DNA of 64,000 nucleotides from Acholeplasmataceae bacterium (GCA_021108415.1 JAIOQX010000006.1:186001-250000); one strand, 5' to 3'; counted from the stretch's first letter, positions 1-64,000 are shown. A program made the numbers and translations. Notes: a model not told the origin generated them from the sequence alone.

Positions 1-1763
1 GCTTGCCATGCAGCAAATTGAACAGCATCGCCAACTACTGTACCAGTAGAAGTTGTATATTCCCAATTGTATCTGTCATATCTTTCCATCATTGTGCCAT
101 CAGCAGCAACTTTAACTAATACTGAACCCCAACCTGAACCGATTGTCTTAAATACATCAACATCAGTAAATACCATAGGTGCAGGATGTGCATTTGTAGC
201 AGTAGGTTGATTCACAGCAGTTGCTGGATCTAAATTAATCACTTCGCCATTAACTGTTACACTTGTTTGAATGCCATCAAAATGTACGTGATGCGTAAAT
301 TCTAAATCGATTTGATATTCACCTGGGAAAGGTGCATATGGATTAAGTGTTGCAGGATATGAAACCATGATATCATCAGTAGTATCATTTAAATAACCAT
401 CATCAGCAGTAATACCTTCTAATAAGTCGATTGCAACATTTTGATCACCAAATCTATCTTCAACGCCAGAAAATCTTGGAGGCATAACGCCGATAACGAT
501 ATCAGCCATAACTTCTTGTTCTACACCTTCAGGAGTAGTTACCATCCATGTTGCTTTATAACCAGCACCAAACATAGAAGAGTCAATTACTGAAACTGCA
601 GCACTTGCTGTATACATAGAAGTTAATTCATCATATGTAAAGTCGATAGTTTCTAAATCCATACCATCTTGTGAGATAACTACAGAATAGTCAAGCATTT
701 CAGTTTCATTAATAATTTTACCTTCTGCATCAAACATATCAATCCATGAAGCTGTAATAGCTGGATCAAGATCAAATTCACCATTATAATCAACAACGAT
801 ATTTACGCCATTAGTAACTAAATCGTCATCTAATGCAGTAATACCTGCAAACATTGCTGGTTGTTCTTCATACATAGTTACCATTGGATCTAATGTATCA
901 TCTAACATAAAGCCTGGCATATCTTCGATATAAGCTGTAGTCATAGGGTTTAAAGTACCTCTATCATGAGTTCCCCAAGTAACAACTGTCCAACCTGCAG
1001 GAATAACTACATCGTTAGGATTACCATCATATAATACGCCATCTCCATTGATGATTGTTGACCAATTTTCAACATCAAGATCTACAGCTGTATCTACATC
1101 AGCATTTGTCCATTTTAAGTAGCCAATAGGTTCTACAACATAACCATCAGTATCAACATCATCTAATGCCATTCTGATATGAGTTTTTCTAGTTGTAACT
1201 GGTGTATTATCATCAATATCATCTGCTTCTGCAACATCAAATGCATCAGCTTCTGCTTGTGTAGCTAAACGCCAATCTGCTGCTTCTGGTGTGCCATCAT
1301 TGAAAATATAATAAGTTGAAATGTGGTCTTCAAACATTGTTAATTGACCAGTTTCATCAAAATATGAATATTTTCTATGAACAACTGAAGTTAAGTCAGT
1401 TCTTGCAGTAGCTGTCTTTAAGATAACGTCTGCGTCAGTATCATTAATTGTAACTGATGCAAATGCATTCCATGATAATGCAGGAATTTCAGCAACTGTG
1501 ATAAATCCATCAGAATTATCATCAACTAATTCATTAGCAAATCTTACAGCACCTTTAACAAAATGGTATCTATAACCTGCAAATTCCATAGTCCAATGTG
1601 AAGAACCAAGTTTTGTTTGTGTACATTCGTTAGTTCCTTCTAAACATGCTTGTTGATTATATGGATATAAATCAACATCGTCTTCAGCTGCATAAGAGCT
1701 GTTACCAGCAATTAATGCGAAAGCTGCAAATCCTAGTAATAAAAATACTACTAATTTCTTCAT
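1..1763 (-). CDS. Exported surface protein, 3' part beyond window
   Basis: The reading frame is open from the ATG at 1763 to the window edge (587 codons), so the C-terminus is missing. A strong ribosome site (AGGAGG, about 1771-1777) fixes the start. The N-terminus is a Sec signal peptide (two Lys, then a hydrophobic run, cleavage probably after SSYA near residue 25) with no lipobox. The mature part is acidic and rich in Thr, Asp and Val, with a short stretch around DNSDGF resembling a calcium loop and a later segment resembling DUF5011-type Ig-like domains. I do not recognise a catalytic domain. It has its own consensus promoter overlapped by a cre match, so catabolite control is likely. Most likely a secreted adhesin, binding or structural protein; function unknown. 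Confidence 0.8.
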   Translation of the reverse strand, partial: MKKLVVFLLLGFAAFALIAGNSSYAAEDDVDLYPYNQQACLEGTNECTQTKLGSSHWTMEFAGYRYHFVKGAVRFANELVDDNSDGFITVAEIPALSWNAFASVTINDTDADVILKTATARTDLTSVVHRKYSYFDETGQLTMFEDHISTYYIFNDGTPEAADWRLATQAEADAFDVAEADDIDDNTPVTTRKTHIRMALDDVDTDGYVVEPIGYLKWTNADVDTAVDLDVENWSTIINGDGVLYDGNPNDVVIPAGWTVVTWGTHDRGTLNPMTTAYIEDMPGFMLDDTLDPMVTMYEEQPAMFAGITALDDDLVTNGVNIVVDYNGEFDLDPAITASWIDMFDAEGKIINETEMLDYSVVISQDGMDLETIDFTYDELTSMYTASAAVSVIDSSMFGAGYKATWMVTTPEGVEQEVMADIVIGVMPPRFSGVEDRFGDQNVAIDLLEGITADDGYLNDTTDDIMVSYPATLNPYAPFPGEYQIDLEFTHHVHFDGIQTSVTVNGEVINLDPATAVNQPTATNAHPAPMVFTDVDVFKTIGSGWGSVLVKVAADGTMMERYDRYNWEYTTSTGTVVGDAVQFAAWQ

Positions 1764-1799
1764 TTATTTTCCTCCTATTTTTTTAAATCATTCAACAGT

Positions 1800-1828
1800 A
1801 TTTTATAACCAAATGAAAACGCTGTCAA
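1800..1828 (-). promoter_or_regulatory. Sigma-A promoter of the 1763 gene
   Basis: On the minus strand there is TTGACA (1823-1828), a 17-base spacer and TAAAAT (1800-1805), about 40 bases upstream of the ATG at 1763. The -35 hexamer is a perfect consensus. Confidence 0.75.
1814..1827 (+). promoter_or_regulatory. cre-like catabolite operator
   Basis: TGAAAACGCTGTCA matches every position of the Gram-positive cre consensus TGWAANCGNTNWCA. It overlaps the -35 box and spacer of the promoter of the gene starting at 1763, a position where CcpA or another LacI-family protein would repress. No ccpA gene lies in the window, so the cognate regulator is inferred. Confidence 0.65.
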
Positions 1829-1895
1829 TGTAGTAAAGAGATTTGTGTTGTTTTTCTTTGGTTTTTGCGCAGTTTGAATATTTTTTTCAATATAA

Positions 1896-4800
1896 TTAGT
1901 GAATTGTACCTGGAAGATATGAATAGAATGTTCTTGAACTTATAACGCCATCTATATCAACAGTAACTGTATAGCTAACTGTCATTGCGCGATCTGGTTG
2001 TTGTATCACTCTACCGGTTTCATCAAGATATTCTGGATTATTAGATACAAAAGTAATTTCAGCATCACTAAAGTCATTTTCGACAATATACTCAATATCA
2101 GCTAGTTCTTCGAACAATGGAATAAGTCCAGCATTTCTTAATGTTCTTGGACAATCTTTTCCACTAAAATCATTATGATATTTCATGTTCTCTCTTGGAA
2201 GATTATATCTATTCAATAATTCTGCTACAAGTTTAGCAGTTCTTTGCCATGTTCTATATAAATCTGAATCATCATTAACACCTGTTTCAATACCTATACC
2301 ATTTCTATTTCCGCCACCTAGATAAGTAGAACTTTGTAATGGCTGAGTTGATCCATCACCTGCATGATATCCACGTTCTATTTCTGGTAAATGTTGATAA
2401 ATATCTTTATCATCAATAGAGAAATGCCATGATACCCATAATTGTGTGCCAGCAGAATATGCATTCCATAAATAATTTGCATGAGATAATGCACCAGCTC
2501 CGGTAGATGTATTGGCTGTATCATGAACAACTACCCAGTATACGTTATATGGATTATATTGTGTGACTCCACTTGGAAGATCATCCATAGGTTCTCCTGG
2601 TCTAATACCATTAAATACTGGAATCATTTTTGATTGATTAATTTCTAAATCACCAAAATAATATCGTGATACACTTTCAAATAAATCAACTGTGTAACTA
2701 TATCCAGTACCATAAGCAGTTACTTCATGTGATTCTGTATAGTTAACTTGATTCTTAGTTAATAAATCAAGTAGATTACTGTCATTAAGTGAACTAAAGA
2801 ATTCTACCGTAAATGATTGCATAACTAAAGGATCACTAATTAATTTAGCAGTAAATGTAACAACACCTGCTCCTTGAGATGAAACTACACCTTCTTGATC
2901 AATGGTTGCAATTAACGCATCATCTGTTTCAAATAAAACATCTTCATCGCTTATATCATAAGGGAAAACCATTGCATCTAATGTGAATGAATCTCCTACA
3001 AGTAAGTTTTGCATTTTAGATGATGGTGTTAATTCAATACCTGGAGTTGTTGTAATTACTACAGGAATTTTTGCATTTATTGAATAATCACTTGATAATA
3101 AAATGGTTAACAATGCTTCTCCACTCTTAACTGGATTTAGGATACCTGTTCCACCAATACGTAATGTTTCTGAATCTGAAGTGATATATCTAACACTTCC
3201 AGATGCAACTTCTACAGGTAGAATTTCAAATGAAACTTTATAAGTATCACCTATAACTATTTCGATTGTTTCTTCATCAGGAACAATCTTTACAATTTGA
3301 CCTTCTACATAGTCTGCTTCACTAATAATCTCTGAAAGTTCGCTATAATAACCTCTTAACTCATAAGTTGTTACATTCTCAAAGTCTGCATAATTTGGAG
3401 TTGCTTGACCCCAATAATTTAAGGTTACATCCATTTTATGATTTTCATTAGCTTTTAGTGCTAGGTTCGTATAAGAACTTACAGCATTAAATCTTAAATA
3501 ATCTTGAATGTCATTAGCAGAGAGTGTATTGATTTCAATACCAATTGCTACATTACTAATCATATTTCTTTCGATTTGAACTTTTGTTAAACTGTCATAA
3601 TTGTCTCTTGCAATTAATTTAATACCCGTATTAGCTTGATTAATAACATTTCTTTTAACTTCAATTAATCCACCTAAATAGTTTTCTATAGAGATTGCAT
3701 TTCCTGCAGCAAGCGTTGTAAATGTATTATCTAGTATTGCTACATCAAATATCGTATCAAGGTCTATAAAATTCTGACTCATTGTTGTATTTAAAACTGT
3801 GTTATTACTAAATACAAATCCAGTTATATTAAGTGCATTTGTAATTTGTGATTGACCATTAAAAGATAGATTTTTTAAATTGACTTGATCTGCAGCTATA
3901 TGAACGACACCATCAATTATAGCTAGATCGTTTCCATCAAGTGTAACCCCTTGTGTATCTATGGTTACATCTTCTTGATATGTTCCAGCTAGAATATAAA
4001 TTGTTGATCCTTCTACTGCTTGAGCTGCTGCAGCTGAGATTGTATCAAATAGATCAACACCATAACTTAAATCTAGTCCCATATAAGTCAGTGTAGATCC
4101 ACTTTCTTTAGTTTCATCTACGACTAAATAATTAACAACTTCAATTTCTATTTCATCTGTTAAAGCATCATCATACATTGATGTTGCAGTAATGGTAACC
4201 ATACCTGAAGATAATGCAGTTAAAATACCTGTTTCACTTACGGTTGCAACTGTTTCATCGCTTGATGTCCAAGTCACATATTCATATGCATCATCTGGAC
4301 CAACATCTGCAGTTAAAGTCATCATTGTATTTGCATTAACGATTTCATTACCTGAGATGATTAAAGTTTCTGCAGGATTATAAACTCTTGCAGTTAGTGT
4401 TTCTTTAACCGTATCATCATAAGTTGATACAACTTCAATAGTCACTAACCCGTTATCTAAACCTGTTAATAAGCCTGAGCTAGATACACTTGCAATTAAA
4501 CTATCTGAAATAACAAATTCTACCTCATCATTTGATGTAAATAAAATTTGTTCTGTCTTTCCTACCCATAGTTCAATATAGGTTTCTTCTACAGATAGAT
4601 CAATAGATTTTCTAACAGTAACTGAAATCTCTTCAAATACTGTAGTATCTGTTGTTGAAGTAATCGTTAATGTTGCAACACCTTCACTCACCCCTGTGAT
4701 CGTATCACCACTTATCGTGAAAATTGCTTCATCACTTGACGAAAGACTTACATCACTATTTGCTGTATATGACAAGTCAACAGTTTCTCCTGTTTTTAAT

Positions 4801-5135
4801 GTATATTCGCTTTGAGTTGTTGTAATTTCAACGCTACTTTCTACGGTTACAACAATAGTCACAAATATCGCTTCATCACTTTTTGAAATCACCTTCACAT
4901 TCGCACTACCAACACTTAAAGCAGTTACCAAACCACTTTCACTTATTGTTAATACGTCTTCATCACTTGATTCAAATACAACTGAATCATTTGCACCTAC
5001 TTCGATTTGATATGTTTCACCTGTCTTCATTGTGACCGCAAGGTCATCGACTGAAACAGTAATTTCTTTGCCACAAGAAAATAAAACAAACAAAACAAAT
5101 AAAAACGATAAACTTAATACGCCTCTTTTAAACAT
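1896..5135 (-). CDS. Surface lipoprotein: Ig-like repeats, beta-helix, N-acetylmuramoyl-L-alanine amidase
   Basis: A 1079-residue lipoprotein with signal peptide and lipobox LFSC (Cys21). It carries about four BIG2-type Ig repeats (residues about 25-335), a right-handed beta-helix-like region (about 345-590) and two more BIG2 repeats (about 615-790). The C-terminal Amidase_2/PGRP-type domain (about 860-1010) would hydrolyse the MurNAc-L-Ala bond of peptidoglycan. Expected zinc ligands are visible: His in VVVHDTAN, and His and Cys eight residues apart in KYHNDFSGKDCP, including the Lys before DC seen in T7-lysozyme-type amidases. The enzyme therefore looks intact and displayed on a long membrane-anchored stalk. 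It is the last gene of the operon and overlaps the preceding gene by 8 bases; no convincing terminator follows. Odd if the host has no wall of its own. Confidence 0.9.
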   Translation of the reverse strand: MFKRGVLSLSFLFVLFVLFSCGKEITVSVDDLAVTMKTGETYQIEVGANDSVVFESSDEDVLTISESGLVTALSVGSANVKVISKSDEAIFVTIVVTVESSVEITTTQSEYTLKTGETVDLSYTANSDVSLSSSDEAIFTISGDTITGVSEGVATLTITSTTDTTVFEEISVTVRKSIDLSVEETYIELWVGKTEQILFTSNDEVEFVISDSLIASVSSSGLLTGLDNGLVTIEVVSTYDDTVKETLTARVYNPAETLIISGNEIVNANTMMTLTADVGPDDAYEYVTWTSSDETVATVSETGILTALSSGMVTITATSMYDDALTDEIEIEVVNYLVVDETKESGSTLTYMGLDLSYGVDLFDTISAAAAQAVEGSTIYILAGTYQEDVTIDTQGVTLDGNDLAIIDGVVHIAADQVNLKNLSFNGQSQITNALNITGFVFSNNTVLNTTMSQNFIDLDTIFDVAILDNTFTTLAAGNAISIENYLGGLIEVKRNVINQANTGIKLIARDNYDSLTKVQIERNMISNVAIGIEINTLSANDIQDYLRFNAVSSYTNLALKANENHKMDVTLNYWGQATPNYADFENVTTYELRGYYSELSEIISEADYVEGQIVKIVPDEETIEIVIGDTYKVSFEILPVEVASGSVRYITSDSETLRIGGTGILNPVKSGEALLTILLSSDYSINAKIPVVITTTPGIELTPSSKMQNLLVGDSFTLDAMVFPYDISDEDVLFETDDALIATIDQEGVVSSQGAGVVTFTAKLISDPLVMQSFTVEFFSSLNDSNLLDLLTKNQVNYTESHEVTAYGTGYSYTVDLFESVSRYYFGDLEINQSKMIPVFNGIRPGEPMDDLPSGVTQYNPYNVYWVVVHDTANTSTGAGALSHANYLWNAYSAGTQLWVSWHFSIDDKDIYQHLPEIERGYHAGDGSTQPLQSSTYLGGGNRNGIGIETGVNDDSDLYRTWQRTAKLVAELLNRYNLPRENMKYHNDFSGKDCPRTLRNAGLIPLFEELADIEYIVENDFSDAEITFVSNNPEYLDETGRVIQQPDRAMTVSYTVTVDIDGVISSRTFYSYLPGTIH

Positions 5136-6186
5136 GTTTTTTCTCCTCCACTTTACGATATATTAGATTTGCTATTTGATTTCTATATCTTATAATATGA
5201 TTTAACTCTCTTTTTGGATGAACTGCATTAGATAGCATCACAAACCCTATCTCGTTTTTTCGATCGATGAACATATTACATCCAGTAAACCCTGTATGTA
5301 AAATACTTTGATCAAAATCTACATAATCTCCTGCTGAACTCCCTTGAGTAGGTTTATCCCATCCAAGTGCTCTTTTTAACGGTGTATCTTTTAAAGACAA
5401 TTTTTCTTCTCTGACTTTAAATATCATATTTAGTGTTTCTTTTTTTAATACAAATTTATCTTCTAGTATTGCTTTTATAAATATAGCTAAGTCATGTGTT
5501 GTTGAAAAAAGACCTGCATGCCCTGCTTGACCTAACGCAAATGCTTTTTCATCATGAACCCTACCTTTAAGTAACCCTTGATAGACTGCATCATCTCTTA
5601 ACTCTGTCGGTGCACATCTATCTATATCAGGAAGATATGATGTATCATTCATCCCTAAAGGTTTAAATATTAGTTCTTGTCCATTTTCATTTAATGATTT
5701 ATGAGTAATCTTTTCTATCATCAACCCCAATAATATAAACCCGATATCTGAATAACAAATACGACTACCTTTTTCATATATAATTTTAACACTTTTTATT
5801 CTATTGATCACATCAGTCTTATCTTTAAGTGTATTTGCTCGTGAAATATCAGCTGGAAGTCCAGAAGTGTGTGTTAAAAGATCATATACACATATATCTT
5901 TGATATGAAACCAATCAAGAATATCAGAGACACATGTATCAAGTGATAATAGATTATCTTCAATAAGTTTCATTACCAATGTAGTTGTAGACACCACCTT
6001 AGTAAGAGATGCGATATCATAAATTTCATTACCTTTTAAAGGTTTTAATTCAGGATAGGTTTGCATATATCCGACATAAGATGACAAAGTTTTTTTTGCT
6101 TTGTATACAATTGAAAAATGTGCACCAGGAAAGTGTTTCAATGAAACACCTTCCTCTAGTACATCTTTAATAATTTTATCTATCAT
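5128..6186 (-). CDS. Beta-lactamase-fold serine hydrolase, probably cytoplasmic
   Basis: A 352-residue class C beta-lactamase/penicillin-binding-protein-type serine hydrolase. The catalytic SxxK is SLTK near residue 60, the second motif is YSD (a YxN variant) near residue 145 and the third is HTG near residue 300. No signal peptide or membrane segment is visible, so a cytoplasmic place is likely, which argues against antibiotic resistance. The Bacillus subtilis muropeptide-rescue operon also carries a protein of this fold (YbbE/AmiE, assigned as MurNAc-L-Ala amidase). By context this gene may process imported muropeptides; esterase activity is the alternative. It overlaps the upstream gene by 4 bases and the downstream gene by 8, indicating translational coupling. 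Confidence 0.82.
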   Translation of the reverse strand: MIDKIIKDVLEEGVSLKHFPGAHFSIVYKAKKTLSSYVGYMQTYPELKPLKGNEIYDIASLTKVVSTTTLVMKLIEDNLLSLDTCVSDILDWFHIKDICVYDLLTHTSGLPADISRANTLKDKTDVINRIKSVKIIYEKGSRICYSDIGFILLGLMIEKITHKSLNENGQELIFKPLGMNDTSYLPDIDRCAPTELRDDAVYQGLLKGRVHDEKAFALGQAGHAGLFSTTHDLAIFIKAILEDKFVLKKETLNMIFKVREEKLSLKDTPLKRALGWDKPTQGSSAGDYVDFDQSILHTGFTGCNMFIDRKNEIGFVMLSNAVHPKRELNHIIRYRNQIANLIYRKVEEKKHV

Positions 6187-9100
6187 TTTAAGTTAACTTT
6201 TTCTTTTTTTCTGATCATAAACACCAATGATGTTCCTAATACCAATGCAAAAGTAATAAATATCGCACTATTTGTATTAATCGCAGAAAAACAACCAGTT
6301 TTAGGAGGATCTACTTCCTCTTCTTCAATCAAGCTACAAGCTCCATTAATATACTCATATCCTGTAGCACAAGAGGTATCAATAACCTCAAGACTAATTG
6401 TTCTAATAGAACTTTCAACACCTTGATCATTTATTGCTTTAAAAGAAACTACATAAATACCCAATTGATTAATGACGACTGGTGTACTATACAACATCCA
6501 ATTGCCAGCTCCAATCTTATAATAAATATCATCATCTGACATTAAATTGATTGTTACTCTATCTTCAAATTTATATTCCGATACAATTGTTCCAGTAATA
6601 CTAAAAACAGGCTGATCTACTGGTTCTACTTCTTTGACTACATCACTTTCCCAAGGGAATGATGGATATTCAGTCCAATAAGTTAATGACAATCTTTCTA
6701 GAGAACTAACGATATTTGTATTTAAATTATTTAATGTTTTATATGAGAAGATTGAACTACCAATAATACTATCATATTGAGAAATATATCTTAACTGTTC
6801 AATGAGTTCATTTGGATCATCCCAAGTATTATCTGTATATCTATAAAAACCTATCCCTATAATTAAATCTACACCTGATGCTTCTGTTAATTCTGCCCAC
6901 CAATCTACTAAATCAGCAAACGGAGCACTACTATGATTAAACTGCCAATAAAGTTGTGGCATGATGTAATCTAGCCAACCTTCCATCACCCATTTTCTGG
7001 TATCTGCATAAGCATAATTATAACTTTCAAATGTTGATGATGTATGTGAGCCTAATTCACCACCTGGTCTAATATTTCCACTATAATCATATTTTGATTT
7101 CCAGATGCCTGAAGGGCTAATACCAAATTTAATATTTTTATCTTGAGTTTCGTTATAACTATGAATTGTATTCGATAAGTTTTCAATGAGCATGTCAACG
7201 TTTCTTCTTCGCCAATCAGCTAATGTTTCACCTGTGTTTTTAGTTCTATTATAAAGTTCTTGATCTTCTGATGCGTCTATATTACTTAAATAGAAATAAT
7301 CATCAAAATGAATACCATCAATATCATATTTACTCATTAACTCATTTACTACATTTAAAATATATGCTCTAACTTGTGCTTCGCCTGGATTTAAAATTAG
7401 TTTTCCGTCCGCTCCAGCAATCACTAGATCAGGATTTTGTTTCGCAAAATTATCATCATGAAGTAAATCAAGTTGAGTTTGCTTAGCACTTGTTCCAGTT
7501 GATACACGATATGGATTTAACCATGCGTGCACTTCAATGCCTCGTTTATGAGCCTCTTCAATAATGAATCCAAAGACATCCCATCCAGGACTACTACCTT
7601 CTACACCTGTTAAGTATCTACTCCATGGTGCATAATCACTATCATAGAAAGCATCATTCATTGGTCTAGTTTGAAAGAACATAACATTAAAGTTTAAGGC
7701 TTCTAATCGATCTAACATCGTTATAATTTCTGTTTTATAAGATGCTTCTGAATAATGCATACCAATATCTATATTAGCAACAGTTGCAACCCATACAGCT
7801 CTAATTTCATCTGTTTTTTCTGTATAACTCGTTGGTAATTCTATAGGTGTATCTGTTTGGAAATATTCAACAACTGAACCATCTCTTATAATAAATCTAT
7901 TGTTTTCAGTTGGTGGAATAGATAATCTTACACGCTGATCCAATGTTTCAGAAATATTTAATGCTTGATCTTTTGCATAATATTCTATTGTGAAATTACC
8001 ATCAAATATAAGTTCTAAAGCTTGGCTATAAACTTGCCAATTTGACCAATTTGTACCATTATGTATTCTATAATAAATAACATCATTAACATCTCCAGGT
8101 GTTAATTCTACAGTTGTTTCTTCAATGTAGAAAATGCCTTCTTTATCCCCTATAACAGTAATGATAGGGTCTTCTGGTGCACTTTGATCAATTGTGATCT
8201 CGCGTGAAATTACATGTTGAAGTCCATCTTCATTTCTCACAGATATTTGATAATCTCCTTCTTGATCAATTGTGAAAGCTGTTGTATATGTCATCCAACT
8301 TCCATCATTAATTTTATATGATATTTCTGGTGCATCACTATCTAAAGTAACAAGAGCTTCTTGATAGAAAGGATCTTGTCCCACACCAGATATCGAAATG
8401 GTTGGATCTGGATAAACCTCATCAACTACATCTATACCTTGTGTATACACGATTGATTCTATACCTTCAGCATTAATTGTTTTAATTTGGAAATAAAATC
8501 TTTCAGCTTGGTCTAACGTAATGGGTCCCTCATATAAGTTCCAACTACCAGCTCCAAGAGATGGTCTATTGATTGCAACCCATATTGGATTAGTATCCGA
8601 CTCAAGTGTTACAACCGCTCCAACTATATAATCATCACCTAGCATATCACCAGATATGGATAGGGTAGGTATATCATTATTTATTTTATCAATTTCAAAT
8701 TGTATACCTTCTACTAGACTTTCTTGAGCACTTCCGTTAACTGCTTTGACATAAATGACATGATCGCCTTGAGCCGTAAACTCAAGAGGTGTAGTATATA
8801 ACGTCCACGAGAAATCCCCTAAATGATAATAGATATCATCAGTTGCTGATAGACTAACCTCAACATCAGAGCGATATGCTCCATTGCTAAATGTGCCATC
8901 TATCGTATATGTTGGTGTGTCTACACCACTACTTTCCCAAGTGTTTAAAGGCGTTGTTGTCCATGCGTTATTAACTACATAATCCATATGTGATGTATCT
9001 AGATAAGACGCACTATATAACATAGACCCTTTTATTTCTGGATATTTTTGGTTATATTTTATTTGTTCATAAAATTCTGATACATGATACTCAGTCTTAT

Positions 9101-10211
9101 AAATCCCATGACCAATAATTAAATCAACATCTGTTCCTCGAACTGTTTCAACCCACCAATCTACAACGTCTGCGTATGGAGCAAGTCCATGTCTAAAATT
9201 CCAATAGATTTGTGGATTCATATAATGAACCCAACCTTCTTCTACCCATTTTTTAGTATCTGCAAATTGTGAATAATATGTTTGACTTGAACCAGATGCT
9301 ACATTTGCTCCATCAGGTTCTCCAACTTTCCAAATGCCTAAAGGTGAAACACCAAATCTAACATCTTTAGATTCTGATAAATTATAAGCATCTACAGTTT
9401 CTTTAACGCCACGAATGGCATCATTTACATTTTCTCTTCGCCAGTCTGCTTGAGTTTGACCGGCTTCTTTATATGTGTTATATGTTGCGCCATCAGTTGA
9501 GACACCTGCATATGGATAAAAATAATCATCAAAATGGATTCCATCAACATCATATAAATCCATAATCTCATCAACAACATTTTGAATATATGTTACAACT
9601 TCTGGTTCACCAGGATTTAAGATGAGTTTGCCATCATTATCTGCAATAACTAAATCTGGATTTAATCTTGCAAAATTTTCTGCATGAAGACCATTAAGTA
9701 ATGCTGTTTTATCACCTGCTGTTGTTGTCACTCTATAAGGATTCATCCACGCATGAAATTCGATACCTCTTGCGTGTGCTTCAGATACTAAATACGCCAT
9801 GACATCCCAGCCTGGATCAGTACCCTCTGTACCCGTTAGATAACGACTCCATGGTGCATATGCACTATCATAGAATGCATCATTTCTAGGTCTTACTTGA
9901 AATAAGATAGCATTCATATGTGCAGCTTCCATTTCATCTAACAAACTATCATATGCTGCTTTATATTGTAATTCACTAGAATAGACAGGCATATTTAGGT
10001 TATAAACGGTTGCAACCCAAACACCTCTAAATTCACTTGTTTTTTCCACATAAGTTTGTGGTGTTTGTACACGATCGCTTGTTCCATAGTGATAAACAGC
10101 TGAACCACCAACACTTAAATCTTGTAGGGGCCCATCTGCAATCGTTTTAATGCCTATACCTAATGTAAAAACACCTATGATTATAAATATGAAACTCATT
10201 ATTTTCTTCAT
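6183..10211 (-). CDS. Surface protein with two GHL10 (DUF187) glycosyl-hydrolase modules
   Basis: 1342 residues. It has a signal peptide (1-26), a first GHL10/DUF187 TIM-barrel-type module (about 60-405), four or so Ig-like/OmpL47-like spacer repeats (about 425-760), a second GHL10 module (about 790-1165), another Ig-like repeat, and a C-terminal membrane helix (about 1310-1332) with a basic tail. The modules share motifs such as VWVAT, RNDAFYDS or MNDAFYDS, PWSRYLTG, WLNPYRV or WMNPYRV, and GIHFDDYFY. The E. coli homologue DigH (YddW) cleaves peptide-free peptidoglycan glycan, so a muramidase-like role after the amidase is plausible. A KTGC motif sits just before the C-terminal helix. The 3' end overlaps the next gene by 4 bases. 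Substrate is inferred. Confidence 0.88.
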   Translation of the reverse strand: MKKIMSFIFIIIGVFTLGIGIKTIADGPLQDLSVGGSAVYHYGTSDRVQTPQTYVEKTSEFRGVWVATVYNLNMPVYSSELQYKAAYDSLLDEMEAAHMNAILFQVRPRNDAFYDSAYAPWSRYLTGTEGTDPGWDVMAYLVSEAHARGIEFHAWMNPYRVTTTAGDKTALLNGLHAENFARLNPDLVIADNDGKLILNPGEPEVVTYIQNVVDEIMDLYDVDGIHFDDYFYPYAGVSTDGATYNTYKEAGQTQADWRRENVNDAIRGVKETVDAYNLSESKDVRFGVSPLGIWKVGEPDGANVASGSSQTYYSQFADTKKWVEEGWVHYMNPQIYWNFRHGLAPYADVVDWWVETVRGTDVDLIIGHGIYKTEYHVSEFYEQIKYNQKYPEIKGSMLYSASYLDTSHMDYVVNNAWTTTPLNTWESSGVDTPTYTIDGTFSNGAYRSDVEVSLSATDDIYYHLGDFSWTLYTTPLEFTAQGDHVIYVKAVNGSAQESLVEGIQFEIDKINNDIPTLSISGDMLGDDYIVGAVVTLESDTNPIWVAINRPSLGAGSWNLYEGPITLDQAERFYFQIKTINAEGIESIVYTQGIDVVDEVYPDPTISISGVGQDPFYQEALVTLDSDAPEISYKINDGSWMTYTTAFTIDQEGDYQISVRNEDGLQHVISREITIDQSAPEDPIITVIGDKEGIFYIEETTVELTPGDVNDVIYYRIHNGTNWSNWQVYSQALELIFDGNFTIEYYAKDQALNISETLDQRVRLSIPPTENNRFIIRDGSVVEYFQTDTPIELPTSYTEKTDEIRAVWVATVANIDIGMHYSEASYKTEIITMLDRLEALNFNVMFFQTRPMNDAFYDSDYAPWSRYLTGVEGSSPGWDVFGFIIEEAHKRGIEVHAWLNPYRVSTGTSAKQTQLDLLHDDNFAKQNPDLVIAGADGKLILNPGEAQVRAYILNVVNELMSKYDIDGIHFDDYFYLSNIDASEDQELYNRTKNTGETLADWRRRNVDMLIENLSNTIHSYNETQDKNIKFGISPSGIWKSKYDYSGNIRPGGELGSHTSSTFESYNYAYADTRKWVMEGWLDYIMPQLYWQFNHSSAPFADLVDWWAELTEASGVDLIIGIGFYRYTDNTWDDPNELIEQLRYISQYDSIIGSSIFSYKTLNNLNTNIVSSLERLSLTYWTEYPSFPWESDVVKEVEPVDQPVFSITGTIVSEYKFEDRVTINLMSDDDIYYKIGAGNWMLYSTPVVINQLGIYVVSFKAINDQGVESSIRTISLEVIDTSCATGYEYINGACSLIEEEEVDPPKTGCFSAINTNSAIFITFALVLGTSLVFMIRKKEKVNLK

Positions 10212-11428
10212 TTATGCCTGCCTCCTGTAAATAACTCTTCTACTTTTTTAACACCTAGTTCTGTTTTACCAGAATCAGTAAACGTATGACATGTAAAAAA
10301 CACATGACCTTTAACTTCTTTAAACTTAGAAACATATTTTAATTGATTTACTATTTCTTCAGGATTTTCAAATTCACCTTCATTACCAAGACGATATAAA
10401 GCATGTCCGATATATAAATCAACATCAGTTTTTTTGACAGCATCTACCCAAAAATTTACTATATCTGCAAACGGTGCAATTGCATGTCCGAATTCCCAAT
10501 AAATTTGAGGAACTATATAATCTATATAGCCTTCTTTAACCCATGTATAACTATCTGCATATTCATTTGAAAAACTTTGACTGCATTTAGGATCAGTATT
10601 TGATCCAAATGTATCTTCAGTTTTGTTTTTCCATATGCCAAATGGAGAAACACCGAATCTCAAGTTTGGATTAACTTTTTTTAACTCTATATGCATATCT
10701 CTAATGACTTCTGTCACTTGAGCTCTTCTAAAATCTTCTATAGACTGAGATACATCTGTTCTTTGTTCATATTCTTTGATATCATTATCGCTTTCAATAA
10801 GCCCGCCATATGGATAAAAATAATCATCGAAATGGATACCGTCTATATCATAATTTGTCGCAAGTTCGATCATTGACTCTAATATAAATGATTTTACCTC
10901 ATTTCGTGCAGGATTTAAAATTAATTGCCCTCTATGGTCAGTTACAACTAGATCTCTATGTTGTTTTGCGAAGTTTAAATCATCACATTGATCTAAATAT
11001 TCAGATTTAGATAATTTAGATACCATAGAGACTCTATATGGATTACACCATGCATGAAACTCTATTTGATATTGTCTTGCTTGTTCTATAACCCATTTTA
11101 ATACATCAAAAGGAGGTTCTTTTCCTTCTTTTCCTGTTAAATATCTACTGTATGGATTTAACTTGGATTGATAAAATGCATCATTAGTTGTTCTTACCTG
11201 AAAAAACACTGCATTTAAATTAAATCTTTTGCAAGTTTCAAAAATATCAATAACTTTATCTTTGTAAGCATCTATATCTTCAGTTGTTGGCATGTCTATG
11301 TTTAATACATTTGATATCCACATTGCTTTAAATGGTTTATCTATATATTTTTTAGGGATGACTACTTGTTTTTTTGTGTTATAAAAATTAATTGGAGTTT
11401 TTTCGTCTTTATATTTATACAACTTCAT
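10208..11428 (-). CDS. GHL10 (DUF187) family glycosyl hydrolase, cytoplasmic
   Basis: A 406-residue single-module GHL10 protein with the same landmarks as the two modules of its neighbour (MWISNV, TTNDAFYQS, YSRYLTGKEG, WCNPYRV, GIHFDDYFYPYGG, GVSPFGIWK). It has no signal peptide and no membrane segment, so it is probably the internal counterpart acting on imported oligosaccharides. It overlaps the next gene by 4 bases and is separated from the upstream GH4-like gene by one base, so it belongs to the same transcript. Probably arose by duplication from the same ancestor as the surface modules. The bond it cuts is not determinable from sequence. Confidence 0.85.
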   Translation of the reverse strand: MKLYKYKDEKTPINFYNTKKQVVIPKKYIDKPFKAMWISNVLNIDMPTTEDIDAYKDKVIDIFETCKRFNLNAVFFQVRTTNDAFYQSKLNPYSRYLTGKEGKEPPFDVLKWVIEQARQYQIEFHAWCNPYRVSMVSKLSKSEYLDQCDDLNFAKQHRDLVVTDHRGQLILNPARNEVKSFILESMIELATNYDIDGIHFDDYFYPYGGLIESDNDIKEYEQRTDVSQSIEDFRRAQVTEVIRDMHIELKKVNPNLRFGVSPFGIWKNKTEDTFGSNTDPKCSQSFSNEYADSYTWVKEGYIDYIVPQIYWEFGHAIAPFADIVNFWVDAVKKTDVDLYIGHALYRLGNEGEFENPEEIVNQLKYVSKFKEVKGHVFFTCHTFTDSGKTELGVKKVEELFTGGRHK

Positions 11429-11429
11429 T

Positions 11430-12728
11430 TTATTGCTCCTTAGTATAATATGCTAAATATTTTTTATTTGATTTAATAAACATTTCAAAAGCTGATTTTG
11501 TCTGTACGTGATCAAACATTAAAGGGTGCACTTTTAAACTTGATAAAATTTTATTTAAATCTTTTTCATAAATTGCATCCGCAAAAAGCTCTTCAAAAGA
11601 TTTAATGTGTTGGAGAAGCCCTTTAATTTGATTAGGTATTCTTGACATATGAATAGGCATTGGCCCATCTTTTGTGATTCTTGCAGAAATTTCTATTGCT
11701 GAATTTTCAGGAAGATCATTCAAATGCCCATTGTTAATTGTATTGATGATTTGATAGTCTCTTTTATCAGTTATCATCGATTCGATTAACTCAACAGTTT
11801 TAATGGTTTGTTCTAATCCGCTTCTTGTCTTTAACAAATCCATAGCTTGAACTACATTTGATTTTTTATATAAATCAAAGAGTTGATTTTCTATCAATGT
11901 GTTTAAAACTGGTTCTGTTTTTTGATGCTCAAAATTATCAATAAACTCATTTAGTTTGTCTTCTTGTTTATACATATATTTTAAATCTGTACTGGGATAC
12001 ACTTCAAAATCTTTAAGAAAGTCTTTAGACCAACAGCATTTGTTTTCTTCTTTTAGTATGATTTTTATCAATTCTCTAAATTTATCTTTTTTCTTATGAA
12101 AAGCATGTGTCATAAATGTGATTGGACTTAGCCCTGCAGCATATATAATCAATTGACTTTCATCAATTTTTAATAAATCGGAAAAACACGCTTGAACTTT
12201 TAATGGCACATGAGAGATTCCTATATATTTATCAAATTCGGCATATCTAATAACTGCTTCACTTATAAGTCCCATGGGTTGCGTAAGATTGATCATCCAC
12301 GCATCTTGACATACTTCATTCATTTCATCAATAATTTGATAAATAACTGGTATAGTTCTAATTGCATCAAATACACTACTCATACCAAAAATATCGCTGG
12401 CATACATATGATGTTCATAACAAATCTTCTCATCAACGAGTTTTTGAGCATACATACCCACATTAACTTGAGTTACCACATAGGTTGCATGTTTTAATGC
12501 ATCTCTTCTGTTCGTTGATTTAAATAGCTTTAAATCACTTTTTTGTTCATTGATAAGCTTTTTAGAAAACTCATATATGATATTTAATCTATCTGCTTGC
12601 TCATCAATATCAACTAACCATAATTCATCAACTCTAAACTCATCATGTTTATCTATTAAGCTTTGAACTAAAAACGGTGTATATGATGATCCTCCACCAA
12701 TAACAACAATTTTAACTTCTTTACTCAT
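11430..12728 (-). CDS. Glycoside hydrolase family 4-like, NAD-dependent phospho-glycosidase
   Basis: 432 residues from the chosen ATG. The N-terminal Rossmann fold shows IGGGSSYTP, followed by LVDID and QVNVGMYAQK and then LTQPMG in place of the FTNP-type motif, all typical of GH4 6-phospho-glucosidases (LicH, CelF, BglT type). These act by NAD-assisted oxidation-elimination and need Mn2+ bound by a Cys and a His. Here the usual Cys region reads GISHVP, so the metal-binding Cys appears replaced by Ser while the His remains. That makes substrate and even activity uncertain. Operon position next to anmK suggests a phosphorylated amino-sugar disaccharide. An in-frame TTG at 12740 and an ATG at 12734 are alternative starts; 12728 has the better GGAA spacing. 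Confidence 0.78.
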   Translation of the reverse strand: MSKEVKIVVIGGGSSYTPFLVQSLIDKHDEFRVDELWLVDIDEQADRLNIIYEFSKKLINEQKSDLKLFKSTNRRDALKHATYVVTQVNVGMYAQKLVDEKICYEHHMYASDIFGMSSVFDAIRTIPVIYQIIDEMNEVCQDAWMINLTQPMGLISEAVIRYAEFDKYIGISHVPLKVQACFSDLLKIDESQLIIYAAGLSPITFMTHAFHKKKDKFRELIKIILKEENKCCWSKDFLKDFEVYPSTDLKYMYKQEDKLNEFIDNFEHQKTEPVLNTLIENQLFDLYKKSNVVQAMDLLKTRSGLEQTIKTVELIESMITDKRDYQIINTINNGHLNDLPENSAIEISARITKDGPMPIHMSRIPNQIKGLLQHIKSFEELFADAIYEKDLNKILSSLKVHPLMFDHVQTKSAFEMFIKSNKKYLAYYTKEQ

Positions 12729-12771
12729 AGTCATTTCCAACTTTCATTTAGATTTATTAATCAAATGTGTT

Positions 12772-13911
12772 TTAACGATAATAGTTTATTTGTCCTAATA
12801 TTTTATAATCTTTTGCTCCAGTAGCACTTTTAACACTTGAAGGCAAACGATTGATTGTTTGATTTCCTAAGATTAGAAACGCTAAGGCTTCTTTATATTG
12901 ACTACTATAGCCGTATTCTTCTAAAACTGCTACTTTAGTATCTTTCATCTTTTTAGCAAGCTCATTTTTTATAAACAAATTAAGTGCGCCTCCACCACAT
13001 AAGATCAGTTCATCAACTGGTTTTTTGATTAAGTTTTTATAACTGTTTACAATTGAATCAACAACAACCATGGATAAAGTGCATATGATATCTTCTGCTT
13101 TGTCTTCTTTATACATTGAGATTATATCTTGAGTGTATGCATCTCCAAAAGTTTCTCTTCCTGTTGATTTTGGATAGGGTAGTTTATAGTAGGGATGATC
13201 CATCATCTCTTGATACATTTGCCCAATGATTTTACCTTTGCTTGCAATATCACCGTTTGCATCATAATCTAATTGATAAAACATTTGACAAGCTTTATCG
13301 ATCATCATGTTACCTGGGCCACTATCAAAAGCAATGACATCATCTAATTGAGCACCTCTTTGTATATATGTCATATTGCTTATTCCACCAATGTTGTGGA
13401 TTGCTCTTGATTTATTTAAATCAGAAAAAAGTATAAAGTCTGCATATGGAACCAGTGGTGCACCTTGTCCTCCACTAGCAATATCAGCAAGTCTAAAATT
13501 AGAAATCACTGTAGTTTTACACATCTCAGCAATCACTGAAGCTTCACCTAGCTGTAGAGATGATCTAAATAATTTTTGACTTGAAATAGGAATGTGATAA
13601 ATAGTTTGTCCGTGAGATGCGATAAAACTAATCTCTTCTGGATTAATATTTTCGCTTTGATAAAAATCTAAAACAGCCTGACCAAATACATACCCAAGTT
13701 CTACATTTAAACTGCTTATTAAAGAAGCTGATGATATGTGATCATCCATGGCATCTCTTATTTTTTGAACAACATCCTCTTTAAATGGATAAGTTTTTTC
13801 TTTAAGTACTTTAACTTTAGTATTTAAAGAAACTCCTGATATCTCAGCTAAAACAATATCTATGCCATCTAAGGATGTTCCGCTCATTAATCCTATAGCT
13901 AATTTTTTCAT
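12772..13911 (-). CDS. anmK: Anhydro-N-acetylmuramic acid kinase
   Basis: 379 residues, the normal AnmK length. It uses ATP to open and phosphorylate 1,6-anhydro-MurNAc to MurNAc-6-phosphate in peptidoglycan recycling. Visible family blocks are GLMSGTSLDGID at the N-terminus, SHGQTIYHIP, NIGGISN, DSGPGNMMIDKA and ILCGGGALN. It is the first gene of the six-gene operon reading towards 1896, 31 to 43 bases before the GH4-like gene. A TATAAT -10 lies just upstream with a cre-like half-match on the weak -35 and an inverted repeat further up. The product needs a MurQ etherase to be used, and none is in this window. Identification is firm. Confidence 0.95.
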   Translation of the reverse strand: MKKLAIGLMSGTSLDGIDIVLAEISGVSLNTKVKVLKEKTYPFKEDVVQKIRDAMDDHISSASLISSLNVELGYVFGQAVLDFYQSENINPEEISFIASHGQTIYHIPISSQKLFRSSLQLGEASVIAEMCKTTVISNFRLADIASGGQGAPLVPYADFILFSDLNKSRAIHNIGGISNMTYIQRGAQLDDVIAFDSGPGNMMIDKACQMFYQLDYDANGDIASKGKIIGQMYQEMMDHPYYKLPYPKSTGRETFGDAYTQDIISMYKEDKAEDIICTLSMVVVDSIVNSYKNLIKKPVDELILCGGGALNLFIKNELAKKMKDTKVAVLEEYGYSSQYKEALAFLILGNQTINRLPSSVKSATGAKDYKILGQINYYR

Positions 13912-13931
13912 ATATACACCTTTTCACTATC

Positions 13932-13960
13932 ATTATAATGCATAAACACAATAAAAAGAG
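13932..13960 (-). promoter_or_regulatory. Putative promoter of the anmK operon
   Basis: On the minus strand, TATAAT (13932-13937) lies about 20 bases upstream of the anmK start. At 17 bases upstream the -35 is poor (CTCTTT), suggesting an activated or weak promoter. Partial cre-like sequence (13959-13972, 10 of 14 positions) covers the -35. Confidence 0.45.
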
Positions 13961-13982
13961 AAAGCGCTTGAGTTTAGGTTGT

Positions 13983-14023
13983 TTTTTTCAAGATTAAAAA
14001 AAACATGAACTCTTGTGAAAAAA
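13983..14023 (+). promoter_or_regulatory. Imperfect inverted repeat, candidate regulator operator
   Basis: TTTTTTCAAGA (13983-13993) and TCTTGTGAAAAAA (14011-14023) form an inverted repeat with a 2-base bulge, located between the anmK promoter and the terminator of the MurR-like gene. The position is right for binding by the adjacent RpiR/MurR-family regulator. Its use as an operator is inference. Confidence 0.4.
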
Positions 14024-14054
14024 CAAAATCATTAATTTTAATCCGTTTTTGATA

Positions 14055-14081
14055 CAAAAAACACCTTCTTTTGAAGGTGTT
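14055..14081 (-). terminator. Rho-independent terminator of the MurR-like gene
   Basis: AACACCTTC (14060-14068), loop TTTT, GAAGGTGTT (14073-14081): a perfect 9-bp stem followed on the minus strand by a T run. It starts at the stop codon of the regulator and separates it from the anmK operon. Confidence 0.85.
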
Positions 14082-14934
14082 ATCTTTTAAATTTTTTAAA
14101 TGATTTATAAGTCATCTCTAGTGTTCTAACAGAACGATCAATATCCACATATGCACATCTTGCAAAAAGTGCATCTATCATACACATTTGAGAGATTCTT
14201 GAAGTCATTGCTGCACTTCTAAACTCTCCTTCTAGTGAAGATGTATATAAGACAACATCTGATAAATCAGCTAACATAGAACTTCCTATCTTTGTAATGC
14301 TAATAATTTTTGCTTTGTTTTCTTTAGCAAGTAATGCTGCACTTATAATCTCTTTTGTTTTACCTGAATTGGAAACAAATATGATCACATCTTTTTGACT
14401 GATAAACGTTGCATCTACCAACTGATCATGTGATTCACCTTGAGCGATACAAAATTTATTGATTCTTCTAAGTTTCATTTCTAAGTCTTTACAAACTAGA
14501 TATGATGATCCTTTACCAAAAATTAATATTTTTCTAGCACCCATAATGAGCTCTGCAGCTTTAGATACAGTTTCTTCATCATAAAGTTTTAAAGTATCTT
14601 CTAAAACTTTAATATTGTTTTCAATTGCTGTTTTTCCACAATGAGAATCTTTTGCTAAAACAACATCAAAATACTCTTTATTTTCTGGAACTTCTACTTT
14701 AGCATTCGCTAATATAAAGTCGATTTTAAAATCTTTAAACCCTTTATATCCAAGCTTCTTACACATTCTAACAACAGATGCAGGTGATGTGTATGCAGCT
14801 TCAGCTATTTTTTCTACACTAAAGTCTTTAAGTACTGATTTATTTTCAATTAAATAATCTAATACTGCTCTTTCAGCCATGCTTAAATCTTCTTTATATT
14901 TAAGCATATTTAACATGACACTAATATCAATCAC
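14080..14934 (-). CDS. MurR/RpiR-family transcriptional regulator
   Basis: 284 residues. An N-terminal RpiR helix-turn-helix (about residues 10-80, with VEKIAEAAYTSPASVVRMCKKLGY) is followed by a SIS sugar-phosphate-binding domain (about 120-250, with IFGKGSSYLVCKD and FVSNSGKTKE). Such proteins sense phosphosugars; MurR senses MurNAc-6-phosphate. Its place directly upstream of the anmK operon makes that ligand the best guess. The annotated start is a GTG lying very close to GGAAGG; an ATG at 14916 would remove six residues and matches the usual family N-terminus. A TATAAT lies about 45 bases upstream and a small palindrome sits between it and the gene. Other phosphosugar ligands cannot be excluded. 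Confidence 0.85.
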   Translation of the reverse strand: MIDISVMLNMLKYKEDLSMAERAVLDYLIENKSVLKDFSVEKIAEAAYTSPASVVRMCKKLGYKGFKDFKIDFILANAKVEVPENKEYFDVVLAKDSHCGKTAIENNIKVLEDTLKLYDEETVSKAAELIMGARKILIFGKGSSYLVCKDLEMKLRRINKFCIAQGESHDQLVDATFISQKDVIIFVSNSGKTKEIISAALLAKENKAKIISITKIGSSMLADLSDVVLYTSSLEGEFRSAAMTSRISQMCMIDALFARCAYVDIDRSVRTLEMTYKSFKKFKR

Positions 14935-14954
14935 CCTTCCTTGTATGTAATCAT

Positions 14955-14984
14955 AACACTGTAAGTGTTTTCATATACATTATA
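14955..14984 (-). promoter_or_regulatory. Putative promoter -10 and operator palindrome of the MurR-like gene
   Basis: Minus-strand TATAAT (14979-14984) is followed at the expected start of transcription by AACACT-GTA-AGTGTT (14955-14969), a perfect 6-bp inverted repeat without a T run, so more like an operator than a terminator. No good -35 is seen, and no terminator separates this from the lactate dehydrogenase gene upstream, so readthrough is also possible. Confidence 0.4.
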
Positions 14985-15053
14985 TCATCTAAATACTTAT
15001 TTTAAAACTTAGAATGCTTAATACAAAGAGAAACAATTGATATTTAGGTTTAT

Positions 15054-16451
15054 TTAAATAACTTTGCCTGGATTTAAAATATGTTTTGGATCAAAACTCT
15101 CTTTTATGCCCCTCATGATTCTTAATTGGGTATCTCCCAATAAAGTTTTCATATATGCTCTTTTAGCAAATCCAATCCCATGTTCTCCAGAAACTAGACC
15201 TCCAAAACTAAAAGCTTTTTCATACATGAGTTTGAATCCTTTTGATATTTTTTCTTCCCAAATCTCTTTAGGCATAGAATCTTTACAAAAGTAGATGTGT
15301 AAATTGCCATCACCAACATGTCCAAAATATGGAATTCTTATATCTAAGTCTTTACTCAATTTTCTAACATAAGTTAAAAACTCACTAATTTTAGATCTTG
15401 GAAGAACAACATCACATTCATCAATTTCATCAGATGATGATTTGATGGCTTCTAAAAATCCGCCTCTAACATTCCAAACACTATTTCTTCTCTCTTCTGT
15501 ATCTACTAAAAAGACATCAATTGCATGATATTTTTCAAGACATAATTTAGATGCAACACTGATGTCTTGATCAATCGCATCTTCATTATTTCCATCATAG
15601 CTTAATAATAAATATGCTTCAAAGTTATTATGTGGTATTTTTTTACCTAAGAATTCTTCGCTATACTGTAAAGATTGTTTTTCTAAAAATTCTACTGCAA
15701 CAGGTAGTACATGATCAACAATTAATTTAGGTGCTGCAGCTATTGCGTCTTCTCTATTTTTAAATGGAACTAATAAGCTAACTGTTTTTAATGGTTTTGG
15801 AATAAGTTTTAAAGTTGCTTCTACAATAATAGCAAGCGTGCCTTCACTTCCAATAACTAAATCTTTTAAGCCATAACCGGTTGAGTTTTTTACAACTTTA
15901 CCACCAAATTTTTCAATGCTTCCATCAGGAAGTACAACTTCTAATCCTCTAATCCAGTCTCTAGTTACACCATACTTAATTGCACGCATGCCGCCTGCAT
16001 TAGTTGAAATATTCCCACCTATGGTTGCTGTTTTTTCACCAGGATCTGGTGCATAAAAGAGTCCTTCTTTTTCTACGCATTCATAAATATCAAGCAATAG
16101 TACACCCGGTTCTACTCTTAATGTTAAGTTTGTTCGATCAAGTTCGATGATTTTATTCATTTTTGATGTATCTAATAAAATACCACCATAAATCGGTACA
16201 CAAGCACCAACTAAACCAGTGCCTGCTCCTCTGACTGTTACTGCTATGCTTTCTTGATTGGCATAAGCCATAATTTTTGATATTTCTTCTTTGTTTTTCA
16301 CCATGATATGAACATCAGGATAAGCATTAACTGTACCAAGTTCATCATGAGAAAAATCTTTTTCTATTTGATCTCCAACAAAAAATCTATCATGATCAAC
16401 AAATGAAAGTAACTCTTTTAAGTCTCTTGAATCAATTTTCTTATAATTCAT
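15054..16451 (-). CDS. lctD: FAD-dependent D-lactate/glycolate dehydrogenase, LctD-like
   Basis: 465 residues of the GlcD/FAD-oxidase family: a PCMH-type FAD domain (about 45-225, with GAGTGLVGACVP and TIGGNISTNAGG) and a C-terminal FAD-oxidase domain ending in GEHGIGFAKR and ILNPGKVI. It oxidises a 2-hydroxyacid, probably D-lactate to pyruvate. It follows an EtfB and a ferredoxin-domain EtfA with one base between stop and start, the gene order of Acetobacterium woodii lctBCD. In that complex electrons from lactate reach NAD+ with the help of reduced ferredoxin (electron confurcation). Glycolate is the alternative substrate. Start at 16451 fits the family N-terminus. Confidence 0.88.
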   Translation of the reverse strand: MNYKKIDSRDLKELLSFVDHDRFFVGDQIEKDFSHDELGTVNAYPDVHIMVKNKEEISKIMAYANQESIAVTVRGAGTGLVGACVPIYGGILLDTSKMNKIIELDRTNLTLRVEPGVLLLDIYECVEKEGLFYAPDPGEKTATIGGNISTNAGGMRAIKYGVTRDWIRGLEVVLPDGSIEKFGGKVVKNSTGYGLKDLVIGSEGTLAIIVEATLKLIPKPLKTVSLLVPFKNREDAIAAAPKLIVDHVLPVAVEFLEKQSLQYSEEFLGKKIPHNNFEAYLLLSYDGNNEDAIDQDISVASKLCLEKYHAIDVFLVDTEERRNSVWNVRGGFLEAIKSSSDEIDECDVVLPRSKISEFLTYVRKLSKDLDIRIPYFGHVGDGNLHIYFCKDSMPKEIWEEKISKGFKLMYEKAFSFGGLVSGEHGIGFAKRAYMKTLLGDTQLRIMRGIKESFDPKHILNPGKVI

Positions 16452-16452
16452 C

Positions 16453-17646
16453 TTAGGCCTCCAATATTTGGTCCACTAATCTATTAAGCTCTGGTAGAAC
16501 ATCATACACATCTCCAACAATAGCATAATGGCTTATATCAAATAGTTTATTACTTTTATCCTTATTTACGGTAATGATAAGCTCACTATCTTTCATACCT
16601 TCTATATATTGGACTGCACCACTAATCCCTAAATTGATAATTAATTTTGGTTTAACTGTTCTTCCTGAAAGTCCTATTTGTTTTTTAGCATCAAACCATC
16701 CATTTTCAATTAATGGTCTAGTACATGCGATCTCTGCATTTAATTTTTTTCTTAGTGGTTCTATTAAATCTAGGTCTTTTTGTTTCTTAAAAGCGCGCCC
16801 TACTGCAATGATGACTTCAGCATCGCTGATGTCATTAACTCTAGGCTTTGGATAATGGTCTATGATTTTAATTGTAGACTGTTTATTAATTAAAGATGTA
16901 TCTTCGTAAATGGCCTTACCATGAGGTTTCACAACATCTGCTTGATCAAACATTTTATATCTTATTGTTGCCATTTGAGGTCTATCATTTGGTGTGTGGA
17001 TCTTAGCCATAATGTTACCCCCAAATGCTGGTCTGATTTGAAGTAGATCTTTTGACTCTGTCATATCTAACATTGTACAATCAGCAGTTAACCCTGTCTT
17101 TAATCTTGCCGCAACTTTAGGTGCAAAACTCCTACCTAGAGGTGTCCCTCCATATAAAATCACATTATTATGATATTTGTTAAAGAATGCTTCAACAACA
17201 TTTGTATATAGTTCTACATTAAAATCTTTAAATGCTTGATCTTGATAGACAAAAACTTTATCAACACCAAAACTTAATGCTGTTTCAACAATATCAGAAA
17301 CATCATCTCCACAAACAATCGCAAACACTTCTTCCTTACTCTTTTTAGCGAGTTCTTTTGCTTTACCAATCAATTCCCAACTTACAGGATGAGCTTTATT
17401 TTCATGTTGTTCTATAAATACTGCAATGCCGTTATACTTAGCTTTATCAATCTTAGGTTTAGGATTATCTATGAGTTCACAAACTCCTAAAGGACCTTTT
17501 TTAACACACATCTTACATATCTTACAAGATGCATTAATAGATAAATATGCATCTTGATAATCAAATGCATTAAAAGGACAAATGTCTATTAATTGTTTTG
17601 CGAAATCTTTAGTTACTTTATCTTGATTTACTTTTATATATGCCAT
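16453..17646 (-). CDS. lctC: Electron transfer flavoprotein alpha with ferredoxin domain, LctC-like
   Basis: 397 residues, longer than a plain EtfA (about 320). The extra N-terminus (about 1-65) has CPF near residue 24 and CKICKMC near residue 41, together four cysteines suited to one [4Fe-4S] cluster, as in the ferredoxin domain of bifurcating EtfA. The rest is ETF alpha: an N-terminal nucleotide-type fold, then the FAD-binding part with GLTADCT, RPAFGGNIMA, GLSGRTVKPKL and ISGAVQYIEGM. It would pair with the EtfB encoded 8 bases upstream and with the GlcD protein 1 base downstream. The ferredoxin-like domain is what distinguishes it from ordinary fatty-acid ETF. Confidence 0.9.
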   Translation of the reverse strand: MAYIKVNQDKVTKDFAKQLIDICPFNAFDYQDAYLSINASCKICKMCVKKGPLGVCELIDNPKPKIDKAKYNGIAVFIEQHENKAHPVSWELIGKAKELAKKSKEEVFAIVCGDDVSDIVETALSFGVDKVFVYQDQAFKDFNVELYTNVVEAFFNKYHNNVILYGGTPLGRSFAPKVAARLKTGLTADCTMLDMTESKDLLQIRPAFGGNIMAKIHTPNDRPQMATIRYKMFDQADVVKPHGKAIYEDTSLINKQSTIKIIDHYPKPRVNDISDAEVIIAVGRAFKKQKDLDLIEPLRKKLNAEIACTRPLIENGWFDAKKQIGLSGRTVKPKLIINLGISGAVQYIEGMKDSELIITVNKDKSNKLFDISHYAIVGDVYDVLPELNRLVDQILEA

Positions 17647-17654
17647 ATGATCAC

Positions 17655-18446
17655 CTAAACATATCTACTTTCTTTTAAAATATCAAATATTTTTTTAGAT
17701 AATGTTTTACCATCACCTTCAACCATTTCTGATTCCATGGTTTTATTTGGTGGAAATATTTCTTCTACTTGTGTAGGAGAACCACTTAATCCATAATGTT
17801 CAGGATCTTGATCTTCTAGATCTTTTAAAGTCATCATTGGTATTTTGTAAGACTCAAAAGTCTCTTTTCTTTTAAATGATGGTAGTCTTGGAACATAACT
17901 ATCTTTTTCTACGGTAATTAAACATGGATAATCAACTTCTACTTTTTCATCGTATAAATCATATCCGCTGACAACAACTATAGATTTTTCTTTAACCTCT
18001 ATAACTTTTTTAACATAAGGGACATGAGGGATATGTAAAAACTCTGCAATTTCTGGTCCAACTTGTGCAGTATCTCCATCGGTGGTTTGTTTCCCACAAA
18101 TGATTAAATCATATTTACTAATATGTTTGATCAGTTGACTTAATGTATAAGATGTTGCAAGTACATCAGCACCAGCAAACCTTCTATCAGTTATTAATGT
18201 CGCATCATCAGCACCCATATATAAAGCTTCATTTAAAACAATGGTTGCGCTAGGCGGTCCCATTGATACTGCATGTATATTGATATCTTTTTGACCTTTT
18301 TTAATTTGAAAAGCCGCTTCTAATGCATAAAGATCATATGGATTCATCTTTACATTATTCCCGTCTCTTTTTAAAACACCTGTTTTAGGATCTACTTCTA
18401 CATTAGACGAAGCAGGTACCTGTTTGATACATGTTATTATATTCAT
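17655..18446 (-). CDS. lctB: Electron transfer flavoprotein beta, LctB-like
   Basis: 263 residues, typical EtfB length. The N-terminus MNIITCIKQVP and motifs MNPYDLYALEAA, VSMGPPSA, MGADDATLITD, GKQTTDGDTAQVGPEIAEFL mark the ETF beta family; the loop after GADDA binds nucleotide or the bifurcating FAD in homologues. I start at 18446, where GAGGTG sits five bases upstream; an ATG three bases earlier and a longer frame from 18491 are less likely. First gene of the EtfB-EtfA-GlcD operon. No strong promoter is recognisable in the short gap behind the terminator at 18507-18535. Confidence 0.9.
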   Translation of the reverse strand: MNIITCIKQVPASSNVEVDPKTGVLKRDGNNVKMNPYDLYALEAAFQIKKGQKDINIHAVSMGPPSATIVLNEALYMGADDATLITDRRFAGADVLATSYTLSQLIKHISKYDLIICGKQTTDGDTAQVGPEIAEFLHIPHVPYVKKVIEVKEKSIVVVSGYDLYDEKVEVDYPCLITVEKDSYVPRLPSFKRKETFESYKIPMMTLKDLEDQDPEHYGLSGSPTQVEEIFPPNKTMESEMVEGDGKTLSKKIFDILKESRYV

Positions 18447-18506
18447 CATTACACCTCGCAAAACTTGATATATACATAAATAACATATCATAGATATGTA
18501 AAACTA

Positions 18507-18535
18507 AAAAGAACATATACACGAATGTATATGTT
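18507..18535 (-). terminator. Terminator after the phosphodiester glycosidase gene
   Basis: AACATATAC (18512-18520) and GTATATGTT (18527-18535) pair over 9 bp with a 6-base loop; on the minus strand the stem is followed by CTTTTT. It lies between the gene ending at 18567 and etfB. Confidence 0.7.
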
Positions 18536-18566
18536 TTTTCAGGATTAGGAAAATATATTCATTTTG

Positions 18567-20147
18567 TTAATCGTTTAATTCAGATTTTGTAAAATCTTTA
18601 ATCATATCGATTAATAGATTTATATCATGTGGATAAACTTGATATAGATAAGATTGACTATAAACTGATGATATATAATCAACGCCACCTTTTGCTCTAA
18701 TAGATATTTCATGTAATCCTACGCTTAAGTTTAAAGGAAGGGATGTATTTGTGACAATCGTTTCTTTTCCATCAATTAAGACACTGTATGATATACTTCC
18801 TGGAATTTGATCAAATCTTAAATTGCCTTGAACATCCACATAAATATTAGATGGTGTATCTAATTGATCTCTAGTATCTGGCCAAGAAGGAATCGGATCA
18901 GGAACGACCTGATGTTCACCTCTTACAAAGAATATACCATTGCTGATTGCTCTTAATCTACCATCAGATGGTGTATTTAAGATAATATATCCTTCTTCTT
19001 GTTCATCATCAATTAATGCCATTGTGGAAGAACCGCCACCATCTAAATTGTAAGCGTCAACTGCGCCATAATAAAACATAATTTCTGCAAGCTCTGGAAG
19101 TGTAACTCCATCTCTACCGCTTGGTTTATCTCTACCATCAACAACCATAAAGAATACTGTACCATCTGCTTTAATTCCAACAGCTGTTCTAGGCGCTGGA
19201 AAGTTCCAAGAAGCTCCACCATTTAGGCCCACATTAACTGCGCCATCTATAACAAGATCTTGACCATCGGTACCAATTGCAAATCTGACATCTTCAAATT
19301 GATTAATGACATCTGCTTGAACAACAACATAATCATTTTCAGTAATCAATTGATCACTGTTAAATTCATATCCAACTATGACCATTTGGTTTTCTTCGAT
19401 ATTTTCTGTAGTTATCAATTGGCTTAAACTTCCTTTGCCAAAATAACTTCCAGTAGACTCTGTTATTTTAGTTTCTGTTGTATCAATATGGACTCTTGAA
19501 TAGCCTTGAGGAAGTGCATTTAAATAATTATCAAAATATACACTTATTTCATCGTTACTTTGTGGATCAGCATTGATACGATCTACTTTTAGTTTGTTTT
19601 TTAATTGGCCTTCATCATTAAAAACTAACAATTCATATCCATCAAATTGTGGTACGCCATGAACAACTTCACCATTATCTTTGAATCCAACAATAGGGCG
19701 GGATGAAGTATCACCTTTAGTGACAACTTCATAATTTCTAATATGAGCAGCTATGGGTCTACCTGTATTATTGATGTCATAAAAGTCACCATTAACACCA
19801 GCTAATACTTCATAATTATCATATCTTGAGTGTACATTTTCAATTAAACCATAAATATTGAACATGCCCCATTTTTGATTATCATCTTGTTGAAGCATAT
19901 AATTATCACCAATAACTATATTTAGATCACTTGCTTGAGTTGGATTAGCAGAAATATAATTCATGACCTGATTGGTTATTTTACCATCATCATTAATAGA
20001 TCCAATGATACTTGTGTGTCTAATGCCTTCTCTATATTCGGTAACCTTAGTATCTTCATTAATTCTAAAGCTGGCGTGTGCACTTGGTGCATCAAAGATG
20101 CCTAATGAAATGATCGTTAATAATATAAATATAAATATTTTTTTCAT
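18567..20147 (-). CDS. Exported phosphodiester glycosidase (NAGPA/DUF2233 family)
   Basis: 526 residues. A signal peptide (1-25, cleavage near AHA-S) precedes a phosphodiester-glycosidase domain (about 90-405) with the family landmarks NGDFYD, RPIVGF, TAVGIKADGTVFFMVVDGR and YNLDGGGSSTM. Family members such as the mammalian uncovering enzyme release N-acetylglucosamine from GlcNAc-1-phosphodiesters; bacterial members act on surface polymers such as teichoic-acid-like or exopolysaccharide linkages. The C-terminus (about 425-510) looks like a fibronectin-III or Ig module. It lacks an evident anchor, so it may be secreted. It follows a lipoprotein gene after 13 bases and ends at a clear terminator. 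Context suggests a role in foreign envelope sugars; the substrate is unknown. Confidence 0.85.
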   Translation of the reverse strand: MKKIFIFILLTIISLGIFDAPSAHASFRINEDTKVTEYREGIRHTSIIGSINDDGKITNQVMNYISANPTQASDLNIVIGDNYMLQQDDNQKWGMFNIYGLIENVHSRYDNYEVLAGVNGDFYDINNTGRPIAAHIRNYEVVTKGDTSSRPIVGFKDNGEVVHGVPQFDGYELLVFNDEGQLKNKLKVDRINADPQSNDEISVYFDNYLNALPQGYSRVHIDTTETKITESTGSYFGKGSLSQLITTENIEENQMVIVGYEFNSDQLITENDYVVVQADVINQFEDVRFAIGTDGQDLVIDGAVNVGLNGGASWNFPAPRTAVGIKADGTVFFMVVDGRDKPSGRDGVTLPELAEIMFYYGAVDAYNLDGGGSSTMALIDDEQEEGYIILNTPSDGRLRAISNGIFFVRGEHQVVPDPIPSWPDTRDQLDTPSNIYVDVQGNLRFDQIPGSISYSVLIDGKETIVTNTSLPLNLSVGLHEISIRAKGGVDYISSVYSQSYLYQVYPHDINLLIDMIKDFTKSELND

Positions 20148-20160
20148 ATATTTATCCTTT

Positions 20161-20823
20161 CTATATCACAGGTAGGACTAAACCTACTTGACCAAACGCT
20201 GTAAATGAAAACGTAAGATGATATGTTTCTTCTCCCAAGATCATATCAAAACTAAAATAATCAAGTTTTTCATTTAATAGCCCTACTTTAAAATTATTTA
20301 CTTCTCCTTCAGGAAAATCAGATTGGATAAGTTCAGATACTTGATCCAAATACTGATTACTTAAAATGTAATAATCATTTAATTTAGTAAACCAACTAGC
20401 TTCTAACATCTGATAAAAACCATAGCCCATCTCTTGATCAACACTTTCTAATAGATAGCTATTTCCTTGTTTTGTATACTGATTTACAGAAGTTTCAAGA
20501 GATTCATAATAAATCTTTTCATCTTCCATTTCAAACATAGCAAGGTTATCATCAAAACTTAATGACATTTCATAACTATATTCTATTGTGTTTTGTGAAT
20601 ACTCAACAACAACTTCTATCTTGTAATTAGATAATTCTTTGGTTGCAGCTAACGCAATCTTCATGTCTTCTAAATCTTGATCAACGATCACACAAACTCC
20701 ATTTTCCTCTATTTGATTGTCTCCACAAGTAAGTGGATCAACTGGATCAACGACTACTTCTTTTCCACACCCTGAAAAAGAAAATAGTAATAAAACAATT
20801 AGTACTCCCTTTAGTATTTTCAT
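20161..20823 (-). CDS. Hypothetical lipoprotein
   Basis: 220 residues with signal peptide and lipobox FSGC (Cys19). A short Asp/Val/Pro linker with three cysteines (CGDNQIEENGVC type) follows, a motif also seen at the end of the twin-GHL10 protein (CATGYEYINGAC type), then an acidic beta-rich domain with no family I recognise. It shares an operon with the phosphodiester glycosidase 13 bases downstream. A substrate-binding or assembly role outside the membrane is conceivable but not shown. Confidence 0.75.
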   Translation of the reverse strand: MKILKGVLIVLLLFSFSGCGKEVVVDPVDPLTCGDNQIEENGVCVIVDQDLEDMKIALAATKELSNYKIEVVVEYSQNTIEYSYEMSLSFDDNLAMFEMEDEKIYYESLETSVNQYTKQGNSYLLESVDQEMGYGFYQMLEASWFTKLNDYYILSNQYLDQVSELIQSDFPEGEVNNFKVGLLNEKLDYFSFDMILGEETYHLTFSFTAFGQVGLVLPVI

Positions 20824-20900
20824 TTCATACCTTCTCTCTATTTGATATCTCTAATCTCATTTTATGCTTTATCTCTTGAAAAAAACTTTTAATAGTTAAA

Positions 20901-20931
20901 AAAAGTCACTTTAAAAAATAAAGTGACTTTT
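20901..20931 (-). terminator. Terminator of the PIG-L/ROK operon
   Basis: AAAAGTCACTTTA (20901-20913) and TAAAGTGACTTTT (20919-20931) form a perfect 13-bp stem with a 5-base loop directly behind the stop codon at 20936, with a T-rich tail on the minus strand. Confidence 0.85.
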
Positions 20932-20935
20932 CGTT

Positions 20936-21784
20936 TTATAACATTTTAGAAATTCTATTTTCTACATCTTTTTTAAATCTTTCAATGTATTCAACAACAT
21001 AAGATGAAATATCAAGATTTTCATCTTCTATTAAAGGCGTTAAATCCATCGCAAGACTTACTTGATCAGCTTTATCAATAAAATGTGATTCACTATATGT
21101 TGCGTTTGCTAAACGTCTACCAATAGTAGCTAGGTCATATCTTTTTCCACCAACGATTTGTGAGTCAAAGACTTCAACTAAACTTGAAGCTAGGTTTGGA
21201 TGCCCACTGACATCAAAACTTACTTTTTCTGTATCAACTACCCAATCCAAATTACGCCATACTTCGCATCCATAAACTTTTTTAGGTCTATCAGCTTTAT
21301 CCATTTTTCTTAAAGCTTTAATCACTTTAGTTGTTACACCAATATGTGTATCATGTTTATCAGCAAGATTATGTGTATAAAGTATTTCTGGTTTTGCTTC
21401 ATTAAGTAAATCTAATAATTCATCAATGATTTCTACATTTTTAGGATCTTTAACTTCCTTGCTTGGATGATCTAATAGAGCCAATGCTCCAAATTCACCA
21501 ATAAATGCAGCTTTTTTCTGTTCTAATTTTCTAATTTCAATCATTTGTTCATCAGTGTAATCTTTGTATTCCATATCTCTAGCAGATCCAGAACCATTGG
21601 TTACAACAACTCCAAAGAACCAATTATTTGGTTTATTAAAACATTTTAATATACCGTCATAAGCCATAATTTCAATATCATCTTGATGTGCAGCAATACT
21701 CATATGAGTTGTTCTTTTAATAGCTTGTTCTACTGGCATATTATCAAAGATAAAAAATTCTGCACTGTCTTTAATTAATTTCAT
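20936..21784 (-). CDS. PIG-L (LmbE)-family deacetylase
   Basis: 282 residues. PIG-L enzymes are zinc-dependent deacetylases of N-acetylglucosaminyl groups. The signature AHPDDxE is here AHQDDIE near residue 32, with Pro replaced by Gln but the Asp-Asp and Glu kept; TNGSGSAR and the downstream HNLADKHDTHIG supply the remaining metal ligand. No signal peptide, so it works in the cytoplasm. Coupled to the ROK-like protein 18 bases upstream, so both probably handle the same amino sugar or glycoside. Substrate is not predictable beyond an N-acetylated sugar. Confidence 0.82.
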   Translation of the reverse strand: MKLIKDSAEFFIFDNMPVEQAIKRTTHMSIAAHQDDIEIMAYDGILKCFNKPNNWFFGVVVTNGSGSARDMEYKDYTDEQMIEIRKLEQKKAAFIGEFGALALLDHPSKEVKDPKNVEIIDELLDLLNEAKPEILYTHNLADKHDTHIGVTTKVIKALRKMDKADRPKKVYGCEVWRNLDWVVDTEKVSFDVSGHPNLASSLVEVFDSQIVGGKRYDLATIGRRLANATYSESHFIDKADQVSLAMDLTPLIEDENLDISSYVVEYIERFKKDVENRISKML

Positions 21785-21802
21785 TTTAATTCCTTCTTTT
21801 CT

Positions 21803-23200
21803 TTATATTTTTGGAAGACTTGCAGCCGCTATTGATTGGCCAACTCTTCTTGATTTCTCGTCAGGTAATTGTATATGAATATTTTGTGATAAAGTTTCAA
21901 ATTCTTGTTTTAAGACTTCTTTAGTCATCTTAATGATTAAGTCTCCTCCTAATGAAGAAGTGACTCTACCAAGGACTAATACATGCTTAATATCATAAAA
22001 CTTCGCGTAATATGCAATGCTATATCCAAGATAAATACCAATCGTCTCAAAGATTTCTTTTGCACCTTGATGTCCATTTTTAAGTAGGTCTTGTACTTCT
22101 TTTAATTTCTCAGCAGGAGATAGATTCTCATCTAATATAATCCCAGCAGATGGTGCAAGTTTAATAACCGCATCTTGTGAAAAGTATTTAACACCACATC
22201 CAAAGTCATTACTCCATTCATCAACTGATGCATCTAAATTAAAATCTACCGGTGAAAATGCTGGTTCATTTAACCATCCCGTAATATATCCGTTTTTATC
22301 AATATATCCTAGTGCTTGAGATGTGCCCATCGCAAGACCTAAGACTTGATGATCATTTAGACTCATTGCACCTGCAAGTGCTGTGACATCGCCATCATTT
22401 GCAACTTCAATTGGAATATCACCCATATCTTTTGCAATATCAATATATATATTTTTAATGTATTTTTCATAATCTTGGTCACTTACTTGTCTAAAAAGAG
22501 ATGCGACCATTGCTTGATTATCAACATATACACCCGCACTAGAAATACCAATACCATCAACTTGTGGCATCTTTGATGCTGCTCTTAATATTGAATCTTT
22601 TATACCATTAATATGATACATCGGATCACTATTGGTCTTTGGATGCCAAACGACTTCTTCTGAAAATATAGTTTTTCCGTTTATAACAGCTGATACTTTT
22701 CTATCTGATCCGCCTGCATCAAATCCTATTCGATATCCATCTAAGTGTCTTCCGACAGGTTTTGCAGATTCATTTTCTGTTAATTCTTGATCTTGATTTA
22801 AAGTAATTACTTGAAATGGTTGTTCATAGATGCGTTCCATAAATAAAACATCAAATGAACGAGTACCATCTTTAGCATAAACTTTTCTTAAATAGTCTCC
22901 AAGCTCTGATGGTCCTTTAAAGTAAATGATATATCCACCTTTTAGCCATAACAAACTTTTAACTAATCTTTCTAGAAAAAACATATTTTCTTGATAATCT
23001 TTATGGCTTTTGTTAAACACAACTGTTTTAAATACTGATAAATTTTTTTGCTGTCTTTGAATTCCTATTTCAATTTCACTATAATTATGACTCTTTTTAA
23101 CTTGTTCTTCAAAATTTTCATGCGCAAGAATTGCTGGCATAAAATCTTTATCTAAAGTAGAGCTTACTTTTGGTTTTACATTAAATTTAAATGTCTGCAT
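21803..23200 (-). CDS. ROK/BadF-type sugar kinase-like protein with N-terminal extension
   Basis: 465 residues, much longer than a plain ROK kinase (about 300). Residues 1-155 are an extra domain I do not recognise. The remainder is an ASKHA kinase fold: FDAGGSDRKVSAV (phosphate loop near residue 160), GIGISSAGVYVDN, NDGDVTALAGA with the likely catalytic Asp, and GLAMGTSQALGYI. The ROK zinc motif CxCGxxGCxE is not present. It probably phosphorylates a sugar or acts as a sugar sensor. It is first in a two-gene operon with the PIG-L deacetylase and has a good promoter at 23224-23252. Confidence 0.78.
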   Translation of the reverse strand: MQTFKFNVKPKVSSTLDKDFMPAILAHENFEEQVKKSHNYSEIEIGIQRQQKNLSVFKTVVFNKSHKDYQENMFFLERLVKSLLWLKGGYIIYFKGPSELGDYLRKVYAKDGTRSFDVLFMERIYEQPFQVITLNQDQELTENESAKPVGRHLDGYRIGFDAGGSDRKVSAVINGKTIFSEEVVWHPKTNSDPMYHINGIKDSILRAASKMPQVDGIGISSAGVYVDNQAMVASLFRQVSDQDYEKYIKNIYIDIAKDMGDIPIEVANDGDVTALAGAMSLNDHQVLGLAMGTSQALGYIDKNGYITGWLNEPAFSPVDFNLDASVDEWSNDFGCGVKYFSQDAVIKLAPSAGIILDENLSPAEKLKEVQDLLKNGHQGAKEIFETIGIYLGYSIAYYAKFYDIKHVLVLGRVTSSLGGDLIIKMTKEVLKQEFETLSQNIHIQLPDEKSRRVGQSIAAASLPKI

Positions 23201-23223
23201 ACTTCCACCTTGCTTTCACTAAT

Positions 23224-23252
23224 ATATTACATAAAAACAGTATGTAATTCAA
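23224..23252 (-). promoter_or_regulatory. Promoter of the ROK/PIG-L operon
   Basis: Minus strand TTGAAT (23247-23252), 17-base spacer, TAATAT (23224-23229), about 24 bases before the ATG at 23200, which has an AAGGTGG ribosome site. Confidence 0.6.
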
Positions 23253-23287
23253 TCCATCTCTACCTTATTTATAGGTTTTGTCACAAT

Positions 23288-24514
23288 TTAATTATTTTTT
23301 TCACATTTTGAAATAATATCTTGTGCTGATAAATATCCAGTTGAAAGTGCTATGGTGATATTATATCCTCCAATAGGTCCATGTAAATCAGTAACTTCAC
23401 CAATAAAGTATAACCCTTTGTGAGATTTAACTTCCATAGATTTTGGATTGAGTTCTTTAGTATCAATCCCGCCTTTATTCACATAGGATTTTTCTTTATC
23501 TTCAACTCTATCAATAACAACTTCAAAAGCTGTAAAGATTTGACAAACTCTATTTAAATCTTTTTTCTTAATTTCGATTATTTTTTTAGATTCAATATCA
23601 AGATGATTTAACAAAACTTCAACAATTCGTTTAGTTGTATACATTTCTAAAACTTTATGTAGTTGTTTATCATTTTGTATGATAAATTGTTCCATAAGTT
23701 TTTCATAACTTAAATCAATAAATGAAAATTCTAAAATAGATTGTTTAGATTGTTTAATGTCTTGATCTATAAATTCTGCTAAATGCATAATTACAGGGCC
23801 ACTTAATCCAAAATGAGTAAACAATAAATCGCCTTGATAAGTTTTCTTTAATTGCTTAATTTTCACATTTCTTGCTGATAAAGATACTCCTTGGAGCGCA
23901 ATAAACTCAGTTTTTATTTGATTAGAGTATATATGGGTTTCTGCCGGTGAAAATTCAAAGTAGTTTATGCCTAAATACTTCGCGAAAATTAATCCATCTC
24001 CACTACTTCCTGTAGATGGAAAACTATTTGACCCTGTTGAAACAATCACGTTTCTTGCAAAATATTCTTCATCTTTTGTAACAACTCTATAAAGACTACC
24101 TTTTTTATGAATTTCTTTAACACTTTGATGATACTTAATATGCGCTTCAGATAAATCTTTAGTTAATGCCTCTAAGACACTTAATGATTTTTCAGTCTTT
24201 GGGAAATACTTAAAATTATTCTCTAGAACTAATTCAAGATCATGTGCATTAAAAAACGATAACACTTGATTTGATCCAAATGTTTCTAATGCATGATATA
24301 AAAATCTTTTATGTTTAAACGTTAAGGTGTCAATAAAATCTCTAACTGATAAATGATTAGTCACGTTACATCTTCTACCACCAGTTAGTAATAATTTTTT
24401 TCCACATTTTTCATTTTTTTCTAATAATAGATAATTTAGATTTGCTTGTTCTAATTGGTTTGCTGCCATAAGACCGGCAGGTCCTGCACCAATGATAATT
24501 GCATCATAGATCAT
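23288..24514 (-). CDS. HI0933/BaiN-like FAD-dependent oxidoreductase
   Basis: 408 residues. Two-dinucleotide-binding flavoprotein of the YhiN/HI0933 family: GAGPAGLMAA near the N-terminus, the family signature LLTGGRRCNVTNH, STGSNSFPSTGSSGDG, and the C-terminal GPIGGYNITIALSTGY. The reaction is unknown for most members; BaiN reduces bile-acid intermediates, others are uncharacterised. I choose the ATG at 24514, because AAAGGA lies at good spacing and the family N-terminus begins there; a longer frame to 24541 is unlikely. It overlaps the upstream SGNH hydrolase gene by 11 bases. Confidence 0.88.
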   Translation of the reverse strand: MIYDAIIIGAGPAGLMAANQLEQANLNYLLLEKNEKCGKKLLLTGGRRCNVTNHLSVRDFIDTLTFKHKRFLYHALETFGSNQVLSFFNAHDLELVLENNFKYFPKTEKSLSVLEALTKDLSEAHIKYHQSVKEIHKKGSLYRVVTKDEEYFARNVIVSTGSNSFPSTGSSGDGLIFAKYLGINYFEFSPAETHIYSNQIKTEFIALQGVSLSARNVKIKQLKKTYQGDLLFTHFGLSGPVIMHLAEFIDQDIKQSKQSILEFSFIDLSYEKLMEQFIIQNDKQLHKVLEMYTTKRIVEVLLNHLDIESKKIIEIKKKDLNRVCQIFTAFEVVIDRVEDKEKSYVNKGGIDTKELNPKSMEVKSHKGLYFIGEVTDLHGPIGGYNITIALSTGYLSAQDIISKCEKNN

Positions 24515-25112
24515 ATAAATGTCCTTTAATATAGTTTTCAATCATTTGACTGATGATTTGGTGTCCTAGTTTTGTAGGATGAATGCCATCATAAAAAAGC
24601 GATTCAGCAGGCATTAAGGCTAAACTTTTTTCCATCGTATCCTTCATGTCTAATATAGGTAAACTGTACTTTTTTGCTACAGTTTCATAATCATCTCTAA
24701 AGACTGATAAATCTTTTATCACATCATCATTACTTTTATCAATAGGAAGTGCATATGGCTTTATTAAAACAATTTCCACATGCTCTAATTTATTTATTAT
24801 GCTTTTAATAAGTTCTTCAAAATCAGCTTTAAATGTGTGCAATGAAGATGCTTGATTTAACATGTATGGTAGCCATGCATCATTAACGCCTATTAAAATA
24901 AAACATACATCTGGAGAAAATTTAATCACATCATCATCTAAACGATTGATTAAATCTTTGACCCTTTGACCACCGATTCCTTTATTGATAAAGTTGATGT
25001 CATTGAAAACTTGACTTAAAAAATAAACATATCCATGACCTAAGTCACATGCATTTGTTTTATCTCTTCCTGATTCAGTTACACTATCTCCAAAAAATAA
25101 GAATTTTTTCAT
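24504..25112 (-). CDS. SGNH/GDSL-type esterase or acetylhydrolase
   Basis: 202 residues, typical size. Blocks of the SGNH hydrolase family are clear: FFGDSVTE (catalytic Ser) at the start, GIGGQRV (Gly), IGVNDAW (Asn) and DGIHPTKLGH (catalytic Asp and His). No signal peptide, so it acts in the cytoplasm, probably removing acetyl or acyl groups from sugars or lipids. A carbohydrate acetylesterase role fits the sugar-rich neighbourhood but is inference. It is preceded by a terminator and is translationally coupled to the flavoprotein gene downstream. Confidence 0.85.
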   Translation of the reverse strand: MKKFLFFGDSVTESGRDKTNACDLGHGYVYFLSQVFNDINFINKGIGGQRVKDLINRLDDDVIKFSPDVCFILIGVNDAWLPYMLNQASSLHTFKADFEELIKSIINKLEHVEIVLIKPYALPIDKSNDDVIKDLSVFRDDYETVAKKYSLPILDMKDTMEKSLALMPAESLFYDGIHPTKLGHQIISQMIENYIKGHLYDL

Positions 25113-25173
25113 ATGTTTTATCTCCTACTTATATGATAACAAAAAAATCTATTAAAACCTATATTATAGGCTA

Positions 25174-25202
25174 AGAAAAAGGACTAATTTAACTTAGTCC
25201 TT
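25174..25202 (-). terminator. Terminator after the lipoprotein gene at 25222
   Basis: AAGGACTAA (25179-25187) and TTAGTCCTT (25194-25202) form a perfect 9-bp stem with a 6-base loop; the minus strand continues with TTTTTC. Confidence 0.85.
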
Positions 25203-25221
25203 AAAGTCTTTTTTTTAAAAT

Positions 25222-26262
25222 CTAAAATCCTAGTCCACCTAAAGGAGAATCTGTTAAATCATATTCATCTAAATCTTTAGGTAATTTAGGCAATTCAACA
25301 TTCATATCTGCAACTATTTGTCCAGCTATTTTTATCGTCATACCTTCTTGTACTAATTCGATATCCATTTCGATACCAAATTTTTGAACTTCATCATCTT
25401 CAATCACATAAACAACAGATAATTCTAATTTATCAAATTCATTGATAGCATCTTGAATTTCTATTGCGTTTTCCATATAGTCATAAGTATCCCAACCGGT
25501 TGTATCCATTGTAGCATCAAGTAATGCATTGATGTTACTTAAGATATTTGCCTTAGTTAGGTTAATCATAAATGTATATGTTGATCCATCTTTATATGCA
25601 CTGATCATGCCAGCATCTATTAAAAATGTCATCATCTCTAAACTATCAAGTAATTCATCTGGATTAATTCCTATATCTAGATAGTCATCAACCATATCTT
25701 CTGGAGATACAAATAGTTCATCCCACATAGTTTGTGTGATACCTAAATTCATCTTATATTTACCATTTTCAATCATATCTTCTTCTGACGATGAATTGAC
25801 ATCTACATTATAATATAAATATTGTTCAGTAAAATAAATATCTAAATCCCCTTTTATTGATTCTGATTCATCGTCCATTGCTGTAGAAACATAATCATAT
25901 TCAACAGCTAAATCAATTGAATTATTTGATATAAAGGTAACTTCATCAATTTGATCACTTAAAGATATATATGTTTTTGAAGATAATTCTAAATCCATAG
26001 TCATATCATATTCTTTAATCATCGTCCAATAATTGATATATTCTTCTTCCACACTCATATCTAGATCAATCGATAATAACATAGCTTGTTCCATTTGTGT
26101 ATCCATATCAACAGTTGATAACAGTGTATTCATTTCTTCTGCTGTCATATCAACTTTTTTATTTTCATTCACTTCTGGAAAATCCCCTAATCCATTATTA
26201 CCACATGCTGTTAGTCCGACTAACGCGACAAAAAATAAAACTAAGCTAAATACTTTTTTCAT
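25222..26262 (-). CDS. Hypothetical lipoprotein
   Basis: 346 residues from the ATG at 26262, which follows a GGAGGG site; an upstream in-frame Met at 26277 is less likely. Signal peptide with lipobox LTAC (Cys20). The mature part is very acidic, with many Asp, Glu and Met, and alternates beta-type segments; no known family is recognised. It stands alone between a promoter and a strong terminator. A LolA/LppX-like carrier or binding role is possible only as speculation. Confidence 0.75.
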   Translation of the reverse strand: MKKVFSLVLFFVALVGLTACGNNGLGDFPEVNENKKVDMTAEEMNTLLSTVDMDTQMEQAMLLSIDLDMSVEEEYINYWTMIKEYDMTMDLELSSKTYISLSDQIDEVTFISNNSIDLAVEYDYVSTAMDDESESIKGDLDIYFTEQYLYYNVDVNSSSEEDMIENGKYKMNLGITQTMWDELFVSPEDMVDDYLDIGINPDELLDSLEMMTFLIDAGMISAYKDGSTYTFMINLTKANILSNINALLDATMDTTGWDTYDYMENAIEIQDAINEFDKLELSVVYVIEDDEVQKFGIEMDIELVQEGMTIKIAGQIVADMNVELPKLPKDLDEYDLTDSPLGGLGF

Positions 26263-26287
26263 TTTTATTCCCTCCATCTTTATCTAT

Positions 26288-26315
26288 ATTATATAATGTT
26301 TAAAAATTAATGCAA
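26288..26315 (-). promoter_or_regulatory. Promoter of the lipoprotein gene at 26262
   Basis: Minus strand TTGCAT (26310-26315), 16-base spacer, TATAAT (26288-26293), about 25 bases before the start codon. Confidence 0.5.
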
Positions 26316-26339
26316 CAAAAAAGAGACAATTGTCTCTTT
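26316..26339 (-). terminator. Terminator of the fba operon
   Basis: AAAGAGAC-AATT-GTCTCTTT (26320-26339) is a perfect palindrome with a T run on the minus strand, directly behind the gene ending at 26347. Confidence 0.8.
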
Positions 26340-26346
26340 GTTTGTT

Positions 26347-26895
26347 TTATAGAATACCTAATTCATCTGCAATCTCTAAAAAGATATCATTAATTGGAAA
26401 ATACTCAACATCTAACTTCTGAAATATTTTAAAAGTCATATGATCTAATCTTTTAAACATTTCTTCTGTAATTTCTTCTTTCTTTTCTAATTTTTTTGTT
26501 ATGTCTTGTTCGAAATCTATTAAATCAGCCATATCAGCTTCATCATAGTTTTCAATGCTTGCTAATTCATTTTGAAAATCGATTGCGCTTAACAATAGGT
26601 TAATATCCTTAGCTTTTTTTTCTAAAGCTTTAAAGTCATTTTGATATGGCTTTAATAATTGAGTAATCTTATCAATTTGATCAAACAAATAATAAAAACC
26701 TGTTTCAAAAATTTGATCTTCATCTTCTGAAAAATTTACTTCATCGATTAATCTATCATATAGATAATCAGTAACATCTAAAACGTGTTTAAAACGTATC
26801 ATCAAATCTGAATTATTTTCAGTTAAGTATGTTAATAGTTCATGATATTCCATTTTCCAATTTGCATACTCATGATACTTTAATTCATCACGCAT
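26347..26895 (-). CDS. Hypothetical helical protein
   Basis: 182 residues, rich in Glu, Asp, Leu and Lys, predicted mostly alpha-helical by eye, with no signal peptide or membrane segment. It begins at an ATG with GAGGTG eight bases upstream and lies 18 bases behind fba, ending at a terminator, so it is the second gene of the fba transcript. No family is recognised. A structural or protein-interaction role is the most one can say. Confidence 0.7.
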   Translation of the reverse strand: MRDELKYHEYANWKMEYHELLTYLTENNSDLMIRFKHVLDVTDYLYDRLIDEVNFSEDEDQIFETGFYYLFDQIDKITQLLKPYQNDFKALEKKAKDINLLLSAIDFQNELASIENYDEADMADLIDFEQDITKKLEKKEEITEEMFKRLDHMTFKIFQKLDVEYFPINDIFLEIADELGIL

Positions 26896-26913
26896 GATCT
26901 CACCTCAATTAAA

Positions 26914-27777
26914 TTATGCTTTATTTTTTGAACCAAACATTTCTACTTTATCAACTACAACTTTTTTAATTGCTTCACAACCAGGTGCTAATAATTTACG
27001 AGGGTCAAATCCTTTTCCTTGTAGATCTTTGCCTGCTTCGATATATTTACGAGTTGCTGCTGCAAATACTAATTGTAGATCAGTATTAACATTAATTTTT
27101 GAAACACCTAATGAAATTGCTTTTTTAACTTGTTCAGCTGGAATACCAGTTCCACCATGTAAAACTAAAGGTTTACCATTAGTTACATCTTGAACTTGTT
27201 TTAATACTTCAAAGTTTAATCCTGGCCAGTCAGCTGGATAAGAACCATGAATATTACCGATACCTGCTGCTAAAAAGTCGATACCTGTTTCAGAAATAAT
27301 ACGACATTCTTCAGGATCTGCAAATTCACCCATACCAATAACGCCATCTTCTTCTCCACCAATTGAACCTACTTCAGCTTCAACTGAAACGCCTTTAGCG
27401 TGACATGCTGCAACCACTTCTTTAGTCTTAGCTAAATTTTCTTCAAAATCATAATGAGAACCATCAAACATAATTGATGTAAATCCTGCTTCTAATGCTT
27501 CAAAAGATCCTTTATAAGTTCCATGATCTAAGTGAATTGCAACTGGTACAGTAACATTGTAAAATTCATCTAATGCTTTAACCATTGCTACGACTGTTTT
27601 ATAGCCACCCATATATTTAGCTGCACCTTCTGATACACCTAAGATAACTGGTGACTTTAATTCATTTACTGCTTGTAAAACTGTTTTTGTCCATTCTAAA
27701 TTGTTTATATTAATTTGAGCAACACCATAACCTTCTTTATGTGCCTTAATTAACATGTCTTTTGCTGATACTAACAT
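26914..27777 (-). CDS. fba: Class II fructose-1,6-bisphosphate aldolase
   Basis: 287 residues, the usual length of bacterial class II aldolases. It splits fructose-1,6-bisphosphate to dihydroxyacetone phosphate and glyceraldehyde-3-phosphate in glycolysis. Zinc and active-site motifs are intact: HLDHGTYKG (catalytic Asp and zinc His), EAEVGSIGGEEDG, GIGNIHGSYP, LHGGTGIP and KINVNTD. Ribosome site AAGGAGG precedes the ATG. It has its own promoter (27810-27838) and reads into the small hypothetical gene downstream. Tagatose-bisphosphate specificity is possible but less likely. Confidence 0.95.
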   Translation of the reverse strand: MLVSAKDMLIKAHKEGYGVAQININNLEWTKTVLQAVNELKSPVILGVSEGAAKYMGGYKTVVAMVKALDEFYNVTVPVAIHLDHGTYKGSFEALEAGFTSIMFDGSHYDFEENLAKTKEVVAACHAKGVSVEAEVGSIGGEEDGVIGMGEFADPEECRIISETGIDFLAAGIGNIHGSYPADWPGLNFEVLKQVQDVTNGKPLVLHGGTGIPAEQVKKAISLGVSKINVNTDLQLVFAAATRKYIEAGKDLQGKGFDPRKLLAPGCEAIKKVVVDKVEMFGSKNKA

Positions 27778-27809
27778 ATTTTGTTTCCTCCTTGATTTTT
27801 TTCACTTAT

Positions 27810-27838
27810 ATTATATTACAAATGTGATGCTTTTACAA
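27810..27838 (-). promoter_or_regulatory. Promoter of fba
   Basis: Minus strand TTGTAA (27833-27838), 17-base spacer, TATAAT (27810-27815), 33 bases upstream of the ATG at 27777. Confidence 0.6.
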
Positions 27839-27878
27839 TGAATAACAGTTGTGTAAACGTTGTTATCACTCCATTTAA

Positions 27879-29480
27879 TCAATTATGTTTAATTGTCGCC
27901 TCAATAAAATCTCTAAACAATGGATGTGGTCTAAGCGGTCTTGATAAAAACTCTGGATGGAATTGTGTAGCAACAAACCATTTATGCTCTTTAAGCTCTA
28001 TCATTTCCACTAAATGATGTTTACTGTTAAATCCTGAAATCATCATCTTTGAAGTTTCAAAAGCTTCTAAATATTTATTATTAAATTCATACCTATGTCT
28101 ATGTCTTTCTTCTATCATGTTTTTCCCATAAGCTTTATATGCTTTTGAGTCTTTTTTTATCTCACAAGTATATAATCCTAGTCTTAATGTCCCACCTAAA
28201 TCTTCATCAGAAAGTCTTCCTCTTTGTAGAGAAATTATAGGTTCTTTTGTATCAGGATCTATTTCAGTAGAATTAGCATCTTTAATGTTTAAAACATTTC
28301 TTGCATATTCTACAACTGCAAGTTGCATGCCATAGCATATACCAAAAAAAGGAATGTTATGTTCTCTAGCATAAGTGATTGCGGCAAGTTTACCTTCTGT
28401 TGCTCTACTTCCAAATCCTCCAGGAACTAAGATACCTTGACAATCTTTAAGTACATCTTTAATATTTGATTGATCAACTTTTTCAGCATCAATCCATTTT
28501 ATATTGATATGTTTTTTATGAAAATATCCTGCATGTTTTAGACTTTCGGATATGGAAAGATACGCGTCATGTAGTTTTACATATTTGCCTACTAATGCGA
28601 TATTCACCGAACCTTCAAGATGTTTAATACGATCTATTAATTCAAACCAAGGTTTGACATCGGCTTCTTTTTTACTTTCCATTTGAAAATGTTCTAGTAT
28701 TCTTAAATCAATTTTTTGTTTATACATTTCAGTAATGACTTCATATAAAACTTCAACATCTACTGACTCAAAAACAGCGTCATTTGCAACATCACAAAAC
28801 ATCGCTATTTTTTCTTTAACGCTTTGATCTATCTTTTTTTCACTTCTAAGTACAATCATATCTGGATGGATCCCTAAGCTCATTAACTCTTTAACACTAT
28901 GTTGAGTTGGTTTAGTTTTAATTTCATTAGCTGCTTTTAAATAAGGAACTAATGTGTTATGTATATACAAAGTATTATGTAAGCCAAAATCACGTCGTGC
29001 TTGTCTAATCGCTTCTAAAAAAGGAAGTGATTCTATATCTCCAACTGTCCCACCAATTTCAGTGATAACTATATCAGGTGTTGTATGTCTTGCGACATCA
29101 ATTAATTTTTTCTTAATTTGATCTGTAATATGAGGGATAACTTGTACAGTTGCACCTAAGTAATCTCCTCTTCTTTCTCTCTTTAATACTGATTGATAAA
29201 TTTTACCTGTAGTAATGCTTGAATGTCTATTTAAGTTCTCATCAATGAACCGTTCATAATGACCTAGGTCAAGATCAGTTTCTGCCCCATCATCGGTCAC
29301 GAAAACTTCTCCATGCTGCAAAGGACTCATCGTACCTGGATCTACATTAATGTATGGATCAAATTTTTGCATAAACACTTTTAATCCTCTACTTTTTAAC
29401 AATTGTCCAATTGCAGAAGCGGTAATACCTTTCCCTAAACTTGATACAACACCACCTGTGACAAATATATACTTAGTCAT
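27879..29480 (-). CDS. pyrG: CTP synthase
   Basis: 533 residues, full length. It makes CTP from UTP with glutamine or ammonia. The N-terminal synthase domain starts with [15 protein letters not shown] and contains [11 protein letters not shown] and [11 protein letters not shown]; the C-terminal class I glutamine amidotransferase domain has the nucleophile in FFGICYGMQ and the His/Glu pair in TQFHPEF. Ribosome site AGGAGG. The leader between the promoter and the start contains an attenuator hairpin preceded by a GGGC start, as in CTP-regulated pyrG genes. rpoE lies one gene upstream, a neighbourhood known from Bacillus. Confidence 0.97.
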
Positions 29481-29496
29481 ATGTTTTTTCCTCCTA

Positions 29497-29546
29497 TGAA
29501 AAAATAAAAAAGAGACTCCTAATTTAGGAGACTCTTATATGTGCCC
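29497..29546 (-). promoter_or_regulatory. pyrG leader attenuator (candidate CTP-sensing)
   Basis: The predicted transcript begins GGGCAC at 29546, seven bases after the -10. It then forms a 13-bp stem with one mismatch (29510-29522 with 29524-29536) whose 5' strand is CU-rich, followed by a T-rich run before the pyrG ribosome site. Bacillus subtilis pyrG has the same layout: at low CTP, extra G residues are added at the 5' end by slippage and pair with the CU-rich strand, preventing termination. The conserved start there is GGGCUC; here it is GGGCAC. Confidence 0.75.
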
Positions 29547-29552
29547 TTGTTC

Positions 29553-29581
29553 ATTATATCAAAAATGGAAATAACTAACAA
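29553..29581 (-). promoter_or_regulatory. Promoter of pyrG
   Basis: Minus strand TTGTTA (29576-29581), 17-base spacer, TATAAT (29553-29558) with an extended -10 TG. It places the first transcribed base on a GGG tract. Confidence 0.75.
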
Positions 29582-29589
29582 TCAAAAAT

Positions 29590-30213
29590 CTAAATTTCTA
29601 TAGAATAATATGCTTGATTTTGATAAGTTATTGGTTTAAATCCTATTTTCTCTAAGTATGCGCTATGTTTTTCATGACCTGGCTTACTTAATAATGTTTT
29701 ATATCCTTGTTTCAAAAACACTTCTTTTTGATTCTTAAACAAAAACTCAGCCATTTTAAAATCTCTATACGCTGGTGTTGAGTAATCAACAATGATTTCA
29801 AACATATCTTTATCTGCTTTTTTTCCAATAAATAAACCTGCTGGAACTGTATTTCTACTCACAAAAAATCTTGTTAATGTTTCATCAGATAAATCATAAC
29901 TTAAATCAATAAATTGACTGATATCTTTGTTATATACGTCCATAAAGTGATTTAGATAAGCATCATCTGCAATTGGGATTAATTTAAATAAATCTTTTTT
30001 ACCATATAATTGTACTAAATAATAAACATTTACGATAACAATTCCTAAATTCATAACCGCTACTGGATATGAGGCAATAAGTACACCATATACAGCGAAT
30101 ATGACTGAACCGACCATATTAATCCATCTTAATTTTTTTACACTGCTCATCACTAATGATATTAAAACAATAAGTGAAGCGATATACCCTATCCATTCTA
30201 CCAAATTTGGCAT
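29590..30213 (-). CDS. YgjV-like membrane domain fused to GNAT-like acetyltransferase domain
   Basis: 207 residues. Residues about 1-75 hold three hydrophobic helices resembling the YgjV/nicotinamide-transporter-like small membrane proteins (SVKKLRWINMVGSVIFAVYG). Residues about 80-207 resemble a GNAT fold, with a C-terminal half running from FEIIVDYSTP to YLEKIGFKPI, the last beta-alpha unit being typical for GNATs. The acetyl-CoA loop is not clear, so activity is uncertain. It sits between rpoE and pyrG. Function unknown; the fusion is what stands out. Confidence 0.75.
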   Translation of the reverse strand: MPNLVEWIGYIASLIVLISLVMSSVKKLRWINMVGSVIFAVYGVLIASYPVAVMNLGIVIVNVYYLVQLYGKKDLFKLIPIADDAYLNHFMDVYNKDISQFIDLSYDLSDETLTRFFVSRNTVPAGLFIGKKADKDMFEIIVDYSTPAYRDFKMAEFLFKNQKEVFLKQGYKTLLSKPGHEKHSAYLEKIGFKPITYQNQAYYSIEI

Positions 30214-30241
30214 TTACATCATTCCCTTCTATTTTTAGGTT

Positions 30242-30267
30242 AAAAAAGTGTGTAATTACACACTTTT
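30242..30267 (-). terminator. Terminator of rpoE
   Basis: AAAAGTGTGTAA-TTACACACTTTT (30244-30267) is a perfect 24-base palindrome behind the rpoE stop codon, with TTTTTTAACC following on the minus strand. Confidence 0.85.
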
Positions 30268-30274
30268 ATAAGTT

Positions 30275-30835
30275 TTATTCTTCATCATACATATCTTCAT
30301 AGTCATCCATAATTTCATTATAATCGTCTTCATCATAATCAAATTCGACTTCATCATCACCGTTATCATCATCAGTTGATTTAATTGGTAGTGGTGCTTC
30401 GATATATTTTTTCTCTTCGTCTAATTCTTTTTCTTCTTCTGTATCTTTGACTTCATCATCGTCTTCATCATCGTCTTCTTCAACAGCTTCAACTACTTCT
30501 TCTTCAACATCTTCTAAATTAAATTCAGTGAAGTCAAGATCATCTTCCACATCTTCGTCATCATCATCTAAAGTTACAAATGCGTAGCCGTCTTTATCCC
30601 AAAGTTCTAAATTTCTTTCTTTAAGATCCCATTTATCTTCTCCACAGTATACAAATTTAGCGCTTTGCGTAATATCCATATAAAGTTGAGTCAATCGATC
30701 GATATCATCAGCAGACATTTCTTTAATCTCTCTGATTTGTTTTACTAATTCTTGAATCCCCATTGGCTCTTTATGATCTCTTAATAATTGCTCTGCAACG
30801 TCAATCATCGCCATTGATTTATAATTATCGTTCAT
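30275..30835 (-). CDS. rpoE: DNA-directed RNA polymerase delta subunit
   Basis: 186 residues. A folded N-terminal HARE-HTH-type domain (about 1-90, with EPMGIQELVKQI and DKWDLKERNLELWDKDGYAF) is followed by a long, strongly acidic Asp/Glu tail, the hallmark of the Gram-positive delta factor. Delta speeds RNA polymerase recycling and modulates promoter selectivity. It has its own promoter and terminator. Its neighbourhood with pyrG is ancestral, though separated here by one gene. Confidence 0.95.
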   Translation of the reverse strand: MNDNYKSMAMIDVAEQLLRDHKEPMGIQELVKQIREIKEMSADDIDRLTQLYMDITQSAKFVYCGEDKWDLKERNLELWDKDGYAFVTLDDDDEDVEDDLDFTEFNLEDVEEEVVEAVEEDDDEDDDEVKDTEEEKELDEEKKYIEAPLPIKSTDDDNGDDEVEFDYDEDDYNEIMDDYEDMYDEE

Positions 30836-30858
30836 TTCTTCCTCCTAAAACCGTATAT

Positions 30859-30887
30859 ATTGTAAACGATTCATCCTTATTTTGCAA
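30859..30887 (-). promoter_or_regulatory. Promoter of rpoE
   Basis: Minus strand TTGCAA (30882-30887), 17-base spacer, TACAAT (30859-30864), followed by AGGAGG and the rpoE ATG. Confidence 0.6.
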
Positions 30888-30894
30888 GTATTTT

Positions 30895-31179
30895 CTAGTT
30901 TAATTTCGTGAGAATGAGTACAATTGCTAAAATAACTGCCAAAACAACGAATAGTTTCAACATCTTCTTTACAAATGATAACACCCCTAAGACAATGATA
31001 ATACCGGTAAATACGATCCCTACTATTTTAATAATTTCAGGTAACGGTACAATAAACTCTTGATATAAACCAATTAGTTTACCATCAATATCTAGAGTAT
31101 TTGCTAGAAAATCATTAAACTTATCATATATCCCAAGAAAAAATCCTTTTAACATATCCCATATTGCTAAATTTATCAT
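30895..31179 (-). CDS. Small membrane protein of unknown function
   Basis: 94 residues with a first amphipathic part and two hydrophobic helices at about 45-68 and 72-92, the second after a Lys pair (FVKKMLKLF). It starts with an AGGAGG-type site 10 bases behind recR and is the last gene of the dnaX-ebfC-recR transcript. The position recalls the small proteins YaaL/BofA behind recR in Bacillus, but I see no sequence similarity that proves it. Confidence 0.7.
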   Translation of the reverse strand: MINLAIWDMLKGFFLGIYDKFNDFLANTLDIDGKLIGLYQEFIVPLPEIIKIVGIVFTGIIIVLGVLSFVKKMLKLFVVLAVILAIVLILTKLN

Positions 31180-31189
31180 GACTTACCTC

Positions 31190-31780
31190 CTAATATTTTA
31201 ATCTATTTTCTACCGCTTTACCTAAAGTGAGTTCATCTGCATATTTTAAATCAGCACCCACAGGTAGTCCTGATGCCAATCTTGTAATCTTAACATCTTG
31301 TTCTTCGAATAAAGATTTTAAAAATTTCGCAGTCATTTCGCCTTCAACAGTACCATTAGTCGCAATAATCAACTCTTTTGAGTGATTCATTCGATTCATG
31401 AGTGTATCAATATTTAATTCTTTATCTGTAATACCTCTAGAAAAATCAATTAATCCACCTAATACATGGTATACACCTTGATAAGACTGCATCTTCTCTA
31501 GAATAAAAACATCTTTTGCGTCTGCAACCACCATGATGGTTTCTTGATCTCTATCTTTATCGCTACATACATCGCATATATCTTTATCTGTAAGCATGTG
31601 ACAAACCGGACAATGTTTAATTTCACTTTTAACTCTCTTTAAGTGATCACTAAATGCTTCGATTTGTTCATCTTTCATATCTGATATTAAAAACAAAGCT
31701 AATCTTTCAGCTGTTTTCTCGCCAATACCAGGTAGATTTTGAAAATCTTCCATGATTTTCTTTAAAATGTTTGGAATCAT
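31190..31780 (-). CDS. recR: Recombination mediator protein RecR
   Basis: 196 residues, the standard size. RecR binds DNA with RecO/RecF and helps load RecA on gapped DNA. Visible parts are the helix-hairpin-helix with LPGIGEKTAERLA, the four-cysteine zinc finger CPVC and CDVC near residues 57-71, and the Toprim region with VVADAKDVFILE and TNGTVEGEMTA. It overlaps the ebfC stop by one base, giving the conserved order dnaX-ebfC-recR. Confidence 0.97.
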   Translation of the reverse strand: MIPNILKKIMEDFQNLPGIGEKTAERLALFLISDMKDEQIEAFSDHLKRVKSEIKHCPVCHMLTDKDICDVCSDKDRDQETIMVVADAKDVFILEKMQSYQGVYHVLGGLIDFSRGITDKELNIDTLMNRMNHSKELIIATNGTVEGEMTAKFLKSLFEEQDVKITRLASGLPVGADLKYADELTLGKAVENRLKY

Positions 31781-32070
31781 TAGAAACCAAAACCACCCAT
31801 ACCACCAGAAAATTGTCCCATGGTTTCTTCTTGTTCTTTTTCGATTTGTTTTAAAGCATCGTTAACTGCTAGTAAAACAGCATCTTGTAGTAGTTCTACT
31901 TCTTCTAAGATTTCTTGATTAATTTGTACATCAATTACTTGTCTTGTGCCTTGCATAATAACAGTAACACCACTTGCTTTACCAAAAAATTCTTTTCTTT
32001 CTAAAGCTTCTTGTGCTTCCATCATTTGTTTTTGAATTTTCTTTAATTTATTTAACATGTTTGGATTCAT
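31780..32070 (-). CDS. ebfC: YbaB/EbfC nucleoid-associated protein
   Basis: 96 residues. Family landmarks are the N-terminal helix with LNKLKKIQKQMMEAQEALER, GKASGVTVIMQGTRQVIDVQI and a Gly/Phe/Met-rich C-terminus. It binds DNA as a dimer. Placed between dnaX (gap of 4 bases) and recR (1-base overlap), its usual position. Confidence 0.95.
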   Translation of the reverse strand: MNPNMLNKLKKIQKQMMEAQEALERKEFFGKASGVTVIMQGTRQVIDVQINQEILEEVELLQDAVLLAVNDALKQIEKEQEETMGQFSGGMGGFGF

Positions 32071-32074
32071 TTTT

Positions 32075-33721
32075 CTACTCCTTTATTTTAACTTTATCAC
32101 CAAAATACTCTTGCGCTAAACTAATCGTCTCTGACTCTTTTTCTTCTTTTTTAATATCTTTATATAATTTAAAGTCATAAGGTGGTAATTTAGGTTTCTT
32201 TTGGCCTTTATTTAAGTATAAATCGCTATAAACTTCTTTAATAACATACCAATCTGTTTTTAGGATTGCATAATATCCTTTGATTAATTCATTCTTGTTA
32301 TTTATAATTTCTAAAACTTGTTCAACAACTTCTGAATCATACATTTTCTTACACATATTCAAATCATCATAAATGATTAACATGTGATCAGATACAGCTT
32401 CTAGTTCGCCTTGATACAAAAGATATGCAGCCATCTTTAAATGATCTTTTGGATAATTTTTTAAATATGACCATCCAGAAATTAATGTTTGTTTCTTTTC
32501 TTTATCGCCATTATTTAAAATCATTTGAACATCTTTAACGGTTACTAATGGTTCTAAAGCATTTTTTTGAGTGACTATCGGTTGATTTCTTGTAGTTTCC
32601 TTTAAATCTTGAATGGATTGTTTTAAATCAAGAATAGTCGCTTCAAAATCTATTTGTCTAAGAGTTTGATGTTCCATCATTTTAATTAATGCTAATTCTA
32701 CATATGCTCTTTTTTGATGAGTCCATTTCATATCTTGCTGACATTTATTTAAAACATCTAAATAGAAATAAACTTTTTCAATTGGAAAGATTTTAGCAAT
32801 ATCTTTATACTTAGGAATATCTACAGTAATTGTTTTTTCCAGTAAAATATCTCTTAAAGCTAAAATTAAATCTGTAACAATACGACTTATTTCCTTACCA
32901 TCAGCTAATAAATCTTTTAAGATCACAATCGCTTTTGAAATTTCTTTATTGATGATTGCTAAAAGAATATCTGTTAAAGCTGTTTTAGAAACACTACCTG
33001 AGACTTGATGCACATCTTCTTCAGTGATTTGTTCATCTGCATAAGATATTGCTTGGTCTAGCAAACTAATTGCGTCTCTCAATCCACCCTCAGCATTTTC
33101 AGCAATCGCAATGACTGCATCTTTGGAAATAGCTATTTGTTCCTTTTGAACAATTTCATTTAATTTTTCAACCATATCTCTAATTTCAATATTTTTAAAA
33201 TCAAATCGCTGACATCTAGATAAGATTGTTGGTGGGATTTTATGAACTTCCGTTGTAGCAAGTATAAAGATCACATGTTTAGGTGGTTCTTCTAAAGTTT
33301 TTAATAAAGCATTAAACGCACCAGTTGTAAGCATGTGAACTTCATCAATGATATAAACTTTATATTTACCCACAGAAGGCATATATTTAACTTTATCTCT
33401 TAATTCTCTTATTTCATCAACACCATTATTTGATGCTGCATCAATTTCAATAACATCTGAAATGTCACCGCGATCAATGCCTTTGCATACATCACATCGA
33501 TTACAAGGACTTCCATTAACTGGATTTAGGCAATTTACTGCTTTAGCAAATATTTTTGCAATTGAAGTTTTACCTGTTCCTCTTGGACCACTAAAAAGAT
33601 ATGCATGTTGAATCTTATCATGCATAAGTGCATTTTGTAGGGTTTTTATGATTACTTTTTGTCCAGCAACCTCATCAAAGGCTTTTGGTCTATACGCTCT
33701 ATATAATGCTACATATGCCAT
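32075..33721 (-). CDS. dnaX: DNA polymerase III subunit gamma/tau
   Basis: 548 residues. Clamp-loader ATPase with Walker A GPRGTGKTS, a zinc-binding set CLNPVNGSPCNRCDVC, Walker B region IIDEVHML and sensor SRCQRFDF, then a tau-like C-terminus. I choose the ATG at 33721, which gives the usual MAYVALYRAYRP start; an in-frame GTG at 33730 lies very close to AAGGA and is the alternative. A possible -10 (TATAAT) lies in the 56-base gap behind mnmE. Confidence 0.96.
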   Translation of the reverse strand: MAYVALYRAYRPKAFDEVAGQKVIIKTLQNALMHDKIQHAYLFSGPRGTGKTSIAKIFAKAVNCLNPVNGSPCNRCDVCKGIDRGDISDVIEIDAASNNGVDEIRELRDKVKYMPSVGKYKVYIIDEVHMLTTGAFNALLKTLEEPPKHVIFILATTEVHKIPPTILSRCQRFDFKNIEIRDMVEKLNEIVQKEQIAISKDAVIAIAENAEGGLRDAISLLDQAISYADEQITEEDVHQVSGSVSKTALTDILLAIINKEISKAIVILKDLLADGKEISRIVTDLILALRDILLEKTITVDIPKYKDIAKIFPIEKVYFYLDVLNKCQQDMKWTHQKRAYVELALIKMMEHQTLRQIDFEATILDLKQSIQDLKETTRNQPIVTQKNALEPLVTVKDVQMILNNGDKEKKQTLISGWSYLKNYPKDHLKMAAYLLYQGELEAVSDHMLIIYDDLNMCKKMYDSEVVEQVLEIINNKNELIKGYYAILKTDWYVIKEVYSDLYLNKGQKKPKLPPYDFKLYKDIKKEEKESETISLAQEYFGDKVKIKE

Positions 33722-33777
33722 ATCATTCACTGATCCTTTCTATCTTTTTTATTATAACATATAAATATGTTAATCAC

Positions 33778-35124
33778 TTACTTTCCAAGACAAAATTTCG
33801 AGAACAATTCGTTTAATAAATCATCTTGGTAATACTCACCTAATATCTCACCTAATGACTTCCATGCTTGCGTTAAATCAATGGCATAAACATCAACTGG
33901 CATATCAAGTACAATCGCATCTAAGACACTTGTTAAAGAGGCTTTAGCTTCTTTAACTTTTTGAATATGTCTGACATTAGATAAATAATTAAAATCTCTT
34001 GATTCAATATCCTCTAAAGATAGAAGTTTTAGAATTGCTTTTTCTAAATCTTTTAATCCTTCTTTGGTGAGAGTTGATATACTTAAGACCTCTTCAAGTT
34101 GAAGTGCTTTAGGTAGATCTGCTTTATTACCAATAATGATTCTTCTTTGGTCTTTTGTTAAAGCTAGTAATGTTTGGTCTTCTTTAGATAAAGCTTTGGA
34201 TCTATCCAGTACCAGCAAGACTAACTCAGCTTCGGTAATTGCCTTTTTAGAGCGATTTACCCCTATCTTTTCTACAACATCTTCTGTATCTCTTATACCT
34301 GCTGTATCCATTAGCTTTAATGTGACACCACTGATGTTAATATAAGCTTCTATAGTATCTCTAGTCGTGCCTTCTATTTCAGTAACGATCGCTCGTTCCT
34401 CATCTAATAAAGCATTTAATAAACTTGATTTTCCCACATTAGGTTTTCCTACAATAGCGGTTTTTACACCGTCTCTTATTAATTGATTTTTTTGTGATTC
34501 TCTTAAAATTAAATCAATTTCTTTAATTAAATTTAGAGTCATAGGCTTAATAATTTCTTTACTCATAACAATTGCGTCATCATATTCAGGATAATCAATA
34601 TTAACTTCTATTTGAGCAATAATAGTTAATAGTTTTTCTCTTAAATTTCTAATTAATTTAGATGTTTCTTTTTGAACACCTAAATTTGCAATTTTCATTG
34701 CACGTTCACTTTTTGCATGAATCAAATCCATAATGGACTCTGCTTCAACTAAATCAATTCTGCCATTTAAATATGCACGTTCACTAAATTCACCCGGATT
34801 TGCAAGTCTAATGTCTAAGTCTAAAATTCTTTCTAAGACTTTTTGCGTGATTAAAATACCACCATGACAATTCACTTCAACTGTGTTTTCAGTTGTGAAT
34901 GTTTTTGGTGCTTTTAATATAGTTACCATGACTTCATCTAAATAACTACCATCTTGATTGATGACATGTCCGTAGTGAATAGTATGACTCTCTACTTTAT
35001 TTAAATCTTTACCTTTAAATATTTTATTAAACTCTGAAATTGCAGAATGACCAGATATTCTTATAACTGATATGCCTGCAGTTCCAAATGCTGTAGATAT
35101 TGCAGCAATTGATTCTAAGTGCAT
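33778..35124 (-). CDS. mnmE: tRNA uridine-5-carboxymethylaminomethyl GTPase MnmE
   Basis: 448 residues. MnmE with MnmG modifies U34 of tRNAs. The N-terminal folate-binding domain begins with IAAISTAFGTAGISVIRISG, the G domain carries GKPNVGKSSLLN, DTAGIRDT and IGNKADL, and the C-terminus ends in CLGK, a variant of the usual C(I/L/V)GK. It overlaps the stop of the mgtC-like gene by one base. MnmG is not in this window, unlike the order in many Bacillota where both lie next to jag. Confidence 0.97.
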   Translation of the reverse strand: MHLESIAAISTAFGTAGISVIRISGHSAISEFNKIFKGKDLNKVESHTIHYGHVINQDGSYLDEVMVTILKAPKTFTTENTVEVNCHGGILITQKVLERILDLDIRLANPGEFSERAYLNGRIDLVEAESIMDLIHAKSERAMKIANLGVQKETSKLIRNLREKLLTIIAQIEVNIDYPEYDDAIVMSKEIIKPMTLNLIKEIDLILRESQKNQLIRDGVKTAIVGKPNVGKSSLLNALLDEERAIVTEIEGTTRDTIEAYINISGVTLKLMDTAGIRDTEDVVEKIGVNRSKKAITEAELVLLVLDRSKALSKEDQTLLALTKDQRRIIIGNKADLPKALQLEEVLSISTLTKEGLKDLEKAILKLLSLEDIESRDFNYLSNVRHIQKVKEAKASLTSVLDAIVLDMPVDVYAIDLTQAWKSLGEILGEYYQDDLLNELFSKFCLGK

Positions 35125-35642
35125 TATTTTATATCTCTTCCATTGGGCTCTTGTTTGTGATGCGGTTTAAATGGATTAAATCCACGATAAAAATCTCTAA
35201 CTAAAACTAAAACGATCATTAATAAACCTAAAATTGATCCAACAAGAATATACCCACTACCTAATATTAAACCTACCATTGCAGTAACCCAAATGGTTGC
35301 TGCTGTGGTGATACCTCTAACGACGTGTGCTTGATCTTTGATGATTACCCCAGCACCGACAAAACCAATACCAGTAACAACTTGTGCGATAATTCTTTGT
35401 TGCTCTGGATCAATATTAAGACCCGCTTGAGCAAGCGCAATTTGTTGTTCAAACATCAATCTTTGCATAATCGCAATGCCTGCACTGCCTAGTGCAACTA
35501 ATATATGTGATGATAGTCCAGCTGCTTTACCAACATTTTGTCTCTCAAATCCTACAAAAGCTGAAATCAAGTACGTTAAAACTAAAGGTAAAATAATTTT
35601 TAATAGCACTTCATCAAAAGATAAACCTAAATCTAAAATCAT
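35124..35642 (-). CDS. MgtC/SapB-family membrane protein
   Basis: 172 residues with four to five membrane helices. The MgtC signature appears as LISAFVGFERQ, GLSSHILVALGSAG and GIGFVGAGVIIKD, VVRGITTAATIWVTAMVGL. MgtC-type proteins are linked to magnesium homeostasis and inhibition of ATP synthase; the role here is unknown. It overlaps ttcA by 4 bases and mnmE by 1, in the middle of a five-gene operon. Confidence 0.9.
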   Translation of the reverse strand: MILDLGLSFDEVLLKIILPLVLTYLISAFVGFERQNVGKAAGLSSHILVALGSAGIAIMQRLMFEQQIALAQAGLNIDPEQQRIIAQVVTGIGFVGAGVIIKDQAHVVRGITTAATIWVTAMVGLILGSGYILVGSILGLLMIVLVLVRDFYRGFNPFKPHHKQEPNGRDIK

Positions 35643-36505
35643 ATCTTTTTCTCCCTTTCTTCATACATTTCATTGAAATGTGTTTTTACTTTACTTTTGT
35701 GATACCCCAAAATAGCATCTAAATTAACATTAGTTGCCGAAGTATAAATAGATTGATCAATATCTGGATGTACTTTTCTAAGCGACTCAATTAATTCTTT
35801 TATTTCTCGACGTTTAGAACTTGTTTTTTCTGCCACAACAGTGCATCCACAATTCATAGCTTGTATACCACTATAATTGATCCATCTAATAATATCTTTT
35901 TCTTTTACAAGCATCATAGGTCTAATAAGCTCTATACCTTCAAAATTTTCTGCTTGTATTTTTGGAACCATAGTTTTAAATTGGCCACCATAAAACATAT
36001 TTAATAACGTTGTTTCTATCACATCATCAAAATGATGCCCTAAAGCTAATTTATTACATCCTAGTTCTTTTGCTGCATTATATAAGAATCCTCTTCTCAT
36101 TCTTGCACACATATAACATGGATTTTGTTTAGCTATTTTTCCAACGACTTCAAATATTTCTGATTTTCTGACATTCAAATCAAGATTTAAATACTTACAA
36201 TTAGACTCTAGTAAGTCTCTATTTACCTCTCTAAAGCCTGGATCCATTGATAAGAATACAACTTCAAAAGGAATTTTATTATGCTTTTTTAATTCTTGAA
36301 ATAGTTTTGCTAAAACAAGACTATCTTTACCACCAGATAAACCAACTGCAATCTTATCGCCAGGAGCGATTAGATTATATTCGTTAATTGTTTTAACAAA
36401 TGGTTTAAACAACTCTTTTTTATAAGTTGTAATTAGACTTTTTTCAATTTCTATTAAATCACGTTTAGGTGTTTCTACGATGATTGTTTGACACTCTTTG
36501 ATCAT
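35639..36505 (-). CDS. TtcA-like tRNA 2-thiocytidine biosynthesis protein
   Basis: 288 residues of the PP-loop ATPase family. The PP-loop is VGLSGGKDSLVL; the iron-sulphur-type cysteines CYMC are followed by ARMRRG, as in TtcA; LGHHFDDVIETTLLNMFYGG is the second signature. A further CGC occurs near residue 222. Such proteins insert sulphur at C32 of tRNAs using a [4Fe-4S] cluster. Related group members with other tRNA targets (TtuA/Ncs6) differ by extra zinc fingers, not seen here. Confidence 0.85.
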   Translation of the reverse strand: MIKECQTIIVETPKRDLIEIEKSLITTYKKELFKPFVKTINEYNLIAPGDKIAVGLSGGKDSLVLAKLFQELKKHNKIPFEVVFLSMDPGFREVNRDLLESNCKYLNLDLNVRKSEIFEVVGKIAKQNPCYMCARMRRGFLYNAAKELGCNKLALGHHFDDVIETTLLNMFYGGQFKTMVPKIQAENFEGIELIRPMMLVKEKDIIRWINYSGIQAMNCGCTVVAEKTSSKRREIKELIESLRKVHPDIDQSIYTSATNVNLDAILGYHKSKVKTHFNEMYEEREKKI

Positions 36506-36507
36506 TT

Positions 36508-37449
36508 TTAAGCCTCATTTTTGTATGCTTTTACAACTTTTTCTGCGTCTTTTACAAATGCATCTAATTGATCCCAATTTTCAATTCTACATCCTGAAGC
36601 CTTTGCGTGTCCGCCTCCAGCGTATTGATTTGCAAGTGTATTAATTTCTGGACCATTTGATCTTAATCTAATTCTAATTTCACTTGGGTATTCAATAAAT
36701 AAAGCCCATACAGGAAATCCTTCAATACCTGATAGTGAATTAACAACTGATGCTGCTTGCTCATCAGTGATTCCAAATTTATTGATAACATCTCTGGTCA
36801 TCTTAATGTAGATGAATCCATCACAAGCTACATAATTTGAATAAACATATCCTTTTAATGCAACCATATTAAGTGTTTCTTTACTTAATGATTGGTCAAT
36901 AAATTCAACGTCTACGCCTTTTTCTATAAGCATACCTGCTAATTGGTGCGTAATCTTAGAAACGCCTCTATATCTAAATCTACCTGTATCTGTGACAATA
37001 CCTGTATAAAGAGCGATTGCGCCTTCTTTAGTTAGTTTTAATTCGTTTTTAAATGAATGATAAAAATATGCAATCATTTGTGCACATGATGGGAAAGATG
37101 TATCTACCCATCTTAAATCACCGTAATCATCAACTGGTATATGGTGATCTATTTTTATCAAATAACTTCCCATTTCATATCTAGGGTCGCTAATACGTTC
37201 AGATGTTGCTGTATCTACAACAATAACTAATGCATTTGCATATTTATCATCTGTAATCGTATCTACTTTTCCTACAAAATCTACAAAATCTGAAGTTTGT
37301 CCAACAACATATACATGTTTGTTTGGATAAGTTGTTTTTATAATATCCTTTAATCCAAATTGTGCGCCATAACAATCTCCATCAGGTCTTTTATGTCCAT
37401 GGATGATAATCGTTTCTGCTGCTTTAATCTTATTTAATATTCTTTTCAT
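36508..37449 (-). CDS. nrnA: DHH/DHHA1 phosphoesterase, NrnA-like (copy 1)
   Basis: 313 residues from the ATG at 37449, which has AAAGGG nine bases upstream; a longer frame from a TTG at 37470 is unlikely. DHH motifs: HGHKRPDGD, VVDTA, IDHH and VTDTGRF; the DHHA1 end has GGGHAKASG. The enzyme degrades nano-RNA and in some species 3'-phosphoadenosine 5'-phosphate. It overlaps the neighbouring paralogue by 20 bases. The two proteins share all motifs but are clearly diverged, so they are a tandem duplicate, not a split gene. Confidence 0.92.
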   Translation of the reverse strand: MKRILNKIKAAETIIIHGHKRPDGDCYGAQFGLKDIIKTTYPNKHVYVVGQTSDFVDFVGKVDTITDDKYANALVIVVDTATSERISDPRYEMGSYLIKIDHHIPVDDYGDLRWVDTSFPSCAQMIAYFYHSFKNELKLTKEGAIALYTGIVTDTGRFRYRGVSKITHQLAGMLIEKGVDVEFIDQSLSKETLNMVALKGYVYSNYVACDGFIYIKMTRDVINKFGITDEQAASVVNSLSGIEGFPVWALFIEYPSEIRIRLRSNGPEINTLANQYAGGGHAKASGCRIENWDQLDAFVKDAEKVVKAYKNEA

Positions 37450-38389
37450 TTTCTTGTGCCCTTTCGTCAAAATCTTTTAATATATCTTCTACTTCGTTCC
37501 AATCTTTCAAACTTGCTCCACATGCGTGATTATGTCCACCGCCGCCATATTTTTTAGCAATATCCACAATCACAATACCTCTTGATCTAAATTCACCAAC
37601 AATCACGTTCTTTTCAACATCTTCAGTAAAATTAGCCCAAATAGGTACTTCAATAATACCCGCCATCTGATTCACCATACCTCTAGATATCGATTGAAAA
37701 TCAAGTCCACTTTCTTCGATTACTTTTATATCATTTTTTCGATATGCGACAAAATGTTCTGTCAATTCAAAATTCTGAAAGATTTGTTTAGTTTGTCGTT
37801 TCTTTAAAGGTTCTGTATAGATGAAATCATAAAACGGTTGAATCTCAGGTTGAAAACTTGTGATATATGATGCTAATTCAAATGTTTGACTTGGATTTGT
37901 TAAATATAAAAACCTTCCAGTATCTGTAACCATACCTCCATAAAGGTAGGTTGCAGCTTCTTGAGTAATTCTAAATTCAAATTCTCTAGCTAAATCTACA
38001 ATCATCTCAGCTGCTGAGGCAAATGTTGGGTCTTTATAAAATATGCTAACACCTTGGACATCTGTATCATTTTGATGATGGTCAATAATGACTATCTCTT
38101 TTCCAAGTTGATAACGATCATCACTAATTAGTTTAGTTACTGAAACATCAGTAATGATCACTAATGCGTCTTGATAAGTTTCATCGGTGATTTCATCCAT
38201 TTGAGCTTTATAACTCATTTGATTTAAATCTCCTACAACATAGACTTGCTTTTGTGGATAATTTTCTTTTAATAGTAGACCTAAACCATATTGTGAACCG
38301 ATTGCATCCATGTCTGGTCTAGTGTGTCTGTGGATGATGATTTTTTGATAATTTTCTATTTTTTTAAGTATTTCATTTTTAATATTCAT
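37430..38389 (-). CDS. DHH/DHHA1 phosphoesterase, NrnA-like (copy 2)
   Basis: 319 residues. It contains the same set of motifs as the next gene: HRHTRPDMDAIGSQ, ITDVS (the Asp kept, the following residues changed), IDHHQ, VTDTGRF and GGGHNHACG. All metal-binding His and Asp seem kept, so it should be active. It is the first gene of the operon nrnA-like, nrnA, ttcA-like, mgtC-like, mnmE. Specialisation of the pair, for example nano-RNA versus pAp or cyclic dinucleotide products, is possible but cannot be told from sequence. Confidence 0.9.
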   Translation of the reverse strand: MNIKNEILKKIENYQKIIIHRHTRPDMDAIGSQYGLGLLLKENYPQKQVYVVGDLNQMSYKAQMDEITDETYQDALVIITDVSVTKLISDDRYQLGKEIVIIDHHQNDTDVQGVSIFYKDPTFASAAEMIVDLAREFEFRITQEAATYLYGGMVTDTGRFLYLTNPSQTFELASYITSFQPEIQPFYDFIYTEPLKKRQTKQIFQNFELTEHFVAYRKNDIKVIEESGLDFQSISRGMVNQMAGIIEVPIWANFTEDVEKNVIVGEFRSRGIVIVDIAKKYGGGGHNHACGASLKDWNEVEDILKDFDERAQENEKNIK

Positions 38390-38437
38390 ACTAAATTCCT
38401 TTCCATTACGGATTATAATAGTATATCATAAATAGAG

Positions 38438-38462
38438 AGAAAAAGCGATTATATAACCGCTT
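38438..38462 (-). terminator. Terminator after the membrane protein gene at 38476
   Basis: The minus strand reads AAGCGGTTA and TAATCGCTT around a minimal loop (38443-38462; one G-U pair), followed by TTTTTC. It ends the transcript of the thermonuclease and membrane protein genes. Confidence 0.75.
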
Positions 38463-38475
38463 AATTCTAAATATT

Positions 38476-39306
38476 TTATACTGATATATCGCTATCTTTA
38501 GCGTTATTTAACTTTTCAACATCTTTTTTAAGACCTTGGGACATTTTATCTTTTCCTAATGTTTTAGGTTGTTTAACAAAGATAAAATAATACGCAACCA
38601 TAACAACCACTAAATAGATGACTAAATTTCTAATAACCTTATCTCTAATACTAATGATAATAGGTATATTATAATTGACGCCTTCTATATCTGTAGAAGG
38701 TCCTTCTTGATGTAAATCAACATAATCTTGAAGCGGTGTATTTAATGTGAAAAGATCTTCTGTAAGTTCGACTTCTACTTCAAAGATTTGAATACCTTCT
38801 TTAGTAAATGTAATTTTATTGATCGTTTGATAGACTTCATTTTCTTCAAAATAACTTCTTAAAAACAAAGACCCTTGAGTATCTGGATTAAATACTGAAT
38901 ATAATCCTAGGTTATATAGATTAAATCCTGTGTATGAAACTTCAAGATCGGAAGTTGTACTTACTAATACATCAAAGTATTCAGGAAACATCTCTCCACT
39001 ATTTTGAATGACTAGAAGTTGGAATCCATCTAATACACTTAATATACCGTCTGTACTATTGACATGTGCAGCTTGATAAATGAGTACTAAAAACTCACTA
39101 TCCTCTTGAGTAATAGTTTGTTCGAAAACAGGAGTTTGATCATAATATGCAGCAGAAATTAACTCTTCATATTTTTGATCTTCCAATTTTTGAGTCGCGA
39201 TATCAACAATCTCTCTTGATCGATAATATTCATCAGTGATGCTTGCGACAAGCATTAAACCGATTGCAATAATCAATCCAAAGATGACTCTATTAACAAT
39301 TTTCAT
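38476..39306 (-). CDS. Bitopic membrane protein of unknown function
   Basis: 276 residues. One hydrophobic helix at about 7-23 and another near 232-252, the latter followed by a charged cytoplasmic tail with several Lys; the 200 residues between them are acidic, beta-rich and lie outside. No family is recognised. It starts one base behind the thermonuclease lipoprotein gene, so the two are certainly cotranscribed. A partner role for the surface nuclease is possible. Confidence 0.75.
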   Translation of the reverse strand: MKIVNRVIFGLIIAIGLMLVASITDEYYRSREIVDIATQKLEDQKYEELISAAYYDQTPVFEQTITQEDSEFLVLIYQAAHVNSTDGILSVLDGFQLLVIQNSGEMFPEYFDVLVSTTSDLEVSYTGFNLYNLGLYSVFNPDTQGSLFLRSYFEENEVYQTINKITFTKEGIQIFEVEVELTEDLFTLNTPLQDYVDLHQEGPSTDIEGVNYNIPIIISIRDKVIRNLVIYLVVVMVAYYFIFVKQPKTLGKDKMSQGLKKDVEKLNNAKDSDISV

Positions 39307-39307
39307 A

Positions 39308-40741
39308 CTAAGCCCACATACCTAAGTTGTTTGCTTTTGCATAGCTTTCAGCATTTTGGAACCATTGGTCTAATGAAATACCATTAAATACCAATTGTTG
39401 ATCTTCATCTGAGTAATTGTTTTGAGAATAGCCCATTTTAACCACCATATAATTGACTAAAACACCATCTGCCCAAACTAGACCCAAATGTCTACCATAA
39501 GTTTCTCTAATGCCTGAAGTTGGATCATGTTGAATATAAACGGTTGTAGCATTTTCTAAAAGGCTTGCTACATATTGTTGTGCGTCTGCTGCTAAGTTAC
39601 CAGATCCCGTTTCTAAAGTATCAATACCTATAAATCTTACGCGATCATTACCTTCAAACCCTGGTGTGAAATATGCTGTATCACCATCATTATTATAAAT
39701 AAATTCTACTTCCACAACCCCACCTGCTTGAGTGAAATAATCTAGTAATAAATATTCTGCTTCAAGTGTAAAAGTTTCTGGATAAACTACTGGATGAGAT
39801 CCAAACATTTCGTAATTGTCTACTGCATAAATTCCCCAATCTGCAATATTAAACGTTGTATCACCTTCGACTACTGAGATGTCTCTTACAAATGTTTTAT
39901 CATTTGCATAAGTTAGACCACTTCCAACAGTACCTAGAACATCTGTATCCACACCGTTATAATAAGTAAGTGCGATTGCTTCTCTACCGTTGTAATATAG
40001 ATCAGCTGATGTCATATCAGCAAGTGATAAAATGGCAGCTTTACTATTTGGGTTTGCGATTATAAATGTTTCATGTGACGCAATCGTTCCTGTAAGTGGT
40101 ATTTCAATTTCTGTTGTTGAGGTTGTAACTCTTCTATATATAGTTAACATGAAGTTTGATAAATCAATGGCTGCATCTGTAGTATTATACAACTCAATCA
40201 TCTTAGATTCATCTGATCCTTCAAAGTACTTAGATATGATAAGTCCTAACTCTGGAATAATTAACTCTTCAGCAATATATACTAAAACTACTGCATCATC
40301 AGCTAAGACATCTCCAACATCTAATAGATTACCATACTCTACAAAGATACCTGGCTCAACGTCATTAGTTTCTATTGTTTGTATTTCTACAATAACATTT
40401 AATCTAGACAGGCTTGAATATATTTGTGCTTGTGTCATTCCTGTTAAGTCCGGTAGGACATTTGCAAACAATGCAAAATTTACAGTAATCGTTGCTCCTG
40501 GTTCATATTCTGCTCCTACTGTATATCCATCACCATATGACACAAAATAGCCTTCTGTGATATCTACGTTAATAACATCTTCAAAAGTTCCAATGATACC
40601 TAAACTTGAAAATATATTGACAACTTCTTGTTTTGATTTTCCTGCTAAATCTGGTAAAACTAACTCTTCGTCAGTTTTACATGCAGCTAAAGTAATCATC
40701 GATACTAAAGCTAGCATAATTAATAATGTTTTTTTTATCAT
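39308..40741 (-). CDS. Surface lipoprotein with PASTA repeats, lamin-tail domain and thermonuclease domain
   Basis: 477 residues. Lipobox LAAC (Cys21); two PASTA-type repeats (about 28-160); a lamin-tail domain (about 163-290, with KMIELYNTTDAAIDLSN); a staphylococcal-nuclease domain (about 345-477). Catalytic residues match in position: DGDT, then RFIGIDTLE with Arg, Asp and Glu at the spacing of R35, D40 and E43, and YGRHLG with the Arg87 equivalent. It should cut DNA or RNA outside the cell, feeding nucleotide uptake. Two PASTA repeats, otherwise known from peptidoglycan-binding kinases and PBPs, are unusual here. Promoter with extended -10 upstream. Confidence 0.92.
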   Translation of the reverse strand: MIKKTLLIMLALVSMITLAACKTDEELVLPDLAGKSKQEVVNIFSSLGIIGTFEDVINVDITEGYFVSYGDGYTVGAEYEPGATITVNFALFANVLPDLTGMTQAQIYSSLSRLNVIVEIQTIETNDVEPGIFVEYGNLLDVGDVLADDAVVLVYIAEELIIPELGLIISKYFEGSDESKMIELYNTTDAAIDLSNFMLTIYRRVTTSTTEIEIPLTGTIASHETFIIANPNSKAAILSLADMTSADLYYNGREAIALTYYNGVDTDVLGTVGSGLTYANDKTFVRDISVVEGDTTFNIADWGIYAVDNYEMFGSHPVVYPETFTLEAEYLLLDYFTQAGGVVEVEFIYNNDGDTAYFTPGFEGNDRVRFIGIDTLETGSGNLAADAQQYVASLLENATTVYIQHDPTSGIRETYGRHLGLVWADGVLVNYMVVKMGYSQNNYSDEDQQLVFNGISLDQWFQNAESYAKANNLGMWA

Positions 40742-40775
40742 TTATATACATCTCCTACTTGTAATGTGCAAGAAT

Positions 40776-40784
40776 ATTATATCA
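40776..40784 (-). promoter_or_regulatory. Extended -10 promoter of the thermonuclease operon
   Basis: Minus strand TGATATAAT (40776-40784), 35 bases before the ATG at 40741. A palindrome TTTATACT-TT-AGTATAAA (40819-40836) lies upstream and could be an operator. Confidence 0.55.
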
Positions 40785-40859
40785 TAATTGATGGATTTAT
40801 TGTAAAAATCTTATCTTCTTTATACTTTAGTATAAAAAGATGTGTTTTATCAAGAAATA

Positions 40860-40897
40860 TAAAAAAAAGTGGCTCTGTTAATAAACAGAACCACTTT
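40860..40897 (-). terminator. Terminator of the ABC importer/LTD operon
   Basis: A 14-bp stem with one G-U pair (40866-40879 with 40884-40897, loop AATA), followed on the minus strand by eight T. It lies behind the stop codon at 40924. Confidence 0.88.
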
Positions 40898-40923
40898 GTA
40901 TAAACTTTATATCTTAATAAAAA

Positions 40924-43900
40924 TTATGAAACTGTATGAGTGCCTAAATAAGTTAATGTATCTTGTGGATATTCTGTCCATTCAGCTAAATTAAATGTAG
41001 CATTTGGGCCGACAACATTAGCATTTCTTACCCATGTAACATCTGCAGCATCATTTTGATTATTTGTATGTCCAATTGATAAGATGATATCAATAATAAC
41101 GCCATCTTTTTTAAGAACAACACAGTCATCACCATTCCAGTTTGGAACACTTGGATATGATTGAGCAACATCAGCAAGATCTAAGATCGCTTGAACAGCA
41201 CTAGCGTTAGCAATAATGAATACTTCACCAGCTGCTAAAGTTCCAGTTAATGTATATGTTACAGAAGCTTCAGTTCCACCATTTGAATATAATTCTAATG
41301 AGTATACTGTTAAGTCTAATGTATCCATAGTTGGATTATACAATTCTAATGCTTTATTACTTCCTGAACCTTCAATGTATTCAGAAATGAACAAGTCCAT
41401 AACTACTGGAAGAACCATTGTATGTGCACCAATATAATCAAAAGTATCTTGTGCATATGAAACCCATTCAGTTGGTGTATAAACTGCATTTGGACCAGTT
41501 ACTGATTCTGCACGAACGATTGTATGATTAGCTGTTGAGCCGTCACCAGCAGTCCATTCTGAACCTGGGTCTTCTCCTACTAAACCGATAACATCAATTA
41601 CAACACCTGATTTAACAAGTTCAACTGCATCGTCACCATTAAAGTATGTAACGCTTGCTGCTAAATCGCCTTCATCAAGAATTGCTTGAACAGAACCTGA
41701 ATTATAAATAACATATACATCACCATTAAGTAGTGTACCAGTTAAGGTAACTGTATTATTTGGTGTTGTAGCGCCATTTGAATATTGGTTAACTGTATAT
41801 AATGATAAATCAACATCTGCACCAGTACCATTAAAGATTTCTAATGCTTTATTGTTTGATCCACCTTCAATATATTCAGAGAAGAATAAGTCTGTAGCTC
41901 CATATACTGTTGAAGGAACACCAACAGATATTTCAAATGTAGCAACTGCTTCAACTCCGTTAACTGTTACTGTTGCAGTTAATGTAACTGTTTCAGTAAA
42001 TTCAGCAGGAAGAACTACTGCACCAGTAGATGCGTTAATTAACGCATCATTTGATGAAGTCCAAACGATTGTAGATGAATAATCACCTGTAGCAGGAAGA
42101 ACTAATGTTCCTGCTTCAGTGATTGCTTCTACTAATTCAATTTCTTGAGCTGCTGCTGCAGCTTTATCAGCATCTGATAATGTACCAACACTTAATAATG
42201 TTGTGTTTGTATAATATAGGAAAGGACCATTAGCCCAAGCCATATTAGCTGTAACATTTAATACATCGCCAACTACGATAGCTTCTAAAGCAGTTTGTGC
42301 TTCAGTAGATAAAGTAGCTCTTGAGTCAAATTTCATAACTACTGAATTACCTTCAGCAGGTCTTGATAATGTAACGCTAATATTACTATAACCATCTACA
42401 TAAACATCAGTAACTAATAAGTTAGTCAATTCAACTAGTAAACCTTGGTTAACTAGCATATCATCATTTAATAATACTGCATCGACATTAGTTGCTGCAG
42501 GAAGAGTACCTGTAGTAAGTGCGACAACTTCTGTTGGAGAAATTTGTCTAAGTCCATTATAGACTGCACGTGCACCGGTAACTTTAACTTCCATGCCTAC
42601 GTTAGCTTCAAATATTGCTTGCATTGCAGAATCACTTGTATAAACAGCAATACCGCCTGTAGCATCTTGTACGAAATAAGTTCTGTAATATGCATCTGAT
42701 GTAACAACACCTTGAACGATAACAACGTCTTCTAATTCAGCATCGATTGCTGCACTAATTGGAACGATATTACCAACTAAGATTTCAAATGCTTTTGTTT
42801 CAGTTTCAGTACCTTTAGTAATTGTAGCAGTTAAAGTTACTGTAACTTGTTTCATATCAGCAGGAACCATAATAGCACCAGCATCAGTAATAACTGCTGT
42901 GTCATCAGAAGCCCATGTGATTGCAGTTCCTAGATAAGCATCTAATAATGTTAGAGTTTCATCTGCGATAACTGGTTGATCAACTTCTACCATAAGCGTA
43001 GCTTTTGTAGCTGCAACTGCAGCTGCATCAGATAAGACGCTTTCAGTAATCATTGTTGTATCTGTGAAATATAGGTAAGGACCTTTATTCCAAGCAAGTG
43101 GATTTGTAATTGTTACAACATCACCAACAGCTAGTGTAGCAAGTAGAGCAGCTGCTTCAGTTGAAAGTGTAACTCTTGAATCTTGCTTCATAGTCATTTG
43201 GATACCAGAAACCATATTTAATAAATCAATATAAGTATTTCCATAAGAGTCAGAATCAACGCCAACCACGATTAAACCAGTCATTTCGACTAATTGTCCT
43301 TGGAATGGTTCTAATGAATCAGAATCTAGGTTATGTTCATCAACGTTAACAGCAGCGATTGGAGCTACTGGATCGCCAACTAATGTATAACCGTCTTTAA
43401 TACTTGATAATTGGATTAAACCATTATAAACAGCTCTTTCACCAATTAGAGTAACTTCTTTACCATAATTAGCTTGTAAGAATGTTTCAAGATCACCCCA
43501 GCTTGTATAAATTGCAATACCAGCTGTTTCATCTTGGATAAAGTATGTGTTTTGATATTCAGCAGAAGTAATGATACCTGTGATTTCTACTAAATGACCA
43601 GTTCCTAATTGAACTGCTTCTAAAATTGTTGAATTTGGAAGTTCACCAACTGTAAGAACAACAGTAAATGTTCCAACTTCAGTACCTTTAGTAATTGTTG
43701 CAGTTAATGTAACATCTTCTTGACCTGTAACAGGTAAAGTTAATGCGCCTGTAGCTACATCAACTAATAGAGAATCTGAAGCCCATGCAATTGTTGCACC
43801 TTGTTCAGATAAAACAGGAAGTGTAAGAGTTTCTGCTTCAATATATTCATATTCAAACATTGGAGCTAATTCATCTTTAGCCATTTCAACAGCTTCAGCA

Positions 43901-45483
43901 TCAGATGCGATAAATGTAATGTCTTCTACTTCGCCTGTAAATACTAATGTATAGATTGTTCTGTCACTTCTATAAGAGAACATAAACGCATTAAATGAAA
44001 CAACTTTATCATCAAATGCATTAAACGCTGCTTTATTAGATCTATAATAAATCATAATTGCATTGTCAGTATGAGGTGAATTTGATGCTGAGTTAATATC
44101 AGAACCACTATAATCAGTGTTTACAAAGAATGTATCATAATTACCATCACCTTGAATTCTTACTTTTGCAGTAACTTGTACATATTCATAAGTAAATAAA
44201 TTACTAGGTCCATATGTAGGTGCATCATTTTGAACATATGCATCAACATCATCAACGATAGTTGGAGTTAATACAGTTACATCACCTTCTGATGGAGTAG
44301 CAACTGCTGGCATAGTAGAATCAGTTGTATTGTTTAATTGTGGAGATCCATTATATACATCAAATATTCCATAGATATCGTAAACCATACCTACTGTTAC
44401 TGTTGGAGCTGAACCATAATAAACTGCTAAGATTCCAGTTGAATCTGCAAATAAATATGAATCGGCAGTCAAACCAACAACTGTAACATTTTCAACTTTA
44501 ACAAAATCATCTTTAACAGCGTTTGTTAAAATATCAGAAATACTTGTGAATAATGTAGGTTCTACGTTAGCTAATACTAATACTGAGAAGTCTTTAGTAA
44601 CGCTTTGAGTATCTTTAGTTAATGTAGCAGTTAAGATAACTGTAACATCATCTAATCCCATTGCTGGACGAGTCACTGTTCCATCATCAGCGATAACTGC
44701 TGTATTATCTGATGACCATGTAACTGTAACGCCTTCAGCTCCTACTGTAGCAGGTAATGTGATATCGGTAGCAACACCACCAGAGATTCCATCTAATAAT
44801 AAAGCTGTTTTAGCTTCATCTAAAATTTGTGATACTGGTTTTTCAGTAAATGCTAAAACTTTAATTAAGAAAGTTTTTTCTTCACCGCCAATAGTTGCTG
44901 TTAATGTAACAACTTGATTAGCAATACCAAAATTAGGTCTAACTACTGTTCCATCAACTGCTACATAATCAGCATTTGATGTAGTCCAAGTAACGTTAAG
45001 TCCTAATGCTGTTGCAGGAAGAACGATATTAGTTGTTGTTTCATAAACTGAACCAACCATTTCTAATGTAGTCCCTGTGATCACGATTGCATCTAATGCA
45101 TCCATTGGATCAATAACAACTACTGCTGCGATAACAGTTACTGTTACAGAATAAGTTTCTGAAACATCACCTAATGTTAATGTAGCAGTTAAAGTAACTT
45201 CAGTATCTGTAGCTGGTCTAGTAACAACACCTGCGTTACTAATAACAGCTGGATTGCTAGAAGCCCAAGATACTTGAATTTCACCGATTGTTTCAGGTAA
45301 AATTAAGTTCTTCGTAACTGAGTCCTGTGTGTCGCCACTTGAGAAAGTAACGGCAACCGTTTCTAATGCTTGATCTACTAAATCTTGGTCTGAGTCACCA
45401 CAAGCGACTAGTACCACTGCAGAAAGCAAAACGAACATAAACGTTAACAGAACTTTAGATAAATTAAATCTTTTTGATTTCAT
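40924..45483 (-). CDS. Giant surface lipoprotein with Ig-like, OB-like and two lamin-tail domains
   Basis: 1519 residues. Lipobox LVAC (Cys28); three atrophied bacterial Ig-type repeats (about 32-305); an OB-fold-like segment (about 310-420); another Ig-type repeat; then a duplicated unit of OB-like (ITGIITSAEYQNTYFIQDE and QGVVTSDAYYRTYFVQDA) plus Ig-type repeat; and two lamin-tail domains at the C-terminus (LFFSEYIEGGSNNKALEIFN, LFISEYIEGSGSNKALELYN). These modules are found in extracellular nucleases of the ExeM group, but I see no nuclease catalytic domain. It probably binds a polymer such as DNA at the cell surface. It follows the solute-binding protein gene after a hairpin and is likely in the same operon. 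Confidence 0.85.
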   Translation of the reverse strand: MKSKRFNLSKVLLTFMFVLLSAVVLVACGDSDQDLVDQALETVAVTFSSGDTQDSVTKNLILPETIGEIQVSWASSNPAVISNAGVVTRPATDTEVTLTATLTLGDVSETYSVTVTVIAAVVVIDPMDALDAIVITGTTLEMVGSVYETTTNIVLPATALGLNVTWTTSNADYVAVDGTVVRPNFGIANQVVTLTATIGGEEKTFLIKVLAFTEKPVSQILDEAKTALLLDGISGGVATDITLPATVGAEGVTVTWSSDNTAVIADDGTVTRPAMGLDDVTVILTATLTKDTQSVTKDFSVLVLANVEPTLFTSISDILTNAVKDDFVKVENVTVVGLTADSYLFADSTGILAVYYGSAPTVTVGMVYDIYGIFDVYNGSPQLNNTTDSTMPAVATPSEGDVTVLTPTIVDDVDAYVQNDAPTYGPSNLFTYEYVQVTAKVRIQGDGNYDTFFVNTDYSGSDINSASNSPHTDNAIMIYYRSNKAAFNAFDDKVVSFNAFMFSYRSDRTIYTLVFTGEVEDITFIASDAEAVEMAKDELAPMFEYEYIEAETLTLPVLSEQGATIAWASDSLLVDVATGALTLPVTGQEDVTLTATITKGTEVGTFTVVLTVGELPNSTILEAVQLGTGHLVEITGIITSAEYQNTYFIQDETAGIAIYTSWGDLETFLQANYGKEVTLIGERAVYNGLIQLSSIKDGYTLVGDPVAPIAAVNVDEHNLDSDSLEPFQGQLVEMTGLIVVGVDSDSYGNTYIDLLNMVSGIQMTMKQDSRVTLSTEAAALLATLAVGDVVTITNPLAWNKGPYLYFTDTTMITESVLSDAAAVAATKATLMVEVDQPVIADETLTLLDAYLGTAITWASDDTAVITDAGAIMVPADMKQVTVTLTATITKGTETETKAFEILVGNIVPISAAIDAELEDVVIVQGVVTSDAYYRTYFVQDATGGIAVYTSDSAMQAIFEANVGMEVKVTGARAVYNGLRQISPTEVVALTTGTLPAATNVDAVLLNDDMLVNQGLLVELTNLLVTDVYVDGYSNISVTLSRPAEGNSVVMKFDSRATLSTEAQTALEAIVVGDVLNVTANMAWANGPFLYYTNTTLLSVGTLSDADKAAAAAQEIELVEAITEAGTLVLPATGDYSSTIVWTSSNDALINASTGAVVLPAEFTETVTLTATVTVNGVEAVATFEISVGVPSTVYGATDLFFSEYIEGGSNNKALEIFNGTGADVDLSLYTVNQYSNGATTPNNTVTLTGTLLNGDVYVIYNSGSVQAILDEGDLAASVTYFNGDDAVELVKSGVVIDVIGLVGEDPGSEWTAGDGSTANHTIVRAESVTGPNAVYTPTEWVSYAQDTFDYIGAHTMVLPVVMDLFISEYIEGSGSNKALELYNPTMDTLDLTVYSLELYSNGGTEASVTYTLTGTLAAGEVFIIANASAVQAILDLADVAQSYPSVPNWNGDDCVVLKKDGVIIDIILSIGHTNNQNDAADVTWVRNANVVGPNATFNLAEWTEYPQDTLTYLGTHTVS

Positions 45484-45555
45484 TTGTATCCTCCGTTTTT
45501 TTTGTTTATTCTTTTTGACGTCTTATTTCAGATCATCAAAATATATAATTTTTAT

Positions 45556-45582
45556 GTTGCCAGCCAGTTTATGACTGGCAAC
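45556..45582. other. Stable hairpin between solute-binding protein and LTD protein genes
   Basis: GTTGCCAG (45556-45563) and CTGGCAAC (45575-45582) form a perfect, unusually GC-rich 8-bp stem with an 11-base loop. No T run follows on the minus strand, so it is more likely an mRNA-stabilising or processing element, or a partial terminator, than a full stop. No clear promoter follows before the LTD gene. Confidence 0.6.
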
Positions 45583-45600
45583 TCTTGTAACCAAATTTAA

Positions 45601-47508
45601 TTATGCACCTTTTTTAGCTTCATTATAAGCTTCATCTAGTGCTTGTTGAATATTTCCATCACCTAACATAATACGTTCTAGAGCAGAACCTACTTGCGTA
45701 CGTGCTCTTGATGAACCAATGAATGCTGGATCAAAGAACATATAGCCTGATTGTTGGTAAGCTGCATTAGCTGCATTAGCAATTGCTGCTGCTTTTGTAT
45801 CAGTTGTCGATGGGTTGTTTAAGAATGCTTGATATTCAGTTGATTGGTATGCACTTGTTCTTACAGGAAGATATCCTGTTTCAATTGCCCAATCAGTAGT
45901 TACTTCTTTAGAGATTAAATATTTTAAGAATAACCATGAAGCAAGTTTTTCTTGATCAGTACCAGTATCCATTAATGATACGTTAGTACCTTGTTGGATG
46001 ACTGCTTTTTCTTCTGGTTTAAGTGAATTATAAGGAACTGGAGCAACGCCCACTTCAAAACCACTACTTGGAACATTATAAGTTACACCAGCTGATGAGC
46101 CGATAGTAATAAATGTTTGTTGGTTAACAAATGGTGTAGACGCGTAATCTTGATCCCAGAATTCTGGTAATGTAAATACTGTCTTATTATTCTTTAAGAA
46201 TGTCATTGCTGCAAATGTATTTGCATTTTCATGCCACAAGAATTCACCTTCGAATGTAGAGAAGTTTAGAGATGTATATTCACCACCAAATTGTCTAGCA
46301 AATGTAATGAATGCATTTCCTGTAGAGTCATAAGCTGCAGGAACGATTAACGCTTGAGCTGCTGCAATTTCAGTTGCTAATTCTGCTGCAGTTTGTCCTG
46401 GATTTGCATCTAAGATCTTTTGTCTTGCGATTTCTTGACCTTTAGTTTCTAGTTGTGGAGCCATTGCAATAATATCTTGCCAAGTTTCAGGAACAGTTAA
46501 TCCTAATTCATCAAATACAGTCTTATTATAAATCATAACTTCAGTTGATTTATTAAATGGAAGTGAATAATAAGTACCATTTGCATCATATTGTGTATTT
46601 TCTTCTAAATATGAAGCAATGATATCATCTAATGCATCATCACCATTTAATCCCCAAGATTCTGAGTAGATATAAGGATTAAGGTTTAGAACTGCATCAC
46701 CATTTAAATATTCTGCAACATGATCTGGATAACCTTGAACTAAGTTAGGATAATCGCCAGCAGTAATTGCATTAATCATATTACTCTTTAATGTATCGTA
46801 GTTACCAGTTCCTTCAGGAATTGTAACTGTTACATTAGGATACATTGCCATAAAGTCTGCTGCATATCCTCTAATTAGATTGGCTTTATCTTCACCCATT
46901 GCATGCCATAATTCAATTTCTACAGTTTGATCAAACGTTGTAGGAATACCACTATCTACAACAGTTAATCTGATTGAAGCACTTGCTCTTACACCTTCAT
47001 ATGTAATTCTAATGTTAATTGTGTAAGTTCCAGCAGCATCAAGTAAATATGCGCCAGTTACAACGATATCAGCTGTAATATCAGTACCCTCTGCTGTTTG
47101 TGCAGTTACGCCAGCAAGTGGATCATAAGATCCTGAACCGATATAATATAGTTGTTCAGCAACAACACCATATAATACTGGTGGCTCTACTGTTGTATCA
47201 CCTTGAACTGCTAAGTTTATAGTTGCAGAAGCTGTTAATCCGCCACTATCTTCAACAGTTAATGTGATGACATACGTACCGATAATATCATTATCGCCAT
47301 CTTCATAACCTGTAACAACGATTGTTAAATCATCGTCTTCTTCATCTGTTGCTGTTACCCCTGCAAGTGGATCAAACGCGTCGCCTTGTTGAATCACTTG
47401 ATTAGGATTTGTAACAGTAATCACTGGAGCTTGATTTCTTTTAGTTGCACAAGCTGATAATGTTAAAACTCCAAGTATTGCTAAAATCGAAAATACTATT
47501 TTCTTCAT
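45601..47508 (-). CDS. Sugar-type ABC importer solute-binding lipoprotein with two Ig-like domains
   Basis: 635 residues, about 200 more than a normal family 1 binding protein. Lipobox LSAC (Cys20), then two DUF5011-like Ig modules (about 28-110 and 112-192), then the binding protein (about 195-635) with VEIELWHAMGED, FNKSTEVMIYNK, WQDIIAMAP and KLASWLFLKYLIS. It delivers a glycan-derived or glycerophosphodiester-like ligand to the permeases encoded upstream. The Ig modules probably hold the binding domain away from the membrane. Ligand unknown. Confidence 0.92.
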   Translation of the reverse strand: MKKIVFSILAILGVLTLSACATKRNQAPVITVTNPNQVIQQGDAFDPLAGVTATDEEDDDLTIVVTGYEDGDNDIIGTYVITLTVEDSGGLTASATINLAVQGDTTVEPPVLYGVVAEQLYYIGSGSYDPLAGVTAQTAEGTDITADIVVTGAYLLDAAGTYTINIRITYEGVRASASIRLTVVDSGIPTTFDQTVEIELWHAMGEDKANLIRGYAADFMAMYPNVTVTIPEGTGNYDTLKSNMINAITAGDYPNLVQGYPDHVAEYLNGDAVLNLNPYIYSESWGLNGDDALDDIIASYLEENTQYDANGTYYSLPFNKSTEVMIYNKTVFDELGLTVPETWQDIIAMAPQLETKGQEIARQKILDANPGQTAAELATEIAAAQALIVPAAYDSTGNAFITFARQFGGEYTSLNFSTFEGEFLWHENANTFAAMTFLKNNKTVFTLPEFWDQDYASTPFVNQQTFITIGSSAGVTYNVPSSGFEVGVAPVPYNSLKPEEKAVIQQGTNVSLMDTGTDQEKLASWLFLKYLISKEVTTDWAIETGYLPVRTSAYQSTEYQAFLNNPSTTDTKAAAIANAANAAYQQSGYMFFDPAFIGSSRARTQVGSALERIMLGDGNIQQALDEAYNEAKKGA

Positions 47509-47565
47509 TACTTTCCTCCTAGTAAATTTTTCTTTATATTTTTTAAATATCTTTTTTAGATATGA

Positions 47566-48984
47566 CTAACCTTTTGTACCGCTTCTTCCTACACCAGAAA
47601 TAATATATTTCTTAAGTGAGAAGAATAATATAATCAGTGGAACTGTAACTAAGGCTGTAGCTGCTAGCTGGATATTATATACCGGTCTAGCATCACTTGC
47701 TCCAGAGTCTGTTGTAAAGCTTGTTCCACGAAGTGCTACTGAGATCAACCAATTATCTTGTGATCTTGTAACTAACTGTGGCCAAATATATGCATCCCAT
47801 GCACCAATAGCACTTAAGATGATAATTGTTATGATTGTTGGTTTTGCAATTGGAATCATAACTCTTGTTAAATATTTAAAGTCTCCACATCCATCTACTC
47901 TTGCTGCTTGATATAATGTATCTGGAATTTGTTTAAATGATTGTCTTAAGAAGAAAATATAGAACACACTAACCATAAATGGGAAGATAAGCGCATAAAT
48001 TGAATCTATCCATCCAAGTTTTGAAACTGTTACATAGTTCGTAATTGTATATAATTCTCCAGGAATCATCATTGTTAACAATAAGACTGCAAATATAAAT
48101 TCTCTACCCTTGAAATTTAATCTAGCAAATGCAAATGCTGCAAGAATCGTTGTTGTTACTGTACCTAACATCGTAATAATACCAACTCTTATGGTATTAA
48201 AGATATATGTACCAAAATCAAATCGAGTGATCGCTAGTTTAAAGTTAACCCATTGCATTTCTCCAAGTCCAATTACAAATCTCGGATTTAGAGATGTTGT
48301 TAACTCTTCGTTAGTTTTTAGAGCTGTTAGAATCATCCAATAAAAAGGAATGAAGATAAATAAAGCCATTAAAGTTAAGAAAGTATAAGTTCCTACCAAT
48401 CTCACAATTTTAAATGTAAAATCACGTCGACTAATTTTTTCTAAGTCTTGTTGACTTTCTGATTGAGCTTCTCTTCTTTCTTTTCGCTCTTTAGCAATTC
48501 TAAATGTTTCACCTGAGACAAACTTTTTCGTCTTCTCCCAAGCATTGATTAAAGTTTGTTTTAATCTATATCCTTTAATCAGATCCTTCATTTGGAATCC
48601 TATTTCATATCTTAATACTGCTGAAATTGGATTTATAGTAATCAAACTCATGAATGCATATAAATGCTGTGTTCGATAAGACCATTCATCAACTTCAATT
48701 GCTTCTTTTGAAAAATATCTTCTCATATTTTGGAACGACATTGGAACAAAAACCAATAGATATCCTAATAATAAAGCAATAATTGTATTGACGCCAGCTT
48801 GTAAAAACTCAAAACCTAATAGGTTATATGTAGTATTTGGATCAACCACTTCAGTGATTGCTCCCGGTTCAATTAACATGACAAACAGTGAACTAACCAC
48901 AATAAGTGCGAATACCAAATATGCAATATCAATTAGGTTAGCTATGAGTTGTAATTTTTTTATCTGTTTAGTTATTCTTTTCAT
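47566..48984 (-). CDS. Carbohydrate ABC permease, MalG/UgpE type, with N-terminal extension
   Basis: 472 residues; ordinary MalG-type permeases have about 280. Residues about 1-190 are an extension with two or three extra membrane helices and a charged linker; the core (about 195-472) has six helices and the EAA loop YQAARVDGCGDFKYLTRVMIPIAKP in part. It forms the channel with the permease encoded upstream. I start at the second of two adjacent ATGs (48984), five bases behind AGGAGG. The extension resembles nothing I can name. Confidence 0.9.
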   Translation of the reverse strand: MKRITKQIKKLQLIANLIDIAYLVFALIVVSSLFVMLIEPGAITEVVDPNTTYNLLGFEFLQAGVNTIIALLLGYLLVFVPMSFQNMRRYFSKEAIEVDEWSYRTQHLYAFMSLITINPISAVLRYEIGFQMKDLIKGYRLKQTLINAWEKTKKFVSGETFRIAKERKERREAQSESQQDLEKISRRDFTFKIVRLVGTYTFLTLMALFIFIPFYWMILTALKTNEELTTSLNPRFVIGLGEMQWVNFKLAITRFDFGTYIFNTIRVGIITMLGTVTTTILAAFAFARLNFKGREFIFAVLLLTMMIPGELYTITNYVTVSKLGWIDSIYALIFPFMVSVFYIFFLRQSFKQIPDTLYQAARVDGCGDFKYLTRVMIPIAKPTIITIIILSAIGAWDAYIWPQLVTRSQDNWLISVALRGTSFTTDSGASDARPVYNIQLAATALVTVPLIILFFSLKKYIISGVGRSGTKG

Positions 48985-48997
48985 CATATCCTCCTAA

Positions 48998-50038
48998 TCA
49001 ATAATGAACGCGTTTTTTACTTACTCTTAATTGAATGACTGTAAAGACCATAATAATTAAGAATAATATGATTGCTGCAGCTGCAGCTTCACTTAACGCA
49101 CCATTTCGTCCTGTTTCTTGTAAGTATTCATAAATAAAGAATACGATGGTTTTTAAATTGACTTGCCCGTTTGCTCCGGTTGTAATCACACCAGAGGTGT
49201 TAATGATTGCTACAATAGAAGAATAAGTCTTAAATGTACCAATAATTGACGTTACTAAAATATAGAAAATCATCGGTGAAATTAAAGGCACTGTGATTCT
49301 TCTAAATGATTTAGATCTTGATGCGCCATCAATTTGTGCTGCTTGATAATATTGTTTATCAATACCTTGAATGCTTGATAAGAACACAATAATTTTAAAT
49401 GCAAGCCCTGCCCAAACACCATGAATTAGGATAACAAACATTGCTGACCAATAAGTTGCACCAACGCCTACCCATGGAACAGGTGTGCCACCAAACCAAC
49501 TAACAACCTGGTTTGCTAACCCAAGATTTAATAAATCATTGGAGTTTCCTTTAAACATAAACGCAAATACTAACCCAATTGCAATTGAATTGGTTACGTA
49601 TGGTAAGAAAAATATATTTTGGAAAAATCCTTTAAGTGGTTTGATTGAATTCATCGCAACAGCAATGAATAATGCTGCTACAATTGCAATCGGAACACTA
49701 ACAAAAACGATAATTCCAGTATTTAATACAGCTTGTCTGAATCCAGATTCACTTAATACAGTTACATAATTACCAATAATTGTAAATCCATCAAATTCAC
49801 CGGTTACAATGTTATATCCACTATAAAATGATACTAAAAATGAATTGATGATTGGATAAAATGTAAATACTCCTAACACTAATAGTGCTGGTAGTAAGAA
49901 AAATATAGCTTTAAACCAACCAGGCATATGCGCAAAGAATCTTAAATGATGTCTCTCTAGAAAATCATTTAATCTCACTGCCATATGATGTGTTTTAGAC
50001 CGAATAGACCATTTTAATTCTCTAATAAACTCTTTCAT
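48998..50038 (-). CDS. Carbohydrate ABC permease, MalF/UgpA type
   Basis: 346 residues with six core membrane helices and a basic N-terminal tail. The EAA motif is YYQAAQIDGASRSKSFRRI, followed by TVPLISP, typical of CUT1-family permeases. It overlaps the ATPase gene by 4 bases and lies 13 bases before the second permease gene. The N-terminal tail (about 1-40) is longer than usual and strongly charged. Confidence 0.92.
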   Translation of the reverse strand: MKEFIRELKWSIRSKTHHMAVRLNDFLERHHLRFFAHMPGWFKAIFFLLPALLVLGVFTFYPIINSFLVSFYSGYNIVTGEFDGFTIIGNYVTVLSESGFRQAVLNTGIIVFVSVPIAIVAALFIAVAMNSIKPLKGFFQNIFFLPYVTNSIAIGLVFAFMFKGNSNDLLNLGLANQVVSWFGGTPVPWVGVGATYWSAMFVILIHGVWAGLAFKIIVFLSSIQGIDKQYYQAAQIDGASRSKSFRRITVPLISPMIFYILVTSIIGTFKTYSSIVAIINTSGVITTGANGQVNLKTIVFFIYEYLQETGRNGALSEAAAAAIILFLIIMVFTVIQLRVSKKRVHY

Positions 50039-51087
50039 AATAAGACATTTCCAGTTGCTTTATCAAAAACGTGTACTTTATTAGGCTTAACAGCCAATTT
50101 AATTGACTTTTTACCTTCAACTGATTCTGATTCAACAAGTGCTCTTAATGGTTTATCACCAATCAAGAAACGGATCATTGTATCTCTACCAGTATGGTCA
50201 ATATGTGTTGTATCCACATCAAAACCTTGATCATCTACTTTAAAGTCTTCTGGTCTAATTCCTAAATCATACATACCATCTTTAAGTTTAGTCTCCGCAA
50301 GTACTTTACCGTCTGATAAAACGATTTTTCCTTTTTTAACTTCACCTTCGATGATGTTAATCGGTGGGTTTCCTAAGAATTTCGCAACAAATATGTTATC
50401 TGGATTGTTATACATATCTTGTGGTGCATCCATTTGTTGTTGCTTACCATAATTAAGAACTACCATTTGATCACTAATACTCATTGCTTCTTCTTGGTCA
50501 TGTGTAACAAAGATGGTAGTAATACCTGTTTCTCTTTGAATACGTTTAATTTCTTCTCTTGTTTGAAGTCTTAATCGTGCATCTAAGTTTGATAGTGGTT
50601 CATCAAGTAATAAAACTCTTGGTTTTTTAACTAATGCTCTAGCAATCGCAACTCTTTGTTGTTGTCCACCTGAAAGTTGTGATGGTTTCTTATCAAGTTG
50701 ATCACCAATACCTACCAATTCTGCCATTTCAACTACTAATTGCTCAGCTTCTTGACGTTTAATATTCAAGTTTTCAAGCGGAAACATAATGTTTTGACGA
50801 ATTGTCATGTGTGGATAAAGTGCATAATTTTGAAAAACAAGCCCTATCCCTCTTTTTTCTGGTGCCAGTCTAGTTACGTCATCTTCACCAAAGAAAATCT
50901 TTCCTTCAGTTACGGGATGTAGACCTGCAATCATAAATAAAGTGGTAGATTTACCACATCCTGAAGGTCCAAGCAAACCAACTAACTTGCCTGATGGAAT
51001 TGTTACTGTTAACTGGTCTACTGCTCTAGTTTGATTTCCAGACTTGTCAGTAAAGACTTTTGTTAAATTCTCTAATCTAATCTCCAT
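50035..51087 (-). CDS. ABC importer ATPase, MalK/UgpC/MsmX type
   Basis: 350 residues. Walker A GPSGCGKST, Q-loop QNYALYPHM, signature LSGGQQQR, Walker B VLLLDEPLSNLDA, switch His VTHDQEE, and a C-terminal TOBE/MalK regulatory domain (about 235-350). It powers the two permeases encoded downstream. First gene of the importer operon, behind a 280-base leader containing a cre site, a tiny reading frame and a terminator-like hairpin. Confidence 0.95.
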   Translation of the reverse strand: MEIRLENLTKVFTDKSGNQTRAVDQLTVTIPSGKLVGLLGPSGCGKSTTLFMIAGLHPVTEGKIFFGEDDVTRLAPEKRGIGLVFQNYALYPHMTIRQNIMFPLENLNIKRQEAEQLVVEMAELVGIGDQLDKKPSQLSGGQQQRVAIARALVKKPRVLLLDEPLSNLDARLRLQTREEIKRIQRETGITTIFVTHDQEEAMSISDQMVVLNYGKQQQMDAPQDMYNNPDNIFVAKFLGNPPINIIEGEVKKGKIVLSDGKVLAETKLKDGMYDLGIRPEDFKVDDQGFDVDTTHIDHTGRDTMIRFLIGDKPLRALVESESVEGKKSIKLAVKPNKVHVFDKATGNVLL

Positions 51088-51164
51088 GTAATGTTCATAC
51101 TCCTTATTGTAATTTTTTTATATATTTGTAAAAATAAAAGCACTATTGGTTTTCCCAAAAGCAC

Positions 51165-51242
51165 TCATGTTTCGTATATGAAAAAAACGAAAGATTCCGT
51201 TTCCATATTAATGGTTTGAAAAGCATTTTGTACAACATACAT
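51165..51242 (-). CDS. Possible 25-residue leader peptide
   Basis: A short frame in the leader of the importer operon begins at an ATG (51242) with GAGGTG eight to nine bases upstream, a better site than expected by chance, and ends at TGA (51165-51167). It encodes 25 residues rich in Phe, Thr and Glu, without a run of a single regulatory amino acid. It overlaps the hairpin at 51181-51204, so its translation would disturb that hairpin. Coding is not proven. Confidence 0.4.
   Translation of the reverse strand: MYVVQNAFQTINMETESFVFFIYET
51181..51204 (-). terminator. Terminator-like hairpin in importer leader (candidate attenuator)
   Basis: The minus strand folds AAACGGA with TTCGTTT (one G-U pair, 4-base loop; 51185-51202), followed by a T run. 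It lies about 165 bases after the predicted transcription start and about 100 bases before the ATPase gene. Confidence 0.5.
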
Positions 51243-51347
51243 AAATTGCTCACCTCAACACCTTTATTATATAATAATACCCTGTAAATATCAATGGAGT
51301 TTTGGCTCATTTTTGTAATTTTACGTAATCTTTTCTTTAACCTAATA

Positions 51348-51361
51348 TGAAAGCGCTTTTA
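51348..51361 (+). promoter_or_regulatory. cre-like catabolite operator of importer operon
   Basis: TGAAAGCGCTTTTA matches 13 of 14 positions of TGWAANCGNTNWCA and has a palindromic core AAAGCGCTTT. It lies just downstream of the predicted start of transcription, a typical repressing position. Confidence 0.75.
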
Positions 51362-51372
51362 GGGGTATTTAA

Positions 51373-51401
51373 ATTATAGTATGTTACACATAAAATGTCA
51401 A
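51373..51401 (-). promoter_or_regulatory. Consensus promoter of importer operon
   Basis: Minus strand TTGACA (51396-51401), 17-base spacer, TATAAT (51373-51378): both hexamers perfect. The 394-base region 51088-51481 thus holds this promoter, the cre site, the leader and the asnS terminator. Confidence 0.85.
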
Positions 51402-51431
51402 TGAAAACATGCTTAAATCAGGTTAAAAATC

Positions 51432-51457
51432 AAAAAAATAAGCACTAAAGCGCTTAT
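51432..51457 (-). terminator. Terminator of asnS
   Basis: ATAAGC (51438-51443) pairs with GCTTAT (51452-51457); on the minus strand the stem is followed by a T run. The GCGCTT in it resembles a cre core but belongs to this stem. Confidence 0.75.
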
Positions 51458-51481
51458 CTTTTCATTTGTTATGTTTTTTTA

Positions 51482-52873
51482 CTAAAATTCACAATGTTTA
51501 GGTGTTCTTGGGAATGGAATCACATCTCTTATGTTTTCAACTCCTGAAAGATACATAATCAATCTTTCAAAGCCCATACCATAACCAGCATGTTTACATC
51601 CACCATATTTTCTTAACTCTAAATACCAATCAAAATCAGATTTTGGAACATGCATTTCTTCCATACGTTTTTCTAGTAAATCTAGACGTTCTTCTCTTTG
51701 AGAACCACCAATTAATTCACCAGATCCAGGGACTAATAAATCCATTGCAGCAACTGTTTCTTGGTCGTCATTTAGACGCATATAAAATGCTTTAATATCT
51801 TTTGGCCAATCTGTTACAAACACTGGAGATTTAAAATGTTTTTCTGTTAAATATTTTTCATGTTCAGTTGAAATATCTTTACCAAACTCTGGTTGATTTT
51901 CAAACTTTTCTTTAGCTGATTTTAGGATTTCTATGGCTTTATGATGCGTTACTTTCGCAAATGGTTTATTTAACACATTCAATAATTTTTCTTTTAATCC
52001 TTTTTCAACAAACTTATTAAAAAACTCCATTTCCTCAGGCAGTTTATCATAGACATATTGGATGACATATTTAACCATTTGTTCTGCATTATCCATATCT
52101 TTTTCTAGATCTGCAAATGCCATTTCTGGTTCAATCATCCAGAACTCAGAAGCATGTCTTTGTGTGTTTGAATTTTCAGCTCTAAAAGTAGGTCCAAATG
52201 TATAAACATTTTTGAAAGCAAGTGCATAAGCTTCAGCTTCTAATTGCCCTGTTACAGTTAAGTTTGTACGTTTTGCAAAGAAGTCTTTTTTGTAATCAAC
52301 TTCACCTGCTTCATTTTTAGGAATATTGTTTAAATCAAGTGTGGTTAAATTAAACATTTGTCCAGCACCTTCACCATCGTTTCCTGTAATAATAGGTGTG
52401 TGAGTGTAGATAAATCCTTCCTTTTGGAAAAATTCATGAATGGCAAATGCTGCAACACTTCTTAGTCTAAATACTGCATGAAAAAGATTAGTTCTGACTC
52501 TTAAATGAGCAACCTCTCTTAAAAATTCTCTCGTATGTCTTTTGGGTTGAATCGGATAATCTTCAGGAGAATCTCCTAATAAAACAATTGAAGTTGCTTT
52601 AATTTCAAAAGGTTGTTTAGCCCCAGGTGTTAAGACTAAAACACCTTTAACTTCAAGACTTGATCCAACTCTAATTTTTTGAACTTCACTAAAATTATCT
52701 AATTTTTGATCTTCATAGACAACTTGGATACTTTCAAAAAAAGTTCCATCATGAAAATTAATAAACCCAAACTCTTTTTGTGCTCTATTATTTCTAACCC
52801 ATCCATAAAGTGTAACATCTTGGTCTTTAAACGTTTCTTGATTTCTAAATATGTTTTTTACTGTTGCTTCCAT
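51482..52873 (-). CDS. asnS: Asparaginyl-tRNA synthetase
   Basis: 463 residues from the ATG at 52873, which has GAGGT at good spacing and matches the family start ([11 protein letters not shown]); a longer frame to 52918 runs through the leader terminator and is not coding. N-terminal OB-fold anticodon domain ([19 protein letters not shown]) and class II catalytic core with [28 protein letters not shown] and the motif 3 region [11 protein letters not shown]. It charges tRNA-Asn. A T-box leader with an AAC specifier controls it. Confidence 0.97.
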
Positions 52874-52899
52874 AAAATACCTCTTTCTTAATAAAAATA

Positions 52900-53136
52900 A
52901 AAACGCCCTTAAAAACAATCTAAGGACGTATATATACGCGGTACCACCTTAGTTCTAGATGATTCATCTAGCACTTAAATTCCTTTTAACGCAAGGTCTA
53001 CGAATAGGTCTACTCTCTTATAAAGATTTCTTCTATCACTTAGAGTGTTTTTTTGTTATATCTTTTAATTGGACTCGCACCATCTCCAACTCGCTTTTTA
53101 AAGAGTGTATAACATACTTTCTCATCATCGATTTCT
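52900..53136 (-). promoter_or_regulatory. T-box riboswitch, asparagine specifier
   Basis: The minus strand contains the T-box core GGTGGTACCGCG (52937-52948), followed by a terminator whose 9-bp stem pairs 52921-52929 with 52903-52911 and ends in a T-rich run. Upstream lies a long stem I region. AAC at 53055-53057, followed by A, is the likely specifier and codes for Asn, agreeing with the asnS gene behind it. Uncharged tRNA-Asn would bind and prevent termination. This element occupies most of the gap between asnS and rmuC. Confidence 0.93.
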
Positions 53137-53141
53137 ATATC

Positions 53142-53170
53142 ATTATATATGGATAAAATGAATTTGTCAA
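53142..53170 (-). promoter_or_regulatory. Consensus promoter of asnS T-box transcript
   Basis: Minus strand TTGACA (53165-53170), 17-base spacer, TATAAT (53142-53147), both perfect; the T-box begins just downstream. Confidence 0.85.
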
Positions 53171-53225
53171 TGTTATGATCATTTCATGAATTTTATCGCT
53201 TTTATCAATTTCAATTTTGGCCATA

Positions 53226-53253
53226 TTTATATTATTATTTATAATAATATAAA
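53226..53253. terminator. A/T-only inverted repeat behind rmuC
   Basis: TTTATATTATTA and TAATAATATAAA form a perfect 12-bp stem with loop TTTA just behind the rmuC stop. Having no G or C and no clear T run on the minus strand, it is a weak terminator candidate. Confidence 0.4.
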
Positions 53254-53260
53254 AATTGTT

Positions 53261-54427
53261 CTAAATCTCATCAATTTCTTCAATTTCAAATTCTTCTTCA
53301 TCATCTGCTTCATCAGATTCTATTAAATCGAATTTTGCATCTGAAATATGGATGAATTTCTTACTAATTTTTTGGCCAGTTTTATTGACCAATTCTGCAT
53401 TTTTAGAAACACTTAAAATGGCACGATTTAGCTTGTCCCATCGTTGATCATATCGTCTAAATTCTTCTCCTAATTTTCTTAATTCATTAAGAATAATATC
53501 TGTTTGTTCATCTCTTTCCATATTTTTAACAATGGTTTGTATCATTGTTAGTGTAGAAAGTAATGTTGTTGGAGAAACAATCCAAACTTGATGTTTTTGT
53601 GCGTATTCCATAATGTCTTGGTGATATGCTGTAAGTTCTGCAAAAATAGCTTCTGCTGGGATGAACATTACCGCTTGTTCAGCAGTCTCACCTAAAATGA
53701 TATATTTATCTTTTATAGCATTAATATGATATTTGACATCTTTTTTGAATTCTTTTTCTGCATGATCTCTCTCTATAAGTCCCAATGCTTTATTTGTCAT
53801 TTTTTTATAATTATCTAAAGGAAATTTTGAATCAATGACTAAATTTCCTAAAGGTTCTGGAGCGTGTATCATCGCATCAGCAATATTACCGTTAGATAGA
53901 GTTTTTTGTTTTTCGTATAACTCTTTATTATCACCCATAACAGCACTTAATAATTGATATAGCTGTACTTCGCCATAGATCCCTCTAGTTTTTTTATCTG
54001 TTAACAGGCCATTCAAACTAACGACTTCATTAGACAATGTCTCAATCTTCTTTTGAGCTTCATCAATTTTAGCTAATCTTTCGATAACATTCGTAAAAGT
54101 CTCGGTTGTTTTTTCAAACCCTTGACCTAATCTTTGTTCTACTTTATCATTGATCTCTTTAAGTTGTTTATCAATTTTAGCCATCATATAGTCTTTAAAT
54201 TCGTTTAAATCTTTTTGACTTTGTTGATTTGATGAGGCAACCAAAGTTGCCATATTTGCTTTAAACTCTCCAAATTCTTTTGCTAGTTTTTCATTAAAAT
54301 ATCCTTGAATATCTTTTTCGATAGATATCGGTGATTGCACATCACTTTTTTTATTCATCATCACAAAAAGATATACAAACATCCCCATAAGGACCACAAT
54401 AAGCCCTATAATAACATAATCAATCAT
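53261..54427 (-). CDS. rmuC: RmuC-family DNA recombination protein
   Basis: 388 residues. An N-terminal membrane helix (about 3-24), a long coiled coil (about 40-130) and the RmuC nuclease-like core with VQLYQLLSAVMG, PLGNLVIDSKFPLDNYKK, AEQAVMFIPAEAIFAEL, WIVSPTTLLSTL and a very acidic tail. RmuC limits DNA inversions at short repeats in E. coli; its biochemical action is not settled. It lies 12 bases behind the permuted NlpC/P60 gene. Confidence 0.93.
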   Translation of the reverse strand: MIDYVIIGLIVVLMGMFVYLFVMMNKKSDVQSPISIEKDIQGYFNEKLAKEFGEFKANMATLVASSNQQSQKDLNEFKDYMMAKIDKQLKEINDKVEQRLGQGFEKTTETFTNVIERLAKIDEAQKKIETLSNEVVSLNGLLTDKKTRGIYGEVQLYQLLSAVMGDNKELYEKQKTLSNGNIADAMIHAPEPLGNLVIDSKFPLDNYKKMTNKALGLIERDHAEKEFKKDVKYHINAIKDKYIILGETAEQAVMFIPAEAIFAELTAYHQDIMEYAQKHQVWIVSPTTLLSTLTMIQTIVKNMERDEQTDIILNELRKLGEEFRRYDQRWDKLNRAILSVSKNAELVNKTGQKISKKFIHISDAKFDLIESDEADDEEEFEIEEIDEI

Positions 54428-54439
54428 TATTTTCCCTCC

Positions 54440-55411
54440 TTATACGTCTTCCAAATAGTAAATATGAACTATTTCATCTTTAATTTCAACATAAAATATT
54501 AAATATGTATCATCACTTAATACAATATCATTAACTGATGTGATAAACCCGTCATCATTTAATGATTTTGCATAAACACTTTGATCATCAGGTTCAATCA
54601 TCACATCTTGATAAGCTCTAGATACCAAATCTGTACAATAGTATTTATACTTCATATCTAGAAAAAATAAGAAATTGTATAAATTCTTGTCTACTTTATC
54701 TTCTGCATATGCAATCGCACCATCAATTTGTTCTAAAGATACATCTTTAACTCTTACCCCAATAAATTTATCTCTATAATAAGATCCAAAATAAGGATAT
54801 TCCACGCTGCTTTCATATCTATATCGTGGGTTTAACCAATAATTGTTTGAAGTTTGGCTTATGGTTACACTATAATCGTGCGGTTCATCACCAGGATGTC
54901 TGATGATATCTAAAATAGTTTCATCATCATCCGGAAAGCCTACAGCTTCTATAAAACGGTTTGTATCAGTTTTTATGGCTGCATGTCCTCCAAAATAGTA
55001 TGATATGAATGGATCGACGAAAAACTGACCCACAAAAGGCGATCTTTGAGATAAAAAGACATCTCCTGCTTGGCCTAAATATTTTCTAGTATCATCATTA
55101 AAGACTGACCGTGTATCTGCTGTTTCATACAATGTTTCACGTGGAACTTTATAATATCGTCTCACCTGTTCTATACCTGGCGAATACTCAAAGTTTTCTT
55201 GATACTCAAAAACAGCTCTATCTTTGAAATCGTTGATCTCATTTCTGACTAAAATATCTTTTGTGACTGCCTTACCAATTGTAAAGATGCCTGCTCCAAC
55301 TAACAATAAAATAAACCCTTTAACAAAGGTCATAACTCTTATTTTTCTCAGCTTCTTTTTTTTCTTAATTTTACCCATAAAAAAGAGTTTTTTCATTGGC
55401 TTCACATCCAT
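54440..55411 (-). CDS. Membrane-anchored permuted NlpC/P60-like (YiiX-type) cysteine hydrolase
   Basis: 323 residues. A basic stretch with many Lys precedes one membrane helix (about 28-48), so the rest faces outside. The catalytic domain resembles YiiX/YebB-type circularly permuted NlpC/P60 enzymes: GDVFLS, then the His in GGHAAI, then the Cys much later in YYCTDLVSRAY. Targets of these enzymes may be lipid or peptide amide bonds. There is no good ribosome site at the chosen ATG (55411); Met6 is an alternative. It is cotranscribed with rmuC. Confidence 0.8.
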   Translation of the reverse strand: MDVKPMKKLFFMGKIKKKKKLRKIRVMTFVKGFILLLVGAGIFTIGKAVTKDILVRNEINDFKDRAVFEYQENFEYSPGIEQVRRYYKVPRETLYETADTRSVFNDDTRKYLGQAGDVFLSQRSPFVGQFFVDPFISYYFGGHAAIKTDTNRFIEAVGFPDDDETILDIIRHPGDEPHDYSVTISQTSNNYWLNPRYRYESSVEYPYFGSYYRDKFIGVRVKDVSLEQIDGAIAYAEDKVDKNLYNFLFFLDMKYKYYCTDLVSRAYQDVMIEPDDQSVYAKSLNDDGFITSVNDIVLSDDTYLIFYVEIKDEIVHIYYLEDV

Positions 55412-55460
55412 TTGTTAGTGTTTTTATTATATCATAATAACTAAAAAATAGCATATATAA

Positions 55461-55516
55461 AAAAGCCTTACTCTGTCTATCGTATTTCACTGATAGCTTT
55501 TAGGAGTAAGGCTTTT
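55461..55516 (-). terminator. Terminator of the rpmH-rnpA-yidC-jag operon
   Basis: AAAAGCCTTACTC (55461-55473) pairs perfectly with GAGTAAGGCTTTT (55504-55516); an inner stem CTATC/GATAG (55477-55481 with 55492-55496) stacks in the loop. T runs flank both sides. Confidence 0.9.
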
Positions 55517-55527
55517 CATTCAATATT

Positions 55528-56148
55528 TTATAATTTTGGTTTAATTACTAATCTTCTATTTTCGCCTTCACCTTCTGATTCGGTAATGACATCTCGCCAT
55601 TCACTTAATTTTGTGTGAACGATGCGACGGTCATATGAATTCATAGGATCAAGTTTAACAGATATTTTAGTTTGTGCAACTTCTTTAGCTGTCTTTGTAG
55701 CAAGTATTTCTAGTTGTCTTTTTCTATTTTCGTGATACCCACCAATATCAAGACCTACAATTAGATGACCTTCAGTAAATGTGTTTAGATAATTTCTTAG
55801 CATATATTGCATCGATAAGAGTGTTTTACCTTCTCTACCGATTAATAATGCATTTTCATCACTATCAACTGTATAATAAATCTCATTTCCATCATCAACT
55901 GATCTAACTTCCATTCTTGATTCTATCTCAAGTGTCTGTAGAATACTTTCTAAATATATCTTACCTTCAGTTGCTAAATTAATATTAGGTGTAGCTTCAT
56001 ATAATGCTGACGCACCTAAACCTAATAATCCTTTTTTCTCTTTTAAAACCGTAAATTTGATTTTATCTAATTGTATTCTTAAACTTTCTACTGCGATTTT
56101 TTCAGCTTCTTGTAAAGTTTTTGCTTCTATCTCTATTCTTTTTAACAT
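55528..56148 (-). CDS. jag: Jag/KhpB RNA-binding protein
   Basis: 206 residues from the ATG at 56148 (GGGGTGA upstream); a longer frame to 56199 lies inside yidC. N-terminal Jag domain (IEIEAKTLQEAEKIA, GLLGLGA), a KH domain (IGREGKTLLSMQYMLRNYL) and a C-terminal R3H domain (MNSYDRRIVHTKLSEW). Jag/KhpB binds RNA and links cell division with membrane insertion in other species. It follows yidC by 4 bases, its usual place. Confidence 0.95.
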   Translation of the reverse strand: MLKRIEIEAKTLQEAEKIAVESLRIQLDKIKFTVLKEKKGLLGLGASALYEATPNINLATEGKIYLESILQTLEIESRMEVRSVDDGNEIYYTVDSDENALLIGREGKTLLSMQYMLRNYLNTFTEGHLIVGLDIGGYHENRKRQLEILATKTAKEVAQTKISVKLDPMNSYDRRIVHTKLSEWRDVITESEGEGENRRLVIKPKL

Positions 56149-56152
56149 ATCA

Positions 56153-57595
56153 TCACCCCAACAATTGCTTTTCTTGTAATCTAGCATGCTTTTTCTCATT
56201 TAATCTTCTGTTAAATAAAGTTTGGCTTAGTGAATAAATATTACCGAAAATCCAATATAATGCTAACGCATTGCTTTGGTAAGAGATAAACATCATCATA
56301 ATAACCATGAAATAACTTACAAACTTCATTGTTTTTTCAGTTTGTGCGCCTTGAGGATTTGCGTTATGCTTATAAGTGTTTTTAGCATAACTTGGTTTCT
56401 TCATTGATATCTTTTGTAGAGTAAACATTGTTGCCCCTACGATAGCTGCTAGTATAAGTGCAGTGATTCCATCATTAGTATTTGCAAGATTAACACCTAA
56501 GAAGTTTGTATTAGATACTGAATCAGCATACATACCACCTTCTAAAGATATACGTCTAACAACACCATACATTGCGATAAAGATTGGCATTTGCAAGAAT
56601 GGCATTAAACAACCAAACACGTTGATGCCATGTTTTTTATAAACTTGCATCATTTCCATTTGTTGCATTTGTTGTGATTGTGGATCTTTTCTATTTGCGA
56701 ACTTAGCTTGAACACGTTGCATATCTGGCTGAGCTAGATTCATCTTCATTGTCATATCATTGCTCTTAGCATAAATTGGCCAAGCTAATGTTCTAACAAC
56801 TAACGTTGTAAATAAAATACCTAATGCAAATGAATTACCCATAAGACCTGCAAAGAAATTCATGATGAACGCTACTGGAATAACTAAGATATAGTCAAAG
56901 AATCCAGCATCTTCTGTTGTTATTGGTTTTTCACCACCAGCAACATAGACTTCAAATGTTTCTGTAAAGCCTTCATAAGTGAATGCAACTTCATAACTTT
57001 CTTTATCTTTAAATCCATCTGAGCCCATTGGATCATATCCTAAATCATCAAATAATGCAGCATATGCTTCATCAGTCATTGTTTCAGATACTTGAGTGAT
57101 GTCTCCATCATTTTCAACAGCATATGCTTCAATGCCTGTTGGATCAAATGTTTGTCCTATATTATAAAGGATAGCTTCTGATGGAAATCTAAAGACGATC
57201 ATTGCGATGTCATTATCTTCTACAACAGTTTCAGGTTTAATATATATTCTAAATGAAACCTCTTGATCCTCTACAGTAAATGTGAAGGTTTGAATTCCAC
57301 CTTCAATACCAATATCATCAGGTGATGCATTGGATGGAAGAAGCCCTTCATAAGCGACTGGCTCTTCAGAAGTTGTACCTGATTCATTTAATACCCAATA
57401 AGAAAGTCCATTATCTCCTTTAAAGATGATAGAATTTCTATCCTCATAGTCAAAAACTAGTTTTTCACCATTTTCACCATAAGGATTATTTACGATGACT
57501 TTTCCTGCCTCATCACTACCACCACAAGATGCTAGTGTGATGACAAGTAAGAGTGTCATCGCCATAAATATAATTTTTCTATAATGTCTTTTCAT
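56153..57595 (-). CDS. yidC: YidC/Oxa1 membrane insertase with lipobox and extracellular Ig-like domain
   Basis: 480 residues, nearly twice the usual Gram-positive size of about 260. Lipobox LASC (Cys24), then an outer region (about 30-245) that includes a BIG3-like Ig domain (ILYNIGQTFDPTGIEAYAV onward, ending FEVYVAGG), then the insertase core with five helices (FDYILVIPVAFIMNFFAG, LVVRTLAWPIYAKSN, MPFLQMPIFIAMYGVVRRI, and FVSYFMVIMMMFI). The Arg in LVVRTL matches the conserved hydrophilic-groove Arg. It inserts membrane proteins. It overlaps rnpA by 17 bases. Confidence 0.95.
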   Translation of the reverse strand: MKRHYRKIIFMAMTLLLVITLASCGGSDEAGKVIVNNPYGENGEKLVFDYEDRNSIIFKGDNGLSYWVLNESGTTSEEPVAYEGLLPSNASPDDIGIEGGIQTFTFTVEDQEVSFRIYIKPETVVEDNDIAMIVFRFPSEAILYNIGQTFDPTGIEAYAVENDGDITQVSETMTDEAYAALFDDLGYDPMGSDGFKDKESYEVAFTYEGFTETFEVYVAGGEKPITTEDAGFFDYILVIPVAFIMNFFAGLMGNSFALGILFTTLVVRTLAWPIYAKSNDMTMKMNLAQPDMQRVQAKFANRKDPQSQQMQQMEMMQVYKKHGINVFGCLMPFLQMPIFIAMYGVVRRISLEGGMYADSVSNTNFLGVNLANTNDGITALILAAIVGATMFTLQKISMKKPSYAKNTYKHNANPQGAQTEKTMKFVSYFMVIMMMFISYQSNALALYWIFGNIYSLSQTLFNRRLNEKKHARLQEKQLLG

Positions 57596-57938
57596 GTTTA
57601 TTCTCCATTAGTTTAGATTTTTCAAACAGCGTGATCAACTTAGATTTAATATCTTTATACTCTAGTTGTCTTGCTTTTGGTCTGATTACAATCAAAAACA
57701 ATTTATTTATAATAAATTGATCTTGTAACTCGCTAACAATCATACGAATTCTTCTTTTGACTAAATTTCTTTGAACTGCATTGCCATATTTAGTTCCAAT
57801 AGACATTGCATATCTGAAATTTTTAGCTTGAAGATCTTCGGATTGATAAACTGCAAAATAACTGTCATTTTTCACAATTCTTTTTTTATACACCGCATCA
57901 ATTTCGCTATATTTCTTAATACGATATTTTTTCTTCAT
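57579..57938 (-). CDS. rnpA: Ribonuclease P protein component
   Basis: 119 residues from the ATG at 57938; the frame continues to 57974 but the family begins MKKKYRIKK. The RNase P signature GNAVQRNLVKRRIRMIV is near residue 60. It helps RNase P RNA trim the 5' ends of tRNAs. No clear ribosome site precedes the ATG. The overlap with yidC means coupled translation. Confidence 0.96.
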   Translation of the reverse strand: MKKKYRIKKYSEIDAVYKKRIVKNDSYFAVYQSEDLQAKNFRYAMSIGTKYGNAVQRNLVKRRIRMIVSELQDQFIINKLFLIVIRPKARQLEYKDIKSKLITLFEKSKLMENKHEKTL

Positions 57939-57979
57939 GATTGTTCTGATTAAATTATTTAAAAAAAGAACCACTCAAA

Positions 57980-57996
57980 AATAACATAAAGTTATT
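57980..57996 (-). terminator. Weak hairpin between rpmH and rnpA
   Basis: AATAAC-ATAAA-GTTATT (6-bp stem, 5-base loop), with TTTTTG on the minus strand. It could reduce rnpA expression relative to rpmH. Confidence 0.4.
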
Positions 57997-58038
57997 ATTT
58001 TAATCGAGTAGTCCTAGTGTTTTTAAAATAATTTAAAT

Positions 58039-58173
58039 TTATACAGTTAATTCTGCGCGGCCTTTTAATCTACGTCTTGCAAGTACGCGACGACCACCAG
58101 CAGTAGCCATTCTAGCTCTAAAGCCATGAGTTTTTTGACGTTTTTGCTTATTTGGTTGATATGTTCTTTTCAC
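58039..58173 (-). CDS. rpmH: 50S ribosomal protein L34
   Basis: 44 residues, the normal L34 size, from a GTG at 58173 with AAAGGTGG upstream. The sequence [12 protein letters not shown] to [13 protein letters not shown] is characteristic. A longer frame to 58239 would run through the promoter and is not coding. First gene of the rpmH-rnpA-yidC-jag operon, directly left of oriC. Confidence 0.98.
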
Positions 58174-58210
58174 AATTAAAACCACCTTTCTTGCGAAACC
58201 ATGCCTTATT

Positions 58211-58239
58211 ATTATATATAATGTATCCGTCTTTGTCAA
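58211..58239 (-). promoter_or_regulatory. Consensus promoter of rpmH
   Basis: Minus strand TTGACA (58234-58239), 17-base spacer, TATAAT (58211-58216), both perfect. Confidence 0.85.
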
Positions 58240-58330
58240 TAAAAATATTATATTTTAAATATATATTGATTTTAGCATGAAATTCATACGTTTTATTAGA
58301 GTTAAGAATTACACATACCTAAAGAATTAT

Positions 58331-58489
58331 CGTGGATAAGTTTATCACATTTTATACACATTGTGGATAACTGGATAACTTTTATAATTCCTTTAGTAAA
58401 GACGTCAAATAGATATATTTATCCACATTATTAAAAAATATTAAAAGTTTAGCAAAAAAGTTATCCACAAATAATGTGGGTAACTTTTT
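58331..58489. other. oriC: DnaA-box cluster upstream of dnaA
   Basis: Boxes close or equal to TTATNCACA occur at 58331-58339 (minus, 8 of 9), 58352-58360 (plus), 58362-58370 (minus), 58419-58427 (plus), 58461-58469 (plus) and 58475-58483 (minus, 8 of 9), plus a weak one at 58370-58378. An A/T-only stretch lies at about 58428-58460. The last two boxes face each other in a 15-bp inverted repeat (58455-58469 with 58475-58489). Gene orientation flips here. Together with the second cluster behind dnaA this is the usual bipartite origin. Confidence 0.9.
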
Positions 58490-58547
58490 CTATTTTTACC
58501 TTTATTTTGTGATATCATAATACTACAGTAATTAAGGGGTAACAAAA

Positions 58548-59912
58548 ATGAATGAATACGATCAATTATGGCAACAAATACTAAACGATTTAGAGATAGT
58601 TTTCTCTGAGGAATTATACACAGATGTTTTTGAACCGTTAAAAAAGACGCATAAATATGCCAACGGGCAAATTTTTGTGCTTGTTCCTAATGAATTTATA
58701 AAAAATAGAATTAATCGCTTTTATATTAATAAAATTAATGAGTTAGCTGAAAAATACTATAAGAAAAAAATCAGATTTAAATTTGTGACAGAATCTGAGA
58801 TAGTTCCTGAAGAAACGCTAATCAGTCCAGAGAGAAATCTGAGTATTAAATATAGACCTGGAAATCTAAATAGAACATATACTTTCGATAACTTTGTCGT
58901 AGGTAAAAGTAATAATTTTGCATTTAGAATGGCAATGAAAGTTGCTGATCAACCTGGTACAGTAGCAAATCCTCTTTATATCTTTGGTGATGTTGGACTT
59001 GGTAAGACTCACTTAATGCAATCCATTGGTAATTTTATCTTAGATAACGATATTCATAAGAAAATTATGTATGTAAAAGCTGATGGATTTATTGAAGATT
59101 TCGCAAATCTATTAAGAAAAGAAAAAATGGATGATTTTAATCAAAAATATAGAGATATTGATGTCTTATTAGTTGATGATATTCAAATTATGGGTGGTGC
59201 TACTAAAACCCAAATGGAATTCTTTAAATTATTTGATTATTTATATCAACAAAATAAACAAATCGTTATTACAAGTGATAAACCTGCTTCAGAATTAAAA
59301 AATATCATGTCACGCTTAACTTCTAGATTTGAAGTTGGACTTACAGTCGATATTCAAGTACCTGATTTAGAACATAGAATCGAAATTTTAAAACGTAAAC
59401 TTGCAACAGAATCATCAGATATTCACGATATTCCAAACAATGTATTAGAATTCATTGCTTCATCATTTGTAACTAACATTAGAGAGTTAGAGGGTGCTTT
59501 AAAACGAGTTTTATTCTACTGCTTAACTAATAACTTAGATTTAAATGTAGAATCCGTTAATGAAGCGCTAGAACCGTTATTAAAAACAAAGAGAAGAAGC
59601 GATTCTTTAAATGAAAATAATTATGATAAAATCCAAAGTATTGTAAGTGATTTTTATGGCATTACAATAGATGATTTAATCGGTAAAAAACGACATTCAA
59701 AATATATATTACCTAGACATATCTCAATGTATATTATTAAATCCAAGTATAATATCCCTTATAAAACAATAGGATCATTATTTGGAGGTAGAGATCATTC
59801 AACTGTTTTAGCTGCTTGTGAGAAAATAGAAAATGAGATGAAACAAGATTTAAGTTTGAAAATTGCAATCGATACAATTCATAAAAAAATCGATCATTTC
59901 ACACAAAAATAA
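58548..59912 (+). CDS. dnaA: Chromosomal replication initiator DnaA
   Basis: 454 residues. Domain I at the N-terminus (YDQLWQQILNDLE), then domain III AAA+ with Walker A GDVGLGKTHL, Walker B LLVDDIQ and DFNQKYRDIDVLLVDD; domain IV ends with the DNA-binding GGRDHSTVLAACEKI. It melts oriC. The ATG follows AAGGGG at good spacing. A possible promoter -10 (CATAAT, 58516-58521) lies just upstream with a poor -35, behind the facing DnaA boxes, so autoregulation is likely. Confidence 0.98.
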   Translation: MNEYDQLWQQILNDLEIVFSEELYTDVFEPLKKTHKYANGQIFVLVPNEFIKNRINRFYINKINELAEKYYKKKIRFKFVTESEIVPEETLISPERNLSIKYRPGNLNRTYTFDNFVVGKSNNFAFRMAMKVADQPGTVANPLYIFGDVGLGKTHLMQSIGNFILDNDIHKKIMYVKADGFIEDFANLLRKEKMDDFNQKYRDIDVLLVDDIQIMGGATKTQMEFFKLFDYLYQQNKQIVITSDKPASELKNIMSRLTSRFEVGLTVDIQVPDLEHRIEILKRKLATESSDIHDIPNNVLEFIASSFVTNIRELEGALKRVLFYCLTNNLDLNVESVNEALEPLLKTKRRSDSLNENNYDKIQSIVSDFYGITIDDLIGKKRHSKYILPRHISMYIIKSKYNIPYKTIGSLFGGRDHSTVLAACEKIENEMKQDLSLKIAIDTIHKKIDHFTQK

Positions 59913-59924
59913 ATGTGTATAATT

Positions 59925-59989
59925 TGTGGAAAATATGGTATAATAATAGCAGTGTTAAGCCTATATGATAAGTTTTCCACTTATCCACC
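59925..59989. other. Second DnaA-box cluster and extended -10 promoter between dnaA and dnaN
   Basis: Near-consensus boxes TGTGGAAAA (59925-59933), TTTTCCACT (59973-59981) and TTATCCACC (59981-59989) flank TGGTATAAT (59936-59944), an extended -10 that probably drives dnaN. Hence dnaN may be DnaA-regulated and this may be the second half of oriC. Confidence 0.65.
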
Positions 59990-60043
59990 GCTACCAATAA
60001 CAATATTTAAAGATTAAATAATAAAAAAAAGGAGCTTCCGCTT

Positions 60044-61174
60044 ATGATTTTCAGTATTGATAGAGATGTTTTATTAAGTCAGTTACTTACTGTACAAAAA
60101 GGATTACCTTCAAAAACTCCATTACCAATTTTATATGCAATTAAATTTGAAGTTAATGAAGATCATTTAATTTTAACATCTAGTAATACAGATGTTGCAA
60201 TTCAAGTTTTAATAGATGATCAATCTATTTCAATTCAAAAAACAGGTAAGGTTGCAATACCTGGACGATATTTAATTGAAATCATGAGAAAGATAACATC
60301 TAAACGTGTTGAATTTGCATTAATCGAAGATCATTTAATAGTTATTAAAGCAGATCGCTCTGAGTTTAAATTAAGATTAATGGATGTTGAAGATTATCCA
60401 GAAGTTGATTTCTTAGATCTTGATGATCCTATCGTTTTAGATAGTCAAGTATTTAAAAACATCATTAAAGAAACTAATTTTGCAACCGCACAAAGCGAAA
60501 AAAGACCTATTTTAACTGGTGTTAATTTTAAATATAGAGAAAATCATTTGTATTGTGTTGCGACAGATAGTTATCGTTTAAGTCAAAAAAACGTTAAATT
60601 AAGAACACATTCAAAAGAATTTGATATCGTTATTCCAAATAAATCGTTAGATGAATTAAGTAAAATATTAGATACTTCTTCTGATGATGTTGAGTTATAT
60701 ATCAATCCAAATAAAGTGTTATTTAAAATGAAAAATACTTTATTTCAAACAAGATTACTTGAAGGCACTTATCCAGATACAATGAGAATTATACCTACAG
60801 AGTTTCCAGTATCAATTCCTTTCAACAAAGAAGAATTACTACAAGCTGTAGAACGTGTATCACTACTTTCTCCAAGAGATAGAGAAACCAATTACAATAT
60901 CATAAAATTAAATTTAAGAGAAGATCATATTGTAGAAATGAGTTCTACAAATAGTGAAGTCGGAGATGCGTTAGAAGAAATTATTCCTTCATCAGATGTG
61001 ATCGGACCAGTGATAAAAATTGCATTTAGTTCTAGATATTTAGTAGATGCTTTAAAGTCATTTTCTTCGAATGAAGTTTTAATTCAATTTGCTGGAGAAG
61101 TTAAACCTTTCGTGATTAAAGGTAACTTAGATCAAGAATTATTACACTTGATTTTACCAGTTAGAATCGACTAA
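60044..61174 (+). CDS. dnaN: DNA polymerase III beta sliding clamp
   Basis: 376 residues, the usual length. Three clamp domains; landmarks are LPILYAIKFEV, GRYLIEIMRKI, ATDSYRLSQK, LEGTYPD and the C-terminal LHLILPVRID. It forms the ring that holds polymerase III on DNA. Start ATG has AGGAG nine bases upstream. Followed by a terminator. Confidence 0.98.
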   Translation: MIFSIDRDVLLSQLLTVQKGLPSKTPLPILYAIKFEVNEDHLILTSSNTDVAIQVLIDDQSISIQKTGKVAIPGRYLIEIMRKITSKRVEFALIEDHLIVIKADRSEFKLRLMDVEDYPEVDFLDLDDPIVLDSQVFKNIIKETNFATAQSEKRPILTGVNFKYRENHLYCVATDSYRLSQKNVKLRTHSKEFDIVIPNKSLDELSKILDTSSDDVELYINPNKVLFKMKNTLFQTRLLEGTYPDTMRIIPTEFPVSIPFNKEELLQAVERVSLLSPRDRETNYNIIKLNLREDHIVEMSSTNSEVGDALEEIIPSSDVIGPVIKIAFSSRYLVDALKSFSSNEVLIQFAGEVKPFVIKGNLDQELLHLILPVRID

Positions 61175-61207
61175 TTAATTATAAAAATAACAAAATAACA
61201 AAAAATA

Positions 61208-61243
61208 AAAAAAGCTTTAGATTCAATTTTAAGGCTTTTTTTT
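61208..61243 (+). terminator. Terminator of dnaN
   Basis: AAAAAAAGC and GCTTTTTTT flank an imperfect stem (TTTA/TTAAG) and loop, ending in a run of eight T on the plus strand. Confidence 0.65.
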
Positions 61244-61311
61244 ATATTCACTGGCAAAAGATATTTATAACCAAATAAATCGCTTAAATTAGTGTATTTT
61301 TCTTTATATTA

Positions 61312-61320
61312 TGTTATAAT
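61312..61320 (+). promoter_or_regulatory. Extended -10 promoter of yaaA-recF-gyrB
   Basis: TGTTATAAT (61312-61320), 25 bases before the ATG at 61346; the -35 is weak. Confidence 0.55.
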
Positions 61321-61345
61321 ATAAACAAAGGCAAAGGGTAAATAT

Positions 61346-61550
61346 ATGAAAAAATTCAAGATAAACACAGATTTTATAACTTTAGGTCAATTTTTAAAAG
61401 CAACTGATTATATCGGATCTGGTGGAGAAGCCAAGTTTTTTTTAATGCAACAAGAAGTTTTTGTTAATCATGAAAGAAGAACTGAACGCGGTAAAAAACT
61501 ATTTCACGGTGATCAAGTTATGATATTTGAAACTGTTCACTATATCGTTA

Positions 61551-61573
<23 letters not shown>
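61346..61573 (+). CDS. yaaA: S4-domain RNA-binding protein YaaA
   Basis: 75 residues. S4-like RNA-binding protein found between dnaN and recF in Gram-positive bacteria: ITLGQFLKATDYIGSGGEAKFFL and VFVNHERRTERGKKLFHGD. Probably binds rRNA or ribosomes. Its end overlaps the recF start by 23 bases. Confidence 0.93.

Positions 61574-64000
<2,427 letters not shown>

Follow-up and report, generated by a model that had tools for sequence, protein, structure and literature searches.

In an Acholeplasmataceae bacterium the lactate dehydrogenase complex LctBCD very probably oxidises, by electron confurcation, the D-lactate which MurQ releases from scavenged N-acetylmuramic acid (MurNAc). The window analysed, i.e., the whole stretch of 64,000 nucleotides (GCA_021108415.1, JAIOQX010000006.1:186001-250000), carries the three lct genes next to an RpiR/MurR-family regulator and anmK. 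All features given below by window position are on the minus strand.

LctBCD would act last in a pathway that scavenges peptidoglycan. AnmK would yield MurNAc-6-phosphate, MurQ would free D-lactate from the scavenged MurNAc and LctD would convert D-lactate to pyruvate. The EtfAB pair (LctCB) would pay for the reduction of NAD+ with reduced ferredoxin, to be resupplied by pyruvate:ferredoxin oxidoreductase (PFOR). The most likely target of the RpiR regulator is anmK, perhaps together with lctBCD, each in a unit of its own in this genome. A D-lactate link between MurNAc catabolism and the neighbouring complex had been proposed in a first-pass annotation of this DNA. Comparative genomics supports this idea well: murQ is present, the genes co-occur and compact runs exist in relatives. 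From sequence comparison we infer the substrate, stereospecificity and direction of the LctBCD pathway, as well as uptake and regulation.

The lctBCD genes

Three genes stand together at 15054-18446. lctB codes for the EtfB subunit (17655..18446), lctC for EtfA with an N-terminal [4Fe-4S] ferredoxin domain (16453..17646), and lctD for an FAD-dependent lactate dehydrogenase of the GlcD type (15054..16451). The best PDB matches are the three chains of the A. woodii complex, i.e., 7qh2_B for LctB (E 1.5e-89), 7qh2_A for LctC (E 2.6e-124) and 7qh2_C for LctD (E 6.1e-182). The first-pass annotation had named an EtfB, a ferredoxin-domain EtfA and a GlcD-type gene on the same strand as the regulator, and had assigned them to an electron-confurcating complex; both statements are borne out. 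Cys23, 41, 44 and 47 in the single ferredoxin domain of LctC align with A. woodii LctC, and Arg205 is kept in the same alignment. In LctD all ten substrate-site residues tested are kept (L80, R328, L332, E344, D346, H377, H384, Y386, E422 and H423 in A. woodii numbering; PMC9232219). Of the 74 LctD-like proteins aligned, 71 show this ten-residue pattern. By these alignments LctBCD is a complex of the confurcating type and a close orthologue of A. woodii LctBCD.

The substrates of the GlcD superfamily are varied, and LctD might act on another 2-hydroxyacid from the breakdown of walls or sugars, e.g., glycolate or D-2-hydroxyglutarate. Its score against the NCBIfam glcD equivalog is 376, under the cut-off of 568, so that the family alone leaves the substrate unfixed. 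Yet A. woodii LctD is by far the closer match, with 608 bits vs. 228 bits for a solved glycolate oxidase and 171 bits for mitochondrial D-2-hydroxyglutarate dehydrogenase. Given these scores and the conserved substrate site we consider a substrate other than lactate very unlikely.

The direction of the reaction deserves similar attention. The conversion of lactate, 2 NAD+ and 2 reduced ferredoxin to pyruvate and 2 NADH is reversible (PMC5861303). The complex might operate in reverse, by bifurcation, generating D-lactate and reduced ferredoxin from NADH and pyruvate, with lactate as a fermentation product. Against this, confurcation is about 10 times faster than the reverse reaction in the A. 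woodii enzyme (PMC9232219), and a maker of D-lactate directly 3' of the D-lactate-releasing murQ, an arrangement seen in relatives (see below), makes little sense. Such a reversal appears highly improbable, and oxidation of MurNAc-derived D-lactate is the reading retained here.

The regulator, anmK and the murQ region

The regulator gene (14080..14934) has a GTG start and encodes HTH_6 and SIS domains, both over cut-off (PF01418, PF01380). The designation 'MurR-like' in the first-pass annotation holds at the level of the RpiR/MurR family; exact MurR identity was rejected (NF012026, 101.5 bits vs. a cut-off of 408). It is followed by anmK, the gene of anhydro-N-acetylmuramic acid kinase (12772..13911; NF007142, 490.6 bits vs. 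a cut-off of 435; PF03702). A GH4-family glycosidase gene begins 31 bp past anmK (11430..12740; PF02056 and PF11975). Further downstream are genes for a GHL10 glycosidase-like protein (10208..11428; PF02638) and for a large protein with two GHL10-like regions (6183..10211), an ORF assigned by sequence reading and tblastn similarity to GHL10 proteins; the two genes overlap by 4 bp. A beta-lactamase-fold protein (5128..6186; PF00144) and a protein with an N-acetylmuramoyl-L-alanine amidase domain and Big_2 repeats (1896..5135; PF01510, PF02368) complete the series.

A search for murQ had been suggested together with the proposed D-lactate link, and the gene is indeed present. The genome encodes one full murQ (C3:166829-167695; TIGR00274, 388 bits vs. 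a cut-off of 302), 31 kb past anmK and on the same strand. According to family models it stands in a run nagB-murQ-murK-nagZ-namZ-DUF624-two ABC permeases. The interval from anmK to murQ holds mainly same-strand genes, among them genes for solute-binding proteins. PFOR is also encoded. The genome (G000) was queried family by family, each time with a single family model. Lactate racemase LarA (no PF09861 match at E 1e-20), an LctP-type permease (no PF02652, Lactate_perm, match) and MraY gave no match. The bacterium apparently makes no wall.

With the A. woodii lct operon the locus shares the three subunits, the order lctB-lctC-lctD, the one EtfA ferredoxin domain and the substrate-site residues (PMC9232219). 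It differs from a free-lactate operon of that type in that matches to the racemase and the LctP permease were not found in this genome, and the neighbours are MurNAc and peptidoglycan genes and an RpiR-type regulator. Where an lct cluster is present and a racemase absent, bacteria use D-lactate only (PMC8914356).

Transcription units and a candidate operator

The first-pass annotation had stated that no terminator separates the glcD-type gene from the regulator. This is correct for 14935-15053, where a terminator-like site was sought and not found. The first-pass annotation made no mention of AACACCTTCAAAAGAAGGTGTT-TTTT, an intrinsic terminator with a 9-bp stem which separates the regulator from anmK (14060..14081). 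Moreover, a promoter-like site TTTAAA-16-TATAAT with a TG before the -10 (extended -10) is located 5' of the regulator (14979..15006); judged by eye, its -10-like ATAAT block is kept in aligned relatives. Because of this terminator and this promoter-like site the window most likely contains three adjacent, separate units: lctBCD; rpiR; and anmK with the closely spaced genes 3' of it (GH4, GHL10, beta-lactamase fold and amidase).

Could lctBCD, regulator and anmK nevertheless constitute one operon in this genome? The common strand and an lctD-regulator interval free of terminator-like sites are in favor of it. The terminator ahead of anmK and the promoter-like site speak against it, as do stem-and-T-run sequences 3' of lctD in some g10 relatives, again judged by eye. 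We view such an operon as distinctly unlikely. With murQ 31 kb off in addition, a single MurNAc-LctBCD operon was rejected for this genome. A joint operon of the two functions, as envisaged in the first-pass annotation, fits several relatives with compact runs instead.

Upstream of lctB an inverted-repeat-like element, TTTTCCTAATCCTGAAAAA (18535..18553), resembles an element 5' of anmK, TTTTTTTAATCTTGAAAAA (13984..14002). Both are candidate operators. TTTTTTTAATCTTGAAAAA sits in a block, TTGAAAAAAACAACCTAAA, which is largely conserved across genera and families, and blocks similar to TTTTCCTAATCCTGAAAAA are found 5' of lctB in relatives. Within the window no site other than these two comes within one mismatch of their common pattern, which was chosen after both upstream regions had been compared. 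A matrix derived from anmK ranks the lctB upstream region sixth of 46 in the window. Since the pattern is post hoc and the independent matrix fails to single out lctB, a shared operator for lctB and anmK is suggestive only.

Conservation within the Acholeplasmataceae

Loci in common with named contigs assign the present genome to the Acholeplasmataceae. Among 88 Acholeplasmataceae genomes, with an LctD orthologue defined by at least 62% identity, lctD, rpiR and anmK are side by side in all genomes with an orthologue where the contig allows, save one. In G021 about one gene (a 1.3-kb gap) intervenes in this neighbourhood. In the exception, G075, lctBCD adjoins murQ. By this conservation the lctD-rpiR-anmK neighbourhood is more than chance. 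Five genomes (G001, G005, G006, G015 and G016) possess regulator, anmK and murQ and have no LctD orthologue; the regulator adjoins anmK also in genomes of this kind. Thus, the regulator belongs foremost with anmK, and the link between LctBCD and MurNAc genes is not obligatory.

A different picture emerges in G002, G004 and G007. A genome-wide search for LctC found none in these three, nor was PFOR found in G002 and G007, the two genomes covered by that search. LctD is still positioned beside rpiR-anmK with all ten site residues kept. This suggests that the loss of the Etf module was accompanied by a switch to another electron acceptor.

Co-occurrence and gene runs across Bacilli

In 395 Bacilli genomes an LctD orthologue is present in 52, murQ in 99 and both in 50. 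The share of murQ carriers is 50/52 among genomes with LctD and 99/395 overall (Fisher 5.7e-33, uncorrected for phylogeny; because the counted genomes are related, the value overstates their independence). Whenever murQ and lctD share a contig they are on the same strand (32/32), in families f1, f2, f7, f10, f14, f17 and f22. The synteny comparison which the first-pass annotation had advised was informative: LctBCD-type genes track MurNAc genes in seven families of Bacilli.

Two layouts prevail. In 13 genomes (f1, f2, f10, f14, f22) about 30-37 kb lie between murQ and lctD in a conserved island. In 19 genomes (f1, f7, f10, f17) murQ is 2.7-4.8 kb upstream of lctD. Here the genes form contiguous same-strand runs with short gaps. 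In L140 the ABC genes are followed by DUF624-NamZ-NagZ-MurK-AnmK-MurQ-RpiR-GHL10-LctB-LctC-LctD; no gap in this series exceeds 33 bp, and a strong terminator stands immediately 3' of lctD. The distance from murQ to lctB is 14 bp in L096, where a GH4 gene is 3' of lctD, and 17 bp in L083. One alpha/beta-hydrolase gene separates murQ and lctB in 14 distinct loci (L080 and L147 are one contig and were counted once); L100 also carries MupG. These runs fit a single MurNAc-LctBCD operon in several relatives.

On the LctD tree the labelled MurNAc-linked LctDs group apart from unlinked ones (98% SH-aLRT; a quick search with this support measure only, in which eight loci of no assigned context were left unlabelled). 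Inside the MurNAc-linked clade switches between the two layouts occur. The topology is compatible with a linkage that arose once, long ago, and survived rearrangement; it is no evidence for many independent origins.

These comparisons bear on the possibility that LctBCD serves free environmental lactate and that the proximity to anmK is inherited and metabolically meaningless. The A. woodii complex was characterised as an oxidiser of free lactate (PMC9232219), and at f20 and Clostridia-type loci LctBCD is located away from murQ. In the f20 control this holds for nine genomes, though eight of the nine have both. By contrast, in G141 (locus L139), which has no murQ, lctBCD adjoins a LarA racemase gene and an acetate-kinase-like gene instead. 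Neither LarA nor an LctP-type permease was matched in the present genome, and the lct genes occur in two MurNAc contexts, beside rpiR-anmK and downstream of murQ. Further, through several switches of context on the tree the linked clade never leaves MurNAc genes, loci of unassigned context aside. All this renders a role in the use of free lactate unlikely and argues for MurNAc as the source of the D-lactate.

Relation to known systems and implications

The MurNAc operon of B. subtilis comprises murQ-murR-murP-amiE-nagZ-namZ. By family models, NamZ, NagZ, MurQ and a regulator of the MurR/RpiR family are found here, too. The differences are equally evident. ABC transport and kinases (MurK-like and AnmK) appear in the role for which B. 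subtilis employs a PTS, LctBCD is joined on, and the regulator is with anmK, 31 kb from murQ.

Oxidation of MurNAc-derived D-lactate as such has precedents. In engineered C. glutamicum MurQ-derived D-lactate accumulates and its use requires the D-lactate dehydrogenase Dld (PMC6165865). The need for a D-lactate dehydrogenase after MurQ is the common trait; in C. glutamicum, however, the system is engineered, the native Dld is quinone-dependent and the genes are unlinked (PMC6165865). Closer is Fidelibacter multiformis IA91, an anaerobe living on the muropeptides of others, for which it is stated that MurNAc-6P gives rise to D-lactate which is oxidised by a D-lactate dehydrogenase (PMC11652737). 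It belongs to another phylum and directs muropeptides into its own wall, and no gene linkage with a confurcating EtfAB was found described for it (PMC11652737).

The first-pass annotation knew of no described operon joining the two functions. None was found by us either, and a literature search, with most subscription journals outside its range, retrieved no report linking a confurcating complex with MurNAc or peptidoglycan catabolism. The oxidation step itself is no novelty in view of Fidelibacter. LctBCD and the oxidation of MurNAc-derived D-lactate are each known, whereas no description of a genetic coupling of the two in Bacilli turned up in the searched literature.

We lean, with some reserve, toward a broader proposal, i.e., a lineage-wide route from MurNAc to acetate by which wall-less and walled Bacilli would burn, through electron confurcation, the lactyl ether of peptidoglycan which they scavenge, with LctBCD recruited into the MurNAc regulon. 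If MurNAc-derived D-lactate is indeed the substrate of LctBCD, a free-living wall-less group would gain an energy source from the walls of others, the lactate arm in addition to the amino sugar, and the lactate arm of walls would be usable without oxygen through electron confurcation. LctBCD would possess a natural intracellular supply of pure D-lactate, and this would account for gene sets that lack racemase or permease. The D-lactate link would further predict which uncultured Bacilli turn over necromass. In manure slurry, dead E. coli labelled with 13C was assimilated mainly, and rapidly, by Acholeplasma (PMC4628116).

Gene neighborhood of lctBCD

The genes for a NAGPA-domain protein and a small lipoprotein-like protein are located 5' of lctB (window 18567-20823). 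Both accompany lctBCD in most relatives. In the Acholeplasmataceae genome G075 they are still joined to lctBCD, and the whole block is positioned beside the etherase gene murQ. In 14 distinct loci the murQ-lctB interval holds an alpha/beta-hydrolase gene (L100:7189-7911 and homologues).

Where lctD and murQ stand about 30-37 kb apart, the DNA between them forms a conserved island (window 1-13911 and, in the source genome, G000:C3:166000-186000). Its genes, mostly on the same strand, comprise GH4, GHL10, beta-lactamase-fold, amidase/Big_2, DUF5696, solute-binding and ABC genes, and in five families of Bacilli its length is nearly constant.

LctD variants

Three loci, L045 (G007), L046 (G004) and L047 (G002), retain an LctD with an intact active site as the neighbor of rpiR-anmK. 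LctC had no match in these three whole genomes; PFOR had none in G002 and G007, the two searched. These loci represent an Etf-less variant.

More distant GlcD-type proteins (38-42% identity; L027-L029) occur in G001, G005 and G006, genomes without an LctD orthologue. In the alignment, covering L027 and L028 only, several of the ten substrate-site residues named for A. woodii LctD are missing.

Cre-like sequences

By eye, cre-like sequences were spotted upstream of anmK (AAGCGCTTTC, window 13960-13970) and of the RpiR-family regulator gene (TGAAAACACTTACA, window 14960-14973), hinting that both genes may be under carbon catabolite control.
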